Below are positions 1 through 64,000 of a stretch of 64,000 nt of DNA, in pieces. The notes under the pieces were generated by a model that was not told where the DNA came from, did not search any database, and saw nothing but the letters and a program-made list of their open reading frames with translations. Each line of letters opens with the position of its first letter. Positions within the stretch are counted from its first letter, which is position 1. The position numbers and the translations under genes are program-made. The stretch is taken from positions 622,501 through 686,500 of the forward strand of contig NZ_NSBU01000007.1 of assembly GCF_002285415.1 (NCBI RefSeq), read 5' to 3'. The stretch comes from Actibacterium pelagium (GTDB lineage: Bacteria; Pseudomonadota; Alphaproteobacteria; Rhodobacterales; Rhodobacteraceae).

Positions 1-216
1 CGTCAGGTAGTCGTTCGCCACAAGTTCGGTGTAGGCCAGTGTCACGGTGATACGTGCGACGCCGAGATGGTCGGCCAGTTTACGCGAAGAAGGCAGTTTT
101 TCCCCAGACACGCAGCGACCCGAGACGATGGCCTCGGACACGACTTGCTGGATCTGTTGTTGCAGGGTGGCCTCGCTGCCGGGGGGCAGCGAAAACATCT
201 CTGGAGGTATTACCAT
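1..216 (-). CDS. tauR: TauR-like MocR/GntR-family regulator (N-terminal part, runs off left edge)
   Basis: Only the first 72 codons lie in the window; the gene continues past position 1. The visible part is a winged helix-turn-helix of GntR type, with the stretch SSRKLADHLGVARITVTLAY that is characteristic of the MocR subfamily, in which the DNA-binding domain is fused to an aminotransferase-like effector domain (not visible here). It lies just downstream of tpa on the same strand, and TauR of related Rhodobacteraceae is a MocR protein that activates taurine genes. ATG at 214-216 is taken as the start; another ATG six codons in (198) is possible. Two CTGGAC-like direct repeats lie immediately upstream, which fits autoregulation. 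Assignment as TauR is inferred from family and location. Confidence 0.8.
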   Translation of the reverse strand, partial: MVIPPEMFSLPPGSEATLQQQIQQVVSEAIVSGRCVSGEKLPSSRKLADHLGVARITVTLAYTELVANDYLT

Positions 217-218
217 AT

Positions 219-250
219 CTGGACCTATTGCGCCGGGCGTTTGGACTTAT
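219..250. promoter_or_regulatory. Probable TauR operator: two CTGGAC-like direct repeats
   Basis: CTGGACCTAT (219-228) and TTGGACTTAT (241-250) lie in the same orientation, 22 bp start to start, about two helical turns. MocR-type regulators bind direct repeats of this kind, and the motif matches my memory of the CTGGACTTAA-like site described for Rhodobacter capsulatus TauR. The repeats begin 3 bp upstream of the tauR start codon, so binding would overlap its leader or promoter. Confidence 0.6.
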
Positions 251-260
251 GTTAGGGTCC

Positions 261-276
261 TGCGTCGCCCGACGCA
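261..276. other. Small hairpin between tpa and tauR
   Basis: TGCGTC (261-266) and GACGCA (271-276) form a 6-bp stem with a 4-nt loop just after the tpa stop codon. There is no T-run on the minus strand, so it is a weak terminator or processing element at best. Confidence 0.35.
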
Positions 277-285
277 ATCTGTCGG

Positions 286-1665
286 TTAGCCAAATACTTT
301 GGTCAGGGCCTTGTCCATTGCATCTGTAATCTTGTCGATGTCGTCGGCTGTGGCGATCAGGGCCGGGGACAGGCACAAGGTGTTGTTGAACCCGGGCAAG
401 GATCGGTTGGTCGCCCCGATGATCACACCCTGCGCCATGCAGTCGGCAACCACGGCCTGAACCTGCGCTTCGGGCACCGGTTCCTTGCTGTCGCGATCCT
501 GAACCAGCTCGGCCCCGCAGAAGAGCCCAAGTCCACGGATGTCACCAATGACTTTGTGCTTGTCCATCAACCCTTGCAGGTTGGCCATTACGCGTTCGCC
601 CATGGCCGTGGTGTTGTCCAGAAGGGCTTCGTCTTCGATGATCCGCATGTTTTCCAGAGCCGCCACCGGACCAGCGGTACAGCCACCAAAGGTCGAAATA
701 TCGCGGAAGTGGTTCATTGGATCAGAGGCGTCGTCTTTGAACATTTCGAACACGCGCTCTGTGGTGACCATGCAGGCGATCGCGGCATAGCCAGAGGCCA
801 CGCCCTTGGCCATGGTGACAAAGTCGGGCTCGATACCAAAATGCTGATATCCAAACCATTTACCGGTCCGGCCTACACCGCAGACAACCTCGTCGATATG
901 CAGCAGAATGTCGTATTTACGGCAGATTTCCTGGACCCGCTGCCAATAGCCGACGGGCGGGGTGATTACGCCGCCGCCAGCGGTCACAGGCTCTAGGCAC
1001 AGGGCGCCGACCGTGTCAGGGCCTTCGCGCAGGATTACCTGTTCGATCTGGTCCGCAGCCCATTCACCGTAATGCTCTGTTTCAACCTGTGCGCGGTATT
1101 CAAGGCAATGGGGCACCTCGACGAAACCCGGCGTGTAAGGCCCGTATTGCGCGTTACGCTCGGGCTGACCACCTGCGGACATCGTCGCGATGGTCGCGCC
1201 GTGATAGTCGCGCTCGCGGTACAGGATCTTGTGCTTCTTGCCGCCGTGATGCTTGTGCGCAATCTGGCGAACCATTTTGAAGGCTTTCTCGTTCGCCTCA
1301 CTTCCCGAGTTCACATAGTAAACGCGGCTCATCCCCGGCATCTTGTCGATCAGGCGTTCCGCAAATTGCGCGCCCGGGATCGAGCCTGCGGACTGCGCGA
1401 AATAGTTCAGTTTGACCAACTGGTCACGAACCGCATCCGCGATGGATTCGCGTCCATAGCCGACATTCACAGTCCACACACCGCCAGAGACTGCATCCAG
1501 ATGTTCTTTGCCGGTGGCGTCCCAAAGGCGCATGCCTTTGCCTTCGACCATGATCTTGGGGTCATTGGTTTCAAGCGGTTTGTGCTGAAGCAAGTGATGC
1601 CAAACATGCGCCTTGTCCGAGGCGATCACTTCATCAAAATCGTTCATAGATGCAGAGTGGGTCAC
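286..1665 (-). CDS. tpa: Taurine--pyruvate aminotransferase
   Basis: 459 residues, a complete class-III PLP aminotransferase. Tpa transfers the amino group of taurine to pyruvate, giving sulfoacetaldehyde and alanine in the cytoplasm; sulfoacetaldehyde is normally cleaved by Xsc, which is not in this window. Family features visible are the cofactor-binding NSGSEANE segment (about residues 120-127), the LHIDEVVCGVGRTG motif and the MAKGVASGYA segment carrying the PLP lysine. The start at 1665 is a GTG preceded by GGAG at 7 nt; an in-frame ATG six codons later is the alternative. TauABC genes lie nearby and tauR follows directly. A beta-alanine or other omega-amino-acid transaminase is possible, but the context strongly favours Tpa. 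Confidence 0.88.
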   Translation of the reverse strand: MTHSASMNDFDEVIASDKAHVWHHLLQHKPLETNDPKIMVEGKGMRLWDATGKEHLDAVSGGVWTVNVGYGRESIADAVRDQLVKLNYFAQSAGSIPGAQFAERLIDKMPGMSRVYYVNSGSEANEKAFKMVRQIAHKHHGGKKHKILYRERDYHGATIATMSAGGQPERNAQYGPYTPGFVEVPHCLEYRAQVETEHYGEWAADQIEQVILREGPDTVGALCLEPVTAGGGVITPPVGYWQRVQEICRKYDILLHIDEVVCGVGRTGKWFGYQHFGIEPDFVTMAKGVASGYAAIACMVTTERVFEMFKDDASDPMNHFRDISTFGGCTAGPVAALENMRIIEDEALLDNTTAMGERVMANLQGLMDKHKVIGDIRGLGLFCGAELVQDRDSKEPVPEAQVQAVVADCMAQGVIIGATNRSLPGFNNTLCLSPALIATADDIDKITDAMDKALTKVFG

Positions 1666-1763
1666 GGTGTTGCTCCATTACGGTTTGGGGTGAGGGCCGA
1701 ATAGCCATGGGGCACAATCTTCGGCTTGCATCAAGACAGTTGAGACGAATAGCGATTGTGGAG

Positions 1764-1795
1764 TAGGGCCAGTTTCGCGTTACCCATAGGGCCAG
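1764..1795 (-). promoter_or_regulatory. TauR-like direct repeats upstream of tpa
   Basis: On the minus strand the 9-mer CTGGCCCTA occurs twice (complement of 1764-1772 and 1787-1795), 23 bp apart start to start, in the tpa promoter region about 100-130 bp upstream of the start codon. It differs by one base from the CTGGACCTA repeat next to tauR and has nearly the same spacing, so it is a plausible activator site for tpa. Confidence 0.5.
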
Positions 1796-1811
1796 ATGTC
1801 ACGCGTCGTTG

Positions 1812-4250
1812 CTAACTTCTGACACGTGTGAAGTCTGGATCGTAGGGAGAGAATGCAATGACCTCTGCCGGGATGCGCTTTCCACATAGATCCAGCTCCA
1901 TCCGGTTGCCCTTTCGCGCCTGTTCTGGATCAACAAATGCGTAGGCCACATTCATCCCCACGCGATGCCCCCATGCGCCGGACGTGATGGTTCCGACAAC
2001 GGTATCACCTTGCATCAAGGAGCTGCCGGGATGGGCAGGAGTATGGGTTGTTTCGATCCTTAGCGTTACGAGTCTTCTACGTGGCCCCTCGCCGTGGCGC
2101 TGCACAAGGGCCTTTTTCCCAACAAAGTCATCTTTCTCAAGGTTTACGAACCGCTCAAGAGAGGTCTCAAACGGGTCAAACTCTGTCAGCAGATCGGCCT
2201 TCCAGTGCATGAAGCCCTTTTCAAGCCGCATCGATTCGATGGCTCGCGCCCCGAAAAGTTTCATTCCGTGGGTTTCACCCGCTTTCCGCAAGGCAAGATA
2301 GGCGGCGTAAAGAGAGGCGTTTGGAACGTGGATTTCATAGGCCAGTTCGCCCGAGAAGCTGACGCCCAGAACGGTGGCAGGAGAGAACCCGATGAAACAC
2401 TCGCGCACAGACAGCCATGGGAAAGCCTTGCGCGACCAATCCCCGCGAGAGCAGGCAGACAGGACATCGCGCGCCTTTGGTCCGGCCAGAACTAGTATCG
2501 TCTGGTCATTGGTCAGGCTTTTGATCTGGACGTCCTCGTCGTCGCGAAGATGAAGCCGCAGCCAATCCATATCGTGAAACTCGGATGCAGCGGCAGAGCC
2601 ATACCAGATGCGGTCTGCCCCCCGGTCGCTGGCCGGTATGTTGGCAATAGTCGCTTCGCCTTTGATCATGCCGTGGTGGTTCAGAAGATAGCCCAATCCC
2701 ACGCGGCCCGGGCGTTTTGTGATGTTGCCGCAGAACATTCGGTCAAGGAATGTATGGCGATCCGCGCCAGTAATCTCGAACCGGTTGAAGCCATTGACCT
2801 CGGACAGGCCAACATGTTCCTGCAGTTTTTTCACCTCGGCGGCGACCAGAGCGAAGGTCTCATCAAAATTGAAGCTAAGCGTTGGATGAAAGTCTGCTGT
2901 CGGTTTTAGGTAATCCATCCGCTCCCACCCGTTGACGACGGTGAAAGCGGCGCCTTCCGCTGCCAGAACCGGGGTGAGGGGGGTCGTTTTCGCCGGACGG
3001 CCCGCCGGGCGATGTTCATGCGGGAAGTGAAAGCGGAATTCATTTTGGTAATCCTCTATGGCTTTCAGCGCGGTTAGTTCGACATTGGCGTGCCCGGTGA
3101 ACCGGCGGGGATCTATGCACCATGTGTCGTAAATGGCTTCTCCATGAACGATCTGTTGGGCTAGCAGCCAGCCATGGCCACCACCTTCGCCCAGACCCGC
3201 ACGTAACCCGATGATACAGAAAGCGTTGCGCTTGCCTGGAATGGGTCCGACCAATGGAGCGCCGTCGATGGTATAGGTGATGGGGCCGTTGACGATTGTT
3301 TGGATGCCCGCGTCCATCAAGGCGGGCATTCTGGCAAAGGCGCCCTCTAGCACGTCCATCACGCGATCAACGTCGTCTGGGCAAAGGGCATTGACGAAAT
3401 CGGGGTCGATCCCATCCATACCCCATGTCCTGCAGTCCTGTTCATAGAACCCGACCAACAGACCGTTTTTTTCCTGTCGACAATAGTAGTCACTGATGGG
3501 ACAGCGGATCAGGGGCATCCTGTGGCCGGCTTCGACAATGGCTGGGATGTCTTCGGTCAGGAAATACTGATGCTCCATCGAGGCAACGGGGTGGTGCACG
3601 CCCATCATCGCGCCGACCTCGTTCACGCGATACCCGCAGGCGTTTACGACGATGTCACAGTCGATGTCGCCGTGTTCAGTATGGACGGTCCAGGTTTCGT
3701 CGCTGTGCTGGGTCAGGTTTGTCACAGGTGTGTTGCGATAGATTTTTGCCCCGGCCTTGCGGGCCCGCCGAGCCAACGCCTGACACAGTTGCGCGGGGTC
3801 AATGTCCCCATCCAATGGGTCCCATAGCCCTCCGATCAGGTTGTCGGTCGAGATCAAAGGGTGTCGGCGCGCGCATTCCTCGGCGTCGATCACCTCGAAA
3901 CGGACATCCATCCCGCGCGCCATTGAGGCGAAGTGGCGATAGCCTTGCATCTGCTCTTCGGTGTTGGCCAGTCGGATGCCGCCATCGGCGTGGTGATAGT
4001 TGATCGGGTAGTCGGCGTCGTCTGCCAACTCTTTGTAAAGGTTTATCGAGTGTGACTTCAGCCCGACCATCGTCTGGTTCATACCGAAGTTGGTCACTTG
4101 GGCTGCGGAATGCCATGTCGTACCGCTGGTCAGTTCGTTTCGCTCGACCAGGACCACATCGGTCCAGCCTTCTTGCGTCAGATGATACAGGGTAGAACAG
4201 CCCGCGATCCCCCCGCCGATAACAACCACCTTGGTACGCGACTTCATCAA
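1812..4250 (-). CDS. FAD-dependent oxidoreductase with C-terminal GcvT domain (dimethylglycine/sarcosine dehydrogenase family)
   Basis: 812 residues with the classic two-part layout of dimethylglycine dehydrogenase-type proteins. The N-terminal DAO domain has a dinucleotide fold (VIGGGIAGCSTLYHLT, residues 10-25) and SGTTWHSAAQ, where His47 aligns with the histidine that binds FAD covalently in dimethylglycine and sarcosine dehydrogenases. From about residue 430 a GcvT/aminomethyltransferase domain follows (GRVGLGYLLN, GELAYEIHVP, MRLEKGFMHWKADLL). Family enzymes oxidatively remove an N-methyl group and pass the one-carbon unit to tetrahydrofolate. It sits between tpa and a LysR gene inside a taurine locus, so an N-methylated taurine is an attractive substrate (inference); dimethylglycine or sarcosine are the alternatives. 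Confidence 0.85.
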   Translation of the reverse strand: MMKSRTKVVVIGGGIAGCSTLYHLTQEGWTDVVLVERNELTSGTTWHSAAQVTNFGMNQTMVGLKSHSINLYKELADDADYPINYHHADGGIRLANTEEQMQGYRHFASMARGMDVRFEVIDAEECARRHPLISTDNLIGGLWDPLDGDIDPAQLCQALARRARKAGAKIYRNTPVTNLTQHSDETWTVHTEHGDIDCDIVVNACGYRVNEVGAMMGVHHPVASMEHQYFLTEDIPAIVEAGHRMPLIRCPISDYYCRQEKNGLLVGFYEQDCRTWGMDGIDPDFVNALCPDDVDRVMDVLEGAFARMPALMDAGIQTIVNGPITYTIDGAPLVGPIPGKRNAFCIIGLRAGLGEGGGHGWLLAQQIVHGEAIYDTWCIDPRRFTGHANVELTALKAIEDYQNEFRFHFPHEHRPAGRPAKTTPLTPVLAAEGAAFTVVNGWERMDYLKPTADFHPTLSFNFDETFALVAAEVKKLQEHVGLSEVNGFNRFEITGADRHTFLDRMFCGNITKRPGRVGLGYLLNHHGMIKGEATIANIPASDRGADRIWYGSAAASEFHDMDWLRLHLRDDEDVQIKSLTNDQTILVLAGPKARDVLSACSRGDWSRKAFPWLSVRECFIGFSPATVLGVSFSGELAYEIHVPNASLYAAYLALRKAGETHGMKLFGARAIESMRLEKGFMHWKADLLTEFDPFETSLERFVNLEKDDFVGKKALVQRHGEGPRRRLVTLRIETTHTPAHPGSSLMQGDTVVGTITSGAWGHRVGMNVAYAFVDPEQARKGNRMELDLCGKRIPAEVIAFSPYDPDFTRVRS

Positions 4251-4274
4251 AGCCCCTCCGATTGCACGTCATAT

Positions 4275-4289
4275 ATTGGTGAGGCCAAT
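4275..4289. promoter_or_regulatory. LysR-type box upstream of the FAD/GcvT gene
   Basis: ATTGG-N5-CCAAT is a perfect interrupted inverted repeat containing the T-N11-A signature of LysR-type operators. It ends 25 bp upstream of the oxidoreductase start codon, and the nearest upstream gene is a LysR regulator on the same strand. Confidence 0.45.
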
Positions 4290-4429
4290 TGCTGAACGTC
4301 GCAATACTGGAGGCTTGAGGTGGGGAAATTCGAAAGCTGTTTTGGAAAGTTTCGTATTAAGCCTTGGTTTGCTCAACTTAGTTTAAGGAAAGGCCAAACT
4401 GGAATTCAGAAACTCTGTGAGAGTTCGAG

Positions 4430-5404
4430 TTAGTCGATCAACGTGAACTTGTCGCGCAGCCAGGGATAGCTAACATGAAAAATGTCCAGCGCGTGGTCGG
4501 TCAGCAAACCGCGAACGCGGGTATTGACCAGTTCCACCACAGACCGAGAGCAGTCGGGCGTCGATACGATCGACAGGGTGCGGGCAAAGCTTTTGGCGGG
4601 GAAGGGGTGCAGGCGCAATTTTGAATGGAACCGTTTGGCGCGGGCATAAAGAAACGGTGTCGTAATGGTCCAGCCGACCCCGGCTGCAACCATTGCCATC
4701 AGGGTTTGGTTATTACTGCATTCAAAACGGTTTGATGTCGAAATCCCGCTGCGCCGAAGGTGAGAGTCGATCTGGCGCGAGATAATCAGGTTGCTGGTGA
4801 ACCGCAGAAACGGCAGCTTGGTGCGTCCTTCGACGATGTCTTTCAACGCCTGCTCTTCCCCGACTTTCAGGACCACGACAAACGGGTCGCGCAGAAGCGG
4901 GCGTTCGTACAAGTCACGCAGGCGTTCGGCGGGGCTAGCGGTGATGCCAAGGTCCAGCTTTCGGTCGCGCAATTGTTCGACGATGTCGTAGCTGAAGCCG
5001 CCTTGGAACAAGAAGTCACAGCGTGGCATTTGCCGGGACAGCGACACGGCCAGTTCCGGGATAATGTCGCTTTCAAAGTCATCGGTCGCACCGATGCGCA
5101 GATAAGTTGCCTCGGCGACATTTCCCGCGGATGCCTCGGCCTCTGCCTTGCGAATGGAATGCAGTGCCCCGTCGATATTGCGAAGGAAAATCAGCCCCTT
5201 GGGGGTCAGCGTCATTGGTCGGCGGCTGTGATTGAACAGCTCAACCCCCAGATGCTCTTCCAGCGACCGCAAGTGATGCGAGATCGTACTGACAGTCAGC
5301 CCGGTTTCCTCTGCCGCGGCTTGCAAAGACCCTTTTTGAGCGCAGATCTGAAACAGCTTCAGCCACTTCAGGCTGAGGTCCCGAGACTTAGGGTGGCGTG
5401 ACAT
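4430..5404 (-). CDS. LysR-family transcriptional regulator
   Basis: 324 residues with the standard LysR layout: an N-terminal winged HTH (residues about 13-72, including GSLQAAAEETGLTVSTISHH and LGVELFNHSRRPMTLTPKG) and a periplasmic-binding-protein-like effector domain. It lies between the FAD/GcvT gene (same strand, 179 bp downstream) and tauA (divergent, 330 bp upstream). It is therefore placed to control either or both, probably in response to a taurine-related effector (inference). No clear Shine-Dalgarno precedes the ATG at 5404; the start is chosen because it gives the usual spacing before the HTH. Confidence 0.88.
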   Translation of the reverse strand: MSRHPKSRDLSLKWLKLFQICAQKGSLQAAAEETGLTVSTISHHLRSLEEHLGVELFNHSRRPMTLTPKGLIFLRNIDGALHSIRKAEAEASAGNVAEATYLRIGATDDFESDIIPELAVSLSRQMPRCDFLFQGGFSYDIVEQLRDRKLDLGITASPAERLRDLYERPLLRDPFVVVLKVGEEQALKDIVEGRTKLPFLRFTSNLIISRQIDSHLRRSGISTSNRFECSNNQTLMAMVAAGVGWTITTPFLYARAKRFHSKLRLHPFPAKSFARTLSIVSTPDCSRSVVELVNTRVRGLLTDHALDIFHVSYPWLRDKFTLID

Positions 5405-5734
5405 TGAGCAAGTCCAGTTATATCAAGGCATAATTTATCAATCTATCTGAACATTAGTTGCAAAGTTTCGAAATAGAAAGTTCCGAGTCTGGCTTCGAGA
5501 ATTTTTGTGAATACTCGATATTCGACACGCAATCGTGCGCGAAAAGTATTCTTTGGATCAGTAGGAAGACACATTTGGGCGCCGTACTCCCGGCCACTTT
5601 ACTCGGGTGAGGGTTCCCAAACTTTACCGAAACAGAGTTTTCGATTGTCGTGTTAGGATATTCCTGGGGTGCGCCCCAACACTCGGAAGCGCGCAAAAAA
5701 GCGTCGCACAAAATAGTAACAGGGAGAAAATCCA
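5405..5734. promoter_or_regulatory. Divergent control region between the LysR gene and tauA
   Basis: This 330-bp gene-free stretch must hold promoters for both directions. A single TauR-like half (minus-strand CTGGACTT, complement of 5410-5417) lies close to the LysR start. A short perfect inverted repeat, TGGGG-TGCG-CCCCA (5665-5678), lies 57 bp upstream of tauA. The tauA start is preceded by GGGAG. No convincing -35/-10 pair or second TauR half-site at 22-23 bp spacing was found. Confidence 0.5.
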
Positions 5735-6730
5735 ATGAAGAAAACTGTCGCTACACTTCTGGCAGGAAGCGCGATGGCACTGTCCGCCAATGCCGTTTCG
5801 GCAATGGATGAAATCACGGTCGCCTATTTCCTCGAGTGGCCGATGCCGTTCGAATACGCAAAGCAGATGGGCACCTATGACGAAGAGCTTGGCGTTAAGG
5901 TCAACTGGGTCAGCTTTGAATCCGGTGTGAAAATGTCGGCGGCGATGGCGTCGGGCGACGTTCAGCTTTCGGTCAGCCAAGGCCTTCCGCCTTTCGTTGT
6001 TGCGACCAGCGCTGGTCAGGACCTGCAGATCCTCGACGTCGCGGTCAGCTATGCCGATAACGACAACTGCGTTGTGCGTTCAGAGCTTGAGATCGACAAG
6101 ACCAACGCGGGTGAGCTTTCCGGCAAGAAAGTCGCCGTTCCGCTTGGTACCGCGGCCCACTATGGCTTCCTGAAGCAGATGAGCCACTTTGGCGTGGACG
6201 TCGCCTCGATGGATGTTGTGGACATGGATCCGCCGGATGCCGCTGCTGCAATCGCGCAGGGCTCGATCGACATGTTCTGTGGCTGGGGTGGTTCGCTGCG
6301 CCGCGCGCTGGAGCATGGTAACGTTCTGCTGACCGGCGACGAGAAGACCGAACTTGGTATTCTTGTGTTTGACGTGACCTCGGGTCCGGCAGACTTCGTT
6401 GCCGAGAACGGCGATCTGGTTGCCAAGTTCCTGAAGGTTACCGCTGATGCAAACGCCATGTGGGCGGACCCGGCAAACCGCGACAAAATGCTTCCGGTTA
6501 TCGCCAAGGACGCCGGTATGGATGTGGACGCCACAGCCAGCACCATTGACACCTTCACCTTCCCGACCGTGGAAGAGCAGCTGGCAGCCGGTTGGCTGGG
6601 CGGCAATGCTCAGTCCTTCATGAAGGGCGTTGCTGATGTCTTCGTGGAAGCTGGCAGCATCGACGGCGCGCTGGATACCTATGAAAACAACGTGAACACC
6701 GGTCCGCTAAGCTCGGCCGGCAGCATGTAA
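5735..6730 (+). CDS. tauA: Taurine ABC transporter substrate-binding protein
   Basis: 331 residues. A signal peptide is evident (MKKTVATLLAGSAMALSANA, cleavage about residue 23), so the protein is periplasmic. The mature part has the NMT1/SsuA-type fold found in sulfonate, taurine and nitrate binding proteins (GDVQLSVSQGLPPFVVATSA and the LSGKKVAVPLGTAAHYGF hinge region). It is the first gene of tauABC and has a good GGGAG ribosome site. The identification as taurine-binding rests on the neighbouring tpa, tauR and tauBC; a different sulfonate or a short organic amine is possible. Confidence 0.85.
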   Translation: MKKTVATLLAGSAMALSANAVSAMDEITVAYFLEWPMPFEYAKQMGTYDEELGVKVNWVSFESGVKMSAAMASGDVQLSVSQGLPPFVVATSAGQDLQILDVAVSYADNDNCVVRSELEIDKTNAGELSGKKVAVPLGTAAHYGFLKQMSHFGVDVASMDVVDMDPPDAAAAIAQGSIDMFCGWGGSLRRALEHGNVLLTGDEKTELGILVFDVTSGPADFVAENGDLVAKFLKVTADANAMWADPANRDKMLPVIAKDAGMDVDATASTIDTFTFPTVEEQLAAGWLGGNAQSFMKGVADVFVEAGSIDGALDTYENNVNTGPLSSAGSM

Positions 6731-6741
6731 TTGACACGACC

Positions 6742-6770
6742 CGAGACGGCAGGCGTGTCTTGCCGTCTCG
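6742..6770 (+). other. Intercistronic hairpin after tauA
   Basis: CGAGACGGCA (6742-6751) pairs perfectly with TGCCGTCTCG (6761-6770) around a 9-nt loop. It lies 11 nt after the tauA stop and has no T-run. Such hairpins commonly protect the abundant binding-protein message and lower expression of downstream importer genes. Confidence 0.6.
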
Positions 6771-6838
6771 TCCCCTTGTGGCGCGGTCCCACGCCACTCG
6801 TTTTCTGAGATTTAAGACAGGAGCAGAAAGCGCATCCC

Positions 6839-7645
6839 ATGTCAGGATTATCTATCGAAAATATCTCCATGAGGTTCGATCTTCCGAACGGCACCGCAGT
6901 TCAGGCGCTTCAGGACGTCTCGCTTCACCTGAAAGAAGGTGAATTGATGAGCGTGCTTGGCCCGTCAGGCTGCGGCAAGACCACGTTGCTGAATATCGTG
7001 GCGGGCTTTCTTGCGCCGACTGAAGGCAAGATCGTGATGAACAACCACACCGTCGCCGGCCCGAATGCCGAGCGCGGGATGGTGTTTCAGCAGGGCGCAC
7101 TGTTCGAGTGGATGGACGTGCGAGAGAACGTCAGCTTTGGCCCTCGAATGAAGGGCCAGACAGAGGCCGAGTGGGGCCAGCATGTGGACCACTTGTTGGA
7201 TGTAACCGGCCTTGGCGATTTTAAAGACAAAGCCATCTACGAGCTTTCGGGCGGGATGCAGCAACGTGTGGCTTTGGCTCGTTGTCTTGCGAATGATCCG
7301 GATGTGATCCTGATGGACGAACCCCTTGGCGCGCTGGACGCGCTGACGCGTGAAAAGATGCAAGGGTTGGTTCTGAAACTTTGGAAAGAGACCGGCAAGA
7401 CGATCATCCTGATCACCCACTCTGTGGAAGAGGCCTTGTTGTTGGGCGAACGCCTGTTGGTCATGGCGCCGCGCCCCGGCCGAATTCATAAAGAGTATCG
7501 TTTGCCCTTCGCCGAGATGGGCGTGGGCGCCGATCTACGCGAGGTGAAGAAGGCTGACGGTTATGCCGAAACGCGAGAAGAAATTCTCGAAATGATCTGG
7601 AACATGGAAGAAGAAATCATGGGCCGGGCGGAGGAAATGGCATGA
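6839..7645 (+). CDS. tauB: Taurine ABC transporter ATP-binding protein
   Basis: 268 residues with all ABC ATPase motifs: Walker A GPSGCGKTT (41-49), signature LSGGMQQR, Walker B VILMDEPLGALD and the switch histidine in ITHSVEEALLL. It is of the TauB/SsuB/NrtD type and energises taurine import at the inner face of the membrane. It follows tauA after a 108-bp gap with a hairpin and overlaps tauC by 4 bp (ATGA), so tauB and tauC are translationally coupled. There is an acidic C-terminal tail (MIWNMEEEIMGRAEE). Confidence 0.88.
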   Translation: MSGLSIENISMRFDLPNGTAVQALQDVSLHLKEGELMSVLGPSGCGKTTLLNIVAGFLAPTEGKIVMNNHTVAGPNAERGMVFQQGALFEWMDVRENVSFGPRMKGQTEAEWGQHVDHLLDVTGLGDFKDKAIYELSGGMQQRVALARCLANDPDVILMDEPLGALDALTREKMQGLVLKLWKETGKTIILITHSVEEALLLGERLLVMAPRPGRIHKEYRLPFAEMGVGADLREVKKADGYAETREEILEMIWNMEEEIMGRAEEMA

Positions 7646-8916
7646 CCGGTATTCTGATCCTCTTAGTCTACGTCGCGATCTTCGCGATTTCATTCCTTGT
7701 TGTCCGTTTTCTGGTTCACAAAACCACCACGGATTACACGGCCCTGAAAACGGTTACCTTCGGCGATGAAAGCGCGGTGAAGGCGAACCGAATTGCCTCT
7801 GTTGTCTCGGTTGTCACGATCTTCCTGATTTGGGGATCATTCACCGGGTCATCTTGGGTGCCGGGCTTCGTGCATGCGCCGGGACCTTTCGCGGGCGAAA
7901 CCTCTTTCGTTTACACGATTGAAACCGAGGATGGTCAGAAGGACGATGCAACTGTCTTTGTGCGCGTTGCCGACTTTGGCGAAGAGACCGAGAAGTTTGA
8001 GGTCGACCCGGGCGATGGTATCGCAAAGAACGATGCGGTGGGGATGCCGGCGTCGCGTTCGACGACGATCATCTTTGACAAGAATGACGAGGTTACCCGC
8101 AAAGATGGCGCCAAAGTCGTGGCCATCGACGGTGTCGCCATCGGGGCGGAAGGCGAAATCCAAACCCCCGCAGGTCGGTTTACATTGACTGGTAAGGGCG
8201 CGATCAGTTTCTCGCCCCCCAAGGGCCTGCAGATGGAGCCGATCTGGCTGCCGCCGCCCGAAGCTGTGGTCAGCCGCGTGGTCGAGATTGCAAGCGAAGG
8301 CTATCGCGATAGCACGCTGGCCAAGCACCTTGGCTATTCGCTGTTCCGGGTCATTGCTGGCTTCCTGTTCGGGGCGCTTCTGGGCATTCCCCTTGGCTAT
8401 GCCATGGGCCTTAGCAACTGGTTCCGTGGCTGGTTTGAGCCGATCGTGGAATTCATGCGCCCGGTGCCACCGCTGGCCCTGATCCCGCTGGTCATCATCT
8501 GGTTCGGCATTGGTGAAACCGGCAAGATCATCCTGCTGTTCCTGGCATCGCTTTGGATCATGGCGATCTCGGCAAGGGCAGGGGTCTCTGGCGTGAATAT
8601 CTCAAAGGTGCACGCAGCCTATTCGCTTGGTGCTAGCAAGTACCAGATCATGCGTTACGTGATCGTTCCGAACTCTTTGCCGGAAATCTTCACCGGCGCG
8701 CGTGTGGCGATGGGGGTCTGTTGGGGCACCGTGGTTGCCGCCGAACTGGTTGCCGCGACCGAAGGTGCGGGCATGATGATCATGGTGGCGTCCAAGTTCC
8801 AGCTGACCGACATCGTTCTGATGGGTATCATCCTGATCGGTGTCATTGGCTTCGGGATCGATATCCTGATGCGCAAGGCCGAGAATTGGTTGGTGCCGTG
8901 GAAAGGTCGCAGCTGA
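7642..8916 (+). CDS. tauC: Taurine ABC transporter permease with a large extra periplasmic domain
   Basis: 424 residues, compared with about 275 for ordinary TauC/SsuC permeases. The C-terminal 230 residues are a typical binding-protein-dependent permease, with the EAA loop SLGASKYQIMRYVIVPNSLP and several membrane helices. The N-terminal part has one membrane helix at the extreme start, a second at about residues 53-70, and then roughly 130 residues of hydrophilic, probably beta-rich sequence (GETSFVYTIETEDGQ, TPAGRFTLTGKGAISF) before the permease core. That insert is likely periplasmic. It ends in front of a strong terminator. Confidence 0.85.
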   Translation: MTGILILLVYVAIFAISFLVVRFLVHKTTTDYTALKTVTFGDESAVKANRIASVVSVVTIFLIWGSFTGSSWVPGFVHAPGPFAGETSFVYTIETEDGQKDDATVFVRVADFGEETEKFEVDPGDGIAKNDAVGMPASRSTTIIFDKNDEVTRKDGAKVVAIDGVAIGAEGEIQTPAGRFTLTGKGAISFSPPKGLQMEPIWLPPPEAVVSRVVEIASEGYRDSTLAKHLGYSLFRVIAGFLFGALLGIPLGYAMGLSNWFRGWFEPIVEFMRPVPPLALIPLVIIWFGIGETGKIILLFLASLWIMAISARAGVSGVNISKVHAAYSLGASKYQIMRYVIVPNSLPEIFTGARVAMGVCWGTVVAAELVAATEGAGMMIMVASKFQLTDIVLMGIILIGVIGFGIDILMRKAENWLVPWKGRS

Positions 8917-8944
8917 TCCAAGCCATGCACCCGATTATAAAAGG

Positions 8945-8972
8945 AAAGGGCCCGCTTTTACGGGCCCTTTTT
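8945..8972 (+). terminator. Rho-independent terminator after tauC
   Basis: AAAGGGCCCG (8945-8954) and CGGGCCCTTT (8961-8970) form a 10-bp stem with a 6-nt loop, running into TTTTT. It also reads as a hairpin on the other strand and separates the taurine genes from the convergent RraA-like operon. Confidence 0.9.
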
Positions 8973-9019
8973 CATTTGGTGGCTCATGTCAGATCAACGT
9001 CTGAACACAAGTGCGGTGT

Positions 9020-9715
9020 TTAGGTTCGGGCGGACTCAAACGCGTTCCAAGCCGCTTCGAAGGCGTCGAAATCGAACCCTTCCTGCCTTGCCGGGTCGAG
9101 GACCAGTTTCTCGGTTTCCAAGAGTTTAAGGATCGCGGTTTCTAGCCGATCAACCACATCTTCAGGAACGACCAAGGCGCCGTGACGATCGGCGTGGACC
9201 AAATCTCCGTCATTAACCGTAAGGCCGAAGATGTTGACCGGGGTTCCGATTTCTTTGACGTGCACAAACCCGTGCGACGGTCCGATAGATCCTGCGACCA
9301 CCGGATAGTTGTCGGGCAGGTCGGCAAGATCGCGCATGACGCCGTTCGTCAAGGTGCCACTGATCCCGAACCCCTTGTGTACGGTTGTGTTGATCTCTCC
9401 CCAATAGGCGCCGATGCAGTGGGGGAAGTCGATGTCTTCTACCACGGTGACTGCGGGGCGTGGGCCTTCGGACATGTGGCGGTAATAGTCCATGCGGCGG
9501 GCCTTGATGACCTCTGGCGGTTCGGTTGGGGGCGCAAGGGCTGCGATCTTTGCGGTGCGGGCATAGCCGACCATGGCCCCGGCGTCTGGGTCAGAGCACA
9601 ACATCGTTCCACGGGTGAAATCGTTGAAGCCGCGTTTGCCCTGCGCCACTTCGATGGCGTTACAGACGGTGGGGGTGTCGACCTTTCGCAAAAGGTCCAG
9701 AAGGGATTGGTTCAT
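9020..9715 (-). CDS. RraA/HMG-aldolase family protein
   Basis: 231 residues of the RraA-like fold. Members include 4-hydroxy-4-methyl-2-oxoglutarate / oxaloacetate aldolases, which end several ring-cleavage and sugar-acid routes; others are RNase E regulators or non-catalytic. The conserved region GISGTLTNGVMRDLADLPD carries the expected G-x-x-x-D-x-R-type active-site pattern in the modified form T-N-G-V-M-R-D. GGAGG lies 6 nt before the ATG. It is the last gene of the long minus-strand catabolic run and overlaps the upstream hydrolase by 4 bp. The context favours an aldolase, decarboxylase or hydratase role in catabolism over RNase E control. Confidence 0.8.
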   Translation of the reverse strand: MNQSLLDLLRKVDTPTVCNAIEVAQGKRGFNDFTRGTMLCSDPDAGAMVGYARTAKIAALAPPTEPPEVIKARRMDYYRHMSEGPRPAVTVVEDIDFPHCIGAYWGEINTTVHKGFGISGTLTNGVMRDLADLPDNYPVVAGSIGPSHGFVHVKEIGTPVNIFGLTVNDGDLVHADRHGALVVPEDVVDRLETAILKLLETEKLVLDPARQEGFDFDAFEAAWNAFESART

Positions 9716-10407
9716 AGGGCCTCCAACCAGCGGGACAGGGCCGCCGTGGTTTCTTCGGGTTGTTCAAGCGTGGGCAGATGGCCCGCGTTTTCAATGATCT
9801 CAAGGGTGCTGTGCGGGATCAGCTCATGCATCAGTTGATGCCGTTCAACCGGGCAAAGCTGATCATCTCGACCGCAAAGGATCAGCGTTGGTTTGGCAAA
9901 GGTCCGCAGCGTTTCGGTCTGGTCGATCCGGTCACGTAGGGCTTTGGATTGATTGATAAAAACCTGAGGCCCAAGACCCATCGCCATATCCATGCACAGG
10001 TCCAGAATTGCCCCGCGACGGGGTCCGTCGGTCAGGTAGTTCGGCTTCATCTCTTCGCGCATGACGCGGTAAAGCTCGCCGGCTTCGGCAGCGGCGATCT
10101 GCGGGGCGCGGCGGGTTTTGACCTCATCCAGTTCGGCTAGGGGATTGGTGTCCATCAAGGCCAGACCAGTAACGCGATCCTTTGCCTGCCTAACGACCTC
10201 CATCGCCAGAATGCCGCCCATGGAAAGGCCCGCGATGGCAAATCGGGGCGGGGCACAGGACAAGAGTTCAGCGGCCAAGGCCTGCATCGTGTCATGGCCG
10301 CCCATGGGCATAGTCATCAGGGGAATGTGCCCGGACAAGGCGTCGATCTGCGGCTGAAACAGCCGCGCGTCGCACATCATGCCGGGTAAAAGGATCAGGG
10401 GTGTCAC
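9712..10407 (-). CDS. Alpha/beta hydrolase
   Basis: 231 residues. The start LILLPGMMCDARLF and the nucleophile elbow GLSMGG (serine near residue 81) are typical of cytoplasmic alpha/beta-hydrolases. A late Asp (CGRDDQLCP) and His (ENAGHLPTLEQPE) complete the triad. The start is a GTG that overlaps the TGA of the preceding gene (GTGA), so translation is probably coupled. Within the cluster it could open an ester, lactone or C-C bond; the substrate cannot be told from sequence. Confidence 0.82.
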   Translation of the reverse strand: MTPLILLPGMMCDARLFQPQIDALSGHIPLMTMPMGGHDTMQALAAELLSCAPPRFAIAGLSMGGILAMEVVRQAKDRVTGLALMDTNPLAELDEVKTRRAPQIAAAEAGELYRVMREEMKPNYLTDGPRRGAILDLCMDMAMGLGPQVFINQSKALRDRIDQTETLRTFAKPTLILCGRDDQLCPVERHQLMHELIPHSTLEIIENAGHLPTLEQPEETTAALSRWLEAL

Positions 10408-11537
10408 TGGCGTTCAGAGGCGATTTTCGCGCCGTCAGAGAGGGCCGAAAGCTTGGCGTAGGCAATGTCAGGATCGACCGCACCGAAACCCGCGAAGGTG
10501 CCGAAGCCGCAATCAGAGCCAGCGATCACGCGGTCGGCGCCGACGATTTGTGTAAACATATCAATACGTTGCGCGACAAGTTCGGGGTGTTCGACGAAGT
10601 TGGTGGTGGTATCTACGACGCCGGGGACCAGCACTTTGTCGTCTGGAATCTCGGTCTTGCGGTCTCGGAAGACGGTCCATTCATGGGCGTGGCGGGGGTT
10701 TGAGGTCTCGAACAGCACAAAGCGGGACTTGGTCGACATCAGGGTCGAAAACACCTTGTCCATGCCGATGTCGCAGCAGTGCGGGCCTTCGTAATTGCCC
10801 CAGCAGATGTGGACGCGGACCTTGTCGGCGGGCACGTCGGATAGGGCGTGGTTCAGAGCCTCGACATGCATGTTGGCGACCTTTACGAACTCTTCATCCG
10901 ACAGGTCGTTGAACAGCATGTGACGCGACAGGGCGAGGTCAGGGCAATCCAGTTGCAGGTCCAGCCCCGAGGCGACGATGGTTTCATATTCCGCCTTCAT
11001 CGCGTCGGCGAGTGCAGCCAGATATGCCTCGCGCGTTTTGTAGAAATCATTTTGCAAAAACAAGGAGATAACACCGGGAGATGCGGCATTCATAAAGCCG
11101 CGTTCGGCCCCGTGTTCGGCCATTGCCGCCTTTAGGTTGGCGATGTCTTTTTCCAACTCTCCTTGGCCTTTTGAGCGGACTTCGCCGGTGCACATGGGGC
11201 GGGCGTATTGGGGGGTGCCGCCGTCGTCGGCGAGGCGTTGCAGGAAGCCCGGGAACATCTTCAGGTCGGCTGGTGCATTGCGTGGGCTGTCGCCGGAAAA
11301 GCCGGTGTAGCGGTCTTTGACGTAGGTGGCGTAAGAGATCTTGGACGTTTCGCCATCGCTGACGATATCTACGCCCGCATCCACTTGTTTTTTAACGGTT
11401 TCCGAGACAGCAGCGGTCATGCAAGCGTCGAAATCTGCCTGATCGTAGGGCTTTTCGTTTTCACGAGCGAAGATGAAATCAACCACGTCTTGCGTGCGTG
11501 GCAGGCTGCCCACGTGGGTTGTTAAGATTTTCGACAT
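10404..11537 (-). CDS. Core MetE-like zinc enzyme (cobalamin-independent methionine synthase family)
   Basis: 377 residues, equivalent to the C-terminal catalytic half of MetE only. It opens with the family motif LTTHVGSLPR. Zinc-site residues are visible as His-x-Cys in HICWGNYEG and a late Cys in AGSDCGFG. Proteins of this size either methylate homocysteine from small methyl donors or, as in epoxyalkane:coenzyme M transferase, activate a thiol for attack on another substrate. The chosen ATG (11535-11537) has GGAGGA at 7 nt. Four 11-bp repeats lie just upstream. It overlaps the hydrolase gene by 4 bp. It is not a full methionine synthase; the true reaction is unknown. Confidence 0.82.
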   Translation of the reverse strand: MSKILTTHVGSLPRTQDVVDFIFARENEKPYDQADFDACMTAAVSETVKKQVDAGVDIVSDGETSKISYATYVKDRYTGFSGDSPRNAPADLKMFPGFLQRLADDGGTPQYARPMCTGEVRSKGQGELEKDIANLKAAMAEHGAERGFMNAASPGVISLFLQNDFYKTREAYLAALADAMKAEYETIVASGLDLQLDCPDLALSRHMLFNDLSDEEFVKVANMHVEALNHALSDVPADKVRVHICWGNYEGPHCCDIGMDKVFSTLMSTKSRFVLFETSNPRHAHEWTVFRDRKTEIPDDKVLVPGVVDTTTNFVEHPELVAQRIDMFTQIVGADRVIAGSDCGFGTFAGFGAVDPDIAYAKLSALSDGAKIASERQ

Positions 11538-11553
11538 GCCGTTCCTCCGGTCC

Positions 11554-11597
11554 GTATGAGTGCCATATGACCTGCATATGACTTGCATATGAGTTTA
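11554..11597. repeat. Four tandem 11-bp repeats upstream of the MetE-like gene
   Basis: Units at 11554-11564, 11565-11575, 11576-11586 and 11587-11597 read GTATGAGTGCC, ATATGACCTGC, ATATGACTTGC and ATATGAGTTTA. The phase is one helical turn, so a protein could bind along one face. The array ends just upstream of the ribosome site of the MetE-like gene and contains TTGCATA, which is also in the cluster's LacI-type palindromes. Confidence 0.65.
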
Positions 11598-11601
11598 TTG
11601 A

Positions 11602-11651
11602 TGCCCCGCCGCGTTAACCTTTGCGGGGGCAGGGCGGCCCGCTGGCCGCCC
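11602..11651 (-). other. Two hairpins between the cupin and MetE-like genes
   Basis: CCCCGC (11603-11608 region) can pair with GCGGGG around 11623-11628. Next to it GGGCGGCC (11632-11639) and GGCCGCCC (11644-11651) form a perfect 8-bp stem with a CGCT loop. On the minus strand they follow the cupin stop and lack a T-run. On the plus strand CTTTTC follows. They may attenuate or process the operon message. Confidence 0.5.
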
Positions 11652-11660
11652 CTTTTCATG

Positions 11661-12623
11661 TTAGTTGCCGGTCCAGGTCGCGCCTGCCGGATCGTCGGTC
11701 GCGGTGATCCGATAGAGGCTGGCCTCTCCGGTCATCGAGGGTTCTGCGGTATAGCTTTCGCCGGGCATCACCAGCGCAGTGTCGCCGCCCGTCAGGGTGA
11801 CCTGATAGCCATCGACATTGATGCGCCAATGGCCGCGTACCGGCATCAGCACGACAGGTTTCTCGACCTTGGTGGCTGCGGTGACGGCAGAGCCTCGGGT
11901 CAGGAAGTCGACCTCGAACCCCGGTTTGTCTTTGATGACGCCATCCTGGCCGATCACGACGGCAGGTTTGTCGGCACCAAGGGCCATCAGGTCCCAATAG
12001 CGGGCAACGTATTTGCCGATCACGGCATCAACCGGAACCTCGGGATAGGCTTTCAGCTGCTCTTCGGTCAGCAGGGGCATCGGGCCTATGCCTTCGGGCA
12101 GGGACTGGCCCTTCTTGGTGTCGTAGAGCTTGCCGTTTTCGCCCAGCACAAGGCCGTGGTCCTTCGCGTCTTCGATCACCTGCGGGGCCCATGTGACGCC
12201 ACCGCCAGCGTCATCGCCACCAAGGATCGACATGATCATCCCATAGTCGGTGCCGATGTTTTCGAACCCGCGGAAGATGCCGGTCGGAATGTTGAAGATA
12301 TCGCCTTCCTCGGCTACGAACTCTCCGGCGGTGCCATAGCGGCCCCAGAAGAAGCGCCAGCGGCCCTTGGCGACAAAGAAGACCTCGGCCGTGGTGTGGC
12401 TGTGCAAAGAGTTGCGGCACTTGGGCGGCTGGCCCGCCGCGCCGATGTTAAAGCCGATCTGGTCGGTGATGTGGACGTGCTGATCGGGGGATTCCGAAAC
12501 GCCGCCGCCGACGATGGTGAAGTTTTCCTTTTGGTCGCTGCCCGGGGTGTGGGCGTCGATAAAGGCGGTTTTGCAGGGGACCAGTTCGCCATAGCGAACG
12601 ATGCGGTCTTGGATGGTGCTCAT
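11661..12623 (-). CDS. Cupin-domain protein
   Basis: 320 residues. The N-terminal cupin has the metal-binding pattern in CRNSLHSHTTAEVFFVAKG (two His, one Glu) followed by a GDIFNIPTGIFRGFEN turn with an aromatic where the third His often is. A second, degenerate cupin covers the C-terminal third (MPVRGHWRIN, MPGESYTAEPS). Bicupins include dioxygenases and isomerases. ATG at 12621-12623 has a GGA-rich site upstream. It is preceded by a 152-bp gap, so it may have its own promoter. The function within the pathway is unknown. Confidence 0.78.
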   Translation of the reverse strand: MSTIQDRIVRYGELVPCKTAFIDAHTPGSDQKENFTIVGGGVSESPDQHVHITDQIGFNIGAAGQPPKCRNSLHSHTTAEVFFVAKGRWRFFWGRYGTAGEFVAEEGDIFNIPTGIFRGFENIGTDYGMIMSILGGDDAGGGVTWAPQVIEDAKDHGLVLGENGKLYDTKKGQSLPEGIGPMPLLTEEQLKAYPEVPVDAVIGKYVARYWDLMALGADKPAVVIGQDGVIKDKPGFEVDFLTRGSAVTAATKVEKPVVLMPVRGHWRINVDGYQVTLTGGDTALVMPGESYTAEPSMTGEASLYRITATDDPAGATWTGN

Positions 12624-12775
12624 GTGTCTTGTCCTTTCTGGTTGGGTGTTGGGTGGGGGAAAGCCCACCTTCCCGGAGGACGGTTGTTCAGACGCCGCGC
12701 CCGCAACGACGCGCGATGCGCGTGAAAGCGCTGCGCCGCTTGGCTGGCATCAAGATATGGCACCCGAGAGATCAT
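12624..12775. promoter_or_regulatory. Leader of the cupin gene with palindromes
   Basis: The gap before the cupin gene contains ACGCGC-GAT-GCGCGT (12709-12723) and a following TGAAAGCGCT (12723-12732), which resembles half of a LacI/GalR-type operator. GTGGG/CCCAC near 12651-12668 forms a small hairpin. No clear promoter hexamers were found. Confidence 0.35.
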
Positions 12776-13774
12776 TCAGAGGTCACCGGTTGCCAGAAGG
12801 ATCTGTTTCCAAACCGAAGTTTCATCAAACAGGGTCCATTCGCGCCGCAGCTTGGGTTCGCCGCCGATCAGCTCGCCGAATTCCGCGTGGGAAATGCCCA
12901 GCACATAGACCTCGGCCCCGGTGGGGGCGCCGAAGACGCCCCAGCCATCGTGTTTGCCCCAAAGGCACCAGCGGATGGCGGCGCGTGGGGGCATGGAAGG
13001 GTCATCGCGGCCGATCTGGTGTTCGATCTTGAACTCGGCGTTCGGGAAAGAGGCGCGCAGCCCCATCCAGAACCGATCAACCGGGGCCCAGCCATGGCCG
13101 GTCTGGCCGCCGGGGTATTCCGATTGCACGGCACGGTCGTATTCGCCTTCGATCGCGGCGATGTCGGCATTCATGATCCTCGTCAGGATATCGGCATAGC
13201 GCTGGCCCCACGCATTGTCGTTGCCGGTTCCTTTATAGGGGCCGTCGCGGTCGGTCTTGGGGGTCAGGGGTTTGACGCAGGCCTTGGCCCCGCCTTCGCG
13301 GGCAATCAGGTCGCGCGCATAGTCCTTGGGATCCCAGCCCATCTGGCGCACGATCGCGCCTTGATCGCGGATCAGCCATTCGTCGTCGATGGCGTTGTTC
13401 TTGGCGTGGCAGTCGGCAAGGATGCGGTATTGCAGTTTTTTGCCGGTGGCCTTGCCATAGACACCGTCACCCAGATGGGTCGCGGTCGAGATGATGCGGT
13501 GCGAGCTAAGCATCCCGTCTTCTGGCGTGCCGGACCAGATCACGTCTTCGCCAAGCAACTGTCGGTCGGGGAATTCGGCCAAGGTGGCCATGGTGGCGCC
13601 GATGACGTTTTGGTTGCCCAGAACCACAGAGCCGGGCGAGCGCACGACGATATCGGGGCTGTAATAGTCGTGCAGCGTCGCGATGCCGCGGTCTTCCCAA
13701 ATCTCTTTGGTGATCCCGATAATGTAATCGGGGAAATCTTTGAATTTGGGATCAAATCCCTTCATGTCTTCCAT
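12776..13774 (-). CDS. SnoaL/NTF2-like protein A
   Basis: 332 residues, about twice the length of a single SnoaL-type domain. The N-terminal half (residues about 15-140, with SPDIVVRSPGSVVLG and HRIISTATHLGDGVYG) and the C-terminal half (DRFWMGLRASFPNAEFKIEH, AIRWCLWGKHDGWG) each look like an NTF2-fold unit. Such folds include ester cyclases, dehydratases and isomerases. It starts inside the end of the lacI-like gene: ATG at 13774, or the in-frame ATG at 13765 that makes an ATGA overlap. It is the most divergent of the four paralogues in the cluster and lacks the C-terminal ENWV motif of the others. Confidence 0.72.
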   Translation of the reverse strand: MEDMKGFDPKFKDFPDYIIGITKEIWEDRGIATLHDYYSPDIVVRSPGSVVLGNQNVIGATMATLAEFPDRQLLGEDVIWSGTPEDGMLSSHRIISTATHLGDGVYGKATGKKLQYRILADCHAKNNAIDDEWLIRDQGAIVRQMGWDPKDYARDLIAREGGAKACVKPLTPKTDRDGPYKGTGNDNAWGQRYADILTRIMNADIAAIEGEYDRAVQSEYPGGQTGHGWAPVDRFWMGLRASFPNAEFKIEHQIGRDDPSMPPRAAIRWCLWGKHDGWGVFGAPTGAEVYVLGISHAEFGELIGGEPKLRREWTLFDETSVWKQILLATGDL

Positions 13775-14781
13775 CCTTCAGGAATGCGGGCAGAGCCGCG
13801 AATTATTAGCGGGCCGTCGATCTCGACTCGGCGGGGGCCGTGGGCCTCGCCCTCGATTTCGTCCAGCAGTATGTCGACAGTCTCAGAGACCATGCGGTTG
13901 GCGGGTTGGCGGACCGTGGTCAGGTTGTAGGCTGGCCATGCCGCGGTCGGCACGTCGTCGTAAGAGACAACAGAGACGTCTTCGGGCACCTTCAGGCCCA
14001 GCTCAGAGCGCAGCACGTCCATGACGGCAAAGGCCATGTGATCGTTGGCCACGAACACGGCTTCGGGCGGGTCTTGGGCAAACATGGTGCGGGTGGCCTC
14101 GGCGGCCTGTTCCATCTTGAAGTTGCCGACACCACGGGCGTGCAGGTCGACGCCTTCTTCGGCCAGTTTGTGCACGAACCCGGCTTCGCGGTCGCGTTGG
14201 GTCGAGGCACCTTCCCAGCCCGCGATATAGCCGATCTTGCGGTGGCCACTGGCCAGCAGGAACTCTGCCACTTTACGCCCACCGGCGAAGTTGTCCGAGG
14301 TCACGGCAGACATCTCTGGGCCGTCTTGCGAGCGGTTGAACAGTACCATCGGCACGCCTGCCGCCTGACAGCGGGCCGAGAGTTCGGTCGACATGCCGAC
14401 CGAGGCTGCGATGATCCCGTCGACCTGATAATCAAGGATCTCTTCGACGACATTATCGATGTCCGCCGCTGTATTCGGGGCGAGGAAAACCAACACGTGG
14501 TAGCCGCGTTCCTGCAGGGCGTTGGACAGTTTCTCCAAGGCTTCGGGGTAGAAGTGGTTTTCAAGATAAGCGACCACCAGACCGATGATCCGAGAGCGCC
14601 CCGATACCATCGCACGGGCAAGCGAGTTTGGGCGATAGCCAAGTTCTTCCGCGGCCTTCTTCACCTTGTCCACGGTCTTCTTCGACGCCGAGGCACCGGG
14701 GGTGAAAACGCGACTGACCGCCGATTGTGAAACGCCGGCGAGTTTGGCGACCTCGGCTGATGTTACCTTGGGGCTGGTCAT
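13762..14781 (-). CDS. LacI-family repressor
   Basis: 339 residues. The N-terminal LacI HTH is unmistakable (VTSAEVAKLAGVSQSAVSRV with hinge YRPNSLARAMVSGRS), followed by a sugar-binding-protein-like effector domain (GLVVAYLENHFYPEALEKL, VFVANDHMAFAVMDVLR, VSVVSYDDVPTAAW). ATG at 14781 overlaps the SDR stop codon (ATGA); a GTG four codons earlier is possible. As an in-operon repressor of a MalE-type importer cluster it is the natural candidate to bind the two 20-bp palindromes at 23000-23074. The effector would be the imported compound or an intermediate (inference). Confidence 0.9.
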   Translation of the reverse strand: MTSPKVTSAEVAKLAGVSQSAVSRVFTPGASASKKTVDKVKKAAEELGYRPNSLARAMVSGRSRIIGLVVAYLENHFYPEALEKLSNALQERGYHVLVFLAPNTAADIDNVVEEILDYQVDGIIAASVGMSTELSARCQAAGVPMVLFNRSQDGPEMSAVTSDNFAGGRKVAEFLLASGHRKIGYIAGWEGASTQRDREAGFVHKLAEEGVDLHARGVGNFKMEQAAEATRTMFAQDPPEAVFVANDHMAFAVMDVLRSELGLKVPEDVSVVSYDDVPTAAWPAYNLTTVRQPANRMVSETVDILLDEIEGEAHGPRRVEIDGPLIIRGSARIPEGWKT

Positions 14782-15542
14782 TCCGCTGTCCACCCCCCGT
14801 CGATCATCAGGGCCGTGCCGGTCACCAGCGCCGAGGCGTCAGAAGCCAGATAGACCACGCCGCCCATGATGTCTTCGACCTCTCCGATCCGGCCAAGCTT
14901 GATCTTTTCTTCGACCCACGCGCGGCGTTCGGGGCGGTCGAACGTCTGTTTGGTAAGGGGCGTTACGATGAAGGTCGGGCAGATCGTGTTCACGCGGATG
15001 CCCTTTTTGCCCCATTCGATCGCCATGGATTTGGTGAAGCCTTCAACAGCGTGTTTGGTGGCGGAATAGACCGCGCGGTCCAAGCCCCCGACCTTGGCCA
15101 TCTGGCTGGAGATGTTGATCAGGGACCCCGGCTTGCCGGCTTCGATCAGCCCCTTTGCAACCGCTTGGGTCAGGAAGTAGGCGCCTTTGATGTTCAGGCC
15201 CGCTACGGCGTCGAAATCCTCTTCGCTGGTCTCTTCTGCGGGGGTGTGGCGGGCAAGGCCTGCGGAATTAACCAGAACGTCAAACGGGCCGTTCGCAGCG
15301 ACGGCGGCTTGGGTGGCAGCAATATCCGAGACGTCCAGCGCCAGTGCCTCGGCGCTCATGCCTTTTGCCGTCAACTCGTCCACCAGTTTGGCCAGCTTGT
15401 CCGCAGAACGCGCGGCAAGGACGACATGCGCCCCGGCCTCGGCCAGTGCGACGGCGCAGGCCAGCCCGATGCCGGAACTCGCGCCAGCGACAAGAGCGCG
15501 CTTGCCGTCAAGGCGGAAGGAAGGGGTTTGGGGCAGGGTCAT
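14778..15542 (-). CDS. Short-chain dehydrogenase/reductase
   Basis: 254 residues, classical SDR. It has the NAD(P)-binding motif GASSGIGLA, NSAG, the active-site Ser in ISSQMAK, the YSATK catalytic Tyr/Lys pair and a C-terminal TGTALMIDGGWTAE. It likely oxidises a secondary alcohol or sugar hydroxyl in the pathway of this cluster. It is translationally coupled to both neighbours by 4-bp overlaps. NAD versus NADP preference is not certain from sequence. Confidence 0.92.
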   Translation of the reverse strand: MTLPQTPSFRLDGKRALVAGASSGIGLACAVALAEAGAHVVLAARSADKLAKLVDELTAKGMSAEALALDVSDIAATQAAVAANGPFDVLVNSAGLARHTPAEETSEEDFDAVAGLNIKGAYFLTQAVAKGLIEAGKPGSLINISSQMAKVGGLDRAVYSATKHAVEGFTKSMAIEWGKKGIRVNTICPTFIVTPLTKQTFDRPERRAWVEEKIKLGRIGEVEDIMGGVVYLASDASALVTGTALMIDGGWTAE

Positions 15543-16588
15543 GCGGCGTCTCCGGGTCGTTCAATGGGTCCAAGATTGCGCGCCTTGTTGAACGCGCGCA
15601 TCCGGGCCAGCACATCAACGCCAAGTTGGGCATAGATGTCCAGCAGGTCGACCAGTACCCAGTTTTCGCGGATCAGGCCGCCTTCCATTCGCCAGAAATC
15701 CAACGAGCGCAGGGTGATCTTTTGCCCCGCGGGCGCGATACCCAGCCAGCCATCTGCGCTGATGGTCTGTTTCATATTCGGCCAGCCGGTGACGGCGGCG
15801 TAATCACCATCGCCGAAGAAGTGGAACACCAGTTCGTCGTCATGGGCGCCGCGGTCGGGCATGGCCGACAGGAACGGGATTTGGTGCCAGTTTCGGAAGC
15901 CTGACGCGCCGCGGGCGGTGCCGATCCCGGCGGGGCCATACCAGTTGAAGCGCGGGTGCCAGAACTTTTCCATCTCCATCACCTCGGGGCCGCCCTGGGC
16001 GGGGTGGCGGATCAGATGGGCCAGCATGTCGACGATGTGCTGGCACGAGGCTGTTGCCCGGGCCTTGTCCCACGGGCCGGGGACAAACCCGTCCTGTGAC
16101 GATGGCCCCGGGACAAACATCTCGCGCCCAAGCGATGGCACCATCGGCCAGGCACCGGCTTGCATCATCAGTTCGGGGATGTCCCAGATTGCCTGCATTT
16201 CGACGATCTGGTTGTTTTCGATGCGATAGAACTCGTGAAAGCGCATGTGGGCGATGTGACCGGTTGGCGGGATGTCCAGCCACGGGGCGAGGAACGTGCC
16301 CACATAGTGACCGCCACAGCCGACCCATTGGTCGCCCTTGTCGGTTTCCCCGGCCATGACGATCCAATCTCGACGCTCCAGATCGAGGAGGGCGGCAAGA
16401 AGCGGGGCATAGGCGCTGTCGTAAAGCGCTTTGGGTCCTTGCAGATCGCCAATGGGATGGGAGAGATGGATCACCCCATCCGAGGCAAATACCCGGTCCA
16501 GGGCGGCCCGCACGGGTGCTTCAGTAAAATCCCGCATGACCGCCCGAAGCGGCGAGATGAGGGCCTTGTTGCTGCTGTGTTGATCCAT
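15539..16588 (-). CDS. SnoaL/NTF2-like protein B (duplicated fold)
   Basis: 349 residues with two NTF2-like units. The first carries DIPPTGHIAHMRFHEFYRI and IVEMQAIWDIPELMMQAG. The second carries IAPAGQKITLRSLDFWR and ENWVLVDLLDIYAQLGVDVL. The pattern P-x-G-x(5)-R-x-x-(D/E)-(F/I)-(W/Y)-R, then E-N-W-V, is the core of SnoaL-like polyketide-cyclase proteins, in which Asp/His residues catalyse ring or proton-transfer chemistry. It lies between the HisD-like gene and the SDR, overlapping the latter by 4 bp. The exact reaction is unknown. Confidence 0.78.
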   Translation of the reverse strand: MDQHSSNKALISPLRAVMRDFTEAPVRAALDRVFASDGVIHLSHPIGDLQGPKALYDSAYAPLLAALLDLERRDWIVMAGETDKGDQWVGCGGHYVGTFLAPWLDIPPTGHIAHMRFHEFYRIENNQIVEMQAIWDIPELMMQAGAWPMVPSLGREMFVPGPSSQDGFVPGPWDKARATASCQHIVDMLAHLIRHPAQGGPEVMEMEKFWHPRFNWYGPAGIGTARGASGFRNWHQIPFLSAMPDRGAHDDELVFHFFGDGDYAAVTGWPNMKQTISADGWLGIAPAGQKITLRSLDFWRMEGGLIRENWVLVDLLDIYAQLGVDVLARMRAFNKARNLGPIERPGDAA

Positions 16589-16646
16589 CTTCCGTTAGTC
16601 CAAATTTCCAAGGAAAGGCGGGGGGGGGTGGCCCCGCGTCCCCGGC

Positions 16647-17975
16647 TTACTCTGCCGCTTCCCGATATGGCGCGCCTTCGCCATAGGGCACGTTGATCCC
16701 GCCATAGCGGCGGACGCGGATGTTGCACTGTTCGGCATGGCCGACGAAGCCTTCGAGCATGCACAGGCGCGACCCGTATTCGCCGATCAGCGTTGCGGCT
16801 TCATCGGTCGTGACCTTCTGATAGCTGTGCGTTTTCAGGAACTTACCGACCCAAAGACCACCGGTGTAGCGGCCTGCTTTCTTGGTGGGCAGCGTGTGGT
16901 TGGTGCCAATCACCTTGTCGCCATTGGCCACGTTGGTACGGGGGCCAAGGAACAGCGCGCCATAGCAGGTCATGTTTTCAAGGAACCAGTCGTCGCGGTC
17001 GGTCATGACTTGAACGTGTTCAGAGGCGATATCGTCGGCGACCTGCAGCATCTCGTCATAGGTGTCGCAAAGAATGACCTCTCCGTATTCTTCCCAAGAC
17101 ACGCTTGCGGTGTTCGCGGTTGGCAGGATGCCAAGGATGCGGTCGATCTCTGACAAGGTAGCTTCGGCAAGGGCGCGGCTGTTGGTCAGCAGAACAGCCG
17201 GAGAGTTATAGCCGTGCTCTGCCTGACCCAGAAGGTCGGTGGCGCACAGCTCGGCATCGACGGTGTCGTCCGCGATGACCATGGTCTCGGTCGGGCCTGC
17301 GAAAAGGTCGATACCGACGCGGCCAAAGAGCTGACGCTTGGCTTCGGCGACGAAGGCGTTGCCGGGGCCGACAAGCAGGTGCACGGGGTCGATGGTCTCG
17401 GTCCCGATGGCCATGGCACCGACGGCTTGGATGCCGCCCAGCACATAGATCTCATCCGCGCCCCCCAGATGCATGGCGGCGATCACGGCAGGGTTCGGCT
17501 CGCCGTTGAAGGGGGGCGTGCAGGCGACGATGCGGGGCACGCCTGCGACCTTGGCCGTGGCGACCGACATGTGGGCCGAGGCCACCATGGGGAACTTGCC
17601 GCCCGGGACATAGCAGCCGACCGACTGCACGGGGATGTTCTTGTGGCCAAGGATGACGCCGGGCATGGTCTCTACCTCGATATCCAGCATCGAGTCCCGT
17701 TGGGCCTGTGCGAAGTTGGTCACCTGTTCCTGTGCGAACTTGATGTCGGCCATCTCGCGCGGGCTGACCTTGGCGATGATGGCCTGAATTTCTTCCTCGG
17801 ACAGGCGATAGGTTTCGCGGTCGTAGTTGTCGAATTTCACTGCCAGTTCATGCACGGCCGCGTCGCCGCGCGTTTCGATGTCTTTCAAGGTGGCTTCGAC
17901 CACTGCTGCGGTCTTTGCGTCGTCCTCGGCGCGATCAGCTTCGGGTTTTCCGCGTTTGAGATATTCAATCGCCAT
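16647..17975 (-). CDS. HisD-family dehydrogenase, similar to sulfopropanediol 3-dehydrogenase (HpsN)
   Basis: 442 residues, full-length histidinol-dehydrogenase fold. All four zinc-ligand regions are present: Gln and His in [12 protein letters not shown], Asp in [10 protein letters not shown] and His in EGFVGHAEQ. The catalytic Glu-His pair appears in ASEHVQVM. Starting with MAIEYLK and ending with a GHA-x-x-x-x-x-R-x-x-(R/K)-Y tail, it resembles HpsN, which oxidises 2,3-dihydroxypropane-1-sulfonate to sulfolactate, more than biosynthetic HisD. No histidine genes are nearby. Four-electron oxidation of a primary alcohol to an acid is the likely chemistry; the true substrate is open. Confidence 0.85.
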
Positions 17976-17980
17976 AGTCT

Positions 17981-18517
17981 TTATCCTTGTGTGTCGGGGC
18001 GCGGCGCTTGTCGTTCGCCGCGGTCAAATGCTTCCCAGCCTTCACCCTGAAAAAGGTCCACGCCCAGTTGCGCGGCCACATGGGCGAAATCGACGTTCAC
18101 CCAGTTGTCGACGATCTTGCCGTCGACGACTTTCCAGAAGTCCATGTAGCGGATTTCGACCCGCTTGCCGGTGGGCGCGATGCCCAGAAATTCGCCTGAA
18201 TGCGTGGCCTCTTGCCGTCCAAAGGCAGCAGCCCATTCGCCCATGTAAAGGCGGGCCTCGTCGATGCAGGTTTTGTCACTGAACGCGGCCTGAAACGGGC
18301 GCTGCCAGTTGTCCTGAAACTCTTGCAGGCCGGTCTTGGTGCCGCAGCCCTGATTGCCCATCCAGCGGAAGCCCTGGGCGAAGAACTCTCCGATGTCGTC
18401 GATGCGGTGGTCGTTGAGACCATCCACCATCGTTTCGATCACGCGGCGCGTTTCTTCGGTTTTGGTCATGTCGGTGTCGCGCGTCAGCACGGCTTGTTCG
18501 GGACGAGAGCCTTTCAT
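17981..18517 (-). CDS. SnoaL/NTF2-like protein C (single domain)
   Basis: 178 residues, one SnoaL-type domain. The core [20 protein letters not shown] followed by [19 protein letters not shown] is closely related to the C-terminal halves of proteins B and [16 protein letters not shown] marks the first strand of the substrate cavity. GGAG lies 8 nt upstream of the ATG. It is separated by 5 bp from the HisD-like gene, so the two are probably co-translated. A structured 124-bp gap precedes it. Confidence 0.82.
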
Positions 18518-18531
18518 GGCGTGTCTCCTGT

Positions 18532-18595
18532 CAGAATGCGTTGGGGTGTAAAAGGGGTGGCGAGCACCCCCGTCAGGAAATCCCTTGGCATTCTG
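18532..18595 (-). other. Nested stem-loop between permease and SnoaL-C genes
   Basis: CAGAATGC (18532-18539) can pair with GCATTCTG (18588-18595). Inside lies a second hairpin, GGGGTG (18554-18559) with CACCCC (18565-18570). The arrangement would fold in the minus-strand message just ahead of the SnoaL-C ribosome site and could be a processing or attenuation point between transport and enzyme genes. Confidence 0.5.
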
Positions 18596-18641
18596 TTAAG
18601 CGCCGGGTGGCGGGACAGGGCGTTATGGCGGGCAGAGCGGC

Positions 18642-19523
18642 TCATCCTTTGACGGCACCTGCGGTCAGGCCCGAGACGATCTGGCGCTGGAAGAACAGGA
18701 CCATGACAAACAGCGGGGCCGTGGCCGAGACAACGGCGGCGACCGCGAACATCACGTTACCCTCGGTCTGGGTGGTGCCCATGAAAGCTGCGATGGCCGG
18801 GATCATGGTGCGGTTGCCCTCGTTCAGGATCATCGAGGTCACGGCGAAGTCGTTATAGGCCAGAAGGAAGCTGAACAGGCCGGTGGTGATGACGCCCGGC
18901 CACATCACCGGAATGATCACGCGACGGAAGGCCTGAAACTGGGTGCAGCCGTCGACCTTGGCGCTTTCGTCCAGCTCTTTCGGGATCGATTCAAAGAAGG
19001 AATGCAGCATCCAAAGGGTGAAGGGCTGGTTGATGGCCACCAGAACGATGATCGCGGTCGGCAGGAAGCCCCAGACGTTCCAGTCGAAGAACACCGGCAG
19101 GTAGCCCGACACAAGCGTGATCGGCGGGATGGCGCGGAAGATCAGCGCGGTGATCAGCAGCCAGAACACGTATTTGAAGCCAGAGCGCGACAGGGCATAG
19201 CCGCCAAGTGTCCCGATGGTCAGCGAGGTGCAGACCACGAAGATACAGACGAAAGTGGTGTTGATCACATTGCGCCAGAAGTCTTCCTGTACCCATGCGC
19301 CGTCATAACCGGCCCCGGTGAAGGTCGACCCGTGGGTGCGTTCGGTATTGGCGCCGGTGATGGCGTTGGTCCAGTCGGCGATCGAGAAGAAATCAAGCTC
19401 GACCTTGAAGCTGCCCCAGAGCGTCCAGAGGAAAGGGAAGGCGGCCATAAGCAACCAGATGGTTACAAAGGCCCACAGGGCGATCTTAAGCGGAAGCGGT
19501 TTGCGGGTTGCGGCACTCGACAT
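18642..19523 (-). CDS. Carbohydrate-type ABC transporter permease (MalG-like)
   Basis: 293 residues with six predicted membrane helices and the MalG-family EAA loop near the C-terminus (ELDESAKVDGCTQFQAFRRVIIPVMWP, of which the E-x-A-x-x-D-G core is diagnostic). It is the second inner-membrane subunit of the importer. It follows the first permease by 3 bp. Confidence 0.9.
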   Translation of the reverse strand: MSSAATRKPLPLKIALWAFVTIWLLMAAFPFLWTLWGSFKVELDFFSIADWTNAITGANTERTHGSTFTGAGYDGAWVQEDFWRNVINTTFVCIFVVCTSLTIGTLGGYALSRSGFKYVFWLLITALIFRAIPPITLVSGYLPVFFDWNVWGFLPTAIIVLVAINQPFTLWMLHSFFESIPKELDESAKVDGCTQFQAFRRVIIPVMWPGVITTGLFSFLLAYNDFAVTSMILNEGNRTMIPAIAAFMGTTQTEGNVMFAVAAVVSATAPLFVMVLFFQRQIVSGLTAGAVKG

Positions 19524-19526
19524 GGG

Positions 19527-20552
19527 TTAGGTCCGTCCTTTGAATTCGCGCCAGGTGCGCACAAGCACCGGCGATAGAAGAATGGCCACACCGACGACGG
19601 TCAAAACCGAGGTTGTGGCGGCTGCCGACAATTGCTGGGTCTCACCGCCAAGGTCGTTGAAGATGATCCAGCTAAGCGAGGTCGCGTGGGCCGAGGCGCT
19701 GAAGCCGACGATCGGTTCAAAGACGCGGAAGTTGTCCATCAGTTGAATAAGCGCCACGAAGGTCACCAACGGCATGAGGTGCGGAATGGTGACATAGCGG
19801 ATCTGTTGCCAGCGCGTTGCGCCGTCGATCTGAGCGGCCTCAAGTGTATCCTTCGGTACGGTCTGAAGACCGGCGTAAAACACCACGAAGGCAAAGGGGG
19901 CAGACGACCAGATCCCGTAGACGATTAGCGAGGTCCACATCAGGGGCGATGAGGCTTTCAGCGACAGGTCCGGGTCATTGGTCAGATATTGAAGAAAGTT
20001 CCCGATCACCCCGCGGCTGTCGATCATCCAGAACAGGATCAGAGAGCCGACAAGGGGTGTCACGATCATCGGAAGCAGCGAGAAGAAGATCACGACGCCT
20101 TTCAGCTTGCGGTGCAGCGCGTTCACCGAGATCGCGATCGCAAAGCCAAGGGCGATCAGCAGCGGTGTACAGACGAATGTGTAGGTCAGTGTGAACGACA
20201 GCGCGCGATAGAAGGGCAGGTTGAAGAGCGTTCCGAAGAATTCGCCCAGACCGTCGGCATTGCGCCATGCTTCGCCAACCTCGGTCACGGCCAGATGCCC
20301 ACGATCCAGATACACATCGAACCCGACAAAGCGACCCATCGGTTCGGCCTCTCGCAGGGCTGCGGTGGCCTCTTGGTCGATGGTGGTCTCTTTCTTGCAG
20401 CCGAAGGGGCCGCAGTTCTCGACCTCGATCAGCACGGCTTCGTGCGGGGCAAAGAACGACTGGGTCACGATCGAAACCAGCGGAGCCGCGATGAAAACCA
20501 GCATGGCCAGCCCTGTGGGCAGGAAAAACCAGAAGAAGGTGCGATGTTTCAT
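19527..20552 (-). CDS. Carbohydrate-type ABC transporter permease (MalF-like)
   Basis: 341 residues. It has an N-terminal helix (TFFWFFLPTGLAMLVFIAAP), then a periplasmic loop of about 70 residues, and then the MalF core with EAA motif LEAAQIDGATRWQQIRYVTI. It pairs with the downstream MalG-like subunit. The loop includes two cysteines (ENCGPFGCKKE) that could form a periplasmic disulfide. Confidence 0.9.
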   Translation of the reverse strand: MKHRTFFWFFLPTGLAMLVFIAAPLVSIVTQSFFAPHEAVLIEVENCGPFGCKKETTIDQEATAALREAEPMGRFVGFDVYLDRGHLAVTEVGEAWRNADGLGEFFGTLFNLPFYRALSFTLTYTFVCTPLLIALGFAIAISVNALHRKLKGVVIFFSLLPMIVTPLVGSLILFWMIDSRGVIGNFLQYLTNDPDLSLKASSPLMWTSLIVYGIWSSAPFAFVVFYAGLQTVPKDTLEAAQIDGATRWQQIRYVTIPHLMPLVTFVALIQLMDNFRVFEPIVGFSASAHATSLSWIIFNDLGGETQQLSAAATTSVLTVVGVAILLSPVLVRTWREFKGRT

Positions 20553-20578
20553 GGCTGCTCCAGAAATTCAGAGAGGGT

Positions 20579-20602
20579 GAGAGGGGCGATATCGCCCCTC
20601 TC
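20579..20602 (-). other. Perfect 24-bp palindrome between binding-protein and permease genes
   Basis: GAGAGGGGCGAT followed by its exact reverse complement spans 20579-20602. In RNA it forms a 10-bp stem with a 4-nt loop directly after the substrate-binding-protein gene. There is no T-run. It is probably a 3'-end stabiliser of the binding-protein message. Confidence 0.65.
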
Positions 20603-20615
20603 GGGAGGAGAGTTC

Positions 20616-21839
20616 TTAGAGGAACCCTTTTTCCTTGGCGGCAGCGGTATAGGCTGCTTCGACGTCTTTCAGGGCCTGCTCGGCGCTTTCTTTACCCTGC
20701 ATGAAGTCGGCCAGTTCGTTGCTGAGTGCAGTGTGCATCAGGCCCATGTACGGCAGCATCGGGTAGGGGACCGAACCCGCTTGTGCGGCGGCAAAGACGC
20801 CCTCGGCGGCCGGTGTCGGCTCGTAGCCGTCGATCAGCCAGACGGCCTGGGTTGCGATCTCGTCGCTTTCCAGAATGGCCGGGCGAATGGCGTGGGTCAT
20901 CGCGACAAAGGTGGCTTCGGCCTCTTCGTCGCTGATGTTTTTGGCAACGGTCCAGCCGTCCCACCACAGGGTGGTTGCCGGAACAGAGCCGCCGCCCACG
21001 GTCATTGGACCCGCGATGGCAAAGCCGTCAACGACCTCTTGCGGGACACCGTCGACGGTGACCAGGGTTGCGGCGCGGCTGCCCCACATGTTCATCAGGG
21101 CGACGTTGCCCGCGCGGAACTCAGCGTTGGTAGCGTTGGAGTCGTGGGTCAAATAGTCGGGGTTCATGTATTCCGACAGCGCCTTCATCATTTCCAGCGC
21201 CTTGACGCCAGCTTCGCTGTTCACGTTCGGCTGTGCTGTGCCGGCTTTGAAGTGCTCGCCGCCATAGCCGATGAACATGTTGTTGAATTCCTGCGCGATG
21301 TTCCAGTTCGCGGCATAGGCGCCACCAACCGGGTTGGGCAGGATGCCTTGGTCGCGGATCATCTTGGCCGCGGCCAGCATGTCTTCATAGGTTTTGGGGG
21401 GCTCGACGCCGATCTGATCAAGGATGTCCTTGCGGTACACCAGGTGCTGGGCGTTGGCCATGAAGGCGACCGCCATAACCTTGCCGTTGATGGTGATCAG
21501 CTGGTTCTTCTTCAGACCCTGACCGTGTTTCGCCACCAGATCATCCAGCGGGCGAATGACGTCTTCGTTCATCAGCGCCACGATGGACGAGTTCGCAATG
21601 ATGGCCGAGGTATATTCGGCCGGATCACCCTGCATACCGGGCAGGTTGATCTTCTGGTGGTCGGCGGTCAGGTTGGTGCTGACCTCTGCGCCAGAGCATT
21701 CCTGAGCGCCTGCGCCCACGGTCTGGATCGCCGGGAATTCGTTGCCAACGATGTTCACACGCGCGCTGATTTCGCACGCCATCGCGGTGCTTGCCATTAG
21801 CGACAGTCCGCCAGCAAGAGCGAGTTTCTTCATAAACAT
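20616..21839 (-). CDS. Carbohydrate-type ABC transporter substrate-binding protein (family 1)
   Basis: 407 residues. It has a signal peptide (MFMKKLALAGGLSLMASTAMA, cleaved after about residue 21) and a MalE-like fold (AVAFMANAQHLVYRKDILDQ, TLWWDGWTVAKNISDEE). The mature N-terminus contains two cysteines (Cys22 and ECSGAEV) that may form a disulfide. GGGAG lies 7 nt before the first ATG. Family 1 members bind oligo- and monosaccharides, polyols and glycerol-phosphates, so the cluster's substrate is probably sugar-like, but the ligand cannot be read from the sequence. Confidence 0.88.
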   Translation of the reverse strand: MFMKKLALAGGLSLMASTAMACEISARVNIVGNEFPAIQTVGAGAQECSGAEVSTNLTADHQKINLPGMQGDPAEYTSAIIANSSIVALMNEDVIRPLDDLVAKHGQGLKKNQLITINGKVMAVAFMANAQHLVYRKDILDQIGVEPPKTYEDMLAAAKMIRDQGILPNPVGGAYAANWNIAQEFNNMFIGYGGEHFKAGTAQPNVNSEAGVKALEMMKALSEYMNPDYLTHDSNATNAEFRAGNVALMNMWGSRAATLVTVDGVPQEVVDGFAIAGPMTVGGGSVPATTLWWDGWTVAKNISDEEAEATFVAMTHAIRPAILESDEIATQAVWLIDGYEPTPAAEGVFAAAQAGSVPYPMLPYMGLMHTALSNELADFMQGKESAEQALKDVEAAYTAAAKEKGFL

Positions 21840-21862
21840 TGATAGTTCTCCCTGTTGAGTTC

Positions 21863-21910
21863 GGGGTGCATCTTCGAAGTCTGCACCCCTTTGGCCCCCG
21901 CCAAGGCGGG
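21863..21910 (-). other. Double hairpin between ATPase and binding-protein genes
   Basis: GGGGTGCA (21863-21870) pairs with TGCACCCC (21882-21889). Directly beside it CCCGC/GCGGG (21897-21910) forms a smaller stem. They lie in the minus-strand message between the ATPase stop and the binding-protein ribosome site. Together with the palindrome at 20579-20602 they bracket the binding-protein gene. Confidence 0.55.
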
Positions 21911-21923
21911 AATGAATTTGGGG

Positions 21924-22973
21924 TCAGTCCCCCAGACGTGCCCCTGTTTGTGCGTCAAACAGGTGGCATTGTTCGGAAGGCACATGGATCGAGACCATGT
22001 CCTCGATTTCGGCGCGGTAGCTTTTGTCGGCTTTGACCGAAACCAGCGCGCCGCCGATACGAACGGTGACCATTGTCGCGTCACCCAAAAGTTCCATCGT
22101 GTAGATCGGCGCGTTGATCTGGCCGCCGCTGTCAACGACCTGCGCATCTTCAGCCCGGAAGCCCAGAGTTACGGGGCCGTCGGGGGCGCTCAGGTTTTGA
22201 ATTTCGGTGTATTCAGTGCTGAAAGTGCCGCCGGACATAACGCCCGACATCAGGTTCATCGCCGGGGATCCGATGAAGCTTGCGACGAAGTCATTGGCCG
22301 GTTTGTCGTAAATCTCTGTCGGAGAGCCGACCTGCTGGACCACGCCCTGTTTCATGACCACGACGCGATCGGCAAGGGTCATGGCCTCGATCTGGTCGTG
22401 GGTCACATAGACGGTGGTGACCGCCAGCTCATGGGACAGGTTCTTGATCTGGGCACGGGTCGATACCCGCAGCTTGGCGTCAAGGTTCGACAGCGGCTCG
22501 TCCATCAGGAAAACGTTGGGTTCGCGGACGATAGCGCGGGCGAGGGCGACACGCTGGCGTTGACCGCCGGACAGTTCGGCAGGCTTGCGGTGCAGGAATT
22601 CATCCAGTTCGACCATGGCGCTGGCGCGACGGACCTTTTCGTCATGGGTCGAAGGGTCGATGCCGCGAACACGAAGGGGAAAGCGGATGTTTTCGTAGAC
22701 GTTCAGGTTGGGGTAAAGCGCGTAGCTTTGGAACACCATCGCCACGTCGCGGTCTTTGGGTTCCAGATCATTGACGCGCTGGCCGTCGACCAGAATGTCG
22801 CCTTCGGTCGCGTCTTCTAGCCCTGCGATCATCCGCATTGTGGTGGTCTTGCCGCAGCCCGAGGGGCCAAGCAGGACGAGAAACTCTTTATCTGCGATGG
22901 TCAGGTCGAAATTGTCGACACCGACAAATGCGCCCCAACGCTTGCTGATGTTGCGCAGCTGGATCTCTGCCAT
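21924..22973 (-). CDS. Carbohydrate-type ABC transporter ATPase (MalK/UgpC-like)
   Basis: 349 residues. The nucleotide-binding domain has Walker A GPSGCGKTT, signature LSGGQRQR and Walker B VFLMDEPLSNLD. The C-terminal third is the OB-fold regulatory domain typical of MalK/UgpC (VTLGFRAEDAQV, MELLGDATMVTVRIG). ATG at 22973 is preceded by GGGGAG. It is the promoter-proximal gene of the long minus-strand run and diverges from SnoaL-D across a 133-bp control region. Confidence 0.92.
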   Translation of the reverse strand: MAEIQLRNISKRWGAFVGVDNFDLTIADKEFLVLLGPSGCGKTTTMRMIAGLEDATEGDILVDGQRVNDLEPKDRDVAMVFQSYALYPNLNVYENIRFPLRVRGIDPSTHDEKVRRASAMVELDEFLHRKPAELSGGQRQRVALARAIVREPNVFLMDEPLSNLDAKLRVSTRAQIKNLSHELAVTTVYVTHDQIEAMTLADRVVVMKQGVVQQVGSPTEIYDKPANDFVASFIGSPAMNLMSGVMSGGTFSTEYTEIQNLSAPDGPVTLGFRAEDAQVVDSGGQINAPIYTMELLGDATMVTVRIGGALVSVKADKSYRAEIEDMVSIHVPSEQCHLFDAQTGARLGD

Positions 22974-22999
22974 ACGGACTCCCCTCCCACCGGAATCGG

Positions 23000-23019
23000 T
23001 TTTGCATACGATTGCAAAA
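23000..23019. promoter_or_regulatory. LacI-type operator 1
   Basis: TTTTGCATACGATTGCAAAA is a near-palindrome (outer seven bases of each half match, TTTTGCA/TGCAAAA) with a central CG step typical of LacI/GalR sites. It lies 27 bp upstream of the ATPase start codon. Confidence 0.7.
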
Positions 23020-23054
23020 AGGTTAGACTTAGCTGCAACATTTTGGCAAGATAA

Positions 23055-23074
23055 TTTTGCATACGCATGCAAAA
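23055..23074. promoter_or_regulatory. LacI-type operator 2
   Basis: TTTTGCATACGCATGCAAAA differs from operator 1 at only two positions and is palindromic at 9 of 10 base pairs. It lies 33 bp upstream of the SnoaL-D start codon and 55 bp from operator 1, so one repressor could control both divergent promoters. Confidence 0.72.
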
Positions 23075-23106
23075 AAGTGGTAAGTAACAGAAATAGCGGG
23101 AAAAAT

Positions 23107-24108
23107 ATGGAAGCGATTCAGGCAGCCAAAGCTGTGGTTCGGGCGCTTTATGCAGGTCTGGACGCGCCGGGCGCAGATCAGGCTGCAGTGCTGCGCCAGC
23201 ACTGTGTGGACGAACTGACTTGGCGCGGATTTCATCCGTTCAACGAAATCAGGGGGCCAGCGCGGGTCGCGGAAAAGTTTTGGGGCCCTTTGCGGGCAAG
23301 CCTGACGTCGTTGCAGCGGCGCGAGGATGTGTTTTTCGCAGGCCTCAATCAGATTGACGGGTTCAACGGTGTTTGGGTTGTGTCCATGGGCCACCTGATG
23401 GGCCTGTTCGACAAAGCTTTCGTAGGCATTCCGCCAACTGGCAAGATCGCCATGCTGCGCTATTGCGAGTTCAACCGCGTCGTGGACGGCAAGATCACCG
23501 AAACCGCGATGTATTTCGATTTGCCCCACCTGATGGAGCAGGCCGGTATCCGGGCCTTCCCGAAACAGACCGCGCAGCATCTGGTGCAACCCGGGCCAAG
23601 GACCCACGGTGGTCTTCTATTTGATGCGCAACCTGCCAGCGAAGGCGAGGCCACCTTGGCGTTGATCAACAGCATGATCACCAATTTGGGACAGTGGAAC
23701 AGCGGGTTAAGCCTAGAGGACGAATTGCGTCTGGATTGGGCTGAAGACATGCTGTGGTGGGGGCCGACAGGCATCGGGGCGACCTACACCATTCCGCGCT
23801 ATGCAAAGCAACATTCCGGCCCGTTCCGTGCCGCCTTTTCCGATCGGGAAAAGACGTCCCATATCGCCCGACTGGCCGAAGGGAACTTTGGTGGATTCTT
23901 TGGCTGGCCCAATTTCACGGCCCGACTAACCGGAGAGTTCATGGGTCATCCCGCCACCGGAAAACGAGGAGAGTTTCGGGTTATCGATATCTATCGCCGT
24001 GACGGGGACAAGCTGGCCGAGAACTGGATCTTCATCGACCTTCTGCATTTCTGGAAATCGCAGGGTGTCGACATCTTGGCGCAATTGCAGGACGGTACTC
24101 TGACATGA
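23107..24108 (+). CDS. SnoaL/NTF2-like protein D (duplicated fold)
   Basis: 333 residues, two NTF2-like units. The first has IPPTGKIAMLRYCEFNRV and DGKITETAMYFDLPHLMEQAG; the second has HPATGKRGEFRVIDIYRR and ENWIFIDLLHFWKSQGVDIL. It is clearly related to protein B, in layout and in the paired motifs. ATG 23107-23109 is the first start after the operators. It overlaps the amidohydrolase gene by 4 bp (ATGA). The product could be a dehydratase, isomerase or cyclase; nothing in the sequence settles which. Confidence 0.78.
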   Translation: MEAIQAAKAVVRALYAGLDAPGADQAAVLRQHCVDELTWRGFHPFNEIRGPARVAEKFWGPLRASLTSLQRREDVFFAGLNQIDGFNGVWVVSMGHLMGLFDKAFVGIPPTGKIAMLRYCEFNRVVDGKITETAMYFDLPHLMEQAGIRAFPKQTAQHLVQPGPRTHGGLLFDAQPASEGEATLALINSMITNLGQWNSGLSLEDELRLDWAEDMLWWGPTGIGATYTIPRYAKQHSGPFRAAFSDREKTSHIARLAEGNFGGFFGWPNFTARLTGEFMGHPATGKRGEFRVIDIYRRDGDKLAENWIFIDLLHFWKSQGVDILAQLQDGTLT

Positions 24109-24971
24109 TTGATGCCCATCACCACCTTTGGGATCTTGGTGCCGTCAACTATCCGTGGCTGATGGCCAAAGGGGTTGAACGGTTCTTCGGCGATCCAACC
24201 CCGATCCAGCGCAACTATCTGATCGATGAGTTCCGGCGCGATGCTAGGGCCCAGGGGGTTTCGTCGTCGGTCCATATTCAGGTCGGTGCCGAAGATGGGT
24301 TGGCCGAAGCGAAATGGGTTCAGTCGGTGGCCGAGGCCACCCCGGATTGGCCGATGGCTCAGGTCGTTTTTTGCGACCTAACGGCGTCGAACCTTGAGGC
24401 CCAGCTTGACGCCTTTCAAGAGTTGCCCTCCGTCCTTGGCGTTCGTCAGATCGTTGGACGTGCGCCGGGTGAAGACGCGGTGACCGGCACCAATGACCTG
24501 CTGGATGATCCAAGGTTTGCCGATGGTCTGCGGCTGGCCGGGGGCAGGGGCCTTTCCTTTGATCTGCAACTCATCCCCGAACTGATGGACAAGACAGCCC
24601 GGGTGCTGGAAGCCGCGCCGGAAACCAAGGTCGCCTTGTGTCATGCTGGCAGCCCGCATGACCGCACGCCGCAGGGCCTTGCGGATTGGGCAAAGCGCTT
24701 GCGCGCCTTGTCCGATCTGCCCCAGGTGACGTGCAAGCTGTCAGGTTTGGGGATGTTTCAGCATAACTGGAGCACGGAAGACTTCCGCCCGATCATCGAA
24801 ACCTGTCTAGAGCAATTCGGACCCGACCGATGCATGTTCGGATCGAACTTCCCGGTCGACAGTCTTTATTCCGACTACGCCACTTTGGCACGGGCGCACC
24901 TGTCCATTGTGCCGGAAGAGATGCATCGTCAGGTGTTCCATAACACTGCCGCCACGTTTTATGCGCTGTAA
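24105..24971 (+). CDS. Amidohydrolase-2 family metal hydrolase (sugar-lactonase type)
   Basis: 288 residues of the COG3618-type TIM barrel. Metal-site motifs visible are IDAHHHLWD at the N-terminus, LCHAGSP in the middle and MFGSNFPVD near the C-terminus. Characterised relatives hydrolyse fucono-, rhamnono- and galactarolactones or 2-pyrone-4,6-dicarboxylate. With an SDR and a sugar-type importer in the same cluster, hydrolysis of a lactone made by oxidation of a cyclic sugar-like substrate is a reasonable inference. Confidence 0.85.
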   Translation: MIDAHHHLWDLGAVNYPWLMAKGVERFFGDPTPIQRNYLIDEFRRDARAQGVSSSVHIQVGAEDGLAEAKWVQSVAEATPDWPMAQVVFCDLTASNLEAQLDAFQELPSVLGVRQIVGRAPGEDAVTGTNDLLDDPRFADGLRLAGGRGLSFDLQLIPELMDKTARVLEAAPETKVALCHAGSPHDRTPQGLADWAKRLRALSDLPQVTCKLSGLGMFQHNWSTEDFRPIIETCLEQFGPDRCMFGSNFPVDSLYSDYATLARAHLSIVPEEMHRQVFHNTAATFYAL

Positions 24972-24984
24972 GCCCGAGGTCCTG

Positions 24985-25449
24985 ATGAGCGAGACTTTCC
25001 TCTACGAGACAGAGATCCACCCTGACTGGATTGATTACAATGGCCACATGCGCGACGCATTTTATGGTCTGGTCTTCAGCTTTGCGGTGGATTCATTCCA
25101 AGACGAGGTCGGCTTTGACGAGGCCTATCGCAAGCAGACCGGATGCACGATCTACCTGCTGGAAGAGCACAAATATTACCTGAAAGAGGTCAAGGTCGGC
25201 GACCGCGTCAGGGTGGAAACCGTGGTTCTGGGAAGTGACCAGAAACGGTTCCACCTTTATCTGCAGATGATCCACAATGGCGAACCCGTCGCCATTTGCG
25301 AGTTCATGTTGCTTCATGTGAACCAACACCCGACCCCACATGCAGAGGCGATGCCGTCAGAGATTGCTGACAGGCTGGCCCGGGCAAAGGCGGCAGCTAT
25401 TCAAGATATTCCATTTCGTTCACGTTTGATGGCGTTGAAGCAGCGCTGA
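24985..25449 (+). CDS. Hot-dog fold thioesterase
   Basis: 154 residues. The 4-hydroxybenzoyl-CoA-thioesterase-type active-site region is visible (HPDWIDYNGHMRDAFYGLVF, with the catalytic Asp). Close relatives sit in carnitine gene clusters as betainyl-CoA thioesterases; there is no carnitine dehydrogenase here, so the acyl-CoA substrate is uncertain. GAGGT precedes the ATG. It starts 13 bp after the amidohydrolase stop and ends the divergent plus-strand trio. Confidence 0.82.
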   Translation: MSETFLYETEIHPDWIDYNGHMRDAFYGLVFSFAVDSFQDEVGFDEAYRKQTGCTIYLLEEHKYYLKEVKVGDRVRVETVVLGSDQKRFHLYLQMIHNGEPVAICEFMLLHVNQHPTPHAEAMPSEIADRLARAKAAAIQDIPFRSRLMALKQR

Positions 25450-25487
25450 GAGCAAAAACGAACTGGGAAGTGGTATCTGGGGAATTA

Positions 25488-25577
25488 TGGCGGAGAGACA
25501 GGGATTCGAACCCTGGGTACCCGTGAAGGTACAACGGTTTTCGAGACCGCCCCGTTCGACCACTCCGGCACCTCTCC
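25488..25577 (-). tRNA. tRNA-Ser (anticodon CGA), CCA encoded
   Basis: On the minus strand the sequence begins GGAGAGGTGCCGGAGTGG and folds into a class-II tRNA with a long variable arm (TTGTACCTTCACGGGTACCC region). The anticodon loop CTCGAAA carries CGA, reading UCG serine codons. The 7-bp acceptor stem closes with one G-U pair, the T-loop is GGTTCGAATCC, and the genomic CCA occupies 25488-25490. Confidence 0.95.
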
Positions 25578-25814
25578 GCGTGGGGGGCTGAATATGGTCA
25601 TGGGCTGCCGGGTGCAAGAGAGAAATTATTCAAACTGCCAGAAATCTGCACATGCCTGCCATCAAATACTCACCCGCGACAGATTTTCCCTTGAAAACAC
25701 AGACGATTGTCTGTCGTCTGACACATGAATTCGATGTTGGGGTCATAGAGTGACTTGGTATATCATCGAGTCAGATGGACGGGCAGGCTGAGGCCCGAAA
25801 GCAGGAGGTGGGGC
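25578..25814. promoter_or_regulatory. Region between tRNA-Ser and the caspase-like gene
   Basis: Contains the tRNA promoter (minus strand) and that of the caspase-like gene (plus strand). ACAGAC-GATT-GTCTGT (25699-25714) overlaps a second stem, CAGACGA with TCGTCTG (25700-25720); either could be an operator. No clear hexamers. Confidence 0.3.
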
Positions 25815-27314
25815 GTGTCGAAGCTTTTTCGGCTAATCGCGATCTGTATGTGTGTTGTGTCGGCGTCTGGCGTTCAGGCGGCAGAGCGGATTGCGTTGGT
25901 GATCGGTATGGCGAATTACCAGCATATCTCTACATTGAAGAATACCGCCAATGACGCACAGATGATTTCCTCGGTCCTTGAAAGGATCGGGTTTGAGGTC
26001 ACGACCGTTGTGGATGGTGGGTTTCAAGACCTGCAAAGGGCGCTGAGCACCTTCAGTTTCGAAGCCGAGACGGCCGATCTGGCACTTATCTATTATGCGG
26101 GCCATGGGATTGAGGTGCAGGGAGAGAACTTTCTTGTCCCCGTAGATGCTAATGTTCGATCAAACCGAGACGTGCAAAGACAGTCCATTTCTCTGAAAGG
26201 TCTGATGAACACAGTGGAACGAGCCCGCAAAATGCGGATCGTGATCTTAGACAGTTGCCGCGACAACCCGTTTGGCGATGCGCTGGATTCGATTGAGACT
26301 GTTCAGGCCGAGACGGGTCAGACTGACACCACGCGCGGGGGCGGGGGCGGGTTGGCGCCTGCGGATCCGGAGCGCGGTACCCTTGTGTCTTTTGCCGCGC
26401 GTGATGGCAATGTCGCGCTGGACGGCGAAGGCAACAACAGCCCCTTCGCTTTGGCATTGGCCGACAAACTGGCCCAACCAGGGTTGGAGATCAGCCTGAT
26501 GTTCCGTCAGGTGCGTGATCAGGTTCTTTCAGCCACGGCTAACCTGCAAGAGCCGCATACCTATGGTTCTTTGTCAGGGACACCGTTCTATTTGGCGGGC
26601 CCAACTGACAGTCAACTGACCGCCGGTATCGAGGATCGTTCAAAGGTCTGGTCGGAAATCCGGCCCGAGCAGCAGTTGCAATTGGCCGCTTTGGCGCAGG
26701 ATGGCGATACCCGGTCAATGCTGGGTATGGCCTATATGCGTATGAACCCCGAACAAGAGGGCTATGATCCCGCGCAGGCCGTTGACTGGTTGGCGCGCGC
26801 AGCCGAAGCCGGTTCGGCAGAGGCGCAATTCGAACTGGCGAAGCTTTACGAAACCGGCATCGGGGTCGCTCAGGATGACGCCAAGGCCTTGGACCTGTAT
26901 CGGCAAGCCGCGGATCAGGATTTTGCTGATGCGATCAATGATCTTGGGTTCCTTTATTATCAGGGCGGCGTTGGCCTGCCGCAGGATCCTTTGACAGCAC
27001 TGAAATTCTTTGAACGCGCAGCCGATCTGCGTCACCCGCAGGCAATGTTCAACTTTGCCGCTTTGATTGATGACGGTATTGTGGATGGCAAATCCGCAGG
27101 GGACGCGGCGCGCTATCTTTACGATGCGCTGCGTACGGGCTCTCAGGATGTGTTGAATATTCTGACAGAACGCCCGACGATGTTTAACGACGCCACGCGC
27201 AAGGCCTTGCAGGCCAAGCTGGCAGAGAATGAATTTTATTCCGGCGGTATCGACGGAGATTTTGGTCCGGGCACTCAGCGGGGGATCCGCAAGGCCTATG
27301 GGCTTGAAGAATGA
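25815..27314 (+). CDS. Exported caspase-like (peptidase C14) protein with Sel1 repeats and peptidoglycan-binding tail
   Basis: 499 residues from a GTG with GGAGG at 8 nt. It has a signal peptide (about residues 1-22) and then a caspase/metacaspase p20-like domain. The catalytic pair is in place: His97 in YYAGHG and Cys148 in LDSCRDNPF. From about residue 315 there are several Sel1-type TPR repeats (AEAGSAEAQFELAKLYETGI, ADAINDLGFLYYQGG). The C-terminus has a peptidoglycan-binding-1-like helix set (GIDGDFGPGTQRGIRKAYG). It probably acts in the periplasm at the cell wall; its substrates are unknown. It is followed 16 bp later by another exported protein. Confidence 0.88.
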   Translation: MSKLFRLIAICMCVVSASGVQAAERIALVIGMANYQHISTLKNTANDAQMISSVLERIGFEVTTVVDGGFQDLQRALSTFSFEAETADLALIYYAGHGIEVQGENFLVPVDANVRSNRDVQRQSISLKGLMNTVERARKMRIVILDSCRDNPFGDALDSIETVQAETGQTDTTRGGGGGLAPADPERGTLVSFAARDGNVALDGEGNNSPFALALADKLAQPGLEISLMFRQVRDQVLSATANLQEPHTYGSLSGTPFYLAGPTDSQLTAGIEDRSKVWSEIRPEQQLQLAALAQDGDTRSMLGMAYMRMNPEQEGYDPAQAVDWLARAAEAGSAEAQFELAKLYETGIGVAQDDAKALDLYRQAADQDFADAINDLGFLYYQGGVGLPQDPLTALKFFERAADLRHPQAMFNFAALIDDGIVDGKSAGDAARYLYDALRTGSQDVLNILTERPTMFNDATRKALQAKLAENEFYSGGIDGDFGPGTQRGIRKAYGLEE

Positions 27315-27330
27315 TTGACGGAGGAACCCT

Positions 27331-28032
27331 ATGAAAACCATTTCCGCAGTTTCCGTATTGGCGTTGGGGATGCAAAGCGTTTGGGGAACCCCTGTTTTTG
27401 CATCTCCTGTTCTGCCGACACCAACGCTTGAGGGTGTTTCCGGCAGTACGTACCAGATCGAATGCCATGATGGCTTTGACAGTGAAACGGAAGAAGGATC
27501 GATCAATCCTATCTTGCGTGGAGTGGAAAAGCTTTACTTCGCGGGGTGTGATGACACCACGGGTGACGATAAGCCGACCTCACCGAAAGAAACTCGTGAA
27601 GTTACACGGTCTATTGAGACGGTGAATGACCGGTGCGATGACGTTCCACTGCGGCTTCGGATTGATTGTATCGCGCAGCGATATGAAATCCTCGCGCAAT
27701 CCCCGGACCTGACGGGCGAGTATTCCGAAGTGCAGGAAGCACTTCAGTCCGCAGCAAGCCGCCTTCGGGCCTTGGCGGAGGAAGCCGGTGAACCGGGTGG
27801 CGCCAAAGAGCGCCTGACGGTAGAGCGTAATGGCAAAGCCACCCCGGTGGGTCGTCCGCTGACGCCGACCAGCCCCGCCAAGCAGGCAGAGGCATTTGCA
27901 GCCGCGATCCAGATCATCGAAGAGACAGAGACTATGTTGCTGCGCTCTGCCGGGACCTCGAAGCGTCGTCAGGTCAGCTACCAGCGGATCGCGCAGGCGA
28001 TGGGTTCCAACAAAGTCCTTCTTCGTTCTTGA
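27331..28032 (+). CDS. Exported protein of unknown function
   Basis: 233 residues. The N-terminus (MKTISAVSVLALGMQSVWG, cleaved near residue 24) is a signal peptide. The mature part has four cysteines (ECHDGFD, AGCDDT, NDRCDD, RIDCIAQ) that could form two disulfides, and an alanine-rich helical middle. No recognised domain. The 16-bp gap to the caspase-like gene points to one operon and possibly a shared periplasmic role. Confidence 0.75.
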   Translation: MKTISAVSVLALGMQSVWGTPVFASPVLPTPTLEGVSGSTYQIECHDGFDSETEEGSINPILRGVEKLYFAGCDDTTGDDKPTSPKETREVTRSIETVNDRCDDVPLRLRIDCIAQRYEILAQSPDLTGEYSEVQEALQSAASRLRALAEEAGEPGGAKERLTVERNGKATPVGRPLTPTSPAKQAEAFAAAIQIIEETETMLLRSAGTSKRRQVSYQRIAQAMGSNKVLLRS

Positions 28033-28059
28033 TCTGGCGAAACAAATTCGGGGCTATGC

Positions 28060-28087
28060 CGCAAGCCTTACTTTGGTTAGGTTTGCG
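28060..28087 (+). other. Hairpin after the exported-protein gene
   Basis: A 12-bp stem with one mismatch (CGCAAGCCTTAC with GTTAGGTTTGCG) and a 4-nt loop lies between two genes. It has no T-run, so it is more likely a 3' stabiliser than a terminator. Confidence 0.4.
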
Positions 28088-28108
28088 TAAATATTCTGAA
28101 TTTGTGAC

Positions 28109-28933
28109 ATGAAACGCCTTTTTGTTTTCCTTCTTAGCTTTCCCTTGTGGGTGTCGGCCGCGACGGCCGGGGCTGAAGAGAAGTTTGACCAGCTTTATCG
28201 CGCATTGAACCTGCCGGAACTGATCGCTGTGATGCGGGTGGAAGGTTTGGAATATGCCGAAGAGATCTCGGAAACCTTGTTGCAGGGCAGGGTGATCGAC
28301 GATTGGGGTGGCATGGTCGAGGTTATTTATGATCAAACCCGGATGGAGGATGAACTGCGTGCCGAGATGACCGCTCGGATGCAGGACGCGGACTTTGATG
28401 CGTTGCTGGGCTATTACGTTGGCGGGGCCGGAGAAGCCATCGCCAAGGCAGAGTTGGACGCGCGTCAGGTTTTATTGTCGGAAGAGGCCGAAGCCGAAGC
28501 GCATTCTCTGGTAGACCACATGCGTCAGGTCGAAGACCCACGCTTGGAAATGCTAGAGCGTCTGGAGTATCTGAACCACCTGATCGACCGCAACGTCACC
28601 AGTGCGCTGAATTCCAGCTATGAATTCTACTATGGCCTGATCGACAGCGGAGCGATCCCAGGCGGTATGTCTGAAAGCGACGTGTTGCGCGAGGTTTGGG
28701 CGCAGGAACCGGAAATTCGTCAGGAAGTTGATCGTTGGATCTGGGCCTATCACGCCATCGCGTACGAGGATCTTACGGATGACGATGTTTTGGGCTACAT
28801 CGCCTTTTCCAAGACCGAAGAGGGCAAAGCGTTGTTTACAGTCCTGTTTGAAAGCTTTGACACGGTTTTCCGCAGGATTTCCCGCGAATTGGGCCTGACC
28901 ACAGGTGGCTTTTTGGTTTCGGAAGAGATTTAA
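28109..28933 (+). CDS. Exported DUF2059-like protein
   Basis: 274 residues with a signal peptide (MKRLFVFLLSFPLWVSAATA). The rest is helical and acidic. The pattern of a QLYRALNLPELIAVM start and a late DDVLGYIAFSKTEEGKALF segment is that of DUF2059-type exported proteins, whose function is unknown. It lies 76 bp after the preceding exported protein, so it may belong to the same unit. Confidence 0.75.
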   Translation: MKRLFVFLLSFPLWVSAATAGAEEKFDQLYRALNLPELIAVMRVEGLEYAEEISETLLQGRVIDDWGGMVEVIYDQTRMEDELRAEMTARMQDADFDALLGYYVGGAGEAIAKAELDARQVLLSEEAEAEAHSLVDHMRQVEDPRLEMLERLEYLNHLIDRNVTSALNSSYEFYYGLIDSGAIPGGMSESDVLREVWAQEPEIRQEVDRWIWAYHAIAYEDLTDDDVLGYIAFSKTEEGKALFTVLFESFDTVFRRISRELGLTTGGFLVSEEI

Positions 28934-29142
28934 GAGCTCGATTGCCATGAAACCCTGTGTAAACAGGTGTTAAGGGTTGACAGCTTCACGGAAATCAGTG
29001 ACACAGCGCGCCTCTGGGCGCAGTGCGTTCAGGGATTCTGTGTAATGACGTCCCAAAGGGGCGCGCTGTTCGAGGCGCCGGAAACGGCATAACACTGTCA
29101 CAGACAGGGCCACAGGACGCGGGCAAAGAGAAGGAAGACCGA
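28934..29142. promoter_or_regulatory. Promoter and leader of rplU-rpmA
   Basis: A good -35-like TTGACA lies at 28977-28982, but no matching -10 at the usual distance was found. The remaining 160 bp is GC-rich with several short stems (GCGCC-tctg-GGCGC near 29010-29023), which may be a ribosomal-protein leader. No gene seen. Confidence 0.4.
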
Positions 29143-29799
29143 ATGTTTGCGGTCCTGAAAACAGGTGGCAAGCAATACAAAGTACAGTCTGGTGACGTAC
29201 TGCGTGTTGAGAAACTGGCCGCCGAGGCGGGTGAAACCGTCCAATTCAACGAAATTCTGATGGTAGGTGCCCAGGTTGGCGCGCCGACCGTTGATGGCGC
29301 TGCTGTTCAGGCAGAGGTTCTGGACCAGATCAAAGGTCCGAAGACCATCAACTTTGTCAAACGTCGTCGTAAGCACAGCTCGAAGCGCACCAAGGGCCAC
29401 CGTCAGCAACTGACAGTCCTGCGCGTCACCGACATCCTGGAAAAGGGTGGTGACAAATCGGGCGTGAAAGCGGCTGTTGGCGCGGGTTCGGTTGCGGCTG
29501 TTGCTGCTGTTGCCGCTGCTCCGGCCAAGAAAGCTGCGCCGAAAGCGGAAGCCAAAAAGGCAGCGCCTAAGAAGGCAGCCAAGGCAGAAGCACCGGCAGG
29601 CGCCGACGATCTGAAAAAGCTGTCGGGCGTTGGCCCCGCACTTGAGAAGAAACTGCTGGACGCAGGCGTGACCTCGTTCGCACAAATCGCGGCATGGACC
29701 GAAGCGGACATCGCCGAGTTTGACGAGAAACTGTCGTTCAAAGGCCGGATCGAGCGTGAAAACTGGGTCGAACAGGCTAAAGAACTGGCTAAAGGCTAA
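29143..29799 (+). CDS. rplU: 50S ribosomal protein L21 with C-terminal helix-hairpin-helix extension
   Basis: 218 residues against about 103 for a plain L21. Residues 1-105 are L21 (MFAVLKTGGKQYKVQSGDVL, KRRRKHSSKRTKGHRQ). A low-complexity alanine/lysine linker follows (about residues 110-150). Residues 155-218 form a helix-hairpin-helix-like domain with DDLKKLSGVGPALEKKLLDA, similar to the domains seen in DNA-repair and nucleic-acid-binding proteins. ATG at 29143 begins L21 proper. The extension is known to occur in several alphaproteobacterial L21 proteins. rpmA follows 12 bp later. Confidence 0.95.
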   Translation: MFAVLKTGGKQYKVQSGDVLRVEKLAAEAGETVQFNEILMVGAQVGAPTVDGAAVQAEVLDQIKGPKTINFVKRRRKHSSKRTKGHRQQLTVLRVTDILEKGGDKSGVKAAVGAGSVAAVAAVAAAPAKKAAPKAEAKKAAPKKAAKAEAPAGADDLKKLSGVGPALEKKLLDAGVTSFAQIAAWTEADIAEFDEKLSFKGRIERENWVEQAKELAKG

Positions 29800-29811
29800 G
29801 GAGAGACTGGA

Positions 29812-30081
29812 ATGGCACATAAAAAAGCTGGCGGTTCATCCCGTAACGGTCGCGACTCAGCTGGTCGTCGCCTTGGTGTTAAGAAATTTGGTGGTCAGGC
29901 AGTGATTCCGGGCAACATCATCGTGCGTCAGCGCGGTACCAAGATGTGGCCGGGCGAAAATGTCGGCATGGGCAAAGATCACACCATCTTTGCGACTGCA
30001 GAAGGCGCCGTCAAATTCCACAAAGGCCTGAAAGGCCGTACCTTTATTTCGGTTCTCCCGGTGGCGGAGGCCGCTGAGTAA
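29812..30081 (+). CDS. rpmA: 50S ribosomal protein L27
   Basis: 89 residues, starting [20 protein letters not shown], the near-invariant L27 N-terminus that reaches the peptidyl-transferase centre. GGAGAG lies upstream of the ATG. Partner of rplU in the usual operon order. Confidence 0.98.
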
Positions 30082-30110
30082 GCCGAAACCTCAAGGTTTA
30101 AAGTTTTAGG

Positions 30111-30132
30111 GGGATCGGCGAAAGCCGGTCCC
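30111..30132 (+). terminator. Hairpin after rpmA
   Basis: GGGATCGGC (30111-30119) pairs with GCCGGTCCC (30124-30132) with one G-U pair and a stable GAAA tetraloop. The tail is TCTTCTCGTTTC, so it is a weak intrinsic terminator or partial attenuator before the LysE-like gene. Confidence 0.6.
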
Positions 30133-30159
30133 TCTTCTCGTTTCACGAAAGGCCCAGTG

Positions 30160-30765
30160 ATGGGTGTTGCAATTGGATCATTTCTGCTGTTCGCGGCGTC
30201 GCAAATTGGGACGCCCGGACCCGCCAATATGGCGCTGCTTGCCACCGGTGCGCGGTACGGGTTTCGGCCTGCGCTGCCGTTTGTTACAGGTGTCGCGCTA
30301 GGCAAGCAGCTGGTGATCTGGCCGGTCGGTTTTGGCCTGCTGGCTCTTGCCCAATCCGTGCCTTTTTTGTTTGAAACACTGAAATGGGCGTCGGCTGCCT
30401 ATATTTGCTGGCTGGCGTGGCGGGTCGCGAACATGCGTTTGAATGTTGGCGAAGCCGCACAGAAAGCACCGGGTTTCTTAGCCGGGCTGATCGTGCATCC
30501 GCTAAATCCCAAGGCCTGGGCCATGATCACGGCCGGGTTCACAAATTTCGTGAGCCCGGACACCCCGGTCTTGTATGCAACGGCGGTGATCGCCATCTGT
30601 TTTTTGTCGTGTCAGGTAATCCTGCACCCGCTGTGGGTCTTTGGAGGAGAAAGACTAGCAGCGACCGTTTCCGGGACAACGGCAGAGCGTTATTTGATGT
30701 GGGCCTTGGCGGCCTTAACCGTCGCCAGCGTCGCGTATGTGCTTTTCGGAGGAGGGAAGGCATGA
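30160..30765 (+). CDS. LysE-family amino-acid/threonine exporter
   Basis: 201 residues, five to six membrane helices. The N-terminal FLLFAASQIGTPGPANMALL carries the G-x-x-x-G-P-x-x-x-x-x LysE/RhtB signature. It exports amino acids or homoserine-like metabolites across the inner membrane; the substrate is not determined. ATG 30160 is preferred to the adjacent GTG 30157. It overlaps the next gene by 4 bp. Confidence 0.85.
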   Translation: MGVAIGSFLLFAASQIGTPGPANMALLATGARYGFRPALPFVTGVALGKQLVIWPVGFGLLALAQSVPFLFETLKWASAAYICWLAWRVANMRLNVGEAAQKAPGFLAGLIVHPLNPKAWAMITAGFTNFVSPDTPVLYATAVIAICFLSCQVILHPLWVFGGERLAATVSGTTAERYLMWALAALTVASVAYVLFGGGKA

Positions 30766-31301
30766 AATTAGATACAATTATAAATCAGCCCTCAATAGAG
30801 GCAGAGCGGTTCGTACTGCGCCCTGTGCGCAAGTCTGATGCGGGTCTTTTGAACATGTATGCTGGCGATGAACGCGTGGCGCGGTTTACGCGCTCTATTC
30901 CGCATCCTTTGCCCCCGGGCGCGACCGAGGCCTTTATTGGCCGTGCACAGTCGCCCGAGCGGACAGAGGACGTCTGGGTTATGGACGGCAGCGCACAAGG
31001 TCTTGGAGAGGTCATGGGAACCATCGCGCTGGCGCGTATGGACCGTGACCAATCAGAGATCGGTTACTGGGTCGCGCCGGGTCTGTGGAACAGCGGCGTG
31101 GCGTCTGAAGCCGTGCAAGCGCTGTTGGCAGCCAACCCTCAGGGCAGCAAGACCATCTTTGCCGAGGTGTTTCAGGACAACCCGGGGTCTGCCCGTGTGC
31201 TGACCAATGCTGGTTTCGAATATATTGGCGATGCCGAGACGTTCTCGATCGCGCGCAACGCTCAAGTACCCACCTGGACCTACCTGAAGAAACTGCCATG
31301 A
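30762..31301 (+). CDS. GNAT-family N-acetyltransferase
   Basis: 179 residues of the RimJ/RimL-like acetyltransferase type: RFVLRPVRKSDAGLLNMYAG start, central IGYWVAPGLWNSGVASEAVQ with the acetyl-CoA-binding turn, and late NPGSARVLTNAGFEYIG. GGAGG lies upstream and the ATG overlaps the LysE-like stop (ATGA). Acceptor substrate unknown. Confidence 0.88.
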   Translation: MKLDTIINQPSIEAERFVLRPVRKSDAGLLNMYAGDERVARFTRSIPHPLPPGATEAFIGRAQSPERTEDVWVMDGSAQGLGEVMGTIALARMDRDQSEIGYWVAPGLWNSGVASEAVQALLAANPQGSKTIFAEVFQDNPGSARVLTNAGFEYIGDAETFSIARNAQVPTWTYLKKLP

Positions 31302-31305
31302 CACC

Positions 31306-33546
<2,241 letters not shown>

Positions 33547-33550
<4 letters not shown>

Positions 33551-34803
33551 AAGATTTGGATAATATCCCCGAACTGATGGCTGAAATCGGCGCGAAGGCA
33601 AAAGCCGCCGCCGCAGAACTGGCCTTTGCCGCACCAGAGGCGAAACAGAAAGCGCTAGAGGCAGCAGCCGATGCCGTTTGGACGCGCCGGGACGAGATCA
33701 TCGCCGCAAACGCCAAGGATCTAGAGTTTGGCCGTAACAAAGGTCTGTCGGACGCGATGATGGACCGCCTGATGCTGGACGAATCCCGCATTCAGGGCAT
33801 TTGCGACGGGCTGCGTGCCGTGGCTGATCAGGACGACCCTGTTGGGGCCGTGATGTCAGAGTGGGATCGCCCCTCTGGCCTGCATATCAAGCGTGTACGC
33901 ACACCGCTTGGCGTGATCGGTGTGATCTATGAAAGCCGTCCGAACGTGACTGCAGATGCAGGCGCTTTGTGCCTGAAGGCGGGCAACGCTGTGATCTTGC
34001 GCGGAGGCTCCGAGAGCTTTCATTCGTCGGGTCTGATCCATGACTGCCTTCAGGATGGTTTGCGGGCTGCAGGTCTGCCCGAGGATGCAATCCAACGCGT
34101 GCCGACTCGCGACCGCGCGGCCGTCAGCGAAATGCTGACCATGACCGACTATATCGACGTGATCGTTCCCCGTGGTGGTAAAGGCCTTGTCGGGCTGGTG
34201 CAGCGCGAGGCGCGTGTGCCTGTCTTTGCGCATCTGGAAGGCATTGTACATGTCTATGTCGATGCCGCGGCAGACCCCCAGAAGGCGCTGAATGTTGTGC
34301 TGAACGCCAAGACCCGTCGCACCGGGATCTGTGGTGCCGCAGAGTGCCTGCTGATCCACCGTGATATCGCCGATAGTTTGGGGCAGGACCTAATCAATGC
34401 ACTAATCGAGGCCGGTGTCGAAGTGCGCGCGGGTGAAGGCCTGTCTGGTTCTGTTGCTGCAACGGACGAGGATTGGGGTAAGGAATACCTGGACTCGATC
34501 ATCGCCGCGAAGATTGTGGACGATGTGCAGGGCGCGATTGCCCACATTCGCCAGTACAGCTCCAGTCACACAGACTGCATCCTGACCGAGGATGATGCGG
34601 CTGCCGAGTTGTTCTTCGAACGGCTCGACAGTGCGATCCTGATGCGCAATGCCTCGACCCAGTTTGCAGATGGCGGAGAATTTGGCATGGGGGCCGAGAT
34701 CGGTATCGCGACCGGCAAGATGCATGCGCGCGGCCCCGTCGGGGCCGAGCAATTGACCAGCTTCAAGTATATCGTCGAAGGCGACGGAACGACCCGTGCT
34801 TAA
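33547..34803 (+). CDS. proA: Glutamate-5-semialdehyde dehydrogenase
   Basis: 418 residues, aldehyde-dehydrogenase fold of the ProA type. The catalytic cysteine lies in [17 protein letters not shown], and the substrate/NADPH region [18 protein letters not shown] is typical. It reduces glutamyl-5-phosphate made by ProB. Its last 4 bp overlap the end of the convergent chpT gene. Confidence 0.96.
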
Positions 34804-35375
34804 AAGTTGATCGTGGTCTCTCGGTCGCCTTTGGTGACCGAGAGGGTTCGGCCAGCGGCTTTGACAGCGATCGGAAACAGGCTGTTCTGAACGTCTGCCG
34901 GGTCGGCTGCTGTGATAGCCTCGAAAGACAGGGAACGGATGTCGCCAGTGGCGTGCAGTGTCCAGCGATCCTCCTGAAAAGTCAGCCTGATGTCACCGCC
35001 GCGGGGTAGGGCCCTTTCCAGACACATCAGGCCAAGAAGCGCCGCCTTGGCCGATCTGCGGTCAATCTGGGTCGGCAGATTCTGCCGCACACGGATACGC
35101 CCCTCGCCATAGCAGTCATTCAGCGCGCGCCCGATTTCGATCCCGGAAACGCTGGATTCGGATGCGGCCTGACCAAAGGCGATCCGATACAGGCTGATCT
35201 GTGCGTTCGCCTTCTTGACGCTATCCTGGATCAGGGCGAACTCTGGCCCAAAGGAAGAGGCGTCATGCGACATCAAAAGCAGCTCTAACCCATTTCCAAT
35301 TGCCCCGATTGGGCTGATAAGGTCATGGCAAATGCGCGAACTGACCAGCGCGCTTAGATCTTCAGCCGATTTCAT
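34800..35375 (-). CDS. chpT: Histidine phosphotransferase ChpT
   Basis: 191 residues. The dimerisation/phosphotransfer segment [20 protein letters not shown] holds the phospho-accepting His17; the C-terminal part is the degenerate ATPase-like domain of ChpT. In alphaproteobacteria it relays phosphate from CckA to CtrA and CpdR, controlling cell cycle, motility and gene-transfer-agent genes. A CtrA-type box lies 245 bp upstream of its start. Confidence 0.9.
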
Positions 35376-35402
35376 GCGGCACCTGTGGAAAGGATACCGG
35401 GA

Positions 35403-35585
35403 ATGACCAGTTTGAATTCGATGCTAGAGCCTGGGATGCTGGTACGACACCCAGACCAACCCGACTGGGGGCTGGGCCAAGTCCAGTCGAATATCAACGG
35501 GCGCATCACGGTGAATTTCCAGGAACAGGGCAAGGTGGTCATTGATGGTTCCAAAGTTGCTTTGACGCCTGTATTTACGTCTTAG
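35403..35585 (+). CDS. DUF3553 small protein
   Basis: 60 residues (MTSLNSMLEPGMLVRHPDQP, then DWGLGQVQSNINGRITVNF): a CarD-/SH3-like small barrel of the DUF3553 family. ATG at 35403 has GGAAAGGA upstream. It is divergent from chpT with only 27 bp between the two start codons. Function unknown; the fold is found at ends of helicases and in free-standing small proteins. Confidence 0.82.
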   Translation: MTSLNSMLEPGMLVRHPDQPDWGLGQVQSNINGRITVNFQEQGKVVIDGSKVALTPVFTS

Positions 35586-35619
35586 GGTTGTTAGAAGGTC
35601 AAGACCTGTCACAGCCTGC

Positions 35620-35634
35620 TTAACGGCAGGTTAA
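35620..35634. promoter_or_regulatory. CtrA-type binding site upstream of olsB
   Basis: TTAA-CGGCAGG-TTAA is a perfect match to the TTAA-N7-TTAA box of CtrA. It lies 94 bp upstream of the olsB start codon, and only one such perfect site was noticed in the window. Confidence 0.55.
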
Positions 35635-35727
35635 TTCGGTCTTTTACTTGGATCTGTCAGTTTTGTTGCAAAGGGTCGCGGACCTGAATAGATACGCGGC
35701 AAACAAATGCAGGACGAGTAAGCCAAG

Positions 35728-36501
35728 ATGATCGCGGCGGATGACCATTTCAAACTGAAGCTGGCCGAGACCCCGGACGAGCTGAAGGCAGCACAGCGCC
35801 TGCGCTATGAGGTCTTCGTGGAAGAGCTGGGCAGTGACGGCGAGTTGGTCGATCACGAAGCGCGGCTTGAGAAAGACGCCTACGATCCGTTCTACGACCA
35901 TCTGCTGTTGTTGGATGAAAGTCGCCCGTTCGATATGCAGGTCGTCGGGGTGTATCGTTTGTTGCGACAAGAACAGGCCGAAAGGATTGGTCAGTTCTAT
36001 ACCGAAAGCGAATTCGACCTGACTCCGATCAAATCCTCTGGGCGGCGCTTGCTGGAACTGGGGCGGTCTTGCCTGCATCGCGACTATCGCGGTGGGATGG
36101 CGATGCACCATATTTGGAACGGGATCGGCGATTACGTCCTGAAGCACGAAATCGAGATCCTGTTCGGTGTGGCCAGCTTTCATGGCACGGATGTGCAGGC
36201 TTTGGCGCAGCCGCTGTCTTTCCTGCATCACAACCATCTGGCACCGGAAGATATGCGCGTCACTGTTCTGGCGGATAATGGCGTGGCGATGGATGTACTG
36301 CCCGTTGATCAGGTGGACCGCCGCGAAGCGATGCTGGCAACGCCCGCTTTGATTAAGGCTTACCTGCGAGTTGGCGGGTTTGTGGGGCAGGGCGCCTATG
36401 TCGACCACGCGTTTAATACCGTGGACGTGTGCCTTCTGATGGATACAGAGCGTATGACCGCCAAGGCCAAGGCGCGCTATACTCAAGGGGCCGGACTGTG
36501 A
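35728..36501 (+). CDS. olsB: L-ornithine N-alpha-acyltransferase (hemolysin-like GNAT)
   Basis: 257 residues of the OlsB type: LRYEVFVEELG near the N-terminus, LELGRSCLHRDYRGGMAMH acyl-donor region and FGVASFHGTD. It attaches a 3-hydroxyacyl chain from ACP to ornithine, the first step of ornithine-lipid synthesis at the membrane. The stop overlaps the start of olsA (GTGA), the normal gene pairing in Rhodobacteraceae. Confidence 0.92.
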   Translation: MIAADDHFKLKLAETPDELKAAQRLRYEVFVEELGSDGELVDHEARLEKDAYDPFYDHLLLLDESRPFDMQVVGVYRLLRQEQAERIGQFYTESEFDLTPIKSSGRRLLELGRSCLHRDYRGGMAMHHIWNGIGDYVLKHEIEILFGVASFHGTDVQALAQPLSFLHHNHLAPEDMRVTVLADNGVAMDVLPVDQVDRREAMLATPALIKAYLRVGGFVGQGAYVDHAFNTVDVCLLMDTERMTAKAKARYTQGAGL

Positions 36502-37328
36502 CCACGACTTGGGAATCCGAAACACCCCCGATCGAGCCACGGATCAAAGGCTTCGACTGGGTTAGGGTTGTATGGCGTGGTGTGACGCTTGGGATCGTGA
36601 CCTTTGGCTGTCTTGGGCTACTGCTGCTGGTCCGTTTGATTGAGCGGCCGATATTCGGCCTTCGGCGTCCGATCACCCCATATATCACTCAGTTCGTCTG
36701 CCGGATGGCCTTCGTCATCCTGCGCATCCCGTACAAGACCACGGGTCAATTGATGAAAGAGCCGGGGGCGGTCGTGGCAAACCACGTGTCGTGGCTGGAT
36801 ATTTTCACGCTGAATGCCCGTAAGCGCATCTATTTCGTTTCGAAATCAGAGGTCGCAAGCTGGCCGGGTATCGGTTGGTTGGCACGTGCCACGGGCACCG
36901 TCTTTATCGCCCGTGATCGTCGCGAGGCGAAGGCTCAGACGAAGCTTTTTGAAGACCGCCTTCACGCCGGCCACAAACTGTTGTTCTTCCCCGAAGGAAC
37001 CTCTACCGACGGCCGTCGGGTGATAACCTTCAAGCCGACCTTGTTTCAGGCGTTCATGCTGCCGCCACTGAAGGAAGAACTGCACATCCAGCCGGTTACC
37101 GTCGTTTATCGCGGAACCGAGGAAGACCCGCGTTTCTACGGTTGGTGGGGAGAGATGGAATTTGGCGGTAACCTGCTAAAGGTTCTGGCCGCCAAGAAAC
37201 AGGGTTCGGTCGAGGTGATCTACCACAAACCTGTCGCGGCCGCCGATTTTGCTGACCGCAAGGAGATCGCCAAATATTGCGAAGAGACCGTACGCAGTGG
37301 TCTCCCCGCGGATTGGCCGGATTACTAG
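36498..37328 (+). CDS. olsA: Lyso-ornithine lipid O-acyltransferase
   Basis: 276 residues from a GTG overlapping the olsB stop. A membrane segment (VTLGIVTFGCLGLLLLVRLI) is followed by the PlsC/AGPAT motifs: NHVSWLD (H-x4-D) and FFPEGTSTDG. It esterifies lyso-ornithine lipid with a second acyl chain and may also act on lysophosphatidate. It ends 4 bp inside the convergent hydrolase gene. Confidence 0.92.
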   Translation: MTTTWESETPPIEPRIKGFDWVRVVWRGVTLGIVTFGCLGLLLLVRLIERPIFGLRRPITPYITQFVCRMAFVILRIPYKTTGQLMKEPGAVVANHVSWLDIFTLNARKRIYFVSKSEVASWPGIGWLARATGTVFIARDRREAKAQTKLFEDRLHAGHKLLFFPEGTSTDGRRVITFKPTLFQAFMLPPLKEELHIQPVTVVYRGTEEDPRFYGWWGEMEFGGNLLKVLAAKKQGSVEVIYHKPVAAADFADRKEIAKYCEETVRSGLPADWPDY

Positions 37329-38017
37329 ATCTCGATTGGATCCAGAACCTCTGGTTCAATCACGTTGACACCTGACAATGCGTTTTTCAGTTCCGCGGCT
37401 GACTGTTCCAGCAGCGGGAAAGTGCGATAGTGACAGGGGATCACCGTCTTGAAGTCGAAGAAGGTCGTCGCCGCATAGGCCGCGCGTTTCATATCCATCG
37501 TGAAATGGCCGCCTGCGCACAGGATGCCGATATCGGGGGCATGTAGATCGTTGAAAATCTTCATGTCGGCCATGACATCTGTATCGCCCGAGAAATAGAT
37601 CGTGTGCCCTTCACCCGAAATCATGAACCCGGCCTCTGCGCCCGAATAAATCGGCCCATTCGCACCGCTGATCGAGGATGAATGCGCCGCGTTCACCATG
37701 GTCACATTCACATCGCCAAGCGCGACAGTGCCGCCCTTGTTGAAACCAACAGTCTGAACGCCTTCGGTTTCCTCCCACCAGCTCATCAGGTCGTAAATCC
37801 CGACAAGAGGGGCGTTTAGCTCTTTCGACAGCGCCAGTGCATCGCCTGAATGGTCGCCGTGGCCATGAGATATCAGGATATGAGTGGCCCCTTGGACGGC
37901 CTCTGCGCGTTTGCTTTCGGGAAACATCGGGTTGCCCGTCAGCCAGGGATCAACAAGCAACACCTGATCGCCGATTTCGATCCGAAACCCGGAATGTCCA
38001 AGCCAAAGAATTCGCAT
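37325..38017 (-). CDS. Metal-dependent hydrolase (metallo-beta-lactamase fold, UPF0173 type)
   Basis: 230 residues. It has the family zinc motif LISHGHGDHSGDA and later YFSGDTDVMADM and CAGGHFTMDMKRA. It starts MRILWLGHSGFRIEIGDQV. This conserved cytoplasmic family has no firmly established substrate. It diverges from the ceramidase-like gene with 52 bp between starts. Confidence 0.9.
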   Translation of the reverse strand: MRILWLGHSGFRIEIGDQVLLVDPWLTGNPMFPESKRAEAVQGATHILISHGHGDHSGDALALSKELNAPLVGIYDLMSWWEETEGVQTVGFNKGGTVALGDVNVTMVNAAHSSSISGANGPIYSGAEAGFMISGEGHTIYFSGDTDVMADMKIFNDLHAPDIGILCAGGHFTMDMKRAAYAATTFFDFKTVIPCHYRTFPLLEQSAAELKNALSGVNVIEPEVLDPIEI

Positions 38018-38069
38018 TTCCGAAAAACTCCCTAAGTGTATTCTGCGCGTCGTAACGAGAGGGTAGCAC

Positions 38070-38753
38070 GTGGATCCGTTTGAACAAATTGATGCTTATT
38101 GCGAAAGGCTGGGGCCGGGGCTTTGGGCAGAGCCGATCAATGCGGTGACCAATCTGGCCTTCATGGTCGCTGCGGTCTTGGTGTGGCGACAGGCCCGTCA
38201 GGCGCCGCTTGGCGCCGCGCTTTGCGTCACGCTTTTCTTGATCGGCGTCGGTTCGGGCCTGTTTCACACCTTGGCGACGGCGTGGTCGGCGACGGCTGAT
38301 GTGATCCCGATCCTGATATTCGTGCTGATCTACCTGTTTGCGATCGTGCGCGACATGATGGGCCGCCCGACATGGCAAGCGGTCGCTGCCGTGGTGGGCT
38401 TCTTCCCCTATGCGGCCCTGACCGTCCCAATATTTTCACAGCTTGGGGTCTTGGGAAGCTCGGCCGGGTATATGCCCATCCCGTTGGGGATTGTCATCCT
38501 GTCGGCCCTGATGTGGCGGCAAAGCCCGCAGACAGCGAAGGGGATGCTGATCGGCGTAGCGATTCTTGGCGTCTCGCTGACCTTCCGTACGATTGATGAA
38601 CCTTTGTGCGGATCGCTGCCAATTGGCACACATTTCCTCTGGCATATCCTGAATGCGGTGATGCTGGGCTGGATGATCCTTGTCTATGCAAGACACAAGC
38701 CTTGCAGCCCTCGCACGGCGGGGCTAAACCCAAGCCCGACCAAGACGGAGTAA
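38070..38753 (+). CDS. Ceramidase-like integral membrane protein (CREST superfamily)
   Basis: 227 residues from a GTG. About seven membrane helices. Conserved features are the EPINAVTNLAF entry, GSGLFHTLATAWSATADVIP (Ser, His, Asp) and the C-terminal THFLWHILNAVMLG. These Ser/His/Asp residues are the hydrolase signature of the alkaline ceramidase/CREST family. The natural substrate in bacteria is unclear. It sits 3 bp before gatC. Confidence 0.85.
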   Translation: MDPFEQIDAYCERLGPGLWAEPINAVTNLAFMVAAVLVWRQARQAPLGAALCVTLFLIGVGSGLFHTLATAWSATADVIPILIFVLIYLFAIVRDMMGRPTWQAVAAVVGFFPYAALTVPIFSQLGVLGSSAGYMPIPLGIVILSALMWRQSPQTAKGMLIGVAILGVSLTFRTIDEPLCGSLPIGTHFLWHILNAVMLGWMILVYARHKPCSPRTAGLNPSPTKTE

Positions 38754-38756
38754 CCC

Positions 38757-39044
38757 ATGTCTATCGACATCGACACAGCCCGGAAGGTGGCGCATCTGGC
38801 GCGCATCGCCGTGGACGAAAGTGACCTGCCCGCACTGGCTGGCGAGCTGTCCAATATCCTGACCTTCATGGAGCAGCTGAACGAAGTTGACGTTGAGGGT
38901 GTAGAGCCCATGACCTCGGTCACGCCCATGCGCCTGAAGCGGCGCGAGGACGTTGTGACCGATGGTAACTATCAAGACAAAATCCTGTCGAACGCGCCGG
39001 ACGCGCGTGAAGGCTTCTTTGCGGTTCCGAAGGTGGTGGAATAA
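38757..39044 (+). CDS. gatC: Asp/Glu-tRNA amidotransferase subunit C
   Basis: 95 residues, starting [20 protein letters not shown], with [21 protein letters not shown] characteristic of GatC. It links GatA and GatB in the complex that amidates mischarged Asp-tRNA(Asn) and Glu-tRNA(Gln). The stop overlaps the gatA start by 1 bp (TAATG). Confidence 0.97.
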
Positions 39045-40525
39045 TGGCTGATCTTTCGAAACTGACCATCGCTGACGCGCGCGACAAGCTGCGTGCCGGT
39101 GACGTATCCGCGGTTGAGCTGACCAAAGACTGTCTGGCCGAAATCGAAGCGGCGGACGCTTTGGGTGCTTTCGTGCACAAGACACCCGAGATTGCGCTGG
39201 AACGCGCCGCAGCGGCAGACGCCCGCATTAAGGCCGGTGACGCCCCCGCCATGTGCGGTATCCCGATTGGTATCAAAGACCTGTTCTGCACCAAGGGTGT
39301 GGAAAGCCAGGCGGCCTCGGCCATTCTGGAAGGCTTCAAGCCCGAGTATGAATCGACCGTAAGCCAGAACCTGGCTGACGCCGGTGCGGTCATGCTGGGC
39401 AAGCTGAACATGGACGAGTTCGCCATGGGCAGCTCGAACGAAACTTCGACCTATGGAAACGCGGTTAACCCGTGGAAGATCGACGACCGTGAACTGACAC
39501 CGGGCGGCAGCTCGGGCGGGTCGGCCTCGGCCGTTGCGGCAGACCTGTGTCTGGCAGCAACCGGTACCGATACAGGTGGGTCTATCCGCCAGCCTGCGGC
39601 CTTCACCGGCATCGTTGGGCTAAAGCCGACCTATGGCCGTTGTTCGCGTTGGGGCGTTGTCGCCTTTGCGTCGTCGCTGGATCAGGCTGGTCCGATGACC
39701 AAGACCGTGCGCGACGCTGCCATCATGATGGAATCCATGGCCAGCCATGACCCGAAGGATTCGACCAGCGCCGAGCTGGCGGTTCCGAATTTCGAGGCGA
39801 TGCTGACCGGCGACATCAAAGGCAAGAAGATCGGGATCCCGAAAGAATACCGCATGGACGGTATGCCCGAAGAGATCGAACAGCTTTGGGCCGACGGCAC
39901 CGCGATGCTGAAAGATGCAGGCGCCGAGATCGTCGATATCTCTCTGCCGCATACCAAATACGCGCTGCCTGCCTATTACGTGATTGCCCCGGCAGAGGCG
40001 TCTTCGAACCTTGCCCGCTATGATGGTGTGCGCTACGGCCACCGCGCCAAACTGGCGGCAGGGGACGGCATCGTCGAGATGTACGAGAAAACCCGCGCCG
40101 AAGGCTTCGGCCCCGAGGTTCAGCGCCGTGTCATGATCGGCACCTATGTGCTGTCTGCGGGCTTCTATGACGCCTATTACAACCGCGCCCGTAAGGTTCG
40201 TGCCCTGATCAAGAAAGACTTCGATGATGTCTTCGCGGCAGATGTCGATGCGATCCTGACCCCGGCGACCCCGTCCGCGGCCTTTGGTCTTGGCGAGATG
40301 AAGGATGCTGATCCGGTTCAGATGTACCTGAACGACGTTTTCACCGTTACCGTGAACCTTGCTGGTCTGCCCGGTATCTCGGTTCCAGCCGGTCTGGACA
40401 AGCAGGGTCTGCCGCTTGGTCTGCAACTGATTGGCCGTCCGTGGGAAGAGGGTGATCTGCTGAACACCGCCTATGCACTTGAGAGCGCGGCTGGTTTTGT
40501 TTCCAAGCCGTCCAAATGGTGGTAA
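39044..40525 (+). CDS. gatA: Asp/Glu-tRNA amidotransferase subunit A
   Basis: 493 residues, amidase-signature family. The Ser-cisSer-Lys triad region is present: the lysine in PIGIKDLF, the serines in [14 protein letters not shown] and [14 protein letters not shown]. It supplies ammonia from glutamine for tRNA amidation. gatB is not in this window. Confidence 0.97.
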
Positions 40526-40567
40526 TCTCGCCCGCGAGATAAAAAGAAGACAGAGCAGAGGTCCATC

Positions 40568-41218
40568 ATGCGTATCGCGATTGGAATTGCCTTGGCAGTT
40601 GGTCTGGCCGGCTGCGTGCAGGAAACCTATTACCAGAATGGTGTGGGTTTCGGTTCTTATGAAGAGTACATTCAGGCGCGTGAAAACCGTGAGGCCAGCT
40701 TGGCCGGGAACAATATCTCAGTCGAGCAAACTGTATTGCCACCTGTCGGCGGCGAAACGGCACCCGCAGAGGTGCAGGTTGCCCAAGCAGAAACTGCGGC
40801 ACCTGTGATCACGCCGTCGACCGACAACCCCGGTATTTCGGACGAGCAGGATTTCGAAGCTGTATCGTCTCGTGAGACCATTGAAAGCGACCGCGAACGG
40901 CTTGCAGCACAGCGTGAAACCTATGTTCAGGTAGAGGCAACCGCTTTGCCAAGCCGATCAAGCTCGAACCGTCCGAATATCGTGAAATACGCGTTGGATA
41001 CCAACAACAACGTTGGTCAGAAGATTTACACCCGGGCCAACCTGCGTGGGGCGTCTGCGTCAGAGCGGGCCTGCTCGCGCTTCAATTCGGCAGATCTTGC
41101 GCAGGAAGAATTCCTTGCGTCTGGTGGCCCGAAACGAGACCGCAAAAATCTTGACCCCGATGGGGACGGGTTTGCCTGTGATTGGGATCCGCGCCCATTC
41201 CGCTTGGCGGTGCAGTGA
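40568..41218 (+). CDS. Lipoprotein with C-terminal excalibur calcium-binding domain
   Basis: 216 residues. The lipobox LAGC at residues 14-17 gives a lipidated N-terminus. A long, low-complexity middle (rich in Glu, Ala, Pro, Thr) is followed by a C-terminal excalibur domain with the calcium-loop core DPDGDGFACDWDP. Probably anchored to the outer or inner membrane facing the periplasm. Its stop overlaps the start of the amidase gene (GTGA), suggesting a joint cell-wall role. Confidence 0.85.
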   Translation: MRIAIGIALAVGLAGCVQETYYQNGVGFGSYEEYIQARENREASLAGNNISVEQTVLPPVGGETAPAEVQVAQAETAAPVITPSTDNPGISDEQDFEAVSSRETIESDRERLAAQRETYVQVEATALPSRSSSNRPNIVKYALDTNNNVGQKIYTRANLRGASASERACSRFNSADLAQEEFLASGGPKRDRKNLDPDGDGFACDWDPRPFRLAVQ

Positions 41219-41883
41219 CCCCATACCCTTCGCCGAATTTCGGTGAGCGGCGGGGCGGCTCGCTGCCCTGCCTGATTGTTCTTCACTATACAGCGATGGA
41301 AACCGCACAGGCCGCGTTAGAGCGCCTGTGTGACCCCGTGGCCGAGGTTTCGGCCCATTACCTGATCGATGAGCGTGGAGAGGTGTTTAGCCTTGTGCCG
41401 GAAGAACATCGTGCTTGGCATGCCGGGGCAGGGGCTTGGGGCCCGATCACGGATGTGAACAGCTATTCCATCGGTATAGAGCTTTCCAACTATGGCGCGC
41501 ATCCGTTTCCCGAACCCCAGATGGCGGCGTTAGAGGATTTGCTTCCGCAGATCATGGATCGTTGGGCCATTCGCCCGGAACAGGTGATTGGCCATTCCGA
41601 TATGGCGCCAGATCGCAAGTTTGATCCGGGTCGTAGGTTTGATTGGCGTCGTTTGGCCGAAGAAGGCCTGTCTGTCTGGCCAGAGCATGGCGAGGACGCT
41701 GACTTTCATCAATCAGCCACCACCTTCGGATACGCCGTTAAGGGCCGGGAAAAGGCTGTGCTGGACGCCTTTCGGCAACGCTTTCGTCCGTATGCCAGCG
41801 GGCCATTAGACGCCTCAGACCGCGCGCTGATGGCTGATCTGGCGCGCCGCTTTCCCGTTGACCGTAGCGACATCAGCACCTAA
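41215..41883 (+). CDS. N-acetylmuramoyl-L-alanine amidase (AmpD/amidase_2 type)
   Basis: 222 residues from a GTG that overlaps the preceding stop. Zinc ligands fit the amidase-2 family: His in LIVLHYTAM, and His/Asp in GHSDMAPDRKFDPG. SYSIGIELSN is typical of AmpD/AmiD. No signal peptide is visible, so it is more likely cytoplasmic recycling (AmpD-like) than wall hydrolysis, though a C-terminal peptidoglycan-binding-like helix pair (VKGREKAVLDAFRQRF) is present. Confidence 0.88.
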   Translation: MTPYPSPNFGERRGGSLPCLIVLHYTAMETAQAALERLCDPVAEVSAHYLIDERGEVFSLVPEEHRAWHAGAGAWGPITDVNSYSIGIELSNYGAHPFPEPQMAALEDLLPQIMDRWAIRPEQVIGHSDMAPDRKFDPGRRFDWRRLAEEGLSVWPEHGEDADFHQSATTFGYAVKGREKAVLDAFRQRFRPYASGPLDASDRALMADLARRFPVDRSDIST

Positions 41884-41889
41884 ATCAGC

Positions 41890-42286
41890 CAAGCGCGGAT
41901 GACCGGATGGCCGCGGAGGGGAACCTTCGAGGAAAGTCCGGACTCCATGAAGCAATGGTGCCGGGTAACGCCCGGCCGGGGAAACCCGAGGGAAAGCGCC
42001 ACAGAGAACAGACCGCCACCAAACGGGTCGCGCAAGCGATACCACTTGGGGGTAAGGGTGAAACGGTGGGGTAAGAGCCCACCGGGGGGCTGGTAACAGA
42101 CCCCGCATGGCAAGCCCCACCAGGAGCAATGCCGAATAGGGGCCTCGTGCGGTACGCCGCAGGGACGCTTCAGCCCAGAGGCCCGGGTTGGCAGCTAGAG
42201 CACGTCGGCAACGGCGCGCCCAGAAGAATGGTCATCCAAGGGGGCAACCCCTGGACAGAATCCGGCTTACAGGTCATCCGCGCTTG
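41890..42286 (+). ncRNA. rnpB: RNase P RNA, class A
   Basis: The ends pair: CAAGCGCGGATGACC (41890-41904) is the exact complement of GGTCATCCGCGCTTG (42272-42286). Conserved core segments are present in order: GAGGAAAGTCCGGACTCC near 41928-41945 (CR I), AGAGCACGTCGGCAACGGC region, and ACAGAATCCGGCTTACAG (42255-42272, CR V). It begins 6 nt after the amidase stop. Length about 397 nt. Confidence 0.96.
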
Positions 42287-42296
42287 ACCTTCCCCT

Positions 42297-42776
42297 ATGG
42301 GAACCTTTCAAAGTCTGACCGGACAAAAAGGGAGCGTGCATTTGGAACGTAGAGTTGTGGCAGGACTGGGTGCCTTGGCAGGGGCCGCGGTGCTTGGGGT
42401 TTGGATTCTGTTGACGGACGACGGGAAACCCGATGATGCAGTTGCTTCTGGCCCTGTCGTGCTTGCCAACGTGGCTGTGCCAGCATCACTGTCCGCAAAT
42501 GCCCAGATTGGCGAAAAGGCGTTCAATTCCCGCTGTATCGCCTGCCACGGCCCCAACGCTTCGGGAATCGATGGGGCGGGGCCTCCGCTGATTCACAAGA
42601 TTTATGAGCCTAGCCACCACGGCGACGAAAGTTTTCAGCGTGCTGTTGCAGTTGGTGTCCGATCTCATCACTGGCGGTTTGGCGACATGCAGCCGCAAGA
42701 CGGATTTTCACGGGCTGATGTGACTTATATCATCGCCTATATCCGCGAGTTGCAGCGCCACAACGGGATTAACTGA
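42297..42776 (+). CDS. Membrane-anchored c-type cytochrome
   Basis: Up to 159 residues. A single N-terminal helix (RRVVAGLGALAGAAVLGVWIL) is followed by a cytochrome c domain with one heme motif, CIACH, and a probable axial Met in GDMQPQDGF. The 5' end is uncertain: ATG 42297, GTG 42336 or TTG 42342; the TTG has GGGAG at the best spacing and gives a clean signal anchor. It starts just after rnpB. Likely faces the periplasm in electron transfer. Confidence 0.85.
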   Translation: MGTFQSLTGQKGSVHLERRVVAGLGALAGAAVLGVWILLTDDGKPDDAVASGPVVLANVAVPASLSANAQIGEKAFNSRCIACHGPNASGIDGAGPPLIHKIYEPSHHGDESFQRAVAVGVRSHHWRFGDMQPQDGFSRADVTYIIAYIRELQRHNGIN

Positions 42777-42826
42777 TCCTGCCGTCGGGTTTTTCCGTTT
42801 GAGAGGCGGTTTTTACAGATAGCTGG

Positions 42827-42913
42827 TTGACTTCGCGCCCCCTGCAAGTAAAAGGCGGACTTCAAGGAATTCTACGGACTGCGATTTGTGGTCCGCCTGA
42901 CGGAGATGACAAA
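42827..42913 (+). promoter_or_regulatory. Promoter and hairpin leader of rpmG
   Basis: TTGACT (42827-42832) with TAAAAG 16 nt downstream is a possible promoter. The leader can fold AGGCGGAC (42853-42860) with GTCCGCCT (42891-42898), ending 3 nt before the GGAG ribosome site, so the structure is placed to modulate L33 translation. Confidence 0.4.
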
Positions 42914-43081
42914 ATGGCGAAGCCTACCACAATCAAGATCCGCCTGAACTCGACCGCGGGCACCGGCCACTTCTACGTGACCAAGAAGAACGCTCGCACC
43001 ATGACCGAGAAAATGGTGGTCAAGAAATACGACCCCGTCGTGCGCAAGCATGTGGAATACAAAGAAGGCAAAATCAAATAA
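42914..43081 (+). CDS. rpmG: 50S ribosomal protein L33
   Basis: 55 residues ([20 protein letters not shown]...YKEGKIK). It lacks the two CxxC pairs of the zinc-binding form, so it is the zinc-independent L33. GGAG lies 8 nt upstream. Followed by a strong terminator. Confidence 0.97.
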
Positions 43082-43106
43082 GCCTTCTGGTCTTACGACC
43101 TTTCAG

Positions 43107-43135
43107 GGCCGCGCAGAAGCGCGGCCTTTTCTTTT
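43107..43135 (+). terminator. Rho-independent terminator after rpmG
   Basis: GGCCGCGC (43107-43114) and GCGCGGCC (43119-43126) form an 8-bp GC stem with an AGAA loop, followed by TTTTCTTTTT. Confidence 0.93.
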
Positions 43136-43144
43136 TGGGCTTTG

Positions 43145-43594
43145 CTATTCGAACATGCTGCCGAGGTTTTCCAGTACGCTGATCAGCAGTGCTATCCCGC
43201 AGATCAGCATCGCCAGCCAAAACACATACTGCGCCATGAAAGCGGATACCCCAAAGCCTACGGCCATGTAGGGTAGGCGGTGCGGCTCGTTTTGGTAAAG
43301 GCCCAGCCCACCCAATACAATCGCCCCACCCGCAGCACACAGCGCCAGAATCGTCACGATACGTCCGGTGCTGATTGCGGGCTCTGGTGTTTCGGGCGTT
43401 GCTTGGCCGGTCAGAGCATTCTTGGCAGAGTTCTTGATGTCGGCGGCAAGCTCTCCGATGATCTGGCCGGTGCTTTTGGGGTCCGGTTCAAACAGGGCCG
43501 AGATTTGGACAAAGATTGCCAGCAGGCTGATCACGCCCAGAAAGAAGCCAATCAAACCAAATTTTGCGCGGGTGTTTCGGGACGTCTCGACCAT
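43145..43594 (-). CDS. Small integral membrane protein of unknown function
   Basis: 149 residues from ATG 43594 (GGGA at 7 nt). Three or four membrane segments: FGLIGFFLGVISLLAIFVQI near the N-terminus, GRIVTILALCAAGGAIVLGG in the middle, and a long hydrophobic C-terminal stretch. A soluble loop of about 45 residues separates the first two. No known family recognised. Confidence 0.7.
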   Translation of the reverse strand: MVETSRNTRAKFGLIGFFLGVISLLAIFVQISALFEPDPKSTGQIIGELAADIKNSAKNALTGQATPETPEPAISTGRIVTILALCAAGGAIVLGGLGLYQNEPHRLPYMAVGFGVSAFMAQYVFWLAMLICGIALLISVLENLGSMFE

Positions 43595-43774
43595 GCTATT
43601 TCCCTGCAAGAATATCTTTAAACATCGAGCCAAACCTACTGATGCCAATTGAAGCGCGTCAAGTTCTCCAAAGCCTAGGAAGGCGTGTCGAGAAGGTTGT
43701 CGCTTCGACTGCGCCGTTTAATGGTCGGGCGATCAGGCCTTTTCATTTCGGCTAGGACGTCCATCTTATTTGGT

Positions 43775-44275
43775 ATGGATGGTTTTGAGATCAGAGTCGC
43801 AACGCAAAGGGATATCGCCCCGATCGATGTCCTGCTGTCCCGTAGCTATCCTATCTTGCTGAAACCGGATTACCCGCCGTCCGTTCTGGTGACGGCGCTG
43901 CCGTTGATCAGCAAGGCCAACCCAAACCTGATCACTTGCGGAACCTATTATGTCGTCGAGGACGCAGACGGGGTCGTTGGGGCTGGTGGATGGACTTTTG
44001 CAGCACCGACAGGGCATCAGCCACGTAGGGGCCGGGGCAACATCCGCCACGTTGTGACCGATCATCTGAAGCTTCGCCAAGGCGTTGGTCGGGCTCTGAT
44101 GCAGAGGATTTTTGAAGAGGCGGCTTCTGCGGGGGCAGAGTGGCTGGACTGCTTGTCTACAAGAACCGCGGTTCCGTTCTACCAGTCGTTGGGCTTTCGC
44201 CCGATGGGTGAAGTCAGTATCGACCTGAGGCCCGGTATCACGTTTCCCTCGGTGCTGATGGAACGCGCCCTGTAA
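43775..44275 (+). CDS. GNAT-family N-acetyltransferase
   Basis: 166 residues starting MDGFEIRVATQRDIAPIDVL. The acetyl-CoA-binding region is LKLRQGVGRALMQRIFEEA, followed by the usual FYQSLGFRPMGE. Substrate unknown. The ribosome site is weak; longer upstream starts give basic sequence that does not fit the fold. Confidence 0.82.
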   Translation: MDGFEIRVATQRDIAPIDVLLSRSYPILLKPDYPPSVLVTALPLISKANPNLITCGTYYVVEDADGVVGAGGWTFAAPTGHQPRRGRGNIRHVVTDHLKLRQGVGRALMQRIFEEAASAGAEWLDCLSTRTAVPFYQSLGFRPMGEVSIDLRPGITFPSVLMERAL

Positions 44276-44277
44276 CG

Positions 44278-44305
44278 AAAAAGGCCGGCTGTGAAGCCGG
44301 CCTTT
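44278..44305. terminator. Bidirectional terminator between convergent genes
   Basis: AAAGGCCGGCT and AGCCGGCCTTT (within 44278-44305) form an 11-bp stem around GTGA, with A-tract and T-tract on either side. It serves both the GNAT gene and the opposing Bax-inhibitor-like gene. Confidence 0.85.
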
Positions 44306-44326
44306 GGTATTCGTATCTGCGCTTGG

Positions 44327-45046
44327 TTACTCGCGATTGCCGAGGAACTGCAGCAGGAACATGAACAGGTTGATGAAGTCCAGATACAGGTTCAATGCAC
44401 CCATGATCGCCGACTTCGCCAGCCACTCTTCATCCATCGCATGTGCGTGCTGGATGTAGTCGGTTTTGATCTTCTGCGTGTCATACGCGGTCAGCGCCGC
44501 GAAGATCAGAACGCCGATGGCCGAGATCGCGAACATCATTGCAGGCGACTGCAGGAAGATGTTGACGACCGATGCGATGACCAGACCGATCACACCCATG
44601 ATCAGGAACGAACCCCAACCAGAAATGTCTTTCTTGGTGGTGTAGCCCCACAGGCTAAGCCCTGCGAAGGCTGCCGAGGTGATCAGGAAGGTCTGTACGA
44701 TCGACACACCGGTGAAAACCACGAAGATGTAGCTGATCGAAATGCCCATCACGGCCGAGAAGGCGTAGAAGAATAGTTGTGCTCCGGCGGCCGACAGGCG
44801 GTTGATCATTGCGCCAAAGGCGAAAACCATGATCAGCGGCGCGAACATGACAAGCCACTTCAGCGGTGTGCCGAAGACGGCCATGACCAGCTGGTCGCTG
44901 GTGCCAATCGCCCAGGCTGCCAGTGCGGTGACCAGCAGGCCAACCGACATGGTGCCGTATACCTTGTTCATATGGGCGCGCAGGCCCTCGTCGATCTGTG
45001 CGGTGCGCGTCTCGGCCCCTGCGCGGATCGTGTTAAAGTCAGCCAT
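44327..45046 (-). CDS. Bax inhibitor-1/YccA-family membrane protein
   Basis: 239 residues, seven membrane helices. Typical family blocks are VYGTMSVGLLVTALAAW, VQTFLITSAAFAGLSLWGYT and the C-terminal LYLDFINLFMFLLQFLG. ATG 45046 has GGAGG at 6 nt. In bacteria these proteins modulate membrane protein quality control (FtsH) and calcium leak; the exact role here is not shown. Confidence 0.92.
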   Translation of the reverse strand: MADFNTIRAGAETRTAQIDEGLRAHMNKVYGTMSVGLLVTALAAWAIGTSDQLVMAVFGTPLKWLVMFAPLIMVFAFGAMINRLSAAGAQLFFYAFSAVMGISISYIFVVFTGVSIVQTFLITSAAFAGLSLWGYTTKKDISGWGSFLIMGVIGLVIASVVNIFLQSPAMMFAISAIGVLIFAALTAYDTQKIKTDYIQHAHAMDEEWLAKSAIMGALNLYLDFINLFMFLLQFLGNRE

Positions 45047-45192
45047 CAATGCCTCCTTGCATTTGCGTTTTCCACGGCTTTCATAAGAAAAGCCGCCCTT
45101 AGCGCAAATATTGGCTAGGACGGCTTCTTTTTCAAGGTTTTCTGTGGCGAGTTTCGGGAAGATTTCACCAAATTTTGCAACGCAGTAGCGCC

Positions 45193-45393
45193 TTAGACGT
45201 CAGACCAAAGCGACTTGCGGCTTTCGACGGCCACATCTTCGCGGCTTAGGCCAAGATCTTTCAACAGGTGAGCGTCCAAACGCTGCAGGGCGCGGCGCTG
45301 GCGATAGACCTCTAGTGCCGAAAAGGCGCGCTGAAGCGGGTTGTGCGACGACCGAAGGGCTGCGCGATGTGAAAGCTGAACCGAGTTTTGCAT
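45193..45393 (-). CDS. DUF1127 small protein
   Basis: 66 residues. The C-terminal segment RRALQRLDAHLLKDLGLSRE is the DUF1127 (YjiS-like) core of Arg-rich small proteins. AGGAGAG lies 7 nt before the ATG at 45393. Relatives in Rhodobacter and Agrobacterium affect RNA metabolism and phosphate or stress responses. It diverges from a LysR gene 123 bp away. Confidence 0.85.
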   Translation of the reverse strand: MQNSVQLSHRAALRSSHNPLQRAFSALEVYRQRRALQRLDAHLLKDLGLSREDVAVESRKSLWSDV

Positions 45394-45516
45394 GTCTCTC
45401 TCCTTCAAGGTTTGTCGTGGATCGGTGTTGTTCCATCAATTTCCTTGATTGATATGCGGGATTGTGTTTCATTTATCAAACGAATGGTTCTTATACCTAT
45501 CATCAGGATTTGTGAT

Positions 45517-46395
45517 ATGCCCCGAAACCTAGATCTGACCTCTCTTCGCTCGTTTGTCACCGTGGCGGAAACCGGTGGTGTCACCCGTGCTGCCGGGTTC
45601 TTGAACCTGACCCAATCAGCGGTGTCGATGCAGTTGAAACGTCTTGAGGAAAGTCTGGGTGTTTCACTGCTGGATCGCAGTTCGCGTCAGATTGCCCTGA
45701 CCTCGTCAGGCGAGCAGTTGCTGAGCTATGCGCGCAAGATGATCGAATTGAATGATGAGATTTACGGGCGGCTTACAGACCAGAAATACGAAGGCGAAAT
45801 CATTTTGGGTGTGCCGCATGACATCGTCTATCCGGTGATCCCACAGGTTCTACAGCGCTTTAATGCAGAGTTTCCGCGGATGAAGGTGCAGCTGATTGCG
45901 TCCTATACCACCGGCCTGAAAGAGCAGTTCTCGCGCGGGGAGGCCAACATCATCCTGACGACTGAGAACCAGATCGACGGAAACGGAGAAGTTCTAACAT
46001 CAATCCCGCTGCGTTGGGTCGGGGCTCCTGGAGGCTCTGTTCAGAAGCAAAGCCCGGTTCCAGTGGCGCTTGGCCGTAATTGCCGGTTCCGTCCCGTTGC
46101 GATTGCGGCTTTGGATTGTGAGGATCTGGGCTGGGAGATGATTATCGACACAGAGTCGGACCGCAGCATCGAAGCCACGGTCAGCGCTGATTTGGCCATT
46201 ACCGTGATGCTGGAGGGCACAGAACCCGCGCAGCTTCAATTGCTGCCCGTTGGTCACGGATTGCCCGATCTGCCCATTCAGAACGTCGGTCTTTATGTGA
46301 GTGAGAGCGATGACACCCCGACCACGCGCCTGGCAGAGCTTATCCGCCAAGGCTATGACAACATGCAGATGACCCCACTTAGGGCAGTTGGATAA
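45517..46395 (+). CDS. LysR-family transcriptional regulator
   Basis: 292 residues: HTH in LRSFVTVAETGGVTRAAGFL, NLTQSAVSMQLKRLEESLG, then an effector domain (IILGVPHDIVYPVIPQVL). ATG 45517 gives the usual 5-10 residues ahead of the HTH. It is convergent with, and overlaps by 17 bp, the quinone-oxidoreductase gene. Target genes are not evident. Confidence 0.9.
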   Translation: MPRNLDLTSLRSFVTVAETGGVTRAAGFLNLTQSAVSMQLKRLEESLGVSLLDRSSRQIALTSSGEQLLSYARKMIELNDEIYGRLTDQKYEGEIILGVPHDIVYPVIPQVLQRFNAEFPRMKVQLIASYTTGLKEQFSRGEANIILTTENQIDGNGEVLTSIPLRWVGAPGGSVQKQSPVPVALGRNCRFRPVAIAALDCEDLGWEMIIDTESDRSIEATVSADLAITVMLEGTEPAQLQLLPVGHGLPDLPIQNVGLYVSESDDTPTTRLAELIRQGYDNMQMTPLRAVG

Positions 46396-47341
46396 CCACC
46401 TTACCGGTAGACCGGCGGGTTTTGAGCATATCCAACGCCTCGGGCGTTTCGTCAAAAGGTAAAATGTGACCAATCGGGGGCTTCAGGCCCCCGTCTTTAT
46501 ACCAGTCGAACAGCTGCGCCATGCTGTCGGTCAGGACTTGGGGGCGGAACTTCAGGTAACCACCCCAGTATAGTCCGAGCATTGAGACATTTTTTACCAG
46601 CAAATGGTTTGGCTTGATCACTGGTGGGCGACCGCTGGCGAAGCCGATGATCAGAATGCGGGCTTCTGGTTTGCAGGCTCGGAAGGCTGTTTCGCAAAGC
46701 TCTCCACCAACGGCGTCATAGATGACGTCCACGCCGCCAAGGGCCTTCAACTCGCCACGCAGGTCTTCGGTCTCGCTGTCGATCACGTGATCTGCACCAG
46801 CGGCTTTGGCGACGGCCAGTTTGTTGGCGCCGCGTGCGCAGGCGATAACGGTCGCACCCATGCGTTTGCCGATCTCCACGGCGGTCAGTCCGACGCCACC
46901 CGCGGCGCCCAGAACCAGAAGCGTCTCGCCGAGCTGCAGCTTTGCCTTATGATCCAGTGCGACATGGCTGGTGCCGTAAGCGACCTGAAAGCCGGCGGCC
47001 TCGGCCATAGTCATCTGGTCGGGCAGGGGGATGCAGCGGTCTGCCGGAAACGCGCCGTATTCCGCCAGACCCCCAGACCCGCCAAAGACCGCAACACGCT
47101 TGCCTTCCAGCGCAGGATCGACGTTCTCACCAACGGCCACAACAGTGCCCGCGACCTCAAGTCCAGGGACGAATGGTGGCGTCGGTGTCTCTTGGTATTT
47201 CCCCTCTAGCATGAGCAGGTCGGCGAAATTCAATCCGCATGCACCGATTCTTAAGAGCACTTCGTTTTTATCGGGAGCAGGCCGCTCGATCTCCATGAAA
47301 TCGGGTGGGGATTCGAAACTTGTGACGCAGAACGCTTTCAT
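46379..47341 (-). CDS. NADPH:quinone oxidoreductase-like protein (zinc-free MDR family)
   Basis: 320 residues, medium-chain reductase fold without the zinc cysteines. Features are GLNFADLLMLEGKYQ near the N-terminus, the NADPH fold LVLGAAGGVGLTAVEIGKRM and GGVDVIYDAVGGEL. Relatives reduce quinones or alpha,beta-unsaturated carbonyl or acyl-CoA compounds. A 17-bp direct repeat lies about 80-130 bp upstream and may control it. Confidence 0.88.
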   Translation of the reverse strand: MKAFCVTSFESPPDFMEIERPAPDKNEVLLRIGACGLNFADLLMLEGKYQETPTPPFVPGLEVAGTVVAVGENVDPALEGKRVAVFGGSGGLAEYGAFPADRCIPLPDQMTMAEAAGFQVAYGTSHVALDHKAKLQLGETLLVLGAAGGVGLTAVEIGKRMGATVIACARGANKLAVAKAAGADHVIDSETEDLRGELKALGGVDVIYDAVGGELCETAFRACKPEARILIIGFASGRPPVIKPNHLLVKNVSMLGLYWGGYLKFRPQVLTDSMAQLFDWYKDGGLKPPIGHILPFDETPEALDMLKTRRSTGKVVIQLP

Positions 47342-47420
47342 TTGGTGCTCCTTTTGACGGACACTATTTCGCTAAGCGCGAAGCATCCAGAGCGAATTGG
47401 GGACAGGACGCCGCAGGTTA

Positions 47421-47469
47421 TTGCAAAATGCAAAACAATTTATGCGTGTAAGTTGCAAAATGCAAAACA
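47421..47469. repeat. 17-bp direct repeat upstream of the quinone-oxidoreductase and XRE genes
   Basis: TTGCAAAATGCAAAACA occurs at 47421-47437 and 47453-47469, 32 bp apart (three helical turns). Each copy itself holds two TGCAAAA units. The motif resembles the TTTGCAAA repeats bound by ScfR/PccR-type XRE regulators of short-chain acyl-CoA metabolism. Confidence 0.6.
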
Positions 47470-47630
47470 TGACCCTACGTAAGGGTTATTAACTGGTACT
47501 TTGTAAGTTTTATGATGGTGTTGAAGCGAATATTGCTATACTCTCTGGTAGTATTCGGAATTGGAAATAAACCACGCCGATTGGAAGGTGAGTCTTAACC
47601 TATCCTTGGCCATGGTAGTGGAGCGTAAAT

Positions 47631-47999
47631 ATGAAGCACCCCGTGGATGTTCACGTCGGTAAAAGAATTCGTCATCGCCGCTGGATGGTGGGTATGACCC
47701 AACAACAGCTTGCAGAGCGTGTCGGTATTAAATTCCAACAAATTCAAAAATACGAAACTGGGATGAACCGCGTCAGCGCCTCGCGTCTTTGGGATATCTC
47801 TGAAGCGCTAGAAGTGCCTGTCAGCTTCTTCTTCGAGGGCATTGAGCATGCCCAGAACCAGAAAGAGGGCGTCTCGGTTCCGGCCGACATTCTTTCTGAC
47901 AAGGAAGCGCTTGAACTGGTTCGTTCTTACTATGCTATCCCCGAAAACCAGCGTCGTCGTTTGTTCGATCTGGCACGGGTGCTAAGCGACGCGGCCTAA
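47631..47999 (+). CDS. XRE-family helix-turn-helix regulator
   Basis: 122 residues. HTH at about residues 10-65 (RWMVGMTQQQLAERVGIKFQ, QIQKYETGMNRVSASRLWDI). A short C-terminal tail (ALELVRSYYAIPENQRRRLFD) is conserved in Rhodobacteraceae homologues. The 289-bp upstream region carries the 17-bp repeats. It is too short to be an ScfR protein with its own acyl-CoA domain. Confidence 0.9.
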   Translation: MKHPVDVHVGKRIRHRRWMVGMTQQQLAERVGIKFQQIQKYETGMNRVSASRLWDISEALEVPVSFFFEGIEHAQNQKEGVSVPADILSDKEALELVRSYYAIPENQRRRLFDLARVLSDAA

Positions 48000-48076
48000 G
48001 CCGCGACTTGACCACTCAATGACTTAGCGGTAGGCGCGGCATGTATGCTGCGCCTTTTCTATGTCCGGGGACCGCT

Positions 48077-48868
48077 ATGGACCAGATCGACTATCCAGCC
48101 CTGATCCAAACTGCCAATGCCTTGGCAGATGCCGCCCGAAAGGCGACCCTCCGCCATTTTCGGGCCGAACTGACCGTGGACAACAAATTGGACGGCGGCT
48201 TCGACCCCGTCACGCAGGCCGACAGGGAATGTGAAGTCGCAATGCGCGACCTTCTTGCTGAACTGCGCCCCGACGATGGCATCCTAGGAGAAGAATTCGG
48301 CAACAAGGAAGGCACGACAGGACTGACCTGGGTTCTGGACCCGATCGACGGAACCCGTGCCTACATGTCCGGTACGCCGACCTGGGGAGTTCTGATCGCA
48401 GTTAACAACGCGTTTGGGCCGGTGCTGGGTTTGATCGATCAACCCTATATCGGAGAGCGGTTTATTGGCGCCAACGGGGTCGCTCAAATGTCAGGCCCTC
48501 ACGGAAGCGCACAGTTGAAGGCCAGGCGTCGCGACAAACTGTCTGAAGCCACGATTTTTACTACTTTTCCGGAAGTAGGATCGCCAGAAGAACAGAAAGC
48601 TTTCCATGAACTGGCAAGGAATTGCCGCCTGACACGATATGGGATGGACTGTTATGCCTATGCGCTACTGGCGTCAGGGCAGATCGACTTGGTGGTTGAG
48701 GCAGGGTTGCAGTCCTACGACATTTGCGCCCCGATCGGTGTGATCGAGGCCGCCGGCGGAATTGTTACCAATTGGAAAGGTGGCCCGGCCCACGATGGGG
48801 GGCGGGTAGTCGCCGCCGCGAGCCCTGAAATCCACGCGGCAGCTTTGGAATACTTGTCGAAGTACTAG
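48077..48868 (+). CDS. Inositol-monophosphatase family phosphatase, probable histidinol-phosphatase
   Basis: 263 residues from ATG 48077. Metal-binding motifs are GEEFG, WVLDPIDGTRAYMSG and the late YDICAPIGVIEAAGG. The variant in which the late motif is YD-x-x-A-x-x-x-V-x-x-A is seen in HisN-type enzymes of alphaproteobacteria, which lack a HisB phosphatase. An inositol or nucleotide phosphatase is the alternative. Confidence 0.82.
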   Translation: MDQIDYPALIQTANALADAARKATLRHFRAELTVDNKLDGGFDPVTQADRECEVAMRDLLAELRPDDGILGEEFGNKEGTTGLTWVLDPIDGTRAYMSGTPTWGVLIAVNNAFGPVLGLIDQPYIGERFIGANGVAQMSGPHGSAQLKARRRDKLSEATIFTTFPEVGSPEEQKAFHELARNCRLTRYGMDCYAYALLASGQIDLVVEAGLQSYDICAPIGVIEAAGGIVTNWKGGPAHDGGRVVAAASPEIHAAALEYLSKY

Positions 48869-48870
48869 GC

Positions 48871-49491
48871 TTAGCTCATCGCGGCGATGAATTGGCCGAG
48901 GGCTTTCGCCGGGTCTTCGGTCGACCAAATTTCCTCCCCGATACCAAAGAAATCCGTTGCAGGGGAAAGGGTTCTGATGACTTCTTCATTCAGTCCGCCC
49001 TCGGCAACAACTGGCACTTCGATCATTTCCGACCACCATTGGAACAGGTCCAGCGGGGCGACTGAACCGTCGCCAAGGCTGCTGGCCGTCACCGGGCCGA
49101 AGCTGACATAGTCTGCACCGGCTTCACCCGCGTTCATCCCATCATGACGGGATGTTCCACAATATGCCCCGACAATCGCGTCTGCACCCAGCTCTTTACG
49201 GGTGGCGCGAACAGAGCGCGCGCCGTCGGTCAGATGAACCCCGTCCAACCCAAGCCGTTCAACCAGTTGGACATGGCTGTCGATGGCAATGGCGATGTCG
49301 CGGGCGTGGGCCACTTCGCGCAGCGCATCTGCGGCGCGGGCCACGCGGTCTTCGTCCTTTGTCGCCATGGACAGGCGGATACAGGCGATCTCATGCGCGT
49401 CCAGAACAGCGGCCAGCTTGCCGGGAAAGTCGGAAAGCTCGAACTCTGGCGGGGTGATCAGGTAAATCTGAGGGCGCTCGATCTCGGCCAT
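48871..49491 (-). CDS. Thiamine-phosphate synthase-like protein
   Basis: 206 residues of the ThiE/TenI barrel. The pattern AYCGTSRHDGMNAGEAGADYVSFGPV matches the ThiE phosphate and Mg site region, although the canonical GxSxH is changed to C-G-T-S-R-H. VQLVERLGLDGVHLTDGAR is also typical. It could be ThiE or the related regulatory TenI-like form. It ends 2 bp from the convergent HisN-type gene. Confidence 0.75.
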   Translation of the reverse strand: MAEIERPQIYLITPPEFELSDFPGKLAAVLDAHEIACIRLSMATKDEDRVARAADALREVAHARDIAIAIDSHVQLVERLGLDGVHLTDGARSVRATRKELGADAIVGAYCGTSRHDGMNAGEAGADYVSFGPVTASSLGDGSVAPLDLFQWWSEMIEVPVVAEGGLNEEVIRTLSPATDFFGIGEEIWSTEDPAKALGQFIAAMS

Positions 49492-49546
49492 TCTTGGGCT
49501 CCTTGAACTTGATTTCCGCCCCTATAGCGGGGAATTCGCGCTTTGG

Positions 49547-49876
49547 CTACTTTGCTGGCATTGGTTTGACGAAATCCAGCGACAGGCGCAACCATTCTGC
49601 GCGGGACGCGTCATCGACCAAGCCATCGTCTGAGACATCAATCATTCCACCCATCTTGCGGCCGGTGAATTCCATTGGGCCGGCGCCGTCGATTGCCATT
49701 GCCTCAGCCTCGTTGTCCTTACCAACGCGGAACATAGCGCCATCTTTGTGAACGCCGCACAGCATGTTGCCGTTCAAAAGGAAACACAGGCCGCCGAACA
49801 TTTTCTTTTCTGTGATCCCCGGCATTTCGGTCAGGTCATCGCGCAGGATCGTGGCAAGTCCTTCGTCATATGCCAT
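49547..49876 (-). CDS. TfoX N-terminal domain protein
   Basis: 109 residues, a single TfoX_N domain (GITEKKMFGGLCFLLNGNML, then MFRVGKDNEAEAMAIDGAGP). GGAGG lies 5 nt before ATG 49876. Homologues are common in Rhodobacteraceae without the C-terminal half of TfoX; a role in competence is unproven. Confidence 0.85.
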   Translation of the reverse strand: MAYDEGLATILRDDLTEMPGITEKKMFGGLCFLLNGNMLCGVHKDGAMFRVGKDNEAEAMAIDGAGPMEFTGRKMGGMIDVSDDGLVDDASRAEWLRLSLDFVKPMPAK

Positions 49877-49943
49877 GCGGGCCTCCTTGTCCTGTTGGGT
49901 TATCCAGCGTATCACGCCGCGACAACTGGGGAACAGAAATTCG

Positions 49944-50693
49944 ATGACAGAGACCTACCGCCCGCAACCTGCCTTTGTACTTGTCCGTCCGCAAATGGGC
50001 GAAAACATCGGTGGTGCTGCCCGTGCCATGTGGAACTTCGGCCTCGACCGGATGCGGGTCGTCGAGCCGCGCGATGGCTGGCCGAACCAAAAAGCTGTTG
50101 CCATGGCCAGCGGGGCAGGGCGCCTGTTGGACGAAGCCGGGCTTTTCGGCGGGACGGACGAAGCGTTGGCTGACTGCGATTATGTCTTCGCGACGACTGC
50201 GCGACCTCGGGGGCTGACCAAGCCGGTTGTCACGCCTGAACGCGCGATGGAGCAGGCCCGCGCGATGATCGGCGAGGGCAAGAAGGTCGCCGTTCTATTC
50301 GGCCCCGAACGCGCCGGTCTGGAGAACGATGATATCGCCCGGGCCAACGCGATTATCTCGGTCCCTGTGAACCCCGAATTCGCCTCGTTGAACCTTGCGC
50401 AATGTGTGCTGCTGACCGCCTATGAATGGCGTCGCCAGACAGAAAACGTGGTGCCCGAGGTGATGGAGCTGGCCAAGACAGAGTTCGCAAGCAAGCTGGA
50501 GATCCAGAAGCTGGGTGACCACTTTGAAGAACGGATGGAGCAGGCTGGTTTCTTCTTCCCCGAGACCAAGGCCGAGGGGATGAAGCAGAACCTGCGTAAC
50601 CTGTGGTCCCGGATGCCGCTGACCCGCGCGGATGTGCAGACTTTCCATGGCATGCTGCGGCAAATGGTGCGCTGGAAAGAACGCGGCGACTGA
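49944..50693 (+). CDS. trmJ: TrmJ-type tRNA (cytidine/uridine-2'-O-)-methyltransferase
   Basis: 249 residues, SPOUT-class methylase: FVLVRPQMGENIGGAARAMWNF at the N-terminus, VLFGPERAGLENDDIARAN and SLNLAQCVLLTAYEWRR forming the SAM knot. It methylates position 32 of tRNAs. ATG 49944 starts the conserved fold; longer reads extend across the convergent TfoX gene and are rejected. Confidence 0.9.
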   Translation: MTETYRPQPAFVLVRPQMGENIGGAARAMWNFGLDRMRVVEPRDGWPNQKAVAMASGAGRLLDEAGLFGGTDEALADCDYVFATTARPRGLTKPVVTPERAMEQARAMIGEGKKVAVLFGPERAGLENDDIARANAIISVPVNPEFASLNLAQCVLLTAYEWRRQTENVVPEVMELAKTEFASKLEIQKLGDHFEERMEQAGFFFPETKAEGMKQNLRNLWSRMPLTRADVQTFHGMLRQMVRWKERGD

Positions 50694-50749
50694 CTTGCGG
50701 CGGGGCCTGTCGGGCCCTAGGTTCAAGCCCAAAGACACGAGGGGGCAAG

Positions 50750-51889
50750 ATGGCTCAGAAACGCTCGATTTTTGAAGAGGTTGCAGGCGACAAGCCGAAA
50801 GACACACCGGCAGAGACCGGCGTGATCGACAAAGCGCGCAAGGGTGCGCGCGGTTTGATCCGCGCGTGGCTCATGGTGCTGTTTGCGATGGTTGTGGCGA
50901 TGATCGTCGTCGGCGGCCTTACCCGCCTGACCGACTCTGGCCTGTCGATCACCGAGTGGAAACCGGTGACCGGGGCCCTGCCACCGATGTCTGAAACGGC
51001 GTGGACCGAAGAGTTTGAGAAATACAAGCAGATCCCCGAATATCAGTTGCAAAACAAAGGGATGTCGCTGTCAGAGTTCAAGGTGATCTTCTGGTGGGAG
51101 TGGGGCCATCGTCAGCTTGGCCGCACGGTTGGCCTAGTCTGGGCGCTTGGGTTCTTCGGATTCTTGGCCGCGCGACAAATCCCAACCGGCTGGACCGGGC
51201 GCCTAGCGCTGCTTGGTGTACTTGGCGGGCTTCAGGGCGCGATCGGCTGGTGGATGGTCTCCTCTGGTCTGGGCGGAGAGATGCTGGACGTAGCCTCTTA
51301 CCGCCTTGCCACACACCTTGGTCTGGCCTTCGTCATTCTTGGGTTCATCGCGTGGTATGTGTTCGCCATGGGGCGGCCAGAGGCCGACCTGATGCAGGCA
51401 CGGCGTAACCGCGAGGCCAAGCTGTTCTCGATGTCGACGGGCCTTTTGCATTTCAGCTTTTTGCAAATCCTACTGGGCGCGCTTGTGGCCGGGATCGACG
51501 CGGGCCGAAACTATATCGATTGGCCGCTGATGGCCGGTGGGATCACTCCGCCCGGCATGTGGGAGCTTCAGCCGATCTGGCGCAACTTCTTCGAGAACGA
51601 CGGCACAGTGCAATTCCTGCACCGGGTCGCCGGATATCTGCTGTTCATCTTCGGAATCGTTGTCTGGCGGCGCTCTCGCCAGTCGGGAAATGACAAGACC
51701 CGCGCCGCGTTTGCAGCCGTGATCGGGATGATGCTGCTTCAGATGGTTCTTGGCATCGTGACCGTCATGCACTCTGCGCCGCTGGAACTAGCGATCCTGC
51801 ACCAGCTAGGCGCTGTGGTTCTGTGGGTGCTGATCCTGCGTGCGCGGTTCCTGTCGCAGTTCCCCTTGGCCCAATCCGTAAGAGGCTAA
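50750..51889 (+). CDS. ctaA: Heme A synthase (COX15-type)
   Basis: 379 residues, eight membrane helices. Family landmarks are MIVVGGLTRLTDSGLSITEW, EWGHRQLGRTVGLVWALGF with heme-ligand His, LATHLGLAFVILGF, and FLHRVAGYLLFIFG. It oxidises the methyl group of heme O to give heme A for aa3-type cytochrome oxidase, in the inner membrane. ATG 50750 follows GGGGGC. It ends 3 bp before the peptidase gene. Confidence 0.95.
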   Translation: MAQKRSIFEEVAGDKPKDTPAETGVIDKARKGARGLIRAWLMVLFAMVVAMIVVGGLTRLTDSGLSITEWKPVTGALPPMSETAWTEEFEKYKQIPEYQLQNKGMSLSEFKVIFWWEWGHRQLGRTVGLVWALGFFGFLAARQIPTGWTGRLALLGVLGGLQGAIGWWMVSSGLGGEMLDVASYRLATHLGLAFVILGFIAWYVFAMGRPEADLMQARRNREAKLFSMSTGLLHFSFLQILLGALVAGIDAGRNYIDWPLMAGGITPPGMWELQPIWRNFFENDGTVQFLHRVAGYLLFIFGIVVWRRSRQSGNDKTRAAFAAVIGMMLLQMVLGIVTVMHSAPLELAILHQLGAVVLWVLILRARFLSQFPLAQSVRG

Positions 51890-51892
51890 TTC

Positions 51893-53371
51893 ATGGCTGT
51901 CTATGACGACCTGATGGGTTTTCAGCGCGAGACAGAAGCTTTGGCCCAAGTGGCAGGCCGTCTTGGATGGGACCAGGAAACCGTGATGCCCCGAGGCGCG
52001 GTCGAACAACGCGCCGAGGAAATGGGCGCGATGGAAAGCGTTCTTCACGCTCGGCGCACCGATCCACGCGTTGGCGATTGGCTGGCTGGTTTGGAAGGCG
52101 AAGAGTTGGACGCGGTTGGCGCTGCGAACCTGCGTCACATCCGGCGTTCGTATGATCGCGCGACCAAGGTCCCCGCCGATCTGGCCGCGCAACTTGCTCG
52201 CGTGACAAGCCGGGCGCAGGGCATCTGGGCCGAGGCGCGCGCAAACGACGACGTTGCCCACTTCCTGCCGATCCTGACAGAGGTTGTCGCGCTGCGCCGT
52301 GAAGAGGCCGCAGCCTTGGCCGATGGTGGAAGCCTTTATGACGCGCTTCTGGATGGGTACGAGCCCGACGCAACAAGTGCCGATATCGCCGCTATGTTCG
52401 ACCGGATGCGCCCGCGACTTGTCGCCCTTCGCGAACGGGTCATGGGAAGCGAACGTTCCCCGGCGGGACTAACTGGCCGTTTTGACGCCGATACGCAATT
52501 GGCTCTGTCCAATAACATCGCAAAAGTCTTTGGCTACGACTTCAACCATGGTCGGATCGACAAGGCCGTGCATCCGTTCTCTAGCGGGTCGGGACATGAC
52601 GTTCGGATCACCACGCGGGTTGATGAAGCCGACCCGTTCAATTGCCTGTATTCGACAATTCACGAGGTCGGCCATGCCTGTTATGAACAGGGGATCGACG
52701 ACGCCCATTTGCTGACCCCCCTCGGGGCTGGCGTTTCGATGGGTGTGCACGAAAGCCAAAGCCGGATTTACGAAAACCAACTGGGTCGAAGCCAAGCCTT
52801 TACAGGCTACCTGTTCAACCAGATGCAGGACCGTTTCGGCCACGCCGGTGCAGCGGATGCACAGGCGTTCTATGCGGCCGTCAATCGCGTGCATTCCGGC
52901 TATATCCGGACCGAGGCGGACGAGGTCCATTACAACCTGCACATCATGATGCGCTTTGATCTGGAACGCGCTCTGATTTCAGGTGATCTGGATGTCGCGG
53001 ATCTGGAAGCGGCGTGGAACAGCCGCTTTGAAGCCGACTTTGGCGTTGCGGTCGACAGGCCTTCGAACGGCGTCTTGCAGGACGTGCATTGGTCGGTGGG
53101 TCTGTTCGGTTATTTCCCGACCTACAGTCTGGGCAATGTTTATGCTGGTTGTCTGAACAAGGCGCTGCGTGCTGATTTACCCGATCTCGATGGTCAATTA
53201 GCCGAAGGAGACACCAGTGGGGCGACCGGGTGGCTTCGCCAAAACCTTCAACAATATGGCGGGCTGTACACTCCGGTTGAAGTCGTGACAAAGGCCTGTG
53301 GGCAAGCCCCGACCGAGGCGCCGCTGTTGGATTATCTCGACGCCAAGTTCGGCGCTCTCTATGGGGTCTGA
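51893..53371 (+). CDS. M32-family carboxypeptidase (carboxypeptidase Taq type)
   Basis: 492 residues, the usual family length. The zinc motif HEVGH starts at residue 257 (TIHEVGHACYEQGI); other family blocks are DVRITTRVD, GVHESQSRIYENQLGRS and FPTYSLGNVYAGCL. It removes C-terminal residues from peptides in the cytoplasm. The start is ATG 51893, 3 bp after ctaA. Confidence 0.94.
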   Translation: MAVYDDLMGFQRETEALAQVAGRLGWDQETVMPRGAVEQRAEEMGAMESVLHARRTDPRVGDWLAGLEGEELDAVGAANLRHIRRSYDRATKVPADLAAQLARVTSRAQGIWAEARANDDVAHFLPILTEVVALRREEAAALADGGSLYDALLDGYEPDATSADIAAMFDRMRPRLVALRERVMGSERSPAGLTGRFDADTQLALSNNIAKVFGYDFNHGRIDKAVHPFSSGSGHDVRITTRVDEADPFNCLYSTIHEVGHACYEQGIDDAHLLTPLGAGVSMGVHESQSRIYENQLGRSQAFTGYLFNQMQDRFGHAGAADAQAFYAAVNRVHSGYIRTEADEVHYNLHIMMRFDLERALISGDLDVADLEAAWNSRFEADFGVAVDRPSNGVLQDVHWSVGLFGYFPTYSLGNVYAGCLNKALRADLPDLDGQLAEGDTSGATGWLRQNLQQYGGLYTPVEVVTKACGQAPTEAPLLDYLDAKFGALYGV

Positions 53372-53375
53372 GTTG

Positions 53376-53798
53376 ATGCAACCTGTCATGACCAAAGACG
53401 AATTGACCGAATTCATCGCGCGTGAGATGCCGCAGGTGAAGGATGATTTCGTCATCGATCGAATTGGCCCGATGGAGGCCGATGTGCGTATGCCTGTGGC
53501 CTATCGACATCTGCGGCCGGGAGGGACGGTATCGGGGCCGACGATGTTCACCTTGGCGGATCTGGGGGTCTATGTGGCCATTCTTGCGATGATCGGGCCG
53601 AAGGCGCTGACCGTCACCACGAATGCCACCATCGATTTCATGCGCAAGCCCGAGGCTGATGCGGATCTGCTTTGCAAAGTCAAAATTCTGAAACTTGGGC
53701 GCGCTTTGGCGGTTGTCGATGGCCTTCTTTATTCCGAAGGGAACGAGGCCCCGGTCGCGCGGGTCAACATGACCTATTCGATCCCGCCCAAGGGGTAG
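53376..53798 (+). CDS. PaaI-like hot-dog thioesterase
   Basis: 140 residues. The hot-dog core with LRPGGTVSGPTMFTLADLGV and TTNATIDFMRKPEADADLLC is PaaI-like (the Gly and Asp/Glu of the active-site helix are present). ATG 53376 follows the peptidase stop by 4 bp. It hydrolyses an acyl-CoA or acyl thioester of unknown identity. Confidence 0.85.
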   Translation: MQPVMTKDELTEFIAREMPQVKDDFVIDRIGPMEADVRMPVAYRHLRPGGTVSGPTMFTLADLGVYVAILAMIGPKALTVTTNATIDFMRKPEADADLLCKVKILKLGRALAVVDGLLYSEGNEAPVARVNMTYSIPPKG

Positions 53799-53828
53799 GG
53801 CGCCGCCCGAGGGGCGACGCCGAAAGTC

Positions 53829-55082
53829 TTAAAGCGTGAACTCTTCGTTCCACGCCTTGTCTTCGCCACCAAGGCCGCCGACCTGCATGCGGATTGGAAG
53901 ACCGATCTGATCGAGCAGGGCAAAGAAGGGCTTTGGGTCCAGTTCCTCGACATTGACCATGGTCTTGGTGTCCCAGTCGCCGTTTGCCACCAGCATCGCC
54001 GCCGCAACCGGCGGCACGCCAGCGGTGTAGCTGATGCCTTGGCTGCCGACCTCGTTATAGGCCTCTTTGTGGTCCGCGACGTTGTAGACGAATATCTCGA
54101 CCTCACGCCCATCCTTGTCGCCTTTGACCAGGGTCCCGATGCTGGTTTTGCCGGTGTAATCCGGTGCCAGCGACGACGGGTCGGGCAAGCAAGCTTTGAC
54201 CACTTTCAGCGGAATGACCTCTTGTCCTTCTGCGGTCATAACGGGCTGCTCAGACAGCAGGCCGATGCTTTTTAGAACTGTGAAGACGTTGATGTAGTGA
54301 TCGCCAAACCCCATCCAGAAACGTACGTCGGCCTGCGGATAGTTCACCGCAAGGCTTTGAACCTCGTCATGACCGGACATATAGGACTGCGACGGGCCGA
54401 CGACAGGCATGTCCCAGATCTTGGGCACCTCGAACATTTTGTTCTCGTTCCATGCGCCGTTCTGCCACGAATAGACAACGCCCGTGAACTCTCGGAAGTT
54501 AATCTCGGGGTCGAAATTGGTGGCGAAGTATTTGCCGTGCGAGCCTGCGTTGATGTCGATGATATCGATCGATTTCACGTCATCCATCTGGTCGATGCCA
54601 AAACGTGCAAAGGCGTTTACGACGCCCGGGTCAAAGCCTGCACCCAGAATGGCTGTAATGCCGTTTTCTGCACAGCGATCGCGGCGTTTCCATTCATAGT
54701 TTGCGTACCACGGCGGAGTTTCACAGATCTTGTCAGGCTCTTCGTGAATCGCCGTATCGATATAGGCCGCGCCAGTTTCGATACAGGCCTCCAGCACGTG
54801 CATGTTTACGAAAGCGGTGCCAACGTTGATGACGATCTGGGTGCCGGTGTCCCGGATCAGCTGCGCCACAGCCGCGCTGTCGGTCGCGTCTACCTGATGG
54901 GCCTTCAGAACGCCCGTCTGTTTCATCGCGCCCTTTTCATGGACGGACTCAAGGATCGCCTCGCATTTGCTAAGCGTCCGGCTGGCAAGGTGAATCTCGC
55001 CTAGCACATCGTTGTTCTGAGCGCATTTATGCGCCACGACCTGAGCGACGCCGCCGGCGCCGATGATGAGAACGTTCTTTTT
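53829..55082 (-). CDS. Carboxynorspermidine/carboxyspermidine dehydrogenase (saccharopine-dehydrogenase family)
   Basis: 417 residues from a TTG at 55082 (GGGGG upstream), which begins the Rossmann motif KKNVLIIGAGGVAQVVAHKC. Other blocks are TQIVINVGTAFVNMHVLEA, YIDTAIHEEPDKIC and GAGFDPGVVNAF. It condenses a diamine with aspartate semialdehyde to give carboxynorspermidine or carboxyspermidine. The decarboxylase partner gene lies just upstream, which fixes the assignment over LYS1-type saccharopine enzymes. Confidence 0.9.
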   Translation of the reverse strand, partial: KKNVLIIGAGGVAQVVAHKCAQNNDVLGEIHLASRTLSKCEAILESVHEKGAMKQTGVLKAHQVDATDSAAVAQLIRDTGTQIVINVGTAFVNMHVLEACIETGAAYIDTAIHEEPDKICETPPWYANYEWKRRDRCAENGITAILGAGFDPGVVNAFARFGIDQMDDVKSIDIIDINAGSHGKYFATNFDPEINFREFTGVVYSWQNGAWNENKMFEVPKIWDMPVVGPSQSYMSGHDEVQSLAVNYPQADVRFWMGFGDHYINVFTVLKSIGLLSEQPVMTAEGQEVIPLKVVKACLPDPSSLAPDYTGKTSIGTLVKGDKDGREVEIFVYNVADHKEAYNEVGSQGISYTAGVPPVAAAMLVANGDWDTKTMVNVEELDPKPFFALLDQIGLPIRMQVGGLGGEDKAWNEEFTL

Positions 55083-55139
55083 CAATTCAGGAAACCCCCT
55101 TTGGAATTGATCCGTTGCGTGCCCGAGAGGGCGGTTCAC

Positions 55140-56234
55140 TCACGACAAGGCTGCCGCGAAATCGTCATAGGTGAAGTCGCGTACCATACGTACCGACCCG
55201 TCCAATTCGCGGAGGGCGATAGCAGGCATCTTTACACCATTAAACCAATTTTTCTTCACCATTGTGTAACCCGCGGCATCCTGAATCGATAACCGGTCGC
55301 CGGGTTTGAGCGGCGCAGGAAAGCGAAACTCTCCGAAGATGTCGCCTGCAAGGCAGGATTTTCCGCAGATCATCCATTCCTCTGGGCCCTCATTCGGGGA
55401 CACCTTGGCGCTTTCTCGATAGATTAACAGGTCCAGCATATGCGCCTCGATCGAGCTGTCGACGATGGCAAGGTTCTTACCGTTGAATAGCGTGTCGAGA
55501 ACGGTCACCTCCAAGGTGGTGGAGTTGGTGATCGCGGCCTCTCCGGGTTCCAGATAAACTTGAACCTCGTTCTCTCCGGCAAACCGTTTCAGACGCTCCG
55601 CCAACCGATCCAGCGGATAACCTTCGCCCGTGAAGTGAATGCCACCCCCAAGCGAGATCCAGTTCATTCGGCGGATCAGGCTGCCAAAACGATCCTCAAT
55701 ATGATCTAGCATTTCGGCGAAGCGATCAAAATCATCGTTCTCGCAGTTGTTGTGAAACATGAAGCCACTAATCAAATCGGCCACAGGCTCGATCCCTTCG
55801 GGCGCATGTTCACCCAGTCGAGAGAAGGGCCGGGAAGGGTCTGCCAGATCGAAATCGCTGGTCGACACGCCGGGGTTCACGCGCAGCCCGCAGAGGTGAG
55901 AACGGCTTTCCTCTTCGAAGCGGGTCAACTGCTGCGCCGAGTTGAAGATGATCTTGTCAGAGTTGGCCAGTACCTCGGCCATCTCATGCGGCGCCCAAGC
56001 CACGGAATAGGCGTGGGTTTCCCCGGGGAACTTTTCGCGGCCAAGTTTGACCTCGAACAGCGAGGACGACGTGGTGCCGTCCATATACTCGGACATCATG
56101 TCAAAGACCGACCACGTGGCAAAACACTTCAAGGCAAGCAACGCTTTTGCCCCGGACGCTTCACGCAGGGTGGCAATCTTTTCCATGTTCGGCAGCAGCC
56201 GAGACTTGTCGATCAGGTAATAGGGCGTTTGCAT
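55140..56234 (-). CDS. nspC: Carboxynorspermidine decarboxylase
   Basis: 364 residues, alanine-racemase-fold PLP decarboxylase. The PLP lysine is Lys36 in LLALKCFATW; other landmarks are GLRVNPGVSTSDFD, LGGGIHFTGEGYPLD and MICGKSCLAGDIFGEF at the second active-site cysteine. It releases norspermidine or spermidine. Together with the downstream dehydrogenase it forms the alternative (S-adenosylmethionine-independent) spermidine route used by many alphaproteobacteria. Confidence 0.93.
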   Translation of the reverse strand: MQTPYYLIDKSRLLPNMEKIATLREASGAKALLALKCFATWSVFDMMSEYMDGTTSSSLFEVKLGREKFPGETHAYSVAWAPHEMAEVLANSDKIIFNSAQQLTRFEEESRSHLCGLRVNPGVSTSDFDLADPSRPFSRLGEHAPEGIEPVADLISGFMFHNNCENDDFDRFAEMLDHIEDRFGSLIRRMNWISLGGGIHFTGEGYPLDRLAERLKRFAGENEVQVYLEPGEAAITNSTTLEVTVLDTLFNGKNLAIVDSSIEAHMLDLLIYRESAKVSPNEGPEEWMICGKSCLAGDIFGEFRFPAPLKPGDRLSIQDAAGYTMVKKNWFNGVKMPAIALRELDGSVRMVRDFTYDDFAAALS

Positions 56235-56499
56235 TGTCGGGTCTCATACAGTTTGAGTGCCGCATTTAGTCGGAGTAAGCTGTTTCGGCAATTATTTTCG
56301 GCCAATTACACGGGAGCGGACCGGTTGAGCGGAGAATACGTGCAAATTTATGGGGTAAAATAATACCTATTTTTTAAGCCATTGAATTCGCATAATAAAT
56401 TCATGATAGCAGCGCTTGACTGCACTTTCAAAATCCTTAGAACACGCCCATCCAAGTTATCCGGGGTGATTTCCGCCCCGAAGCCATAGGGCCAACACG
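56235..56499. promoter_or_regulatory. Promoter and leader of rplM-rpsI
   Basis: AT-rich compared with its surroundings. A -35-like TTGACT lies near 56415-56420; a -10 about 17 nt on is poor. CGGGG/CCCCG (about 56461-56481) forms a leader stem-loop just before the rplM ribosome site. The 3' half of the gap belongs to the nspC promoter on the other strand. No gene seen. Confidence 0.4.
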
Positions 56500-56961
56500 A
56501 TGAAAACTTTCTCTGCAACTCCGGCAGACATCGACAAGAAATGGATCCTGATCGACGCAGAAGGCGTTGTTCTGGGCCGTCTTGCTTCGATCGTTGCCAT
56601 GCGCCTGCGCGGTAAGCACAAGGCGTCCTTCACTCCGCACATGGATATGGGCGACAACGTCATCATCATCAACGCCGACAAGGTTCAACTGACCGGCAAG
56701 AAGCGTGACGACAAGAAATTCTACTGGCACACCGGCCACCCGGGCGGCATCAAAGAGCGCACCATGCGCCAGATCATCGAGGGTGAGCACCCCGAGCGTG
56801 TCGTCATGAAAGCCGTTCAGCGCATGCTGCCCGGCAACAAGCTGAGCCGTAAGCTGATGACCAACCTGCGTGTATACGCCGGTACCGAGCACGGTCACGA
56901 AGCTCAGAACCCCGAAGTCCTGGACGTTAAGTCCATGAACCCGAAAAACACCCGGAGCTAA
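56500..56961 (+). CDS. rplM: 50S ribosomal protein L13
   Basis: 153 residues ([51 protein letters not shown]). Standard L13. rpsI follows after 2 bp, the universal pairing. Confidence 0.98.
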
Positions 56962-56963
56962 TC

Positions 56964-57455
56964 ATGGCTGAAGAAATCAAATCCCTGGACGAGCTGAACG
57001 CCGTCGCCGGTGGTGACGAGGCCGTGGTTGCCGAGATCGCCGCTCCTCGTGAGCCTGTTCGTGACGAACTGGGTCGTTCCTATGCCACCGGTAAGCGTAA
57101 AGACGCTGTTGCCCGTGTCTGGATCAAGCCGGGTTCCGGCAAGGTCATCGTCAACGGCAAGGACCAGTCCGAATACTTCGCACGTCCGGTTCTGCAGATG
57201 ATCCTGCGCCAGCCGTTCACTGTTGCTGGTGTTGAAGACCAGTTCGACGTGAACGCCACCGTTAAAGGCGGCGGTCTGTCTGGTCAGGCCGGTGCGGTTA
57301 AGCACGGTATCTCGAAAGCGCTGCAGCTGTTCGATCCGTCGCTGCGCTCGCCGCTGAAAGCCGCTGGCTTCCTGACCCGCGACAGCCGTGTTGTTGAACG
57401 TAAGAAGTTCGGTCGCCGCAAAGCGCGTCGTTCGTTCCAGTTCTCGAAGCGCTAA
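56964..57455 (+). CDS. rpsI: 30S ribosomal protein S9
   Basis: 163 residues. The first 35 residues are an acidic N-terminal extension; the S9 core then runs from [20 protein letters not shown] to the C-terminal [17 protein letters not shown] tail that contacts P-site tRNA. Confidence 0.98.
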
Positions 57456-57480
57456 TTCGCTTTGCAAACAGTTTTGGATT

Positions 57481-57504
57481 GGGCTCGCTTCGGCGGGCCC
57501 TTTT
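57481..57504 (+). terminator. Rho-independent terminator after rpsI
   Basis: GGGCTCGC (57481-57488) pairs with GCGGGCCC (57493-57500), one T-G pair, around a TTCG tetraloop, followed by TTTTCATTTTT. Confidence 0.9.
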
Positions 57505-57657
57505 CATTTTTGCCGTCCAGCCCGTCAATCTTTCGCTACATATACATGCAAAAGGCGAAGGCTTGCGTGTTGGTGCAGCTAAATCGGGAAACCTTTCCTG
57601 CGAAAACGGAAAAATAATGCTACATTAACCAGAGTTCCCGCCAACTCTGGAGCCCCC

Positions 57658-58707
57658 ATGTTCGACGTTGTTTGGTCCAAAGACACGATAACCTGCACAC
57701 TGAAAGTTAAACCTGAAGCGGATAAACTTATCGAGCCTACCGAAATGGCCTGCAGGATCGATTTGAAACTTGGGGTTACCCCTTCACCAGCTGCCGGTAA
57801 GGCACTGCGCAATGGGATGGACAAAACCTTCAATGCCTTGGTCGAACGAAAGTCCGGAAACTTCCTGAAAGACATGCGGACCAAGGTGCGCGCCTTGGGA
57901 GCCGTGCTGCAAAAGGAGATTGACCAAGGTAAGGGCGACCAAGCAAGGGCGTCCAAGTTTTTAAAGGCAGAAGAAGCTGACCTAAAGGCAATGTGGACCA
58001 AATGGTCTGAAAAACTGGCTCATAAACTTGCCGAAGAAGCATTGCAGGAGGTGGTGAAAACCACCAAGGAAAAAGAGCTTAAGGACCTTAATGTCAAGAA
58101 AGTAAAAGCGGCGGGGAAAGTGCTTACAGTTCCCACGCTAGCGCTCGCCTCAGCGGCGGTTTCTCTGTTCACAGGAAATATCACCGGGGGGGCTTCGGCG
58201 ATCTTGAAGGCAGGCAGCGCGATGATGAAAGCGTCTGAGGATCTATCTTCTGCGCTAAATACCTACAGCAACGACCAAGCAGCGGTCGAAAAAGACATTG
58301 GGGCTTTAGCCGGTGCGCTGAAAACGATCGCAGGGCGTATCAACTCAATGGACAAACAGCGAAAGCTGGCAGAGATGGAGATCGCAAAGATTGCCTCAGA
58401 GCAAAGGGTCATGGCAAAAGAACTTGCCGCCGCGAAGAACTTACCAGCCGCAGAGCGCAACGCGGCTATAAAAGGGCTGCGTGCACAGGGTGAGGCAATC
58501 AAGAATATTGCTAAAGGGCTTCCGGATACCTCAGATCTCAAGGTGTCTTGGAAGGCTATAGCCGGCGAGCATAAAAAGATGCTGGACGCAGTGAAAGCAA
58601 CGGGCGCTGATGCTCCTAAATCTTACAAGAACGCACGCAACCTCGCTGACGGTGCCAAGGAAATTCTTAGTATGTTGTCCAAAGTAGAAAAGGCCTTGCG
58701 GAGGTGA
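57658..58707 (+). CDS. Unrecognised alpha-helical protein with a hydrophobic Gly/Ala-rich centre
   Basis: 349 residues. No family is recognised. The first 65 residues look beta-rich (DVVWSKDTITCTLKVKPEAD). From about residue 70 on it is almost wholly helical and charged, with coiled-coil character (FLKAEEADLKAMWTKWSEKL; INSMDKQRKLAEMEIAKIAS). Around residues 155-190 there is an uncharged stretch (LTVPTLALASAAVSLFTGNI) that could insert into a membrane. Codon and base use look less GC-biased than the neighbours. A pore-forming or scaffold protein is possible but unproven. Confidence 0.75.
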   Translation: MFDVVWSKDTITCTLKVKPEADKLIEPTEMACRIDLKLGVTPSPAAGKALRNGMDKTFNALVERKSGNFLKDMRTKVRALGAVLQKEIDQGKGDQARASKFLKAEEADLKAMWTKWSEKLAHKLAEEALQEVVKTTKEKELKDLNVKKVKAAGKVLTVPTLALASAAVSLFTGNITGGASAILKAGSAMMKASEDLSSALNTYSNDQAAVEKDIGALAGALKTIAGRINSMDKQRKLAEMEIAKIASEQRVMAKELAAAKNLPAAERNAAIKGLRAQGEAIKNIAKGLPDTSDLKVSWKAIAGEHKKMLDAVKATGADAPKSYKNARNLADGAKEILSMLSKVEKALRR

Positions 58708-59934
58708 TTAGAGTGCCTCTTCGGTGGGACGCAGAACCAGCCAGATTAGTGCGCCACCTGCCAGCATTAATAGCGGGGCCATGGCCATGTTGACGGTGAA
58801 CCAGCCCTCTTGCGGCGTTCCGCCCGCGCAGTTCATTAGACCGCCGGATGACAAGGACGCCAGCGTAACACAGCCAAAGACGATCAGGTCGTTCAGGCCC
58901 TGAATGCGGCCGCGTTCTTCGGGGGTGTGGGCCGAGGCCAGCATGCTGGTGGCTCCGATGAAGCCAAAGTTCCAGCCGACGCCCAATAGGAACAGCGCGA
59001 TGAAGAAGTTCTCTAGCTCGACCCCCATCATGCCAACGACGCCAGCGGCCCCGAGGATCGCAAGACCAAGTGCAACGATCTTTTCGACCCCGAAGCGAGC
59101 AATCAGGTGGCCGGTAAAGAAGCTGGGAGCGAACATCGCCAACACATGGGCAGAGACCACATCGGCCGCGTTATCAGTCTCGAACCCGCAGCCGACGACG
59201 GCCAGAGGGGTAGAGGTCATCACTAGGTTCATCAGCGCGTAAGAGACCGAGGCACAAATGACCGCGACCGCAATGCGGGGTGTGCGCAAAAGCTCCATCC
59301 GGGTGCGGCCCTTGACTGTCGTATCGCTGGCGCGCGCGGGTGTTGGGATGTCCAGAAAGCCGAACAGGGCAAAACCCAGAAGGTTGATGACAACGACTCC
59401 CAGATAGGTCCCTAGAAACGGAACGACAAAAGCGTCCGAGGTGACCTTGACCAGTTGCGGCCCGATAATGGCTGCGGCAAGGCCGCCTGCCATGACATAG
59501 GAAATCGCCTTAGGCTGAAGCTCTGGCTTGACGGTATCGGTGGCGGCAAAGCGGTAAAAACCCTGTGCTGACATATAGATACCGGTTAAAAGTGATCCAA
59601 GAAGAAACAGCGGAAACGATGCGTAATACAGGCCAGCGGCCCCAACAACGGCCCCAATGGTTCCCCCTGCCGACCCGACATAAAACCCGACCCGACGTCC
59701 ATAGCGCTGCATGATGGCGGACAGAGGTGTCGCCGTCAGCATAGACCCCAGAATGATCAAAGAGATCGGCAGGGTCGCATAACAGGCATTGCTGGCCAGC
59801 GACTGCCCGGCCAAGCCACCAATGGTGAACACCATTCCCATCTGCGCACCCAGCACGGCCTGCGCCAAAACAAGAATGGCAACATTGCGGTTGGCGTGGC
59901 TGACGCCGGCATCTTCTGGCGAGGCAAAAGTCAT
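58708..59934 (-). CDS. Major facilitator superfamily transporter
   Basis: 408 residues from ATG 59934, about 12 membrane helices. NVAILVLAQAVLGAQMGMVF opens the first helix and GRRVGFYVGSAGGTIGAVVG is the loop 2-3 type motif. Substrate unknown. A longer TTG-started version would add 31 polar residues and is less likely. Its stop abuts the unknown coiled-coil gene (convergent, no gap). Confidence 0.88.
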   Translation of the reverse strand: MTFASPEDAGVSHANRNVAILVLAQAVLGAQMGMVFTIGGLAGQSLASNACYATLPISLIILGSMLTATPLSAIMQRYGRRVGFYVGSAGGTIGAVVGAAGLYYASFPLFLLGSLLTGIYMSAQGFYRFAATDTVKPELQPKAISYVMAGGLAAAIIGPQLVKVTSDAFVVPFLGTYLGVVVINLLGFALFGFLDIPTPARASDTTVKGRTRMELLRTPRIAVAVICASVSYALMNLVMTSTPLAVVGCGFETDNAADVVSAHVLAMFAPSFFTGHLIARFGVEKIVALGLAILGAAGVVGMMGVELENFFIALFLLGVGWNFGFIGATSMLASAHTPEERGRIQGLNDLIVFGCVTLASLSSGGLMNCAGGTPQEGWFTVNMAMAPLLMLAGGALIWLVLRPTEEAL

Positions 59935-60055
59935 GGACAAAGGAGTACTCTGCCCATTGGTCTTCTGAAAGCGGGAATTCGTGCGTGATTGACGCAGGGC
60001 TTGTTCATCCACGAACAGGGGTGACAAGGGGCGTAGGAAGTATCAGGCTGCGCCC

Positions 60056-60685
60056 ATGGTTGGACGTATCATAGAAACAGAGGCCTGCGTGGCCGAAGGG
60101 GCGGAATACCTTGCCCGAAAAGAGCCGCGCTTTGCCGAATTGCTAGAGCTGACAGGCCCGCTGCCTCTGCGACGCCGCAAGGATGGGTTTGAGATGCTGC
60201 TGTCTTCGATCGTCAGCCAGCAGGTCTCGGTCGCGGCTGCAAATGCTATCTGGAAGCGTCTGAGGAATGCCCGGTTAACCGGCCCGCGCAAGATCATCTG
60301 GGCCTCTGAGGAAGAGTTGAGGGCCTGCGGCTTGAGCCATCAAAAGATACGGTATGCCAAGGCTTTGGCGGCAGAACGGATCAATTTCAATGCGCTGCGC
60401 GAGATGCCGACCGAAGAGGTCATCGACACGCTGATCGTCGTACCCGGCATCGGCCGATGGACAGCCGAAATCTATTCCATGTTCAGCCTTGGTCGCGCGG
60501 ATGTCTTTGCACCCGCTGATCTTGCGTTGCAGGAGGCCGTGCGCCTTTTGTTCGATCTTGACGAGCGTCCAAAGGAAAAAGTGCTGCGACAGATGGCCGA
60601 AGCGTGGTCACCATGGAGAGGCGTTGCAGCGCGGGCGCTTTGGGCCTACTACCACGTGGCGAAAGAACGGGAAGGGATCCGATGA
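60056..60685 (+). CDS. DNA-3-methyladenine glycosylase II (AlkA-type HhH-GPD)
   Basis: 209 residues. The helix-hairpin-helix and catalytic Asp are visible as VVPGIGRWTAEIYSMFSLG and VFAPADLALQEAVRLL. SSIVSQQVSVAAANAIWKRL is the usual HhH-GPD N-terminal block. It removes alkylated purines from DNA. It overlaps the next gene by 4 bp. Confidence 0.93.
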   Translation: MVGRIIETEACVAEGAEYLARKEPRFAELLELTGPLPLRRRKDGFEMLLSSIVSQQVSVAAANAIWKRLRNARLTGPRKIIWASEEELRACGLSHQKIRYAKALAAERINFNALREMPTEEVIDTLIVVPGIGRWTAEIYSMFSLGRADVFAPADLALQEAVRLLFDLDERPKEKVLRQMAEAWSPWRGVAARALWAYYHVAKEREGIR

Positions 60686-61347
60686 CACGCGTATTGCAGG
60701 CAGGCCGCAAAGGGCCGAAATCAGGCGAAACTCGTTCGGCGGTGGTGTTCGTCCACGGCTATGGTGCCAATGGCGCAGACCTTCTGGGGCTGGCCGATCC
60801 CTTGTCCGAACATCTGCCCGATACGCTGTTTGTGGCGCCCGATGCGCCCGAGTCCATTCCGGGGATGCCTTTTGGTTATCAATGGTTCCCGATCCCATGG
60901 ATCGACGGCTCATCTGAAGAAGAAGCCGCGCGCGGCATGGTGCAAGCCGTCGAAGATTTTAATGCATTCCTTGATGCGCTGATGGTCGACGAAGATCTAT
61001 TGCCAGAGCAAGTTGTTCTGTTCGGCTTTAGTCAGGGCACGATGATGAGCCTTCAGGTCGCGCCACGTCGCGAAGACCCGGTGGCCGGCGTCGTCGGCTT
61101 CTCTGGCCGCCTATTGGAACCCGAACTTCTGGCCGAGGAAACCGTCAGCCGCATGCCCATCCTTCTGGTCCACGGCGATGCCGATGACGTGGTGCCGATC
61201 CAGTCGCTTCCCGCTGCGATCGAGGCCCTGCAGGGCGCAGACTTCAAAGACGTCTACGCCCACGTCATGAAAGGCACCGCCCACGGCATCGACCCCGAAG
61301 GTCTTGGTGTGGCTTTGGCCTTTATGCGGGACAAACTGGGACTGTAG
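60682..61347 (+). CDS. Alpha/beta-hydrolase, carboxylesterase/phospholipase type
   Basis: 221 residues. VFVHGYGANGADLLGLAD provides the oxyanion loop; the nucleophile is Ser117 in LFGFSQGTMM; the acid and base lie in VHGDADDVVP and GTAHGIDPEG. It resembles YpfH/esterase-type serine hydrolases. The ATG overlaps the AlkA stop (ATGA). Confidence 0.9.
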   Translation: MTRVLQAGRKGPKSGETRSAVVFVHGYGANGADLLGLADPLSEHLPDTLFVAPDAPESIPGMPFGYQWFPIPWIDGSSEEEAARGMVQAVEDFNAFLDALMVDEDLLPEQVVLFGFSQGTMMSLQVAPRREDPVAGVVGFSGRLLEPELLAEETVSRMPILLVHGDADDVVPIQSLPAAIEALQGADFKDVYAHVMKGTAHGIDPEGLGVALAFMRDKLGL

Positions 61348-61544
61348 GGCCCAACCTTCTTTGCTTGTTGGGTCGGCAAAGCTGGCCCAGCAAGCCTTTG
61401 AAACTGCAGCAATACTTTGCCGTTACCAAAGCAAAGCATTTGCCCGCCTGCTGATGCTCTCCCAATCATTTCTACTTGATTGGGAGGCTCTAGCGGCATC
61501 TATTACGTTGGATTGTAAAAATCGCGATTGAATAGAAGATTGTG
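61348..61544. other. Gene-free gap with a strong hairpin
   Basis: CTCCCAATCA (61459-61468) pairs perfectly with TGATTGGGAG (61477-61486) around an 8-nt loop; CCCAAC/GTTGGG (61350-61372) forms a smaller stem right after the esterase stop. Neither has a T-run. No gene seen. Confidence 0.5.
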
Positions 61545-62354
61545 CTATCCGGTTTCAGCCACTTGTTTTTGAAGAGCTTTCGCTGCTTTCAAGACTGTTT
61601 CAGCGACATGTTCTGGTCCATGGCTTTTCGTCAATTGACTCATAGGGACTTCAACGCCCAAAGGCGTTTGATTTGGGAGCGCTTGCAGGAAAGACACAAG
61701 GTCGATCTGCCCGTCACCCGGAGGCAGGCGTTCAGCGCGGCCGGCGTGGAAGAGATCTTCAGTAGAGTAGGGCGGGTGAACTGGCGCATCGCAGAGATGG
61801 GCAAAGCGCAGGCGTTCTGGTGAAAGTGAAAGCAACTGGTCCAGCGAGCTTTCCGAACGATCAAAATGTAGGCTGTCGATGAGGATCCCAACTTTAGGAC
61901 CCGCTTGGGTGACAACTCTTACAGCAGTTTTTAGATCTGGAACGTCGGTCCATGGAAAGAACTCAAGAGAAACGCCAAGACCGTATTTCGCTGCGAGGTT
62001 TGAGAAGGCACCTAGCTGATCTGCCAGACGATTTAAATCTGGGTCGTAAGGGGCGGTTATGACCTCTTTCGCACCCAGTTCTGCGCCAGCGGCCAAAAAG
62101 GGCTCAAGCGCCGAAATATCCTTATCGGGTTCGATTTTCATAAACTCGATGTCGTGAACAAGTATACCTGTGTCGTGCAGGGCGGCCTTGGTTTCCTGCA
62201 TCATCACCGGATCGTCCATGAGCGGATAGCCGGGGCTTGTCGGGGTTACCTGAATTAAGCGGAGGCCAACCGCGTCAAATCCCACTTTTCCCGCTAGGCG
62301 GATCAGCTCGGGCGGAGGCAGGTCAATTGCCGTAAGATGTGCGAGTGATAGCAT
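61545..62354 (-). CDS. Xylose-isomerase-like TIM-barrel protein
   Basis: 269 residues of the sugar phosphate isomerase/epimerase (AP-endonuclease-2-like) family. Metal-site residues appear in SLEFFPWTDVPDL (Glu), LIDSLHFDRS (Asp/His), RFAHLCDAPVHPP (His) and LGVEVPMSQL (Glu). It is next to a flavoprotein on the same strand, so both may belong to a catabolic operon extending beyond the right edge. Substrate unknown. Confidence 0.85.
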   Translation of the reverse strand: MLSLAHLTAIDLPPPELIRLAGKVGFDAVGLRLIQVTPTSPGYPLMDDPVMMQETKAALHDTGILVHDIEFMKIEPDKDISALEPFLAAGAELGAKEVITAPYDPDLNRLADQLGAFSNLAAKYGLGVSLEFFPWTDVPDLKTAVRVVTQAGPKVGILIDSLHFDRSESSLDQLLSLSPERLRFAHLCDAPVHPPYSTEDLFHAGRAERLPPGDGQIDLVSFLQALPNQTPLGVEVPMSQLTKSHGPEHVAETVLKAAKALQKQVAETG

Positions 62355-62362
62355 GAACGACC

Positions 62363-64000
62363 TCAGCTTTCTTTTGCAGCATGGCGCCCGGCAATGAACC
62401 CAAAGGTCAGAGCCGGTCCAAGGTTGATTCCGCCTGCGGGGTAGTGCCCCCCCATGACGCTCGACATATCAGTTCCGGCTGCATAAAGGCCGCGGATGGG
62501 GTCTTCGTTGTCATCAAGGACCCGCGCGTTTCCGTCTGTCTTCAATCCTGAGAAGGTGCCGAAGCTGCCCGGCACGACCTTCACTGCATAAAAGGGCCCA
62601 TTTTCGATAGGGGCGAGACATGGATTTGGGCGCACATCCGGGTCGCCCTGAAGCCTCATATAAGGTGTTGTTCCACGTCCAAACCTTGGATCCTCGCCGC
62701 GACGAGCATCCTCATTGAAATCTGCAACGGTGGCTTCAAGGCCGGCCGTGTCGATACCACAGGCCTTGGCCAAGTCGGCAAGCGTCTTCCCGCGGGTCAG
62801 GTAACCGCTTTGCAGCCATCCTGAAATCGGGATCGGGGCAGGGCGTACGATTCCCAACCCATAGCGACGCAGGAAGCGGTGGTCGCAGATCAACCAAGAC
62901 GCGGTCTCTTGGCCGTCTGGAACCTTGGTCAGCATTTCTCGGACATAATCGTGATAGCCAAGGCCCTCGTTACAGAACCTTTGTCCGTCGGCCAGTACCC
63001 CGATCACGCCGGGTTTGCCGCGGTCGATAATATGGGGGAATACTCCGGTACTTCCATCTGGCCATGTAACCTGAGAAACCGGGCACCACGCCCCGGGGGC
63101 TGCAACCGAAAGGTCTTGGTGCCCGCCGGCCGTTTCACCAAGGCGCAACCCATCACCGGTGGCCGACGGAACCGCTAGCGTCAGGTGTTCTTCTGGTCGG
63201 GGAAATGTGCTTTCTCGACGCGCCAGGTCATTGGCATAGCCACCGCAGGCAAGAACGACACCGTGCTTGGCGTGGATCGTGGTTTTGCCTGCCTCGCTTT
63301 CAACAACCGCCCCGATGACGCCGGTTTGGTCTTGCAATAGCTCCGTTATCTTGTGGCTCGGGCGAAGGTCGACGCCCTTGTCCAAAGCGGCCCGTAAGAG
63401 ACGACCGATCAGCGCGTTGCCATTTCGAAGCTGCATACCACGCCCATAGCGCAATAAATCCCACAGGTGGCGACCGAAGCGAAGGCTGACATAAGCCATC
63501 GACTTCACGGACCGAGTGGCGGTCAAAAAGGCTCGCAGGTCCGGACCAGCTTGTATCGTCATGCCAAGAAAGGTTGTTTCTTTCATGGGCGGTCTTAGAA
63601 GGTCAACGTCATCCCCGAGAGATCGGGCATCATAGGGCTGCGCGATCACAGATCGTCCCCCCATGCCGGCGCCGGGCAATTCAGAGTAGGTGTCAGGAAT
63701 CTTTGCTCCGCAATCGAAGGTCAGTGCGGTATTGTCTTCGAAAAACGCGACCATTTCGGGTGCTGCTTTCAAAAACGCGTCCACTAGTTCGGGCCGAAAG
63801 TTGTTGCCTAGAACTGCCTTCAAATACCTGCGCGGTGCCTCGATTTCTTCAAGGATACCGTGACGTTTTGCGACCGGGTTACACGGAGCCCATATCCAGC
63901 CCCCCGACAGTGCCGAGGTCCCGCCAAGCGTCATGTCCTTTTCAATAAGAATGACCTTCAGACCGTGATGCGCGGCGACGACTGCTGCTGCGAAGCCAGC
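62363..64000 (-). CDS. KstD-like FAD-dependent dehydrogenase (N-terminus beyond right edge)
   Basis: At least 545 residues; the reading frame is open to position 64000, so the start and the first glycines of the dinucleotide motif lie outside. Visible are the AGFAAAVVAAHHGLKVILIE part of the Rossmann fold, GGTSALSGGWIWAP and the C-terminal AAGTDMSSVMGGHYPAGGIN, typical of 3-ketosteroid delta-1-dehydrogenase and related fumarate-reductase-type flavoproteins. An internal ATG at 63934 is not the start. It probably dehydrogenates or reduces a ring or keto acid; the substrate is unknown. Confidence 0.88.
   Translation of the reverse strand, partial: AGFAAAVVAAHHGLKVILIEKDMTLGGTSALSGGWIWAPCNPVAKRHGILEEIEAPRRYLKAVLGNNFRPELVDAFLKAAPEMVAFFEDNTALTFDCGAKIPDTYSELPGAGMGGRSVIAQPYDARSLGDDVDLLRPPMKETTFLGMTIQAGPDLRAFLTATRSVKSMAYVSLRFGRHLWDLLRYGRGMQLRNGNALIGRLLRAALDKGVDLRPSHKITELLQDQTGVIGAVVESEAGKTTIHAKHGVVLACGGYANDLARRESTFPRPEEHLTLAVPSATGDGLRLGETAGGHQDLSVAAPGAWCPVSQVTWPDGSTGVFPHIIDRGKPGVIGVLADGQRFCNEGLGYHDYVREMLTKVPDGQETASWLICDHRFLRRYGLGIVRPAPIPISGWLQSGYLTRGKTLADLAKACGIDTAGLEATVADFNEDARRGEDPRFGRGTTPYMRLQGDPDVRPNPCLAPIENGPFYAVKVVPGSFGTFSGLKTDGNARVLDDNEDPIRGLYAAGTDMSSVMGGHYPAGGINLGPALTFGFIAGRHAAKES

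Follow-up and report, generated by a model that had tools for sequence, protein, structure and literature searches.

A candidate folate-linked N-demethylase of methylated aminosulfonates encoded beside taurine genes in Actibacterium pelagium

The window, i.e. the whole 64,000-nucleotide stretch of Actibacterium pelagium DNA that was analysed (contig NZ_NSBU01000007.1, positions 622,501 to 686,500), carries near its left end a gene for a flavoprotein resembling dimethylglycine dehydrogenase (DMGDH), surrounded by taurine-type genes that include a MocR-family (TauR-like) regulator at 1..216. The features concerned are as follows:

1..216, minus strand: MocR-family (TauR-like) regulator, N-terminal end, continuing beyond the window; scores above cut-off with the NCBIfam model PdxR
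286..1665, minus strand: class-III aminotransferase, probable taurine:pyruvate aminotransferase (Tpa), named by context
1812..4247, minus strand: FAD/GcvT demethylase-type protein (the flavoprotein), 811 amino acids from the ATG at 4247; the open reading frame to a TTG spans 1812-4250 (812 amino acids)
1839..2969, minus strand: its folate domain (GcvT type) together with the C-terminal barrel, residues 428-804, with Glu532 opposite a Glu of rat DMGDH in the alignment
2985..3146, minus strand: its FAO_M central domain, residues 369-422 (Pfam)
3156..4232, minus strand: its FAD domain of DAO type, residues 7-365, containing the FAD-linking His47, the His227/Tyr256 dyad and the group-specific Lys65, Arg350, Ala351 and Glu355; roles via DMGDH alignment (PMC5082570, in part)
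4430..5404, minus strand: LysR regulator (Pfam), of a kind frequent beside the flavoprotein in close relatives
5735..6730, plus strand: TauA-type substrate-binding protein, the sole clear TauA of the genome; 151 bits, below the TIGR01729 cut-off
6839..7645, plus strand: TauB-type ATPase (family model match)
7642..8916, plus strand: TauC-type permease, extended at the N-terminus by about 200 residues (family model match)

The tauABC-type transporter (5735-8916, plus strand) thus diverges from the LysR, flavoprotein and aminotransferase genes on the minus strand. Scans of positions 1500-6000 for promoters and terminators gave nothing above shuffled controls, so that the operon structure was read from gene order alone (gaps of 146 and 179 bp). 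Translation of the flavoprotein more likely begins at the ATG at 4247 than at the TTG at 4250, because a GGAGGGG motif lies just upstream of that ATG and the orthologue consensus opens with MKSRTK. Pfam recognised DAO (residues 7-365, 220 bits), FAO_M (369-422), GCV_T (428-700, 171 bits) and GCV_T_C (725-804) domains, in the right order and each above its gathering score, and by alignment the FAD-linking His47, the His227/Tyr256 dyad and the folate-domain Glu532 are all kept, which places the protein in the FAD/GcvT (DMGDH-like) family. Among proteins of solved structure it matched rat and human DMGDH best, over residues 3-800 (494 bits), followed by DMGO (279 bits). The preliminary description had located a DMGDH-like FAD/GcvT protein at 1812-4250 between tpa and a regulator gene, and the Pfam domains, the DMGDH match and the gene order bear this out. 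An AlphaFold2 model built from 36 close orthologues reached a mean pLDDT of 53.6 and a pTM of 0.38 and was kept out of all readings.

For the aminotransferase at 286-1665, the 25 NCBIfam models listed (of 69) all scored below cut-off, and the same genome holds an 80%-identical copy amid reductive-pyrimidine genes (PreA and dihydropyrimidinase, both above their cut-offs). A tree of 14 Tpa-like proteins, intended to split taurine from beta-alanine aminotransferases, did not separate the two settings. The name Tpa is nevertheless favoured as probable by context, because a MocR/TauR-like gene adjoins and an Xsc gene (above its cut-off) lies about 17 kb off; TauABC, Tpa (by context) and Xsc, the makings of a taurine dissimilation locus, are found close together in one genome. 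To the left of the window (locus L206) the order is the end of xsc, an acetate-kinase-family gene, a citrate-synthase-like gene, a molybdoenzyme set, a regulator that we read as XRE-like, FADw1, MttBw1, FADw2, purU (above its NCBIfam cut-off), the MocR/TauR-like regulator and tpa. The large molybdoenzyme was considered as a formate dehydrogenase and this was set aside, as every NCBIfam model stayed below its cut-off (highest score 209 bits, with PhsA). The genome encodes two MttB-family proteins, of which MttBw1 scored slightly higher with trimethylamine methyltransferase (203 bits) than with glycine betaine methyltransferase (194 bits) among solved structures.

Seven FAO_M proteins, namely the flavoprotein and six paralogues, are encoded in the genome. 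In a sample of 295 genera of the family, each represented by a single genome, 275 genomes had some flavoprotein match at 1e-100 or better, and the matches listed fell into two bands, at 57-91% identity (orthologues) and at no more than 42% (paralogues). By sequence the flavoprotein therefore belongs to a separate orthologue group, present in at least 92 of the 295 sampled genera, the window genus included. Six further orthologues come from outside the family (G434, G492, G538, G625, G642 and G649). Similarity to DMGDH does not in itself single out the flavoprotein, because the four other paralogues compared by phmmer (those at C7:224674 and C6:157311 were left out) scored 459-527 bits with DMGDH as well; these scores proved equally indistinguishable as a means of picking out the genome's true DMGDH. 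Across 40 paralogue control loci, a FADw1 match was present in 38 (36 of them at 60% identity or more), FADw2 in 33 and MttBw1 in 12, and this widespread FADw1/FADw2 module would be the better candidate for dimethylglycine and sarcosine.

The orthologues are set apart by their predicted pocket. Lys65 and Arg350-Ala351 occurred in 166 of the 166 orthologues aligned, and in neither rat DMGDH nor the aligned paralogues. Specifically, Lys65 corresponds to His109 of human DMGDH, as located by counting from His91, which links the FAD, and Arg350-Ala351 replace the Gly-Tyr of rat DMGDH, where FADw1 mostly has Thr-Phe, so that the pocket of DMGDH proper (the His109 position and the Gly-Tyr of the flavin-side motif) is not what is found here. 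According to PMC5082570, His109 of the human enzyme lies near the active site, and an Arg in its place may make the tunnel to the substrate narrower. The Lys65 and Arg350 sites may decide specificity, and two additional positively charged side chains would favour a sulfonate. The signature persists in the Pseudomonas, Mesorhizobium and Paracoccus copies, and a pocket so constant between Pseudomonas and the window speaks for a single substrate class.

Gene neighbourhoods were compared in two sets of orthologue loci: a named set, consisting of the best 80 of at least 579 confirmed loci, which are not independent of one another, and a genus-level set of 88 loci (of 91 orthologues outside the window genome, with the partial G195, G142 and G255 left out). 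Loci at contig ends were kept, both flanks reaching at least 8 kb in 61 of the 80 named and 68 of the 88 genus-level loci. The control set consisted of the first 40 paralogue matches listed (L251 and L256 turned out to be of another type than FADw1, and two loci, L250 and L251, are short), and its scan covered TauA, TauC, Tpa, CuyA and HpsN-like genes, with Xsc left out; sub-threshold control matches (TauB at 28 and 45%, CuyA at 42%, Tpa at 35%) were uncounted. A TauR-like gene was above threshold in 2 of the 40 controls and was not counted as sulfonate evidence.

At least one of TauA, TauC, Tpa, CuyA or an HpsN-like (HisD-type) gene lay within 9 kb in 44 of the 80 named and 9 of the 88 genus-level loci, and in 0 of the 40 paralogue controls; the genus-level contrast is modest (9/88 vs 0/40, Fisher p 0.03), as 79 of the 88 loci had no sulfonate gene within 9 kb with the probes used, 40 of these having no MttB either. 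Within the same distance, TauA was found in 26/80 named and 1/88 genus-level loci, HisD-type genes in 35/80 and 8/88, CuyA in 12/80 and 4/88, ProX in 15/80 and 4/88, the agmatinase-like Agm1 in 15/80 and 3/88, and MttB of type c2 in 42/80 and 45/88. Tpa was close in only 2/80 and 1/88 loci besides the window, so that the flavoprotein is not a constant member of taurine loci. The preliminary description had looked to co-occurrence with tpa in other roseobacters, and adjacency of this kind proved rare; it had also regarded the lack of a conserved linkage with taurine genes as fatal to its proposal, and here the outcome is divided, the Tpa linkage being weak and the linkage to TauA and the wider sulfonate set recurrent in close relatives and thin beyond them. 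The neighbour at 4430..5404 is indeed a LysR regulator, although its earlier label as the tauABC regulator is unsupported, because LysR accompanies the flavoprotein far more often than TauA does (70/80 and 34/88 loci at 26% identity or more; 48/80 and 14/88 at 45% or more).

TauABC was placed in three ways relative to the flavoprotein gene: upstream with divergent transcription, which is the window's arrangement, upstream in the same direction, or downstream with convergent transcription. The pairing therefore arose more than once. On a FastTree phylogeny of 167 orthologues, in which 70 of the 160 inner branches were weak, adjacency called for a minimum of 14 parsimony changes for TauABC, 12 for CuyA, 22 for the HisD-type gene, 4 for Tpa and 38 for MttB, and the deep members of this same weakly resolved tree were mostly MttB-adjacent. 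Genes for ETF, FolD and PurU adjoin the flavoprotein gene in two of the 80 named loci and in strain SC52, and in 0 of the 88 genus-level loci; where present, they fit a DMGDH-like chemistry in which electrons pass to ETF and methylene-tetrahydrofolate is turned to formate.

Several individual loci join the flavoprotein gene to extensive sulfonate gene sets. On an Antarctic Pseudomonas plasmid typed as conjugative (L272, 61% identity), the order is CuyA, a sulfate/sulfite exporter, a hisD-type (HpsN-like) gene, a DegT-type aminotransferase, a TRAP transporter, CuyB, the flavoprotein gene, ProX, EtfBA, PurU, FolD, ETF-QO and ProVW. A plasmid of Paracoccus seriniphilus (L274, 76% identity) has Xsc, a TRAP transporter, LysR, the flavoprotein gene, EtfBA, FolD, PurU, TauABC (56, 80 and 63% identical to those of the window), CuyA, a DegT-type aminotransferase, CuyB and hisD, and Leisingera methylohalidivorans (L276) has MttB, the flavoprotein gene, CuyA, an aminotransferase, CuyB, a hisD-type (HpsN-like) gene and an exporter. 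Further such loci are L197 (TauR-like, Tpa, TauABC, the flavoprotein gene, MttB, Xsc) and L049/L261 (Xsc, TauR-like, Tpa, TauCBA, LysR, the flavoprotein gene). Ten plasmid records carried the gene at 60% identity or more, six of them (H2, H3, H4, H5, H8, H10) with CuyA, CuyB, Xsc, TauABC or a HisD-type gene and four (H1, H6, H7, H9) with none of these in the stretch read. CuyA and CuyB were above their NCBIfam cut-offs in four of the four members tested each. The three HisD-type members tested (from L276, L031 and L272) scored 542-546 bits with DHPS dehydrogenases vs 237-264 bits with the best histidinol dehydrogenase and are by this similarity HpsN-like, nearer to DHPS dehydrogenase than to histidinol dehydrogenase; the L276 member retains the His of the GRYSH type, which is sulfonate-recognising in the HpsN family (PMC11382572, in part).

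A frequent partner across genera, an MttB-family corrinoid methyltransferase (45 of 88), is a neighbour that the preliminary description did not contain. The flavoprotein gene was present in 55 of the 58 genera with an orthologue of this MttB, vs 37 of the 237 without, and a TauA orthologue in 79 of the 92 genera with the flavoprotein gene, vs 61 of the 203 without (odds ratio 14), both being raw counts that ignore kinship. When 265 genera were divided by DmdA, again with kinship ignored, the TauA association held in the positive (57/64 vs 16/46) and in the negative ones (17/21 vs 39/134); because the flavoprotein gene also tracks DmdA itself (64/85 vs 46/180, same genera and same restriction), part of the TauA association reflects a general algal-osmolyte lifestyle. 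The window genome gave no match to the c2 MttB orthologue at 1e-170.

Taken together, we lean, with confidence no more than evenly balanced, towards the flavoprotein being an ETF- and folate-linked N-demethylase of N-methylated aminosulfonates, i.e. methylated taurines in the window and C3 analogues elsewhere. Against this weigh the 79 of 88 genus-level loci that gave no sulfonate gene with the probes used, and those copies whose neighbours are glycine-related, arginine-catabolism or carnitine-type genes or, in Marinovum, DMSP demethylation genes. The substrate would be taken up by TauABC in the window, or by ProXVW or TRAP transporters in relatives, after which an N-methyl group would be oxidised at the covalent FAD, the methylene group transferred to tetrahydrofolate in the GcvT domain and the electrons passed on to ETF. 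In the window the substrates would be dimethyltaurine and/or N-methyltaurine, and the product taurine would proceed to Tpa and then Xsc. In MttB-bearing relatives, MttB might first turn the trimethyl (betaine) form into the dimethyl form by moving a methyl group to a corrinoid protein, as described for MtgBCD (PMC12478193, in part). Because the c2 MttB is missing in the window genome, entry there is more likely at dimethyl- or N-methyltaurine, unless MttBw1 serves in its place. C3 analogues would drain via an HpsN-like dehydrogenase, CuyB and CuyA; their parent could be a methylated cysteinolate, as HpsN-like oxidation of its amino alcohol would parallel the histidinol dehydrogenase reaction. 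Cysteinolic acid is widespread in microalgae (PMC8703288, in part), and no report of its methylated form was found in the literature looked at. Methylated taurines, on whose presence in marine algae the earlier proposal drew, occur in at least some of them: N,N,N-trimethyl-, N,N-dimethyl- and N-monomethyltaurine are reported along with taurine for the red alga Galaxaura rugosa (PMC10538540, in part). Its central idea, a folate-linked demethylation of methyltaurine that feeds Tpa, survives in modified form: a role on methylated sulfonates is plausible from the TauABC and sulfonate linkage in close relatives and the TauA co-occurrence, while the tie to Tpa is weak and the substrate class may exceed N-methyltaurine. 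More tentatively, and with rather less than even confidence, these genes may make up a pathway, not described before and carried in part on plasmids, that relies on B12 and folate and acts on aminosulfonates with a quaternary or tertiary nitrogen (taurine betaine, dimethyltaurine, methylated cysteinolate). In this pathway an MttB-type protein takes the first methyl group, the flavoprotein takes the next ones and the bare sulfonate goes to Tpa/Xsc or HpsN/CuyB/CuyA.

That the flavoprotein might instead serve in the breakdown of glycine betaine, as a dehydrogenase of dimethylglycine (or sarcosine), with MtgB as its MttB partner and with sulfonate neighbours that are merely co-regulated algal osmolyte genes, is a serious though unlikely alternative. 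Its nearest solved relatives are DMGDH, glycine betaine methyltransferase is the solved structure with the highest score against the c2 MttB neighbour (199 bits), gcvPHT lies near the Ruegeria pomeroyi copy, and 4 of the 88 genus-level loci have neighbours consistent with glycine betaine, namely an MtgD-like methyltransferase (above its NCBIfam cut-off in the one tested) next to a gene that we read as MetF2 without a family match. However, another MttB of this genome is already flanked by FADw1 and FADw2, along with PurU, and this pair, both members of which occurred in 33 of the 40 controls, is itself a good candidate for the glycine betaine route. The DMGDH scores are shared with four other paralogues, the pocket differs at positions invariant among the orthologues, and the linkage to CuyA, CuyB, HpsN-like genes and TauABC would be left unexplained.

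Demethylation of another methylated zwitterion (of the carnitine/butyrobetaine series, a proline betaine or a methylated guanidino compound), with a substrate that may vary by lineage, seems to us improbable. Such a role would account for the agmatinase-like and ProX neighbours (15 of 80 each), for the carnitine-type genes adjoining the copies on two Ruegeria plasmids, and for the arginine-catabolism genes on the other side of the R. pomeroyi DSS-3 copy (SPO_RS20090) from gcvPHT; the pocket signature is constant from Pseudomonas to the window, however, as would befit one substrate class, and arginine genes as in DSS-3 recurred in 0 of the 80 named and 88 genus-level loci. Homarine was dropped as a candidate substrate for want of evidence. 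Finally, the taurine adjacency in the window could be chance gene movement of a mobile accessory gene that has no tie to taurine. Tpa adjacency is rare, the gene is found on plasmids, and at genus level TauABC is next door only in the window and in one of the 88 loci, where random placement in a 3.8-Mb genome would yield about 0.4; yet TauA lies within 9 kb in 26 of 80 closer relatives, in three arrangements, and is associated with the gene genome-wide (the odds ratio of 14, kinship ignored), and we regard this explanation as very improbable.

If the preferred reading as an aminosulfonate demethylase is true, it would connect the organosulfonate cycle to the marine economy of C1 units and B12, supply a substrate class for one MttB-type gene so far without one, and name a marker gene present in at least 92 of the 295 genera sampled in this family. 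No paper on folate-linked bacterial demethylation of taurines was found among the open PMC papers listed, as judged by titles and the beginnings of abstracts. The N-methyltaurine dehydrogenase route releases methylamine; the pathway proposed here would likewise end in sulfoacetaldehyde and Xsc, but would transfer the methyl carbon to folate and set taurine free. The CuyA/CuyB and HpsN systems of C3-sulfonate catabolism belong to the very gene families that adjoin the demethylase gene in many relatives, and differ in being described for cysteate and DHPS, with no methylated substrate named in the accessible parts of PMC11382572 and PMC11131964. With DMGDH (rat and human) and DMGO the flavoprotein shares the domain order, the covalent-FAD His, the His/Tyr dyad and the GcvT folate domain, and in a few relatives its gene is adjoined by those of ETF, the acceptor of DMGDH; it differs from DMGDH by Lys65 in place of human His109, by Arg350-Ala351 in place of Gly-Tyr and by the sulfonate genes around it. 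The MtgBCD system of R. pomeroyi likewise combines an MttB-superfamily protein with FAD/GcvT demethylases and folate-bound C1 oxidation, whereas the MttB beside the flavoprotein gene in relatives is of another type than the MttBw1 beside FADw1 and FADw2; the accessible part of the same work (PMC12478193) puts the number of MttB-type genes at up to seven and proposes that their methylated substrates are diverse.

An aminotransferase encoded elsewhere in the window genome (L260:8439-9860; G000:C7:1536442-1537800) shares 80% identity with Tpa, the class-III aminotransferase of the window that was named by context. Because this second gene adjoins genes for PreA and a dihydropyrimidinase, both scoring above their NCBIfam cut-offs, its product is probably a beta-alanine:pyruvate aminotransferase. 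Similarity alone is unsafe ground for the name Tpa in such aminotransferases.

Within the window, the taurine transport genes include a permease with an extra N-terminal stretch, and to their right lies an unrelated gene block (minus strand):

7642-8916, TauC-type permease with a ~200-residue N-terminal extension ahead of the permease domain
9020-14793 (-), block with RraA-like, alpha/beta hydrolase, MetE-C-terminal-like and cupin genes
within 9020-14793, LacI-family regulator

The permease extension is kept in relatives (e.g. in the locus L010 protein, 88% identical over 424 aa), and one protein of the block had no NCBIfam match.

In 11 Ruegeria loci (L012, L020, L026, L030, L043-L045, L047, L061, L066 and L068), the MttB/demethylase pair is bordered on one side by two agmatinase-like genes together with a ProW-type transporter; most of these loci have a TRAP-transporter/HisD-type block on the opposite flank. 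In Ruegeria pomeroyi DSS-3, the gene following that of the demethylase is:

L271:12549-13247, SPO_RS20085, cysteate racemase CuyB candidate

Its product scored 276 bits versus the NCBIfam CuyB cut-off of 190. According to PMC11382572, it is not known which genes encode the racemase and the aminotransferase in DSS-3; a candidate for the aminotransferase counterpart is the DegT-type aminotransferase from related blocks.

Across the family, the demethylase paralogues FADw1 and FADw2 make up a module that is widespread and that in 12 of 40 loci (L220-L259) also has the MttB-family protein MttBw1. The window genome's copy (L206:9273-15865, just left of the window) is accompanied by purU and adjoins taurine genes. 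Here too, in parallel, FAD/GcvT proteins are paired with a type of MttB.
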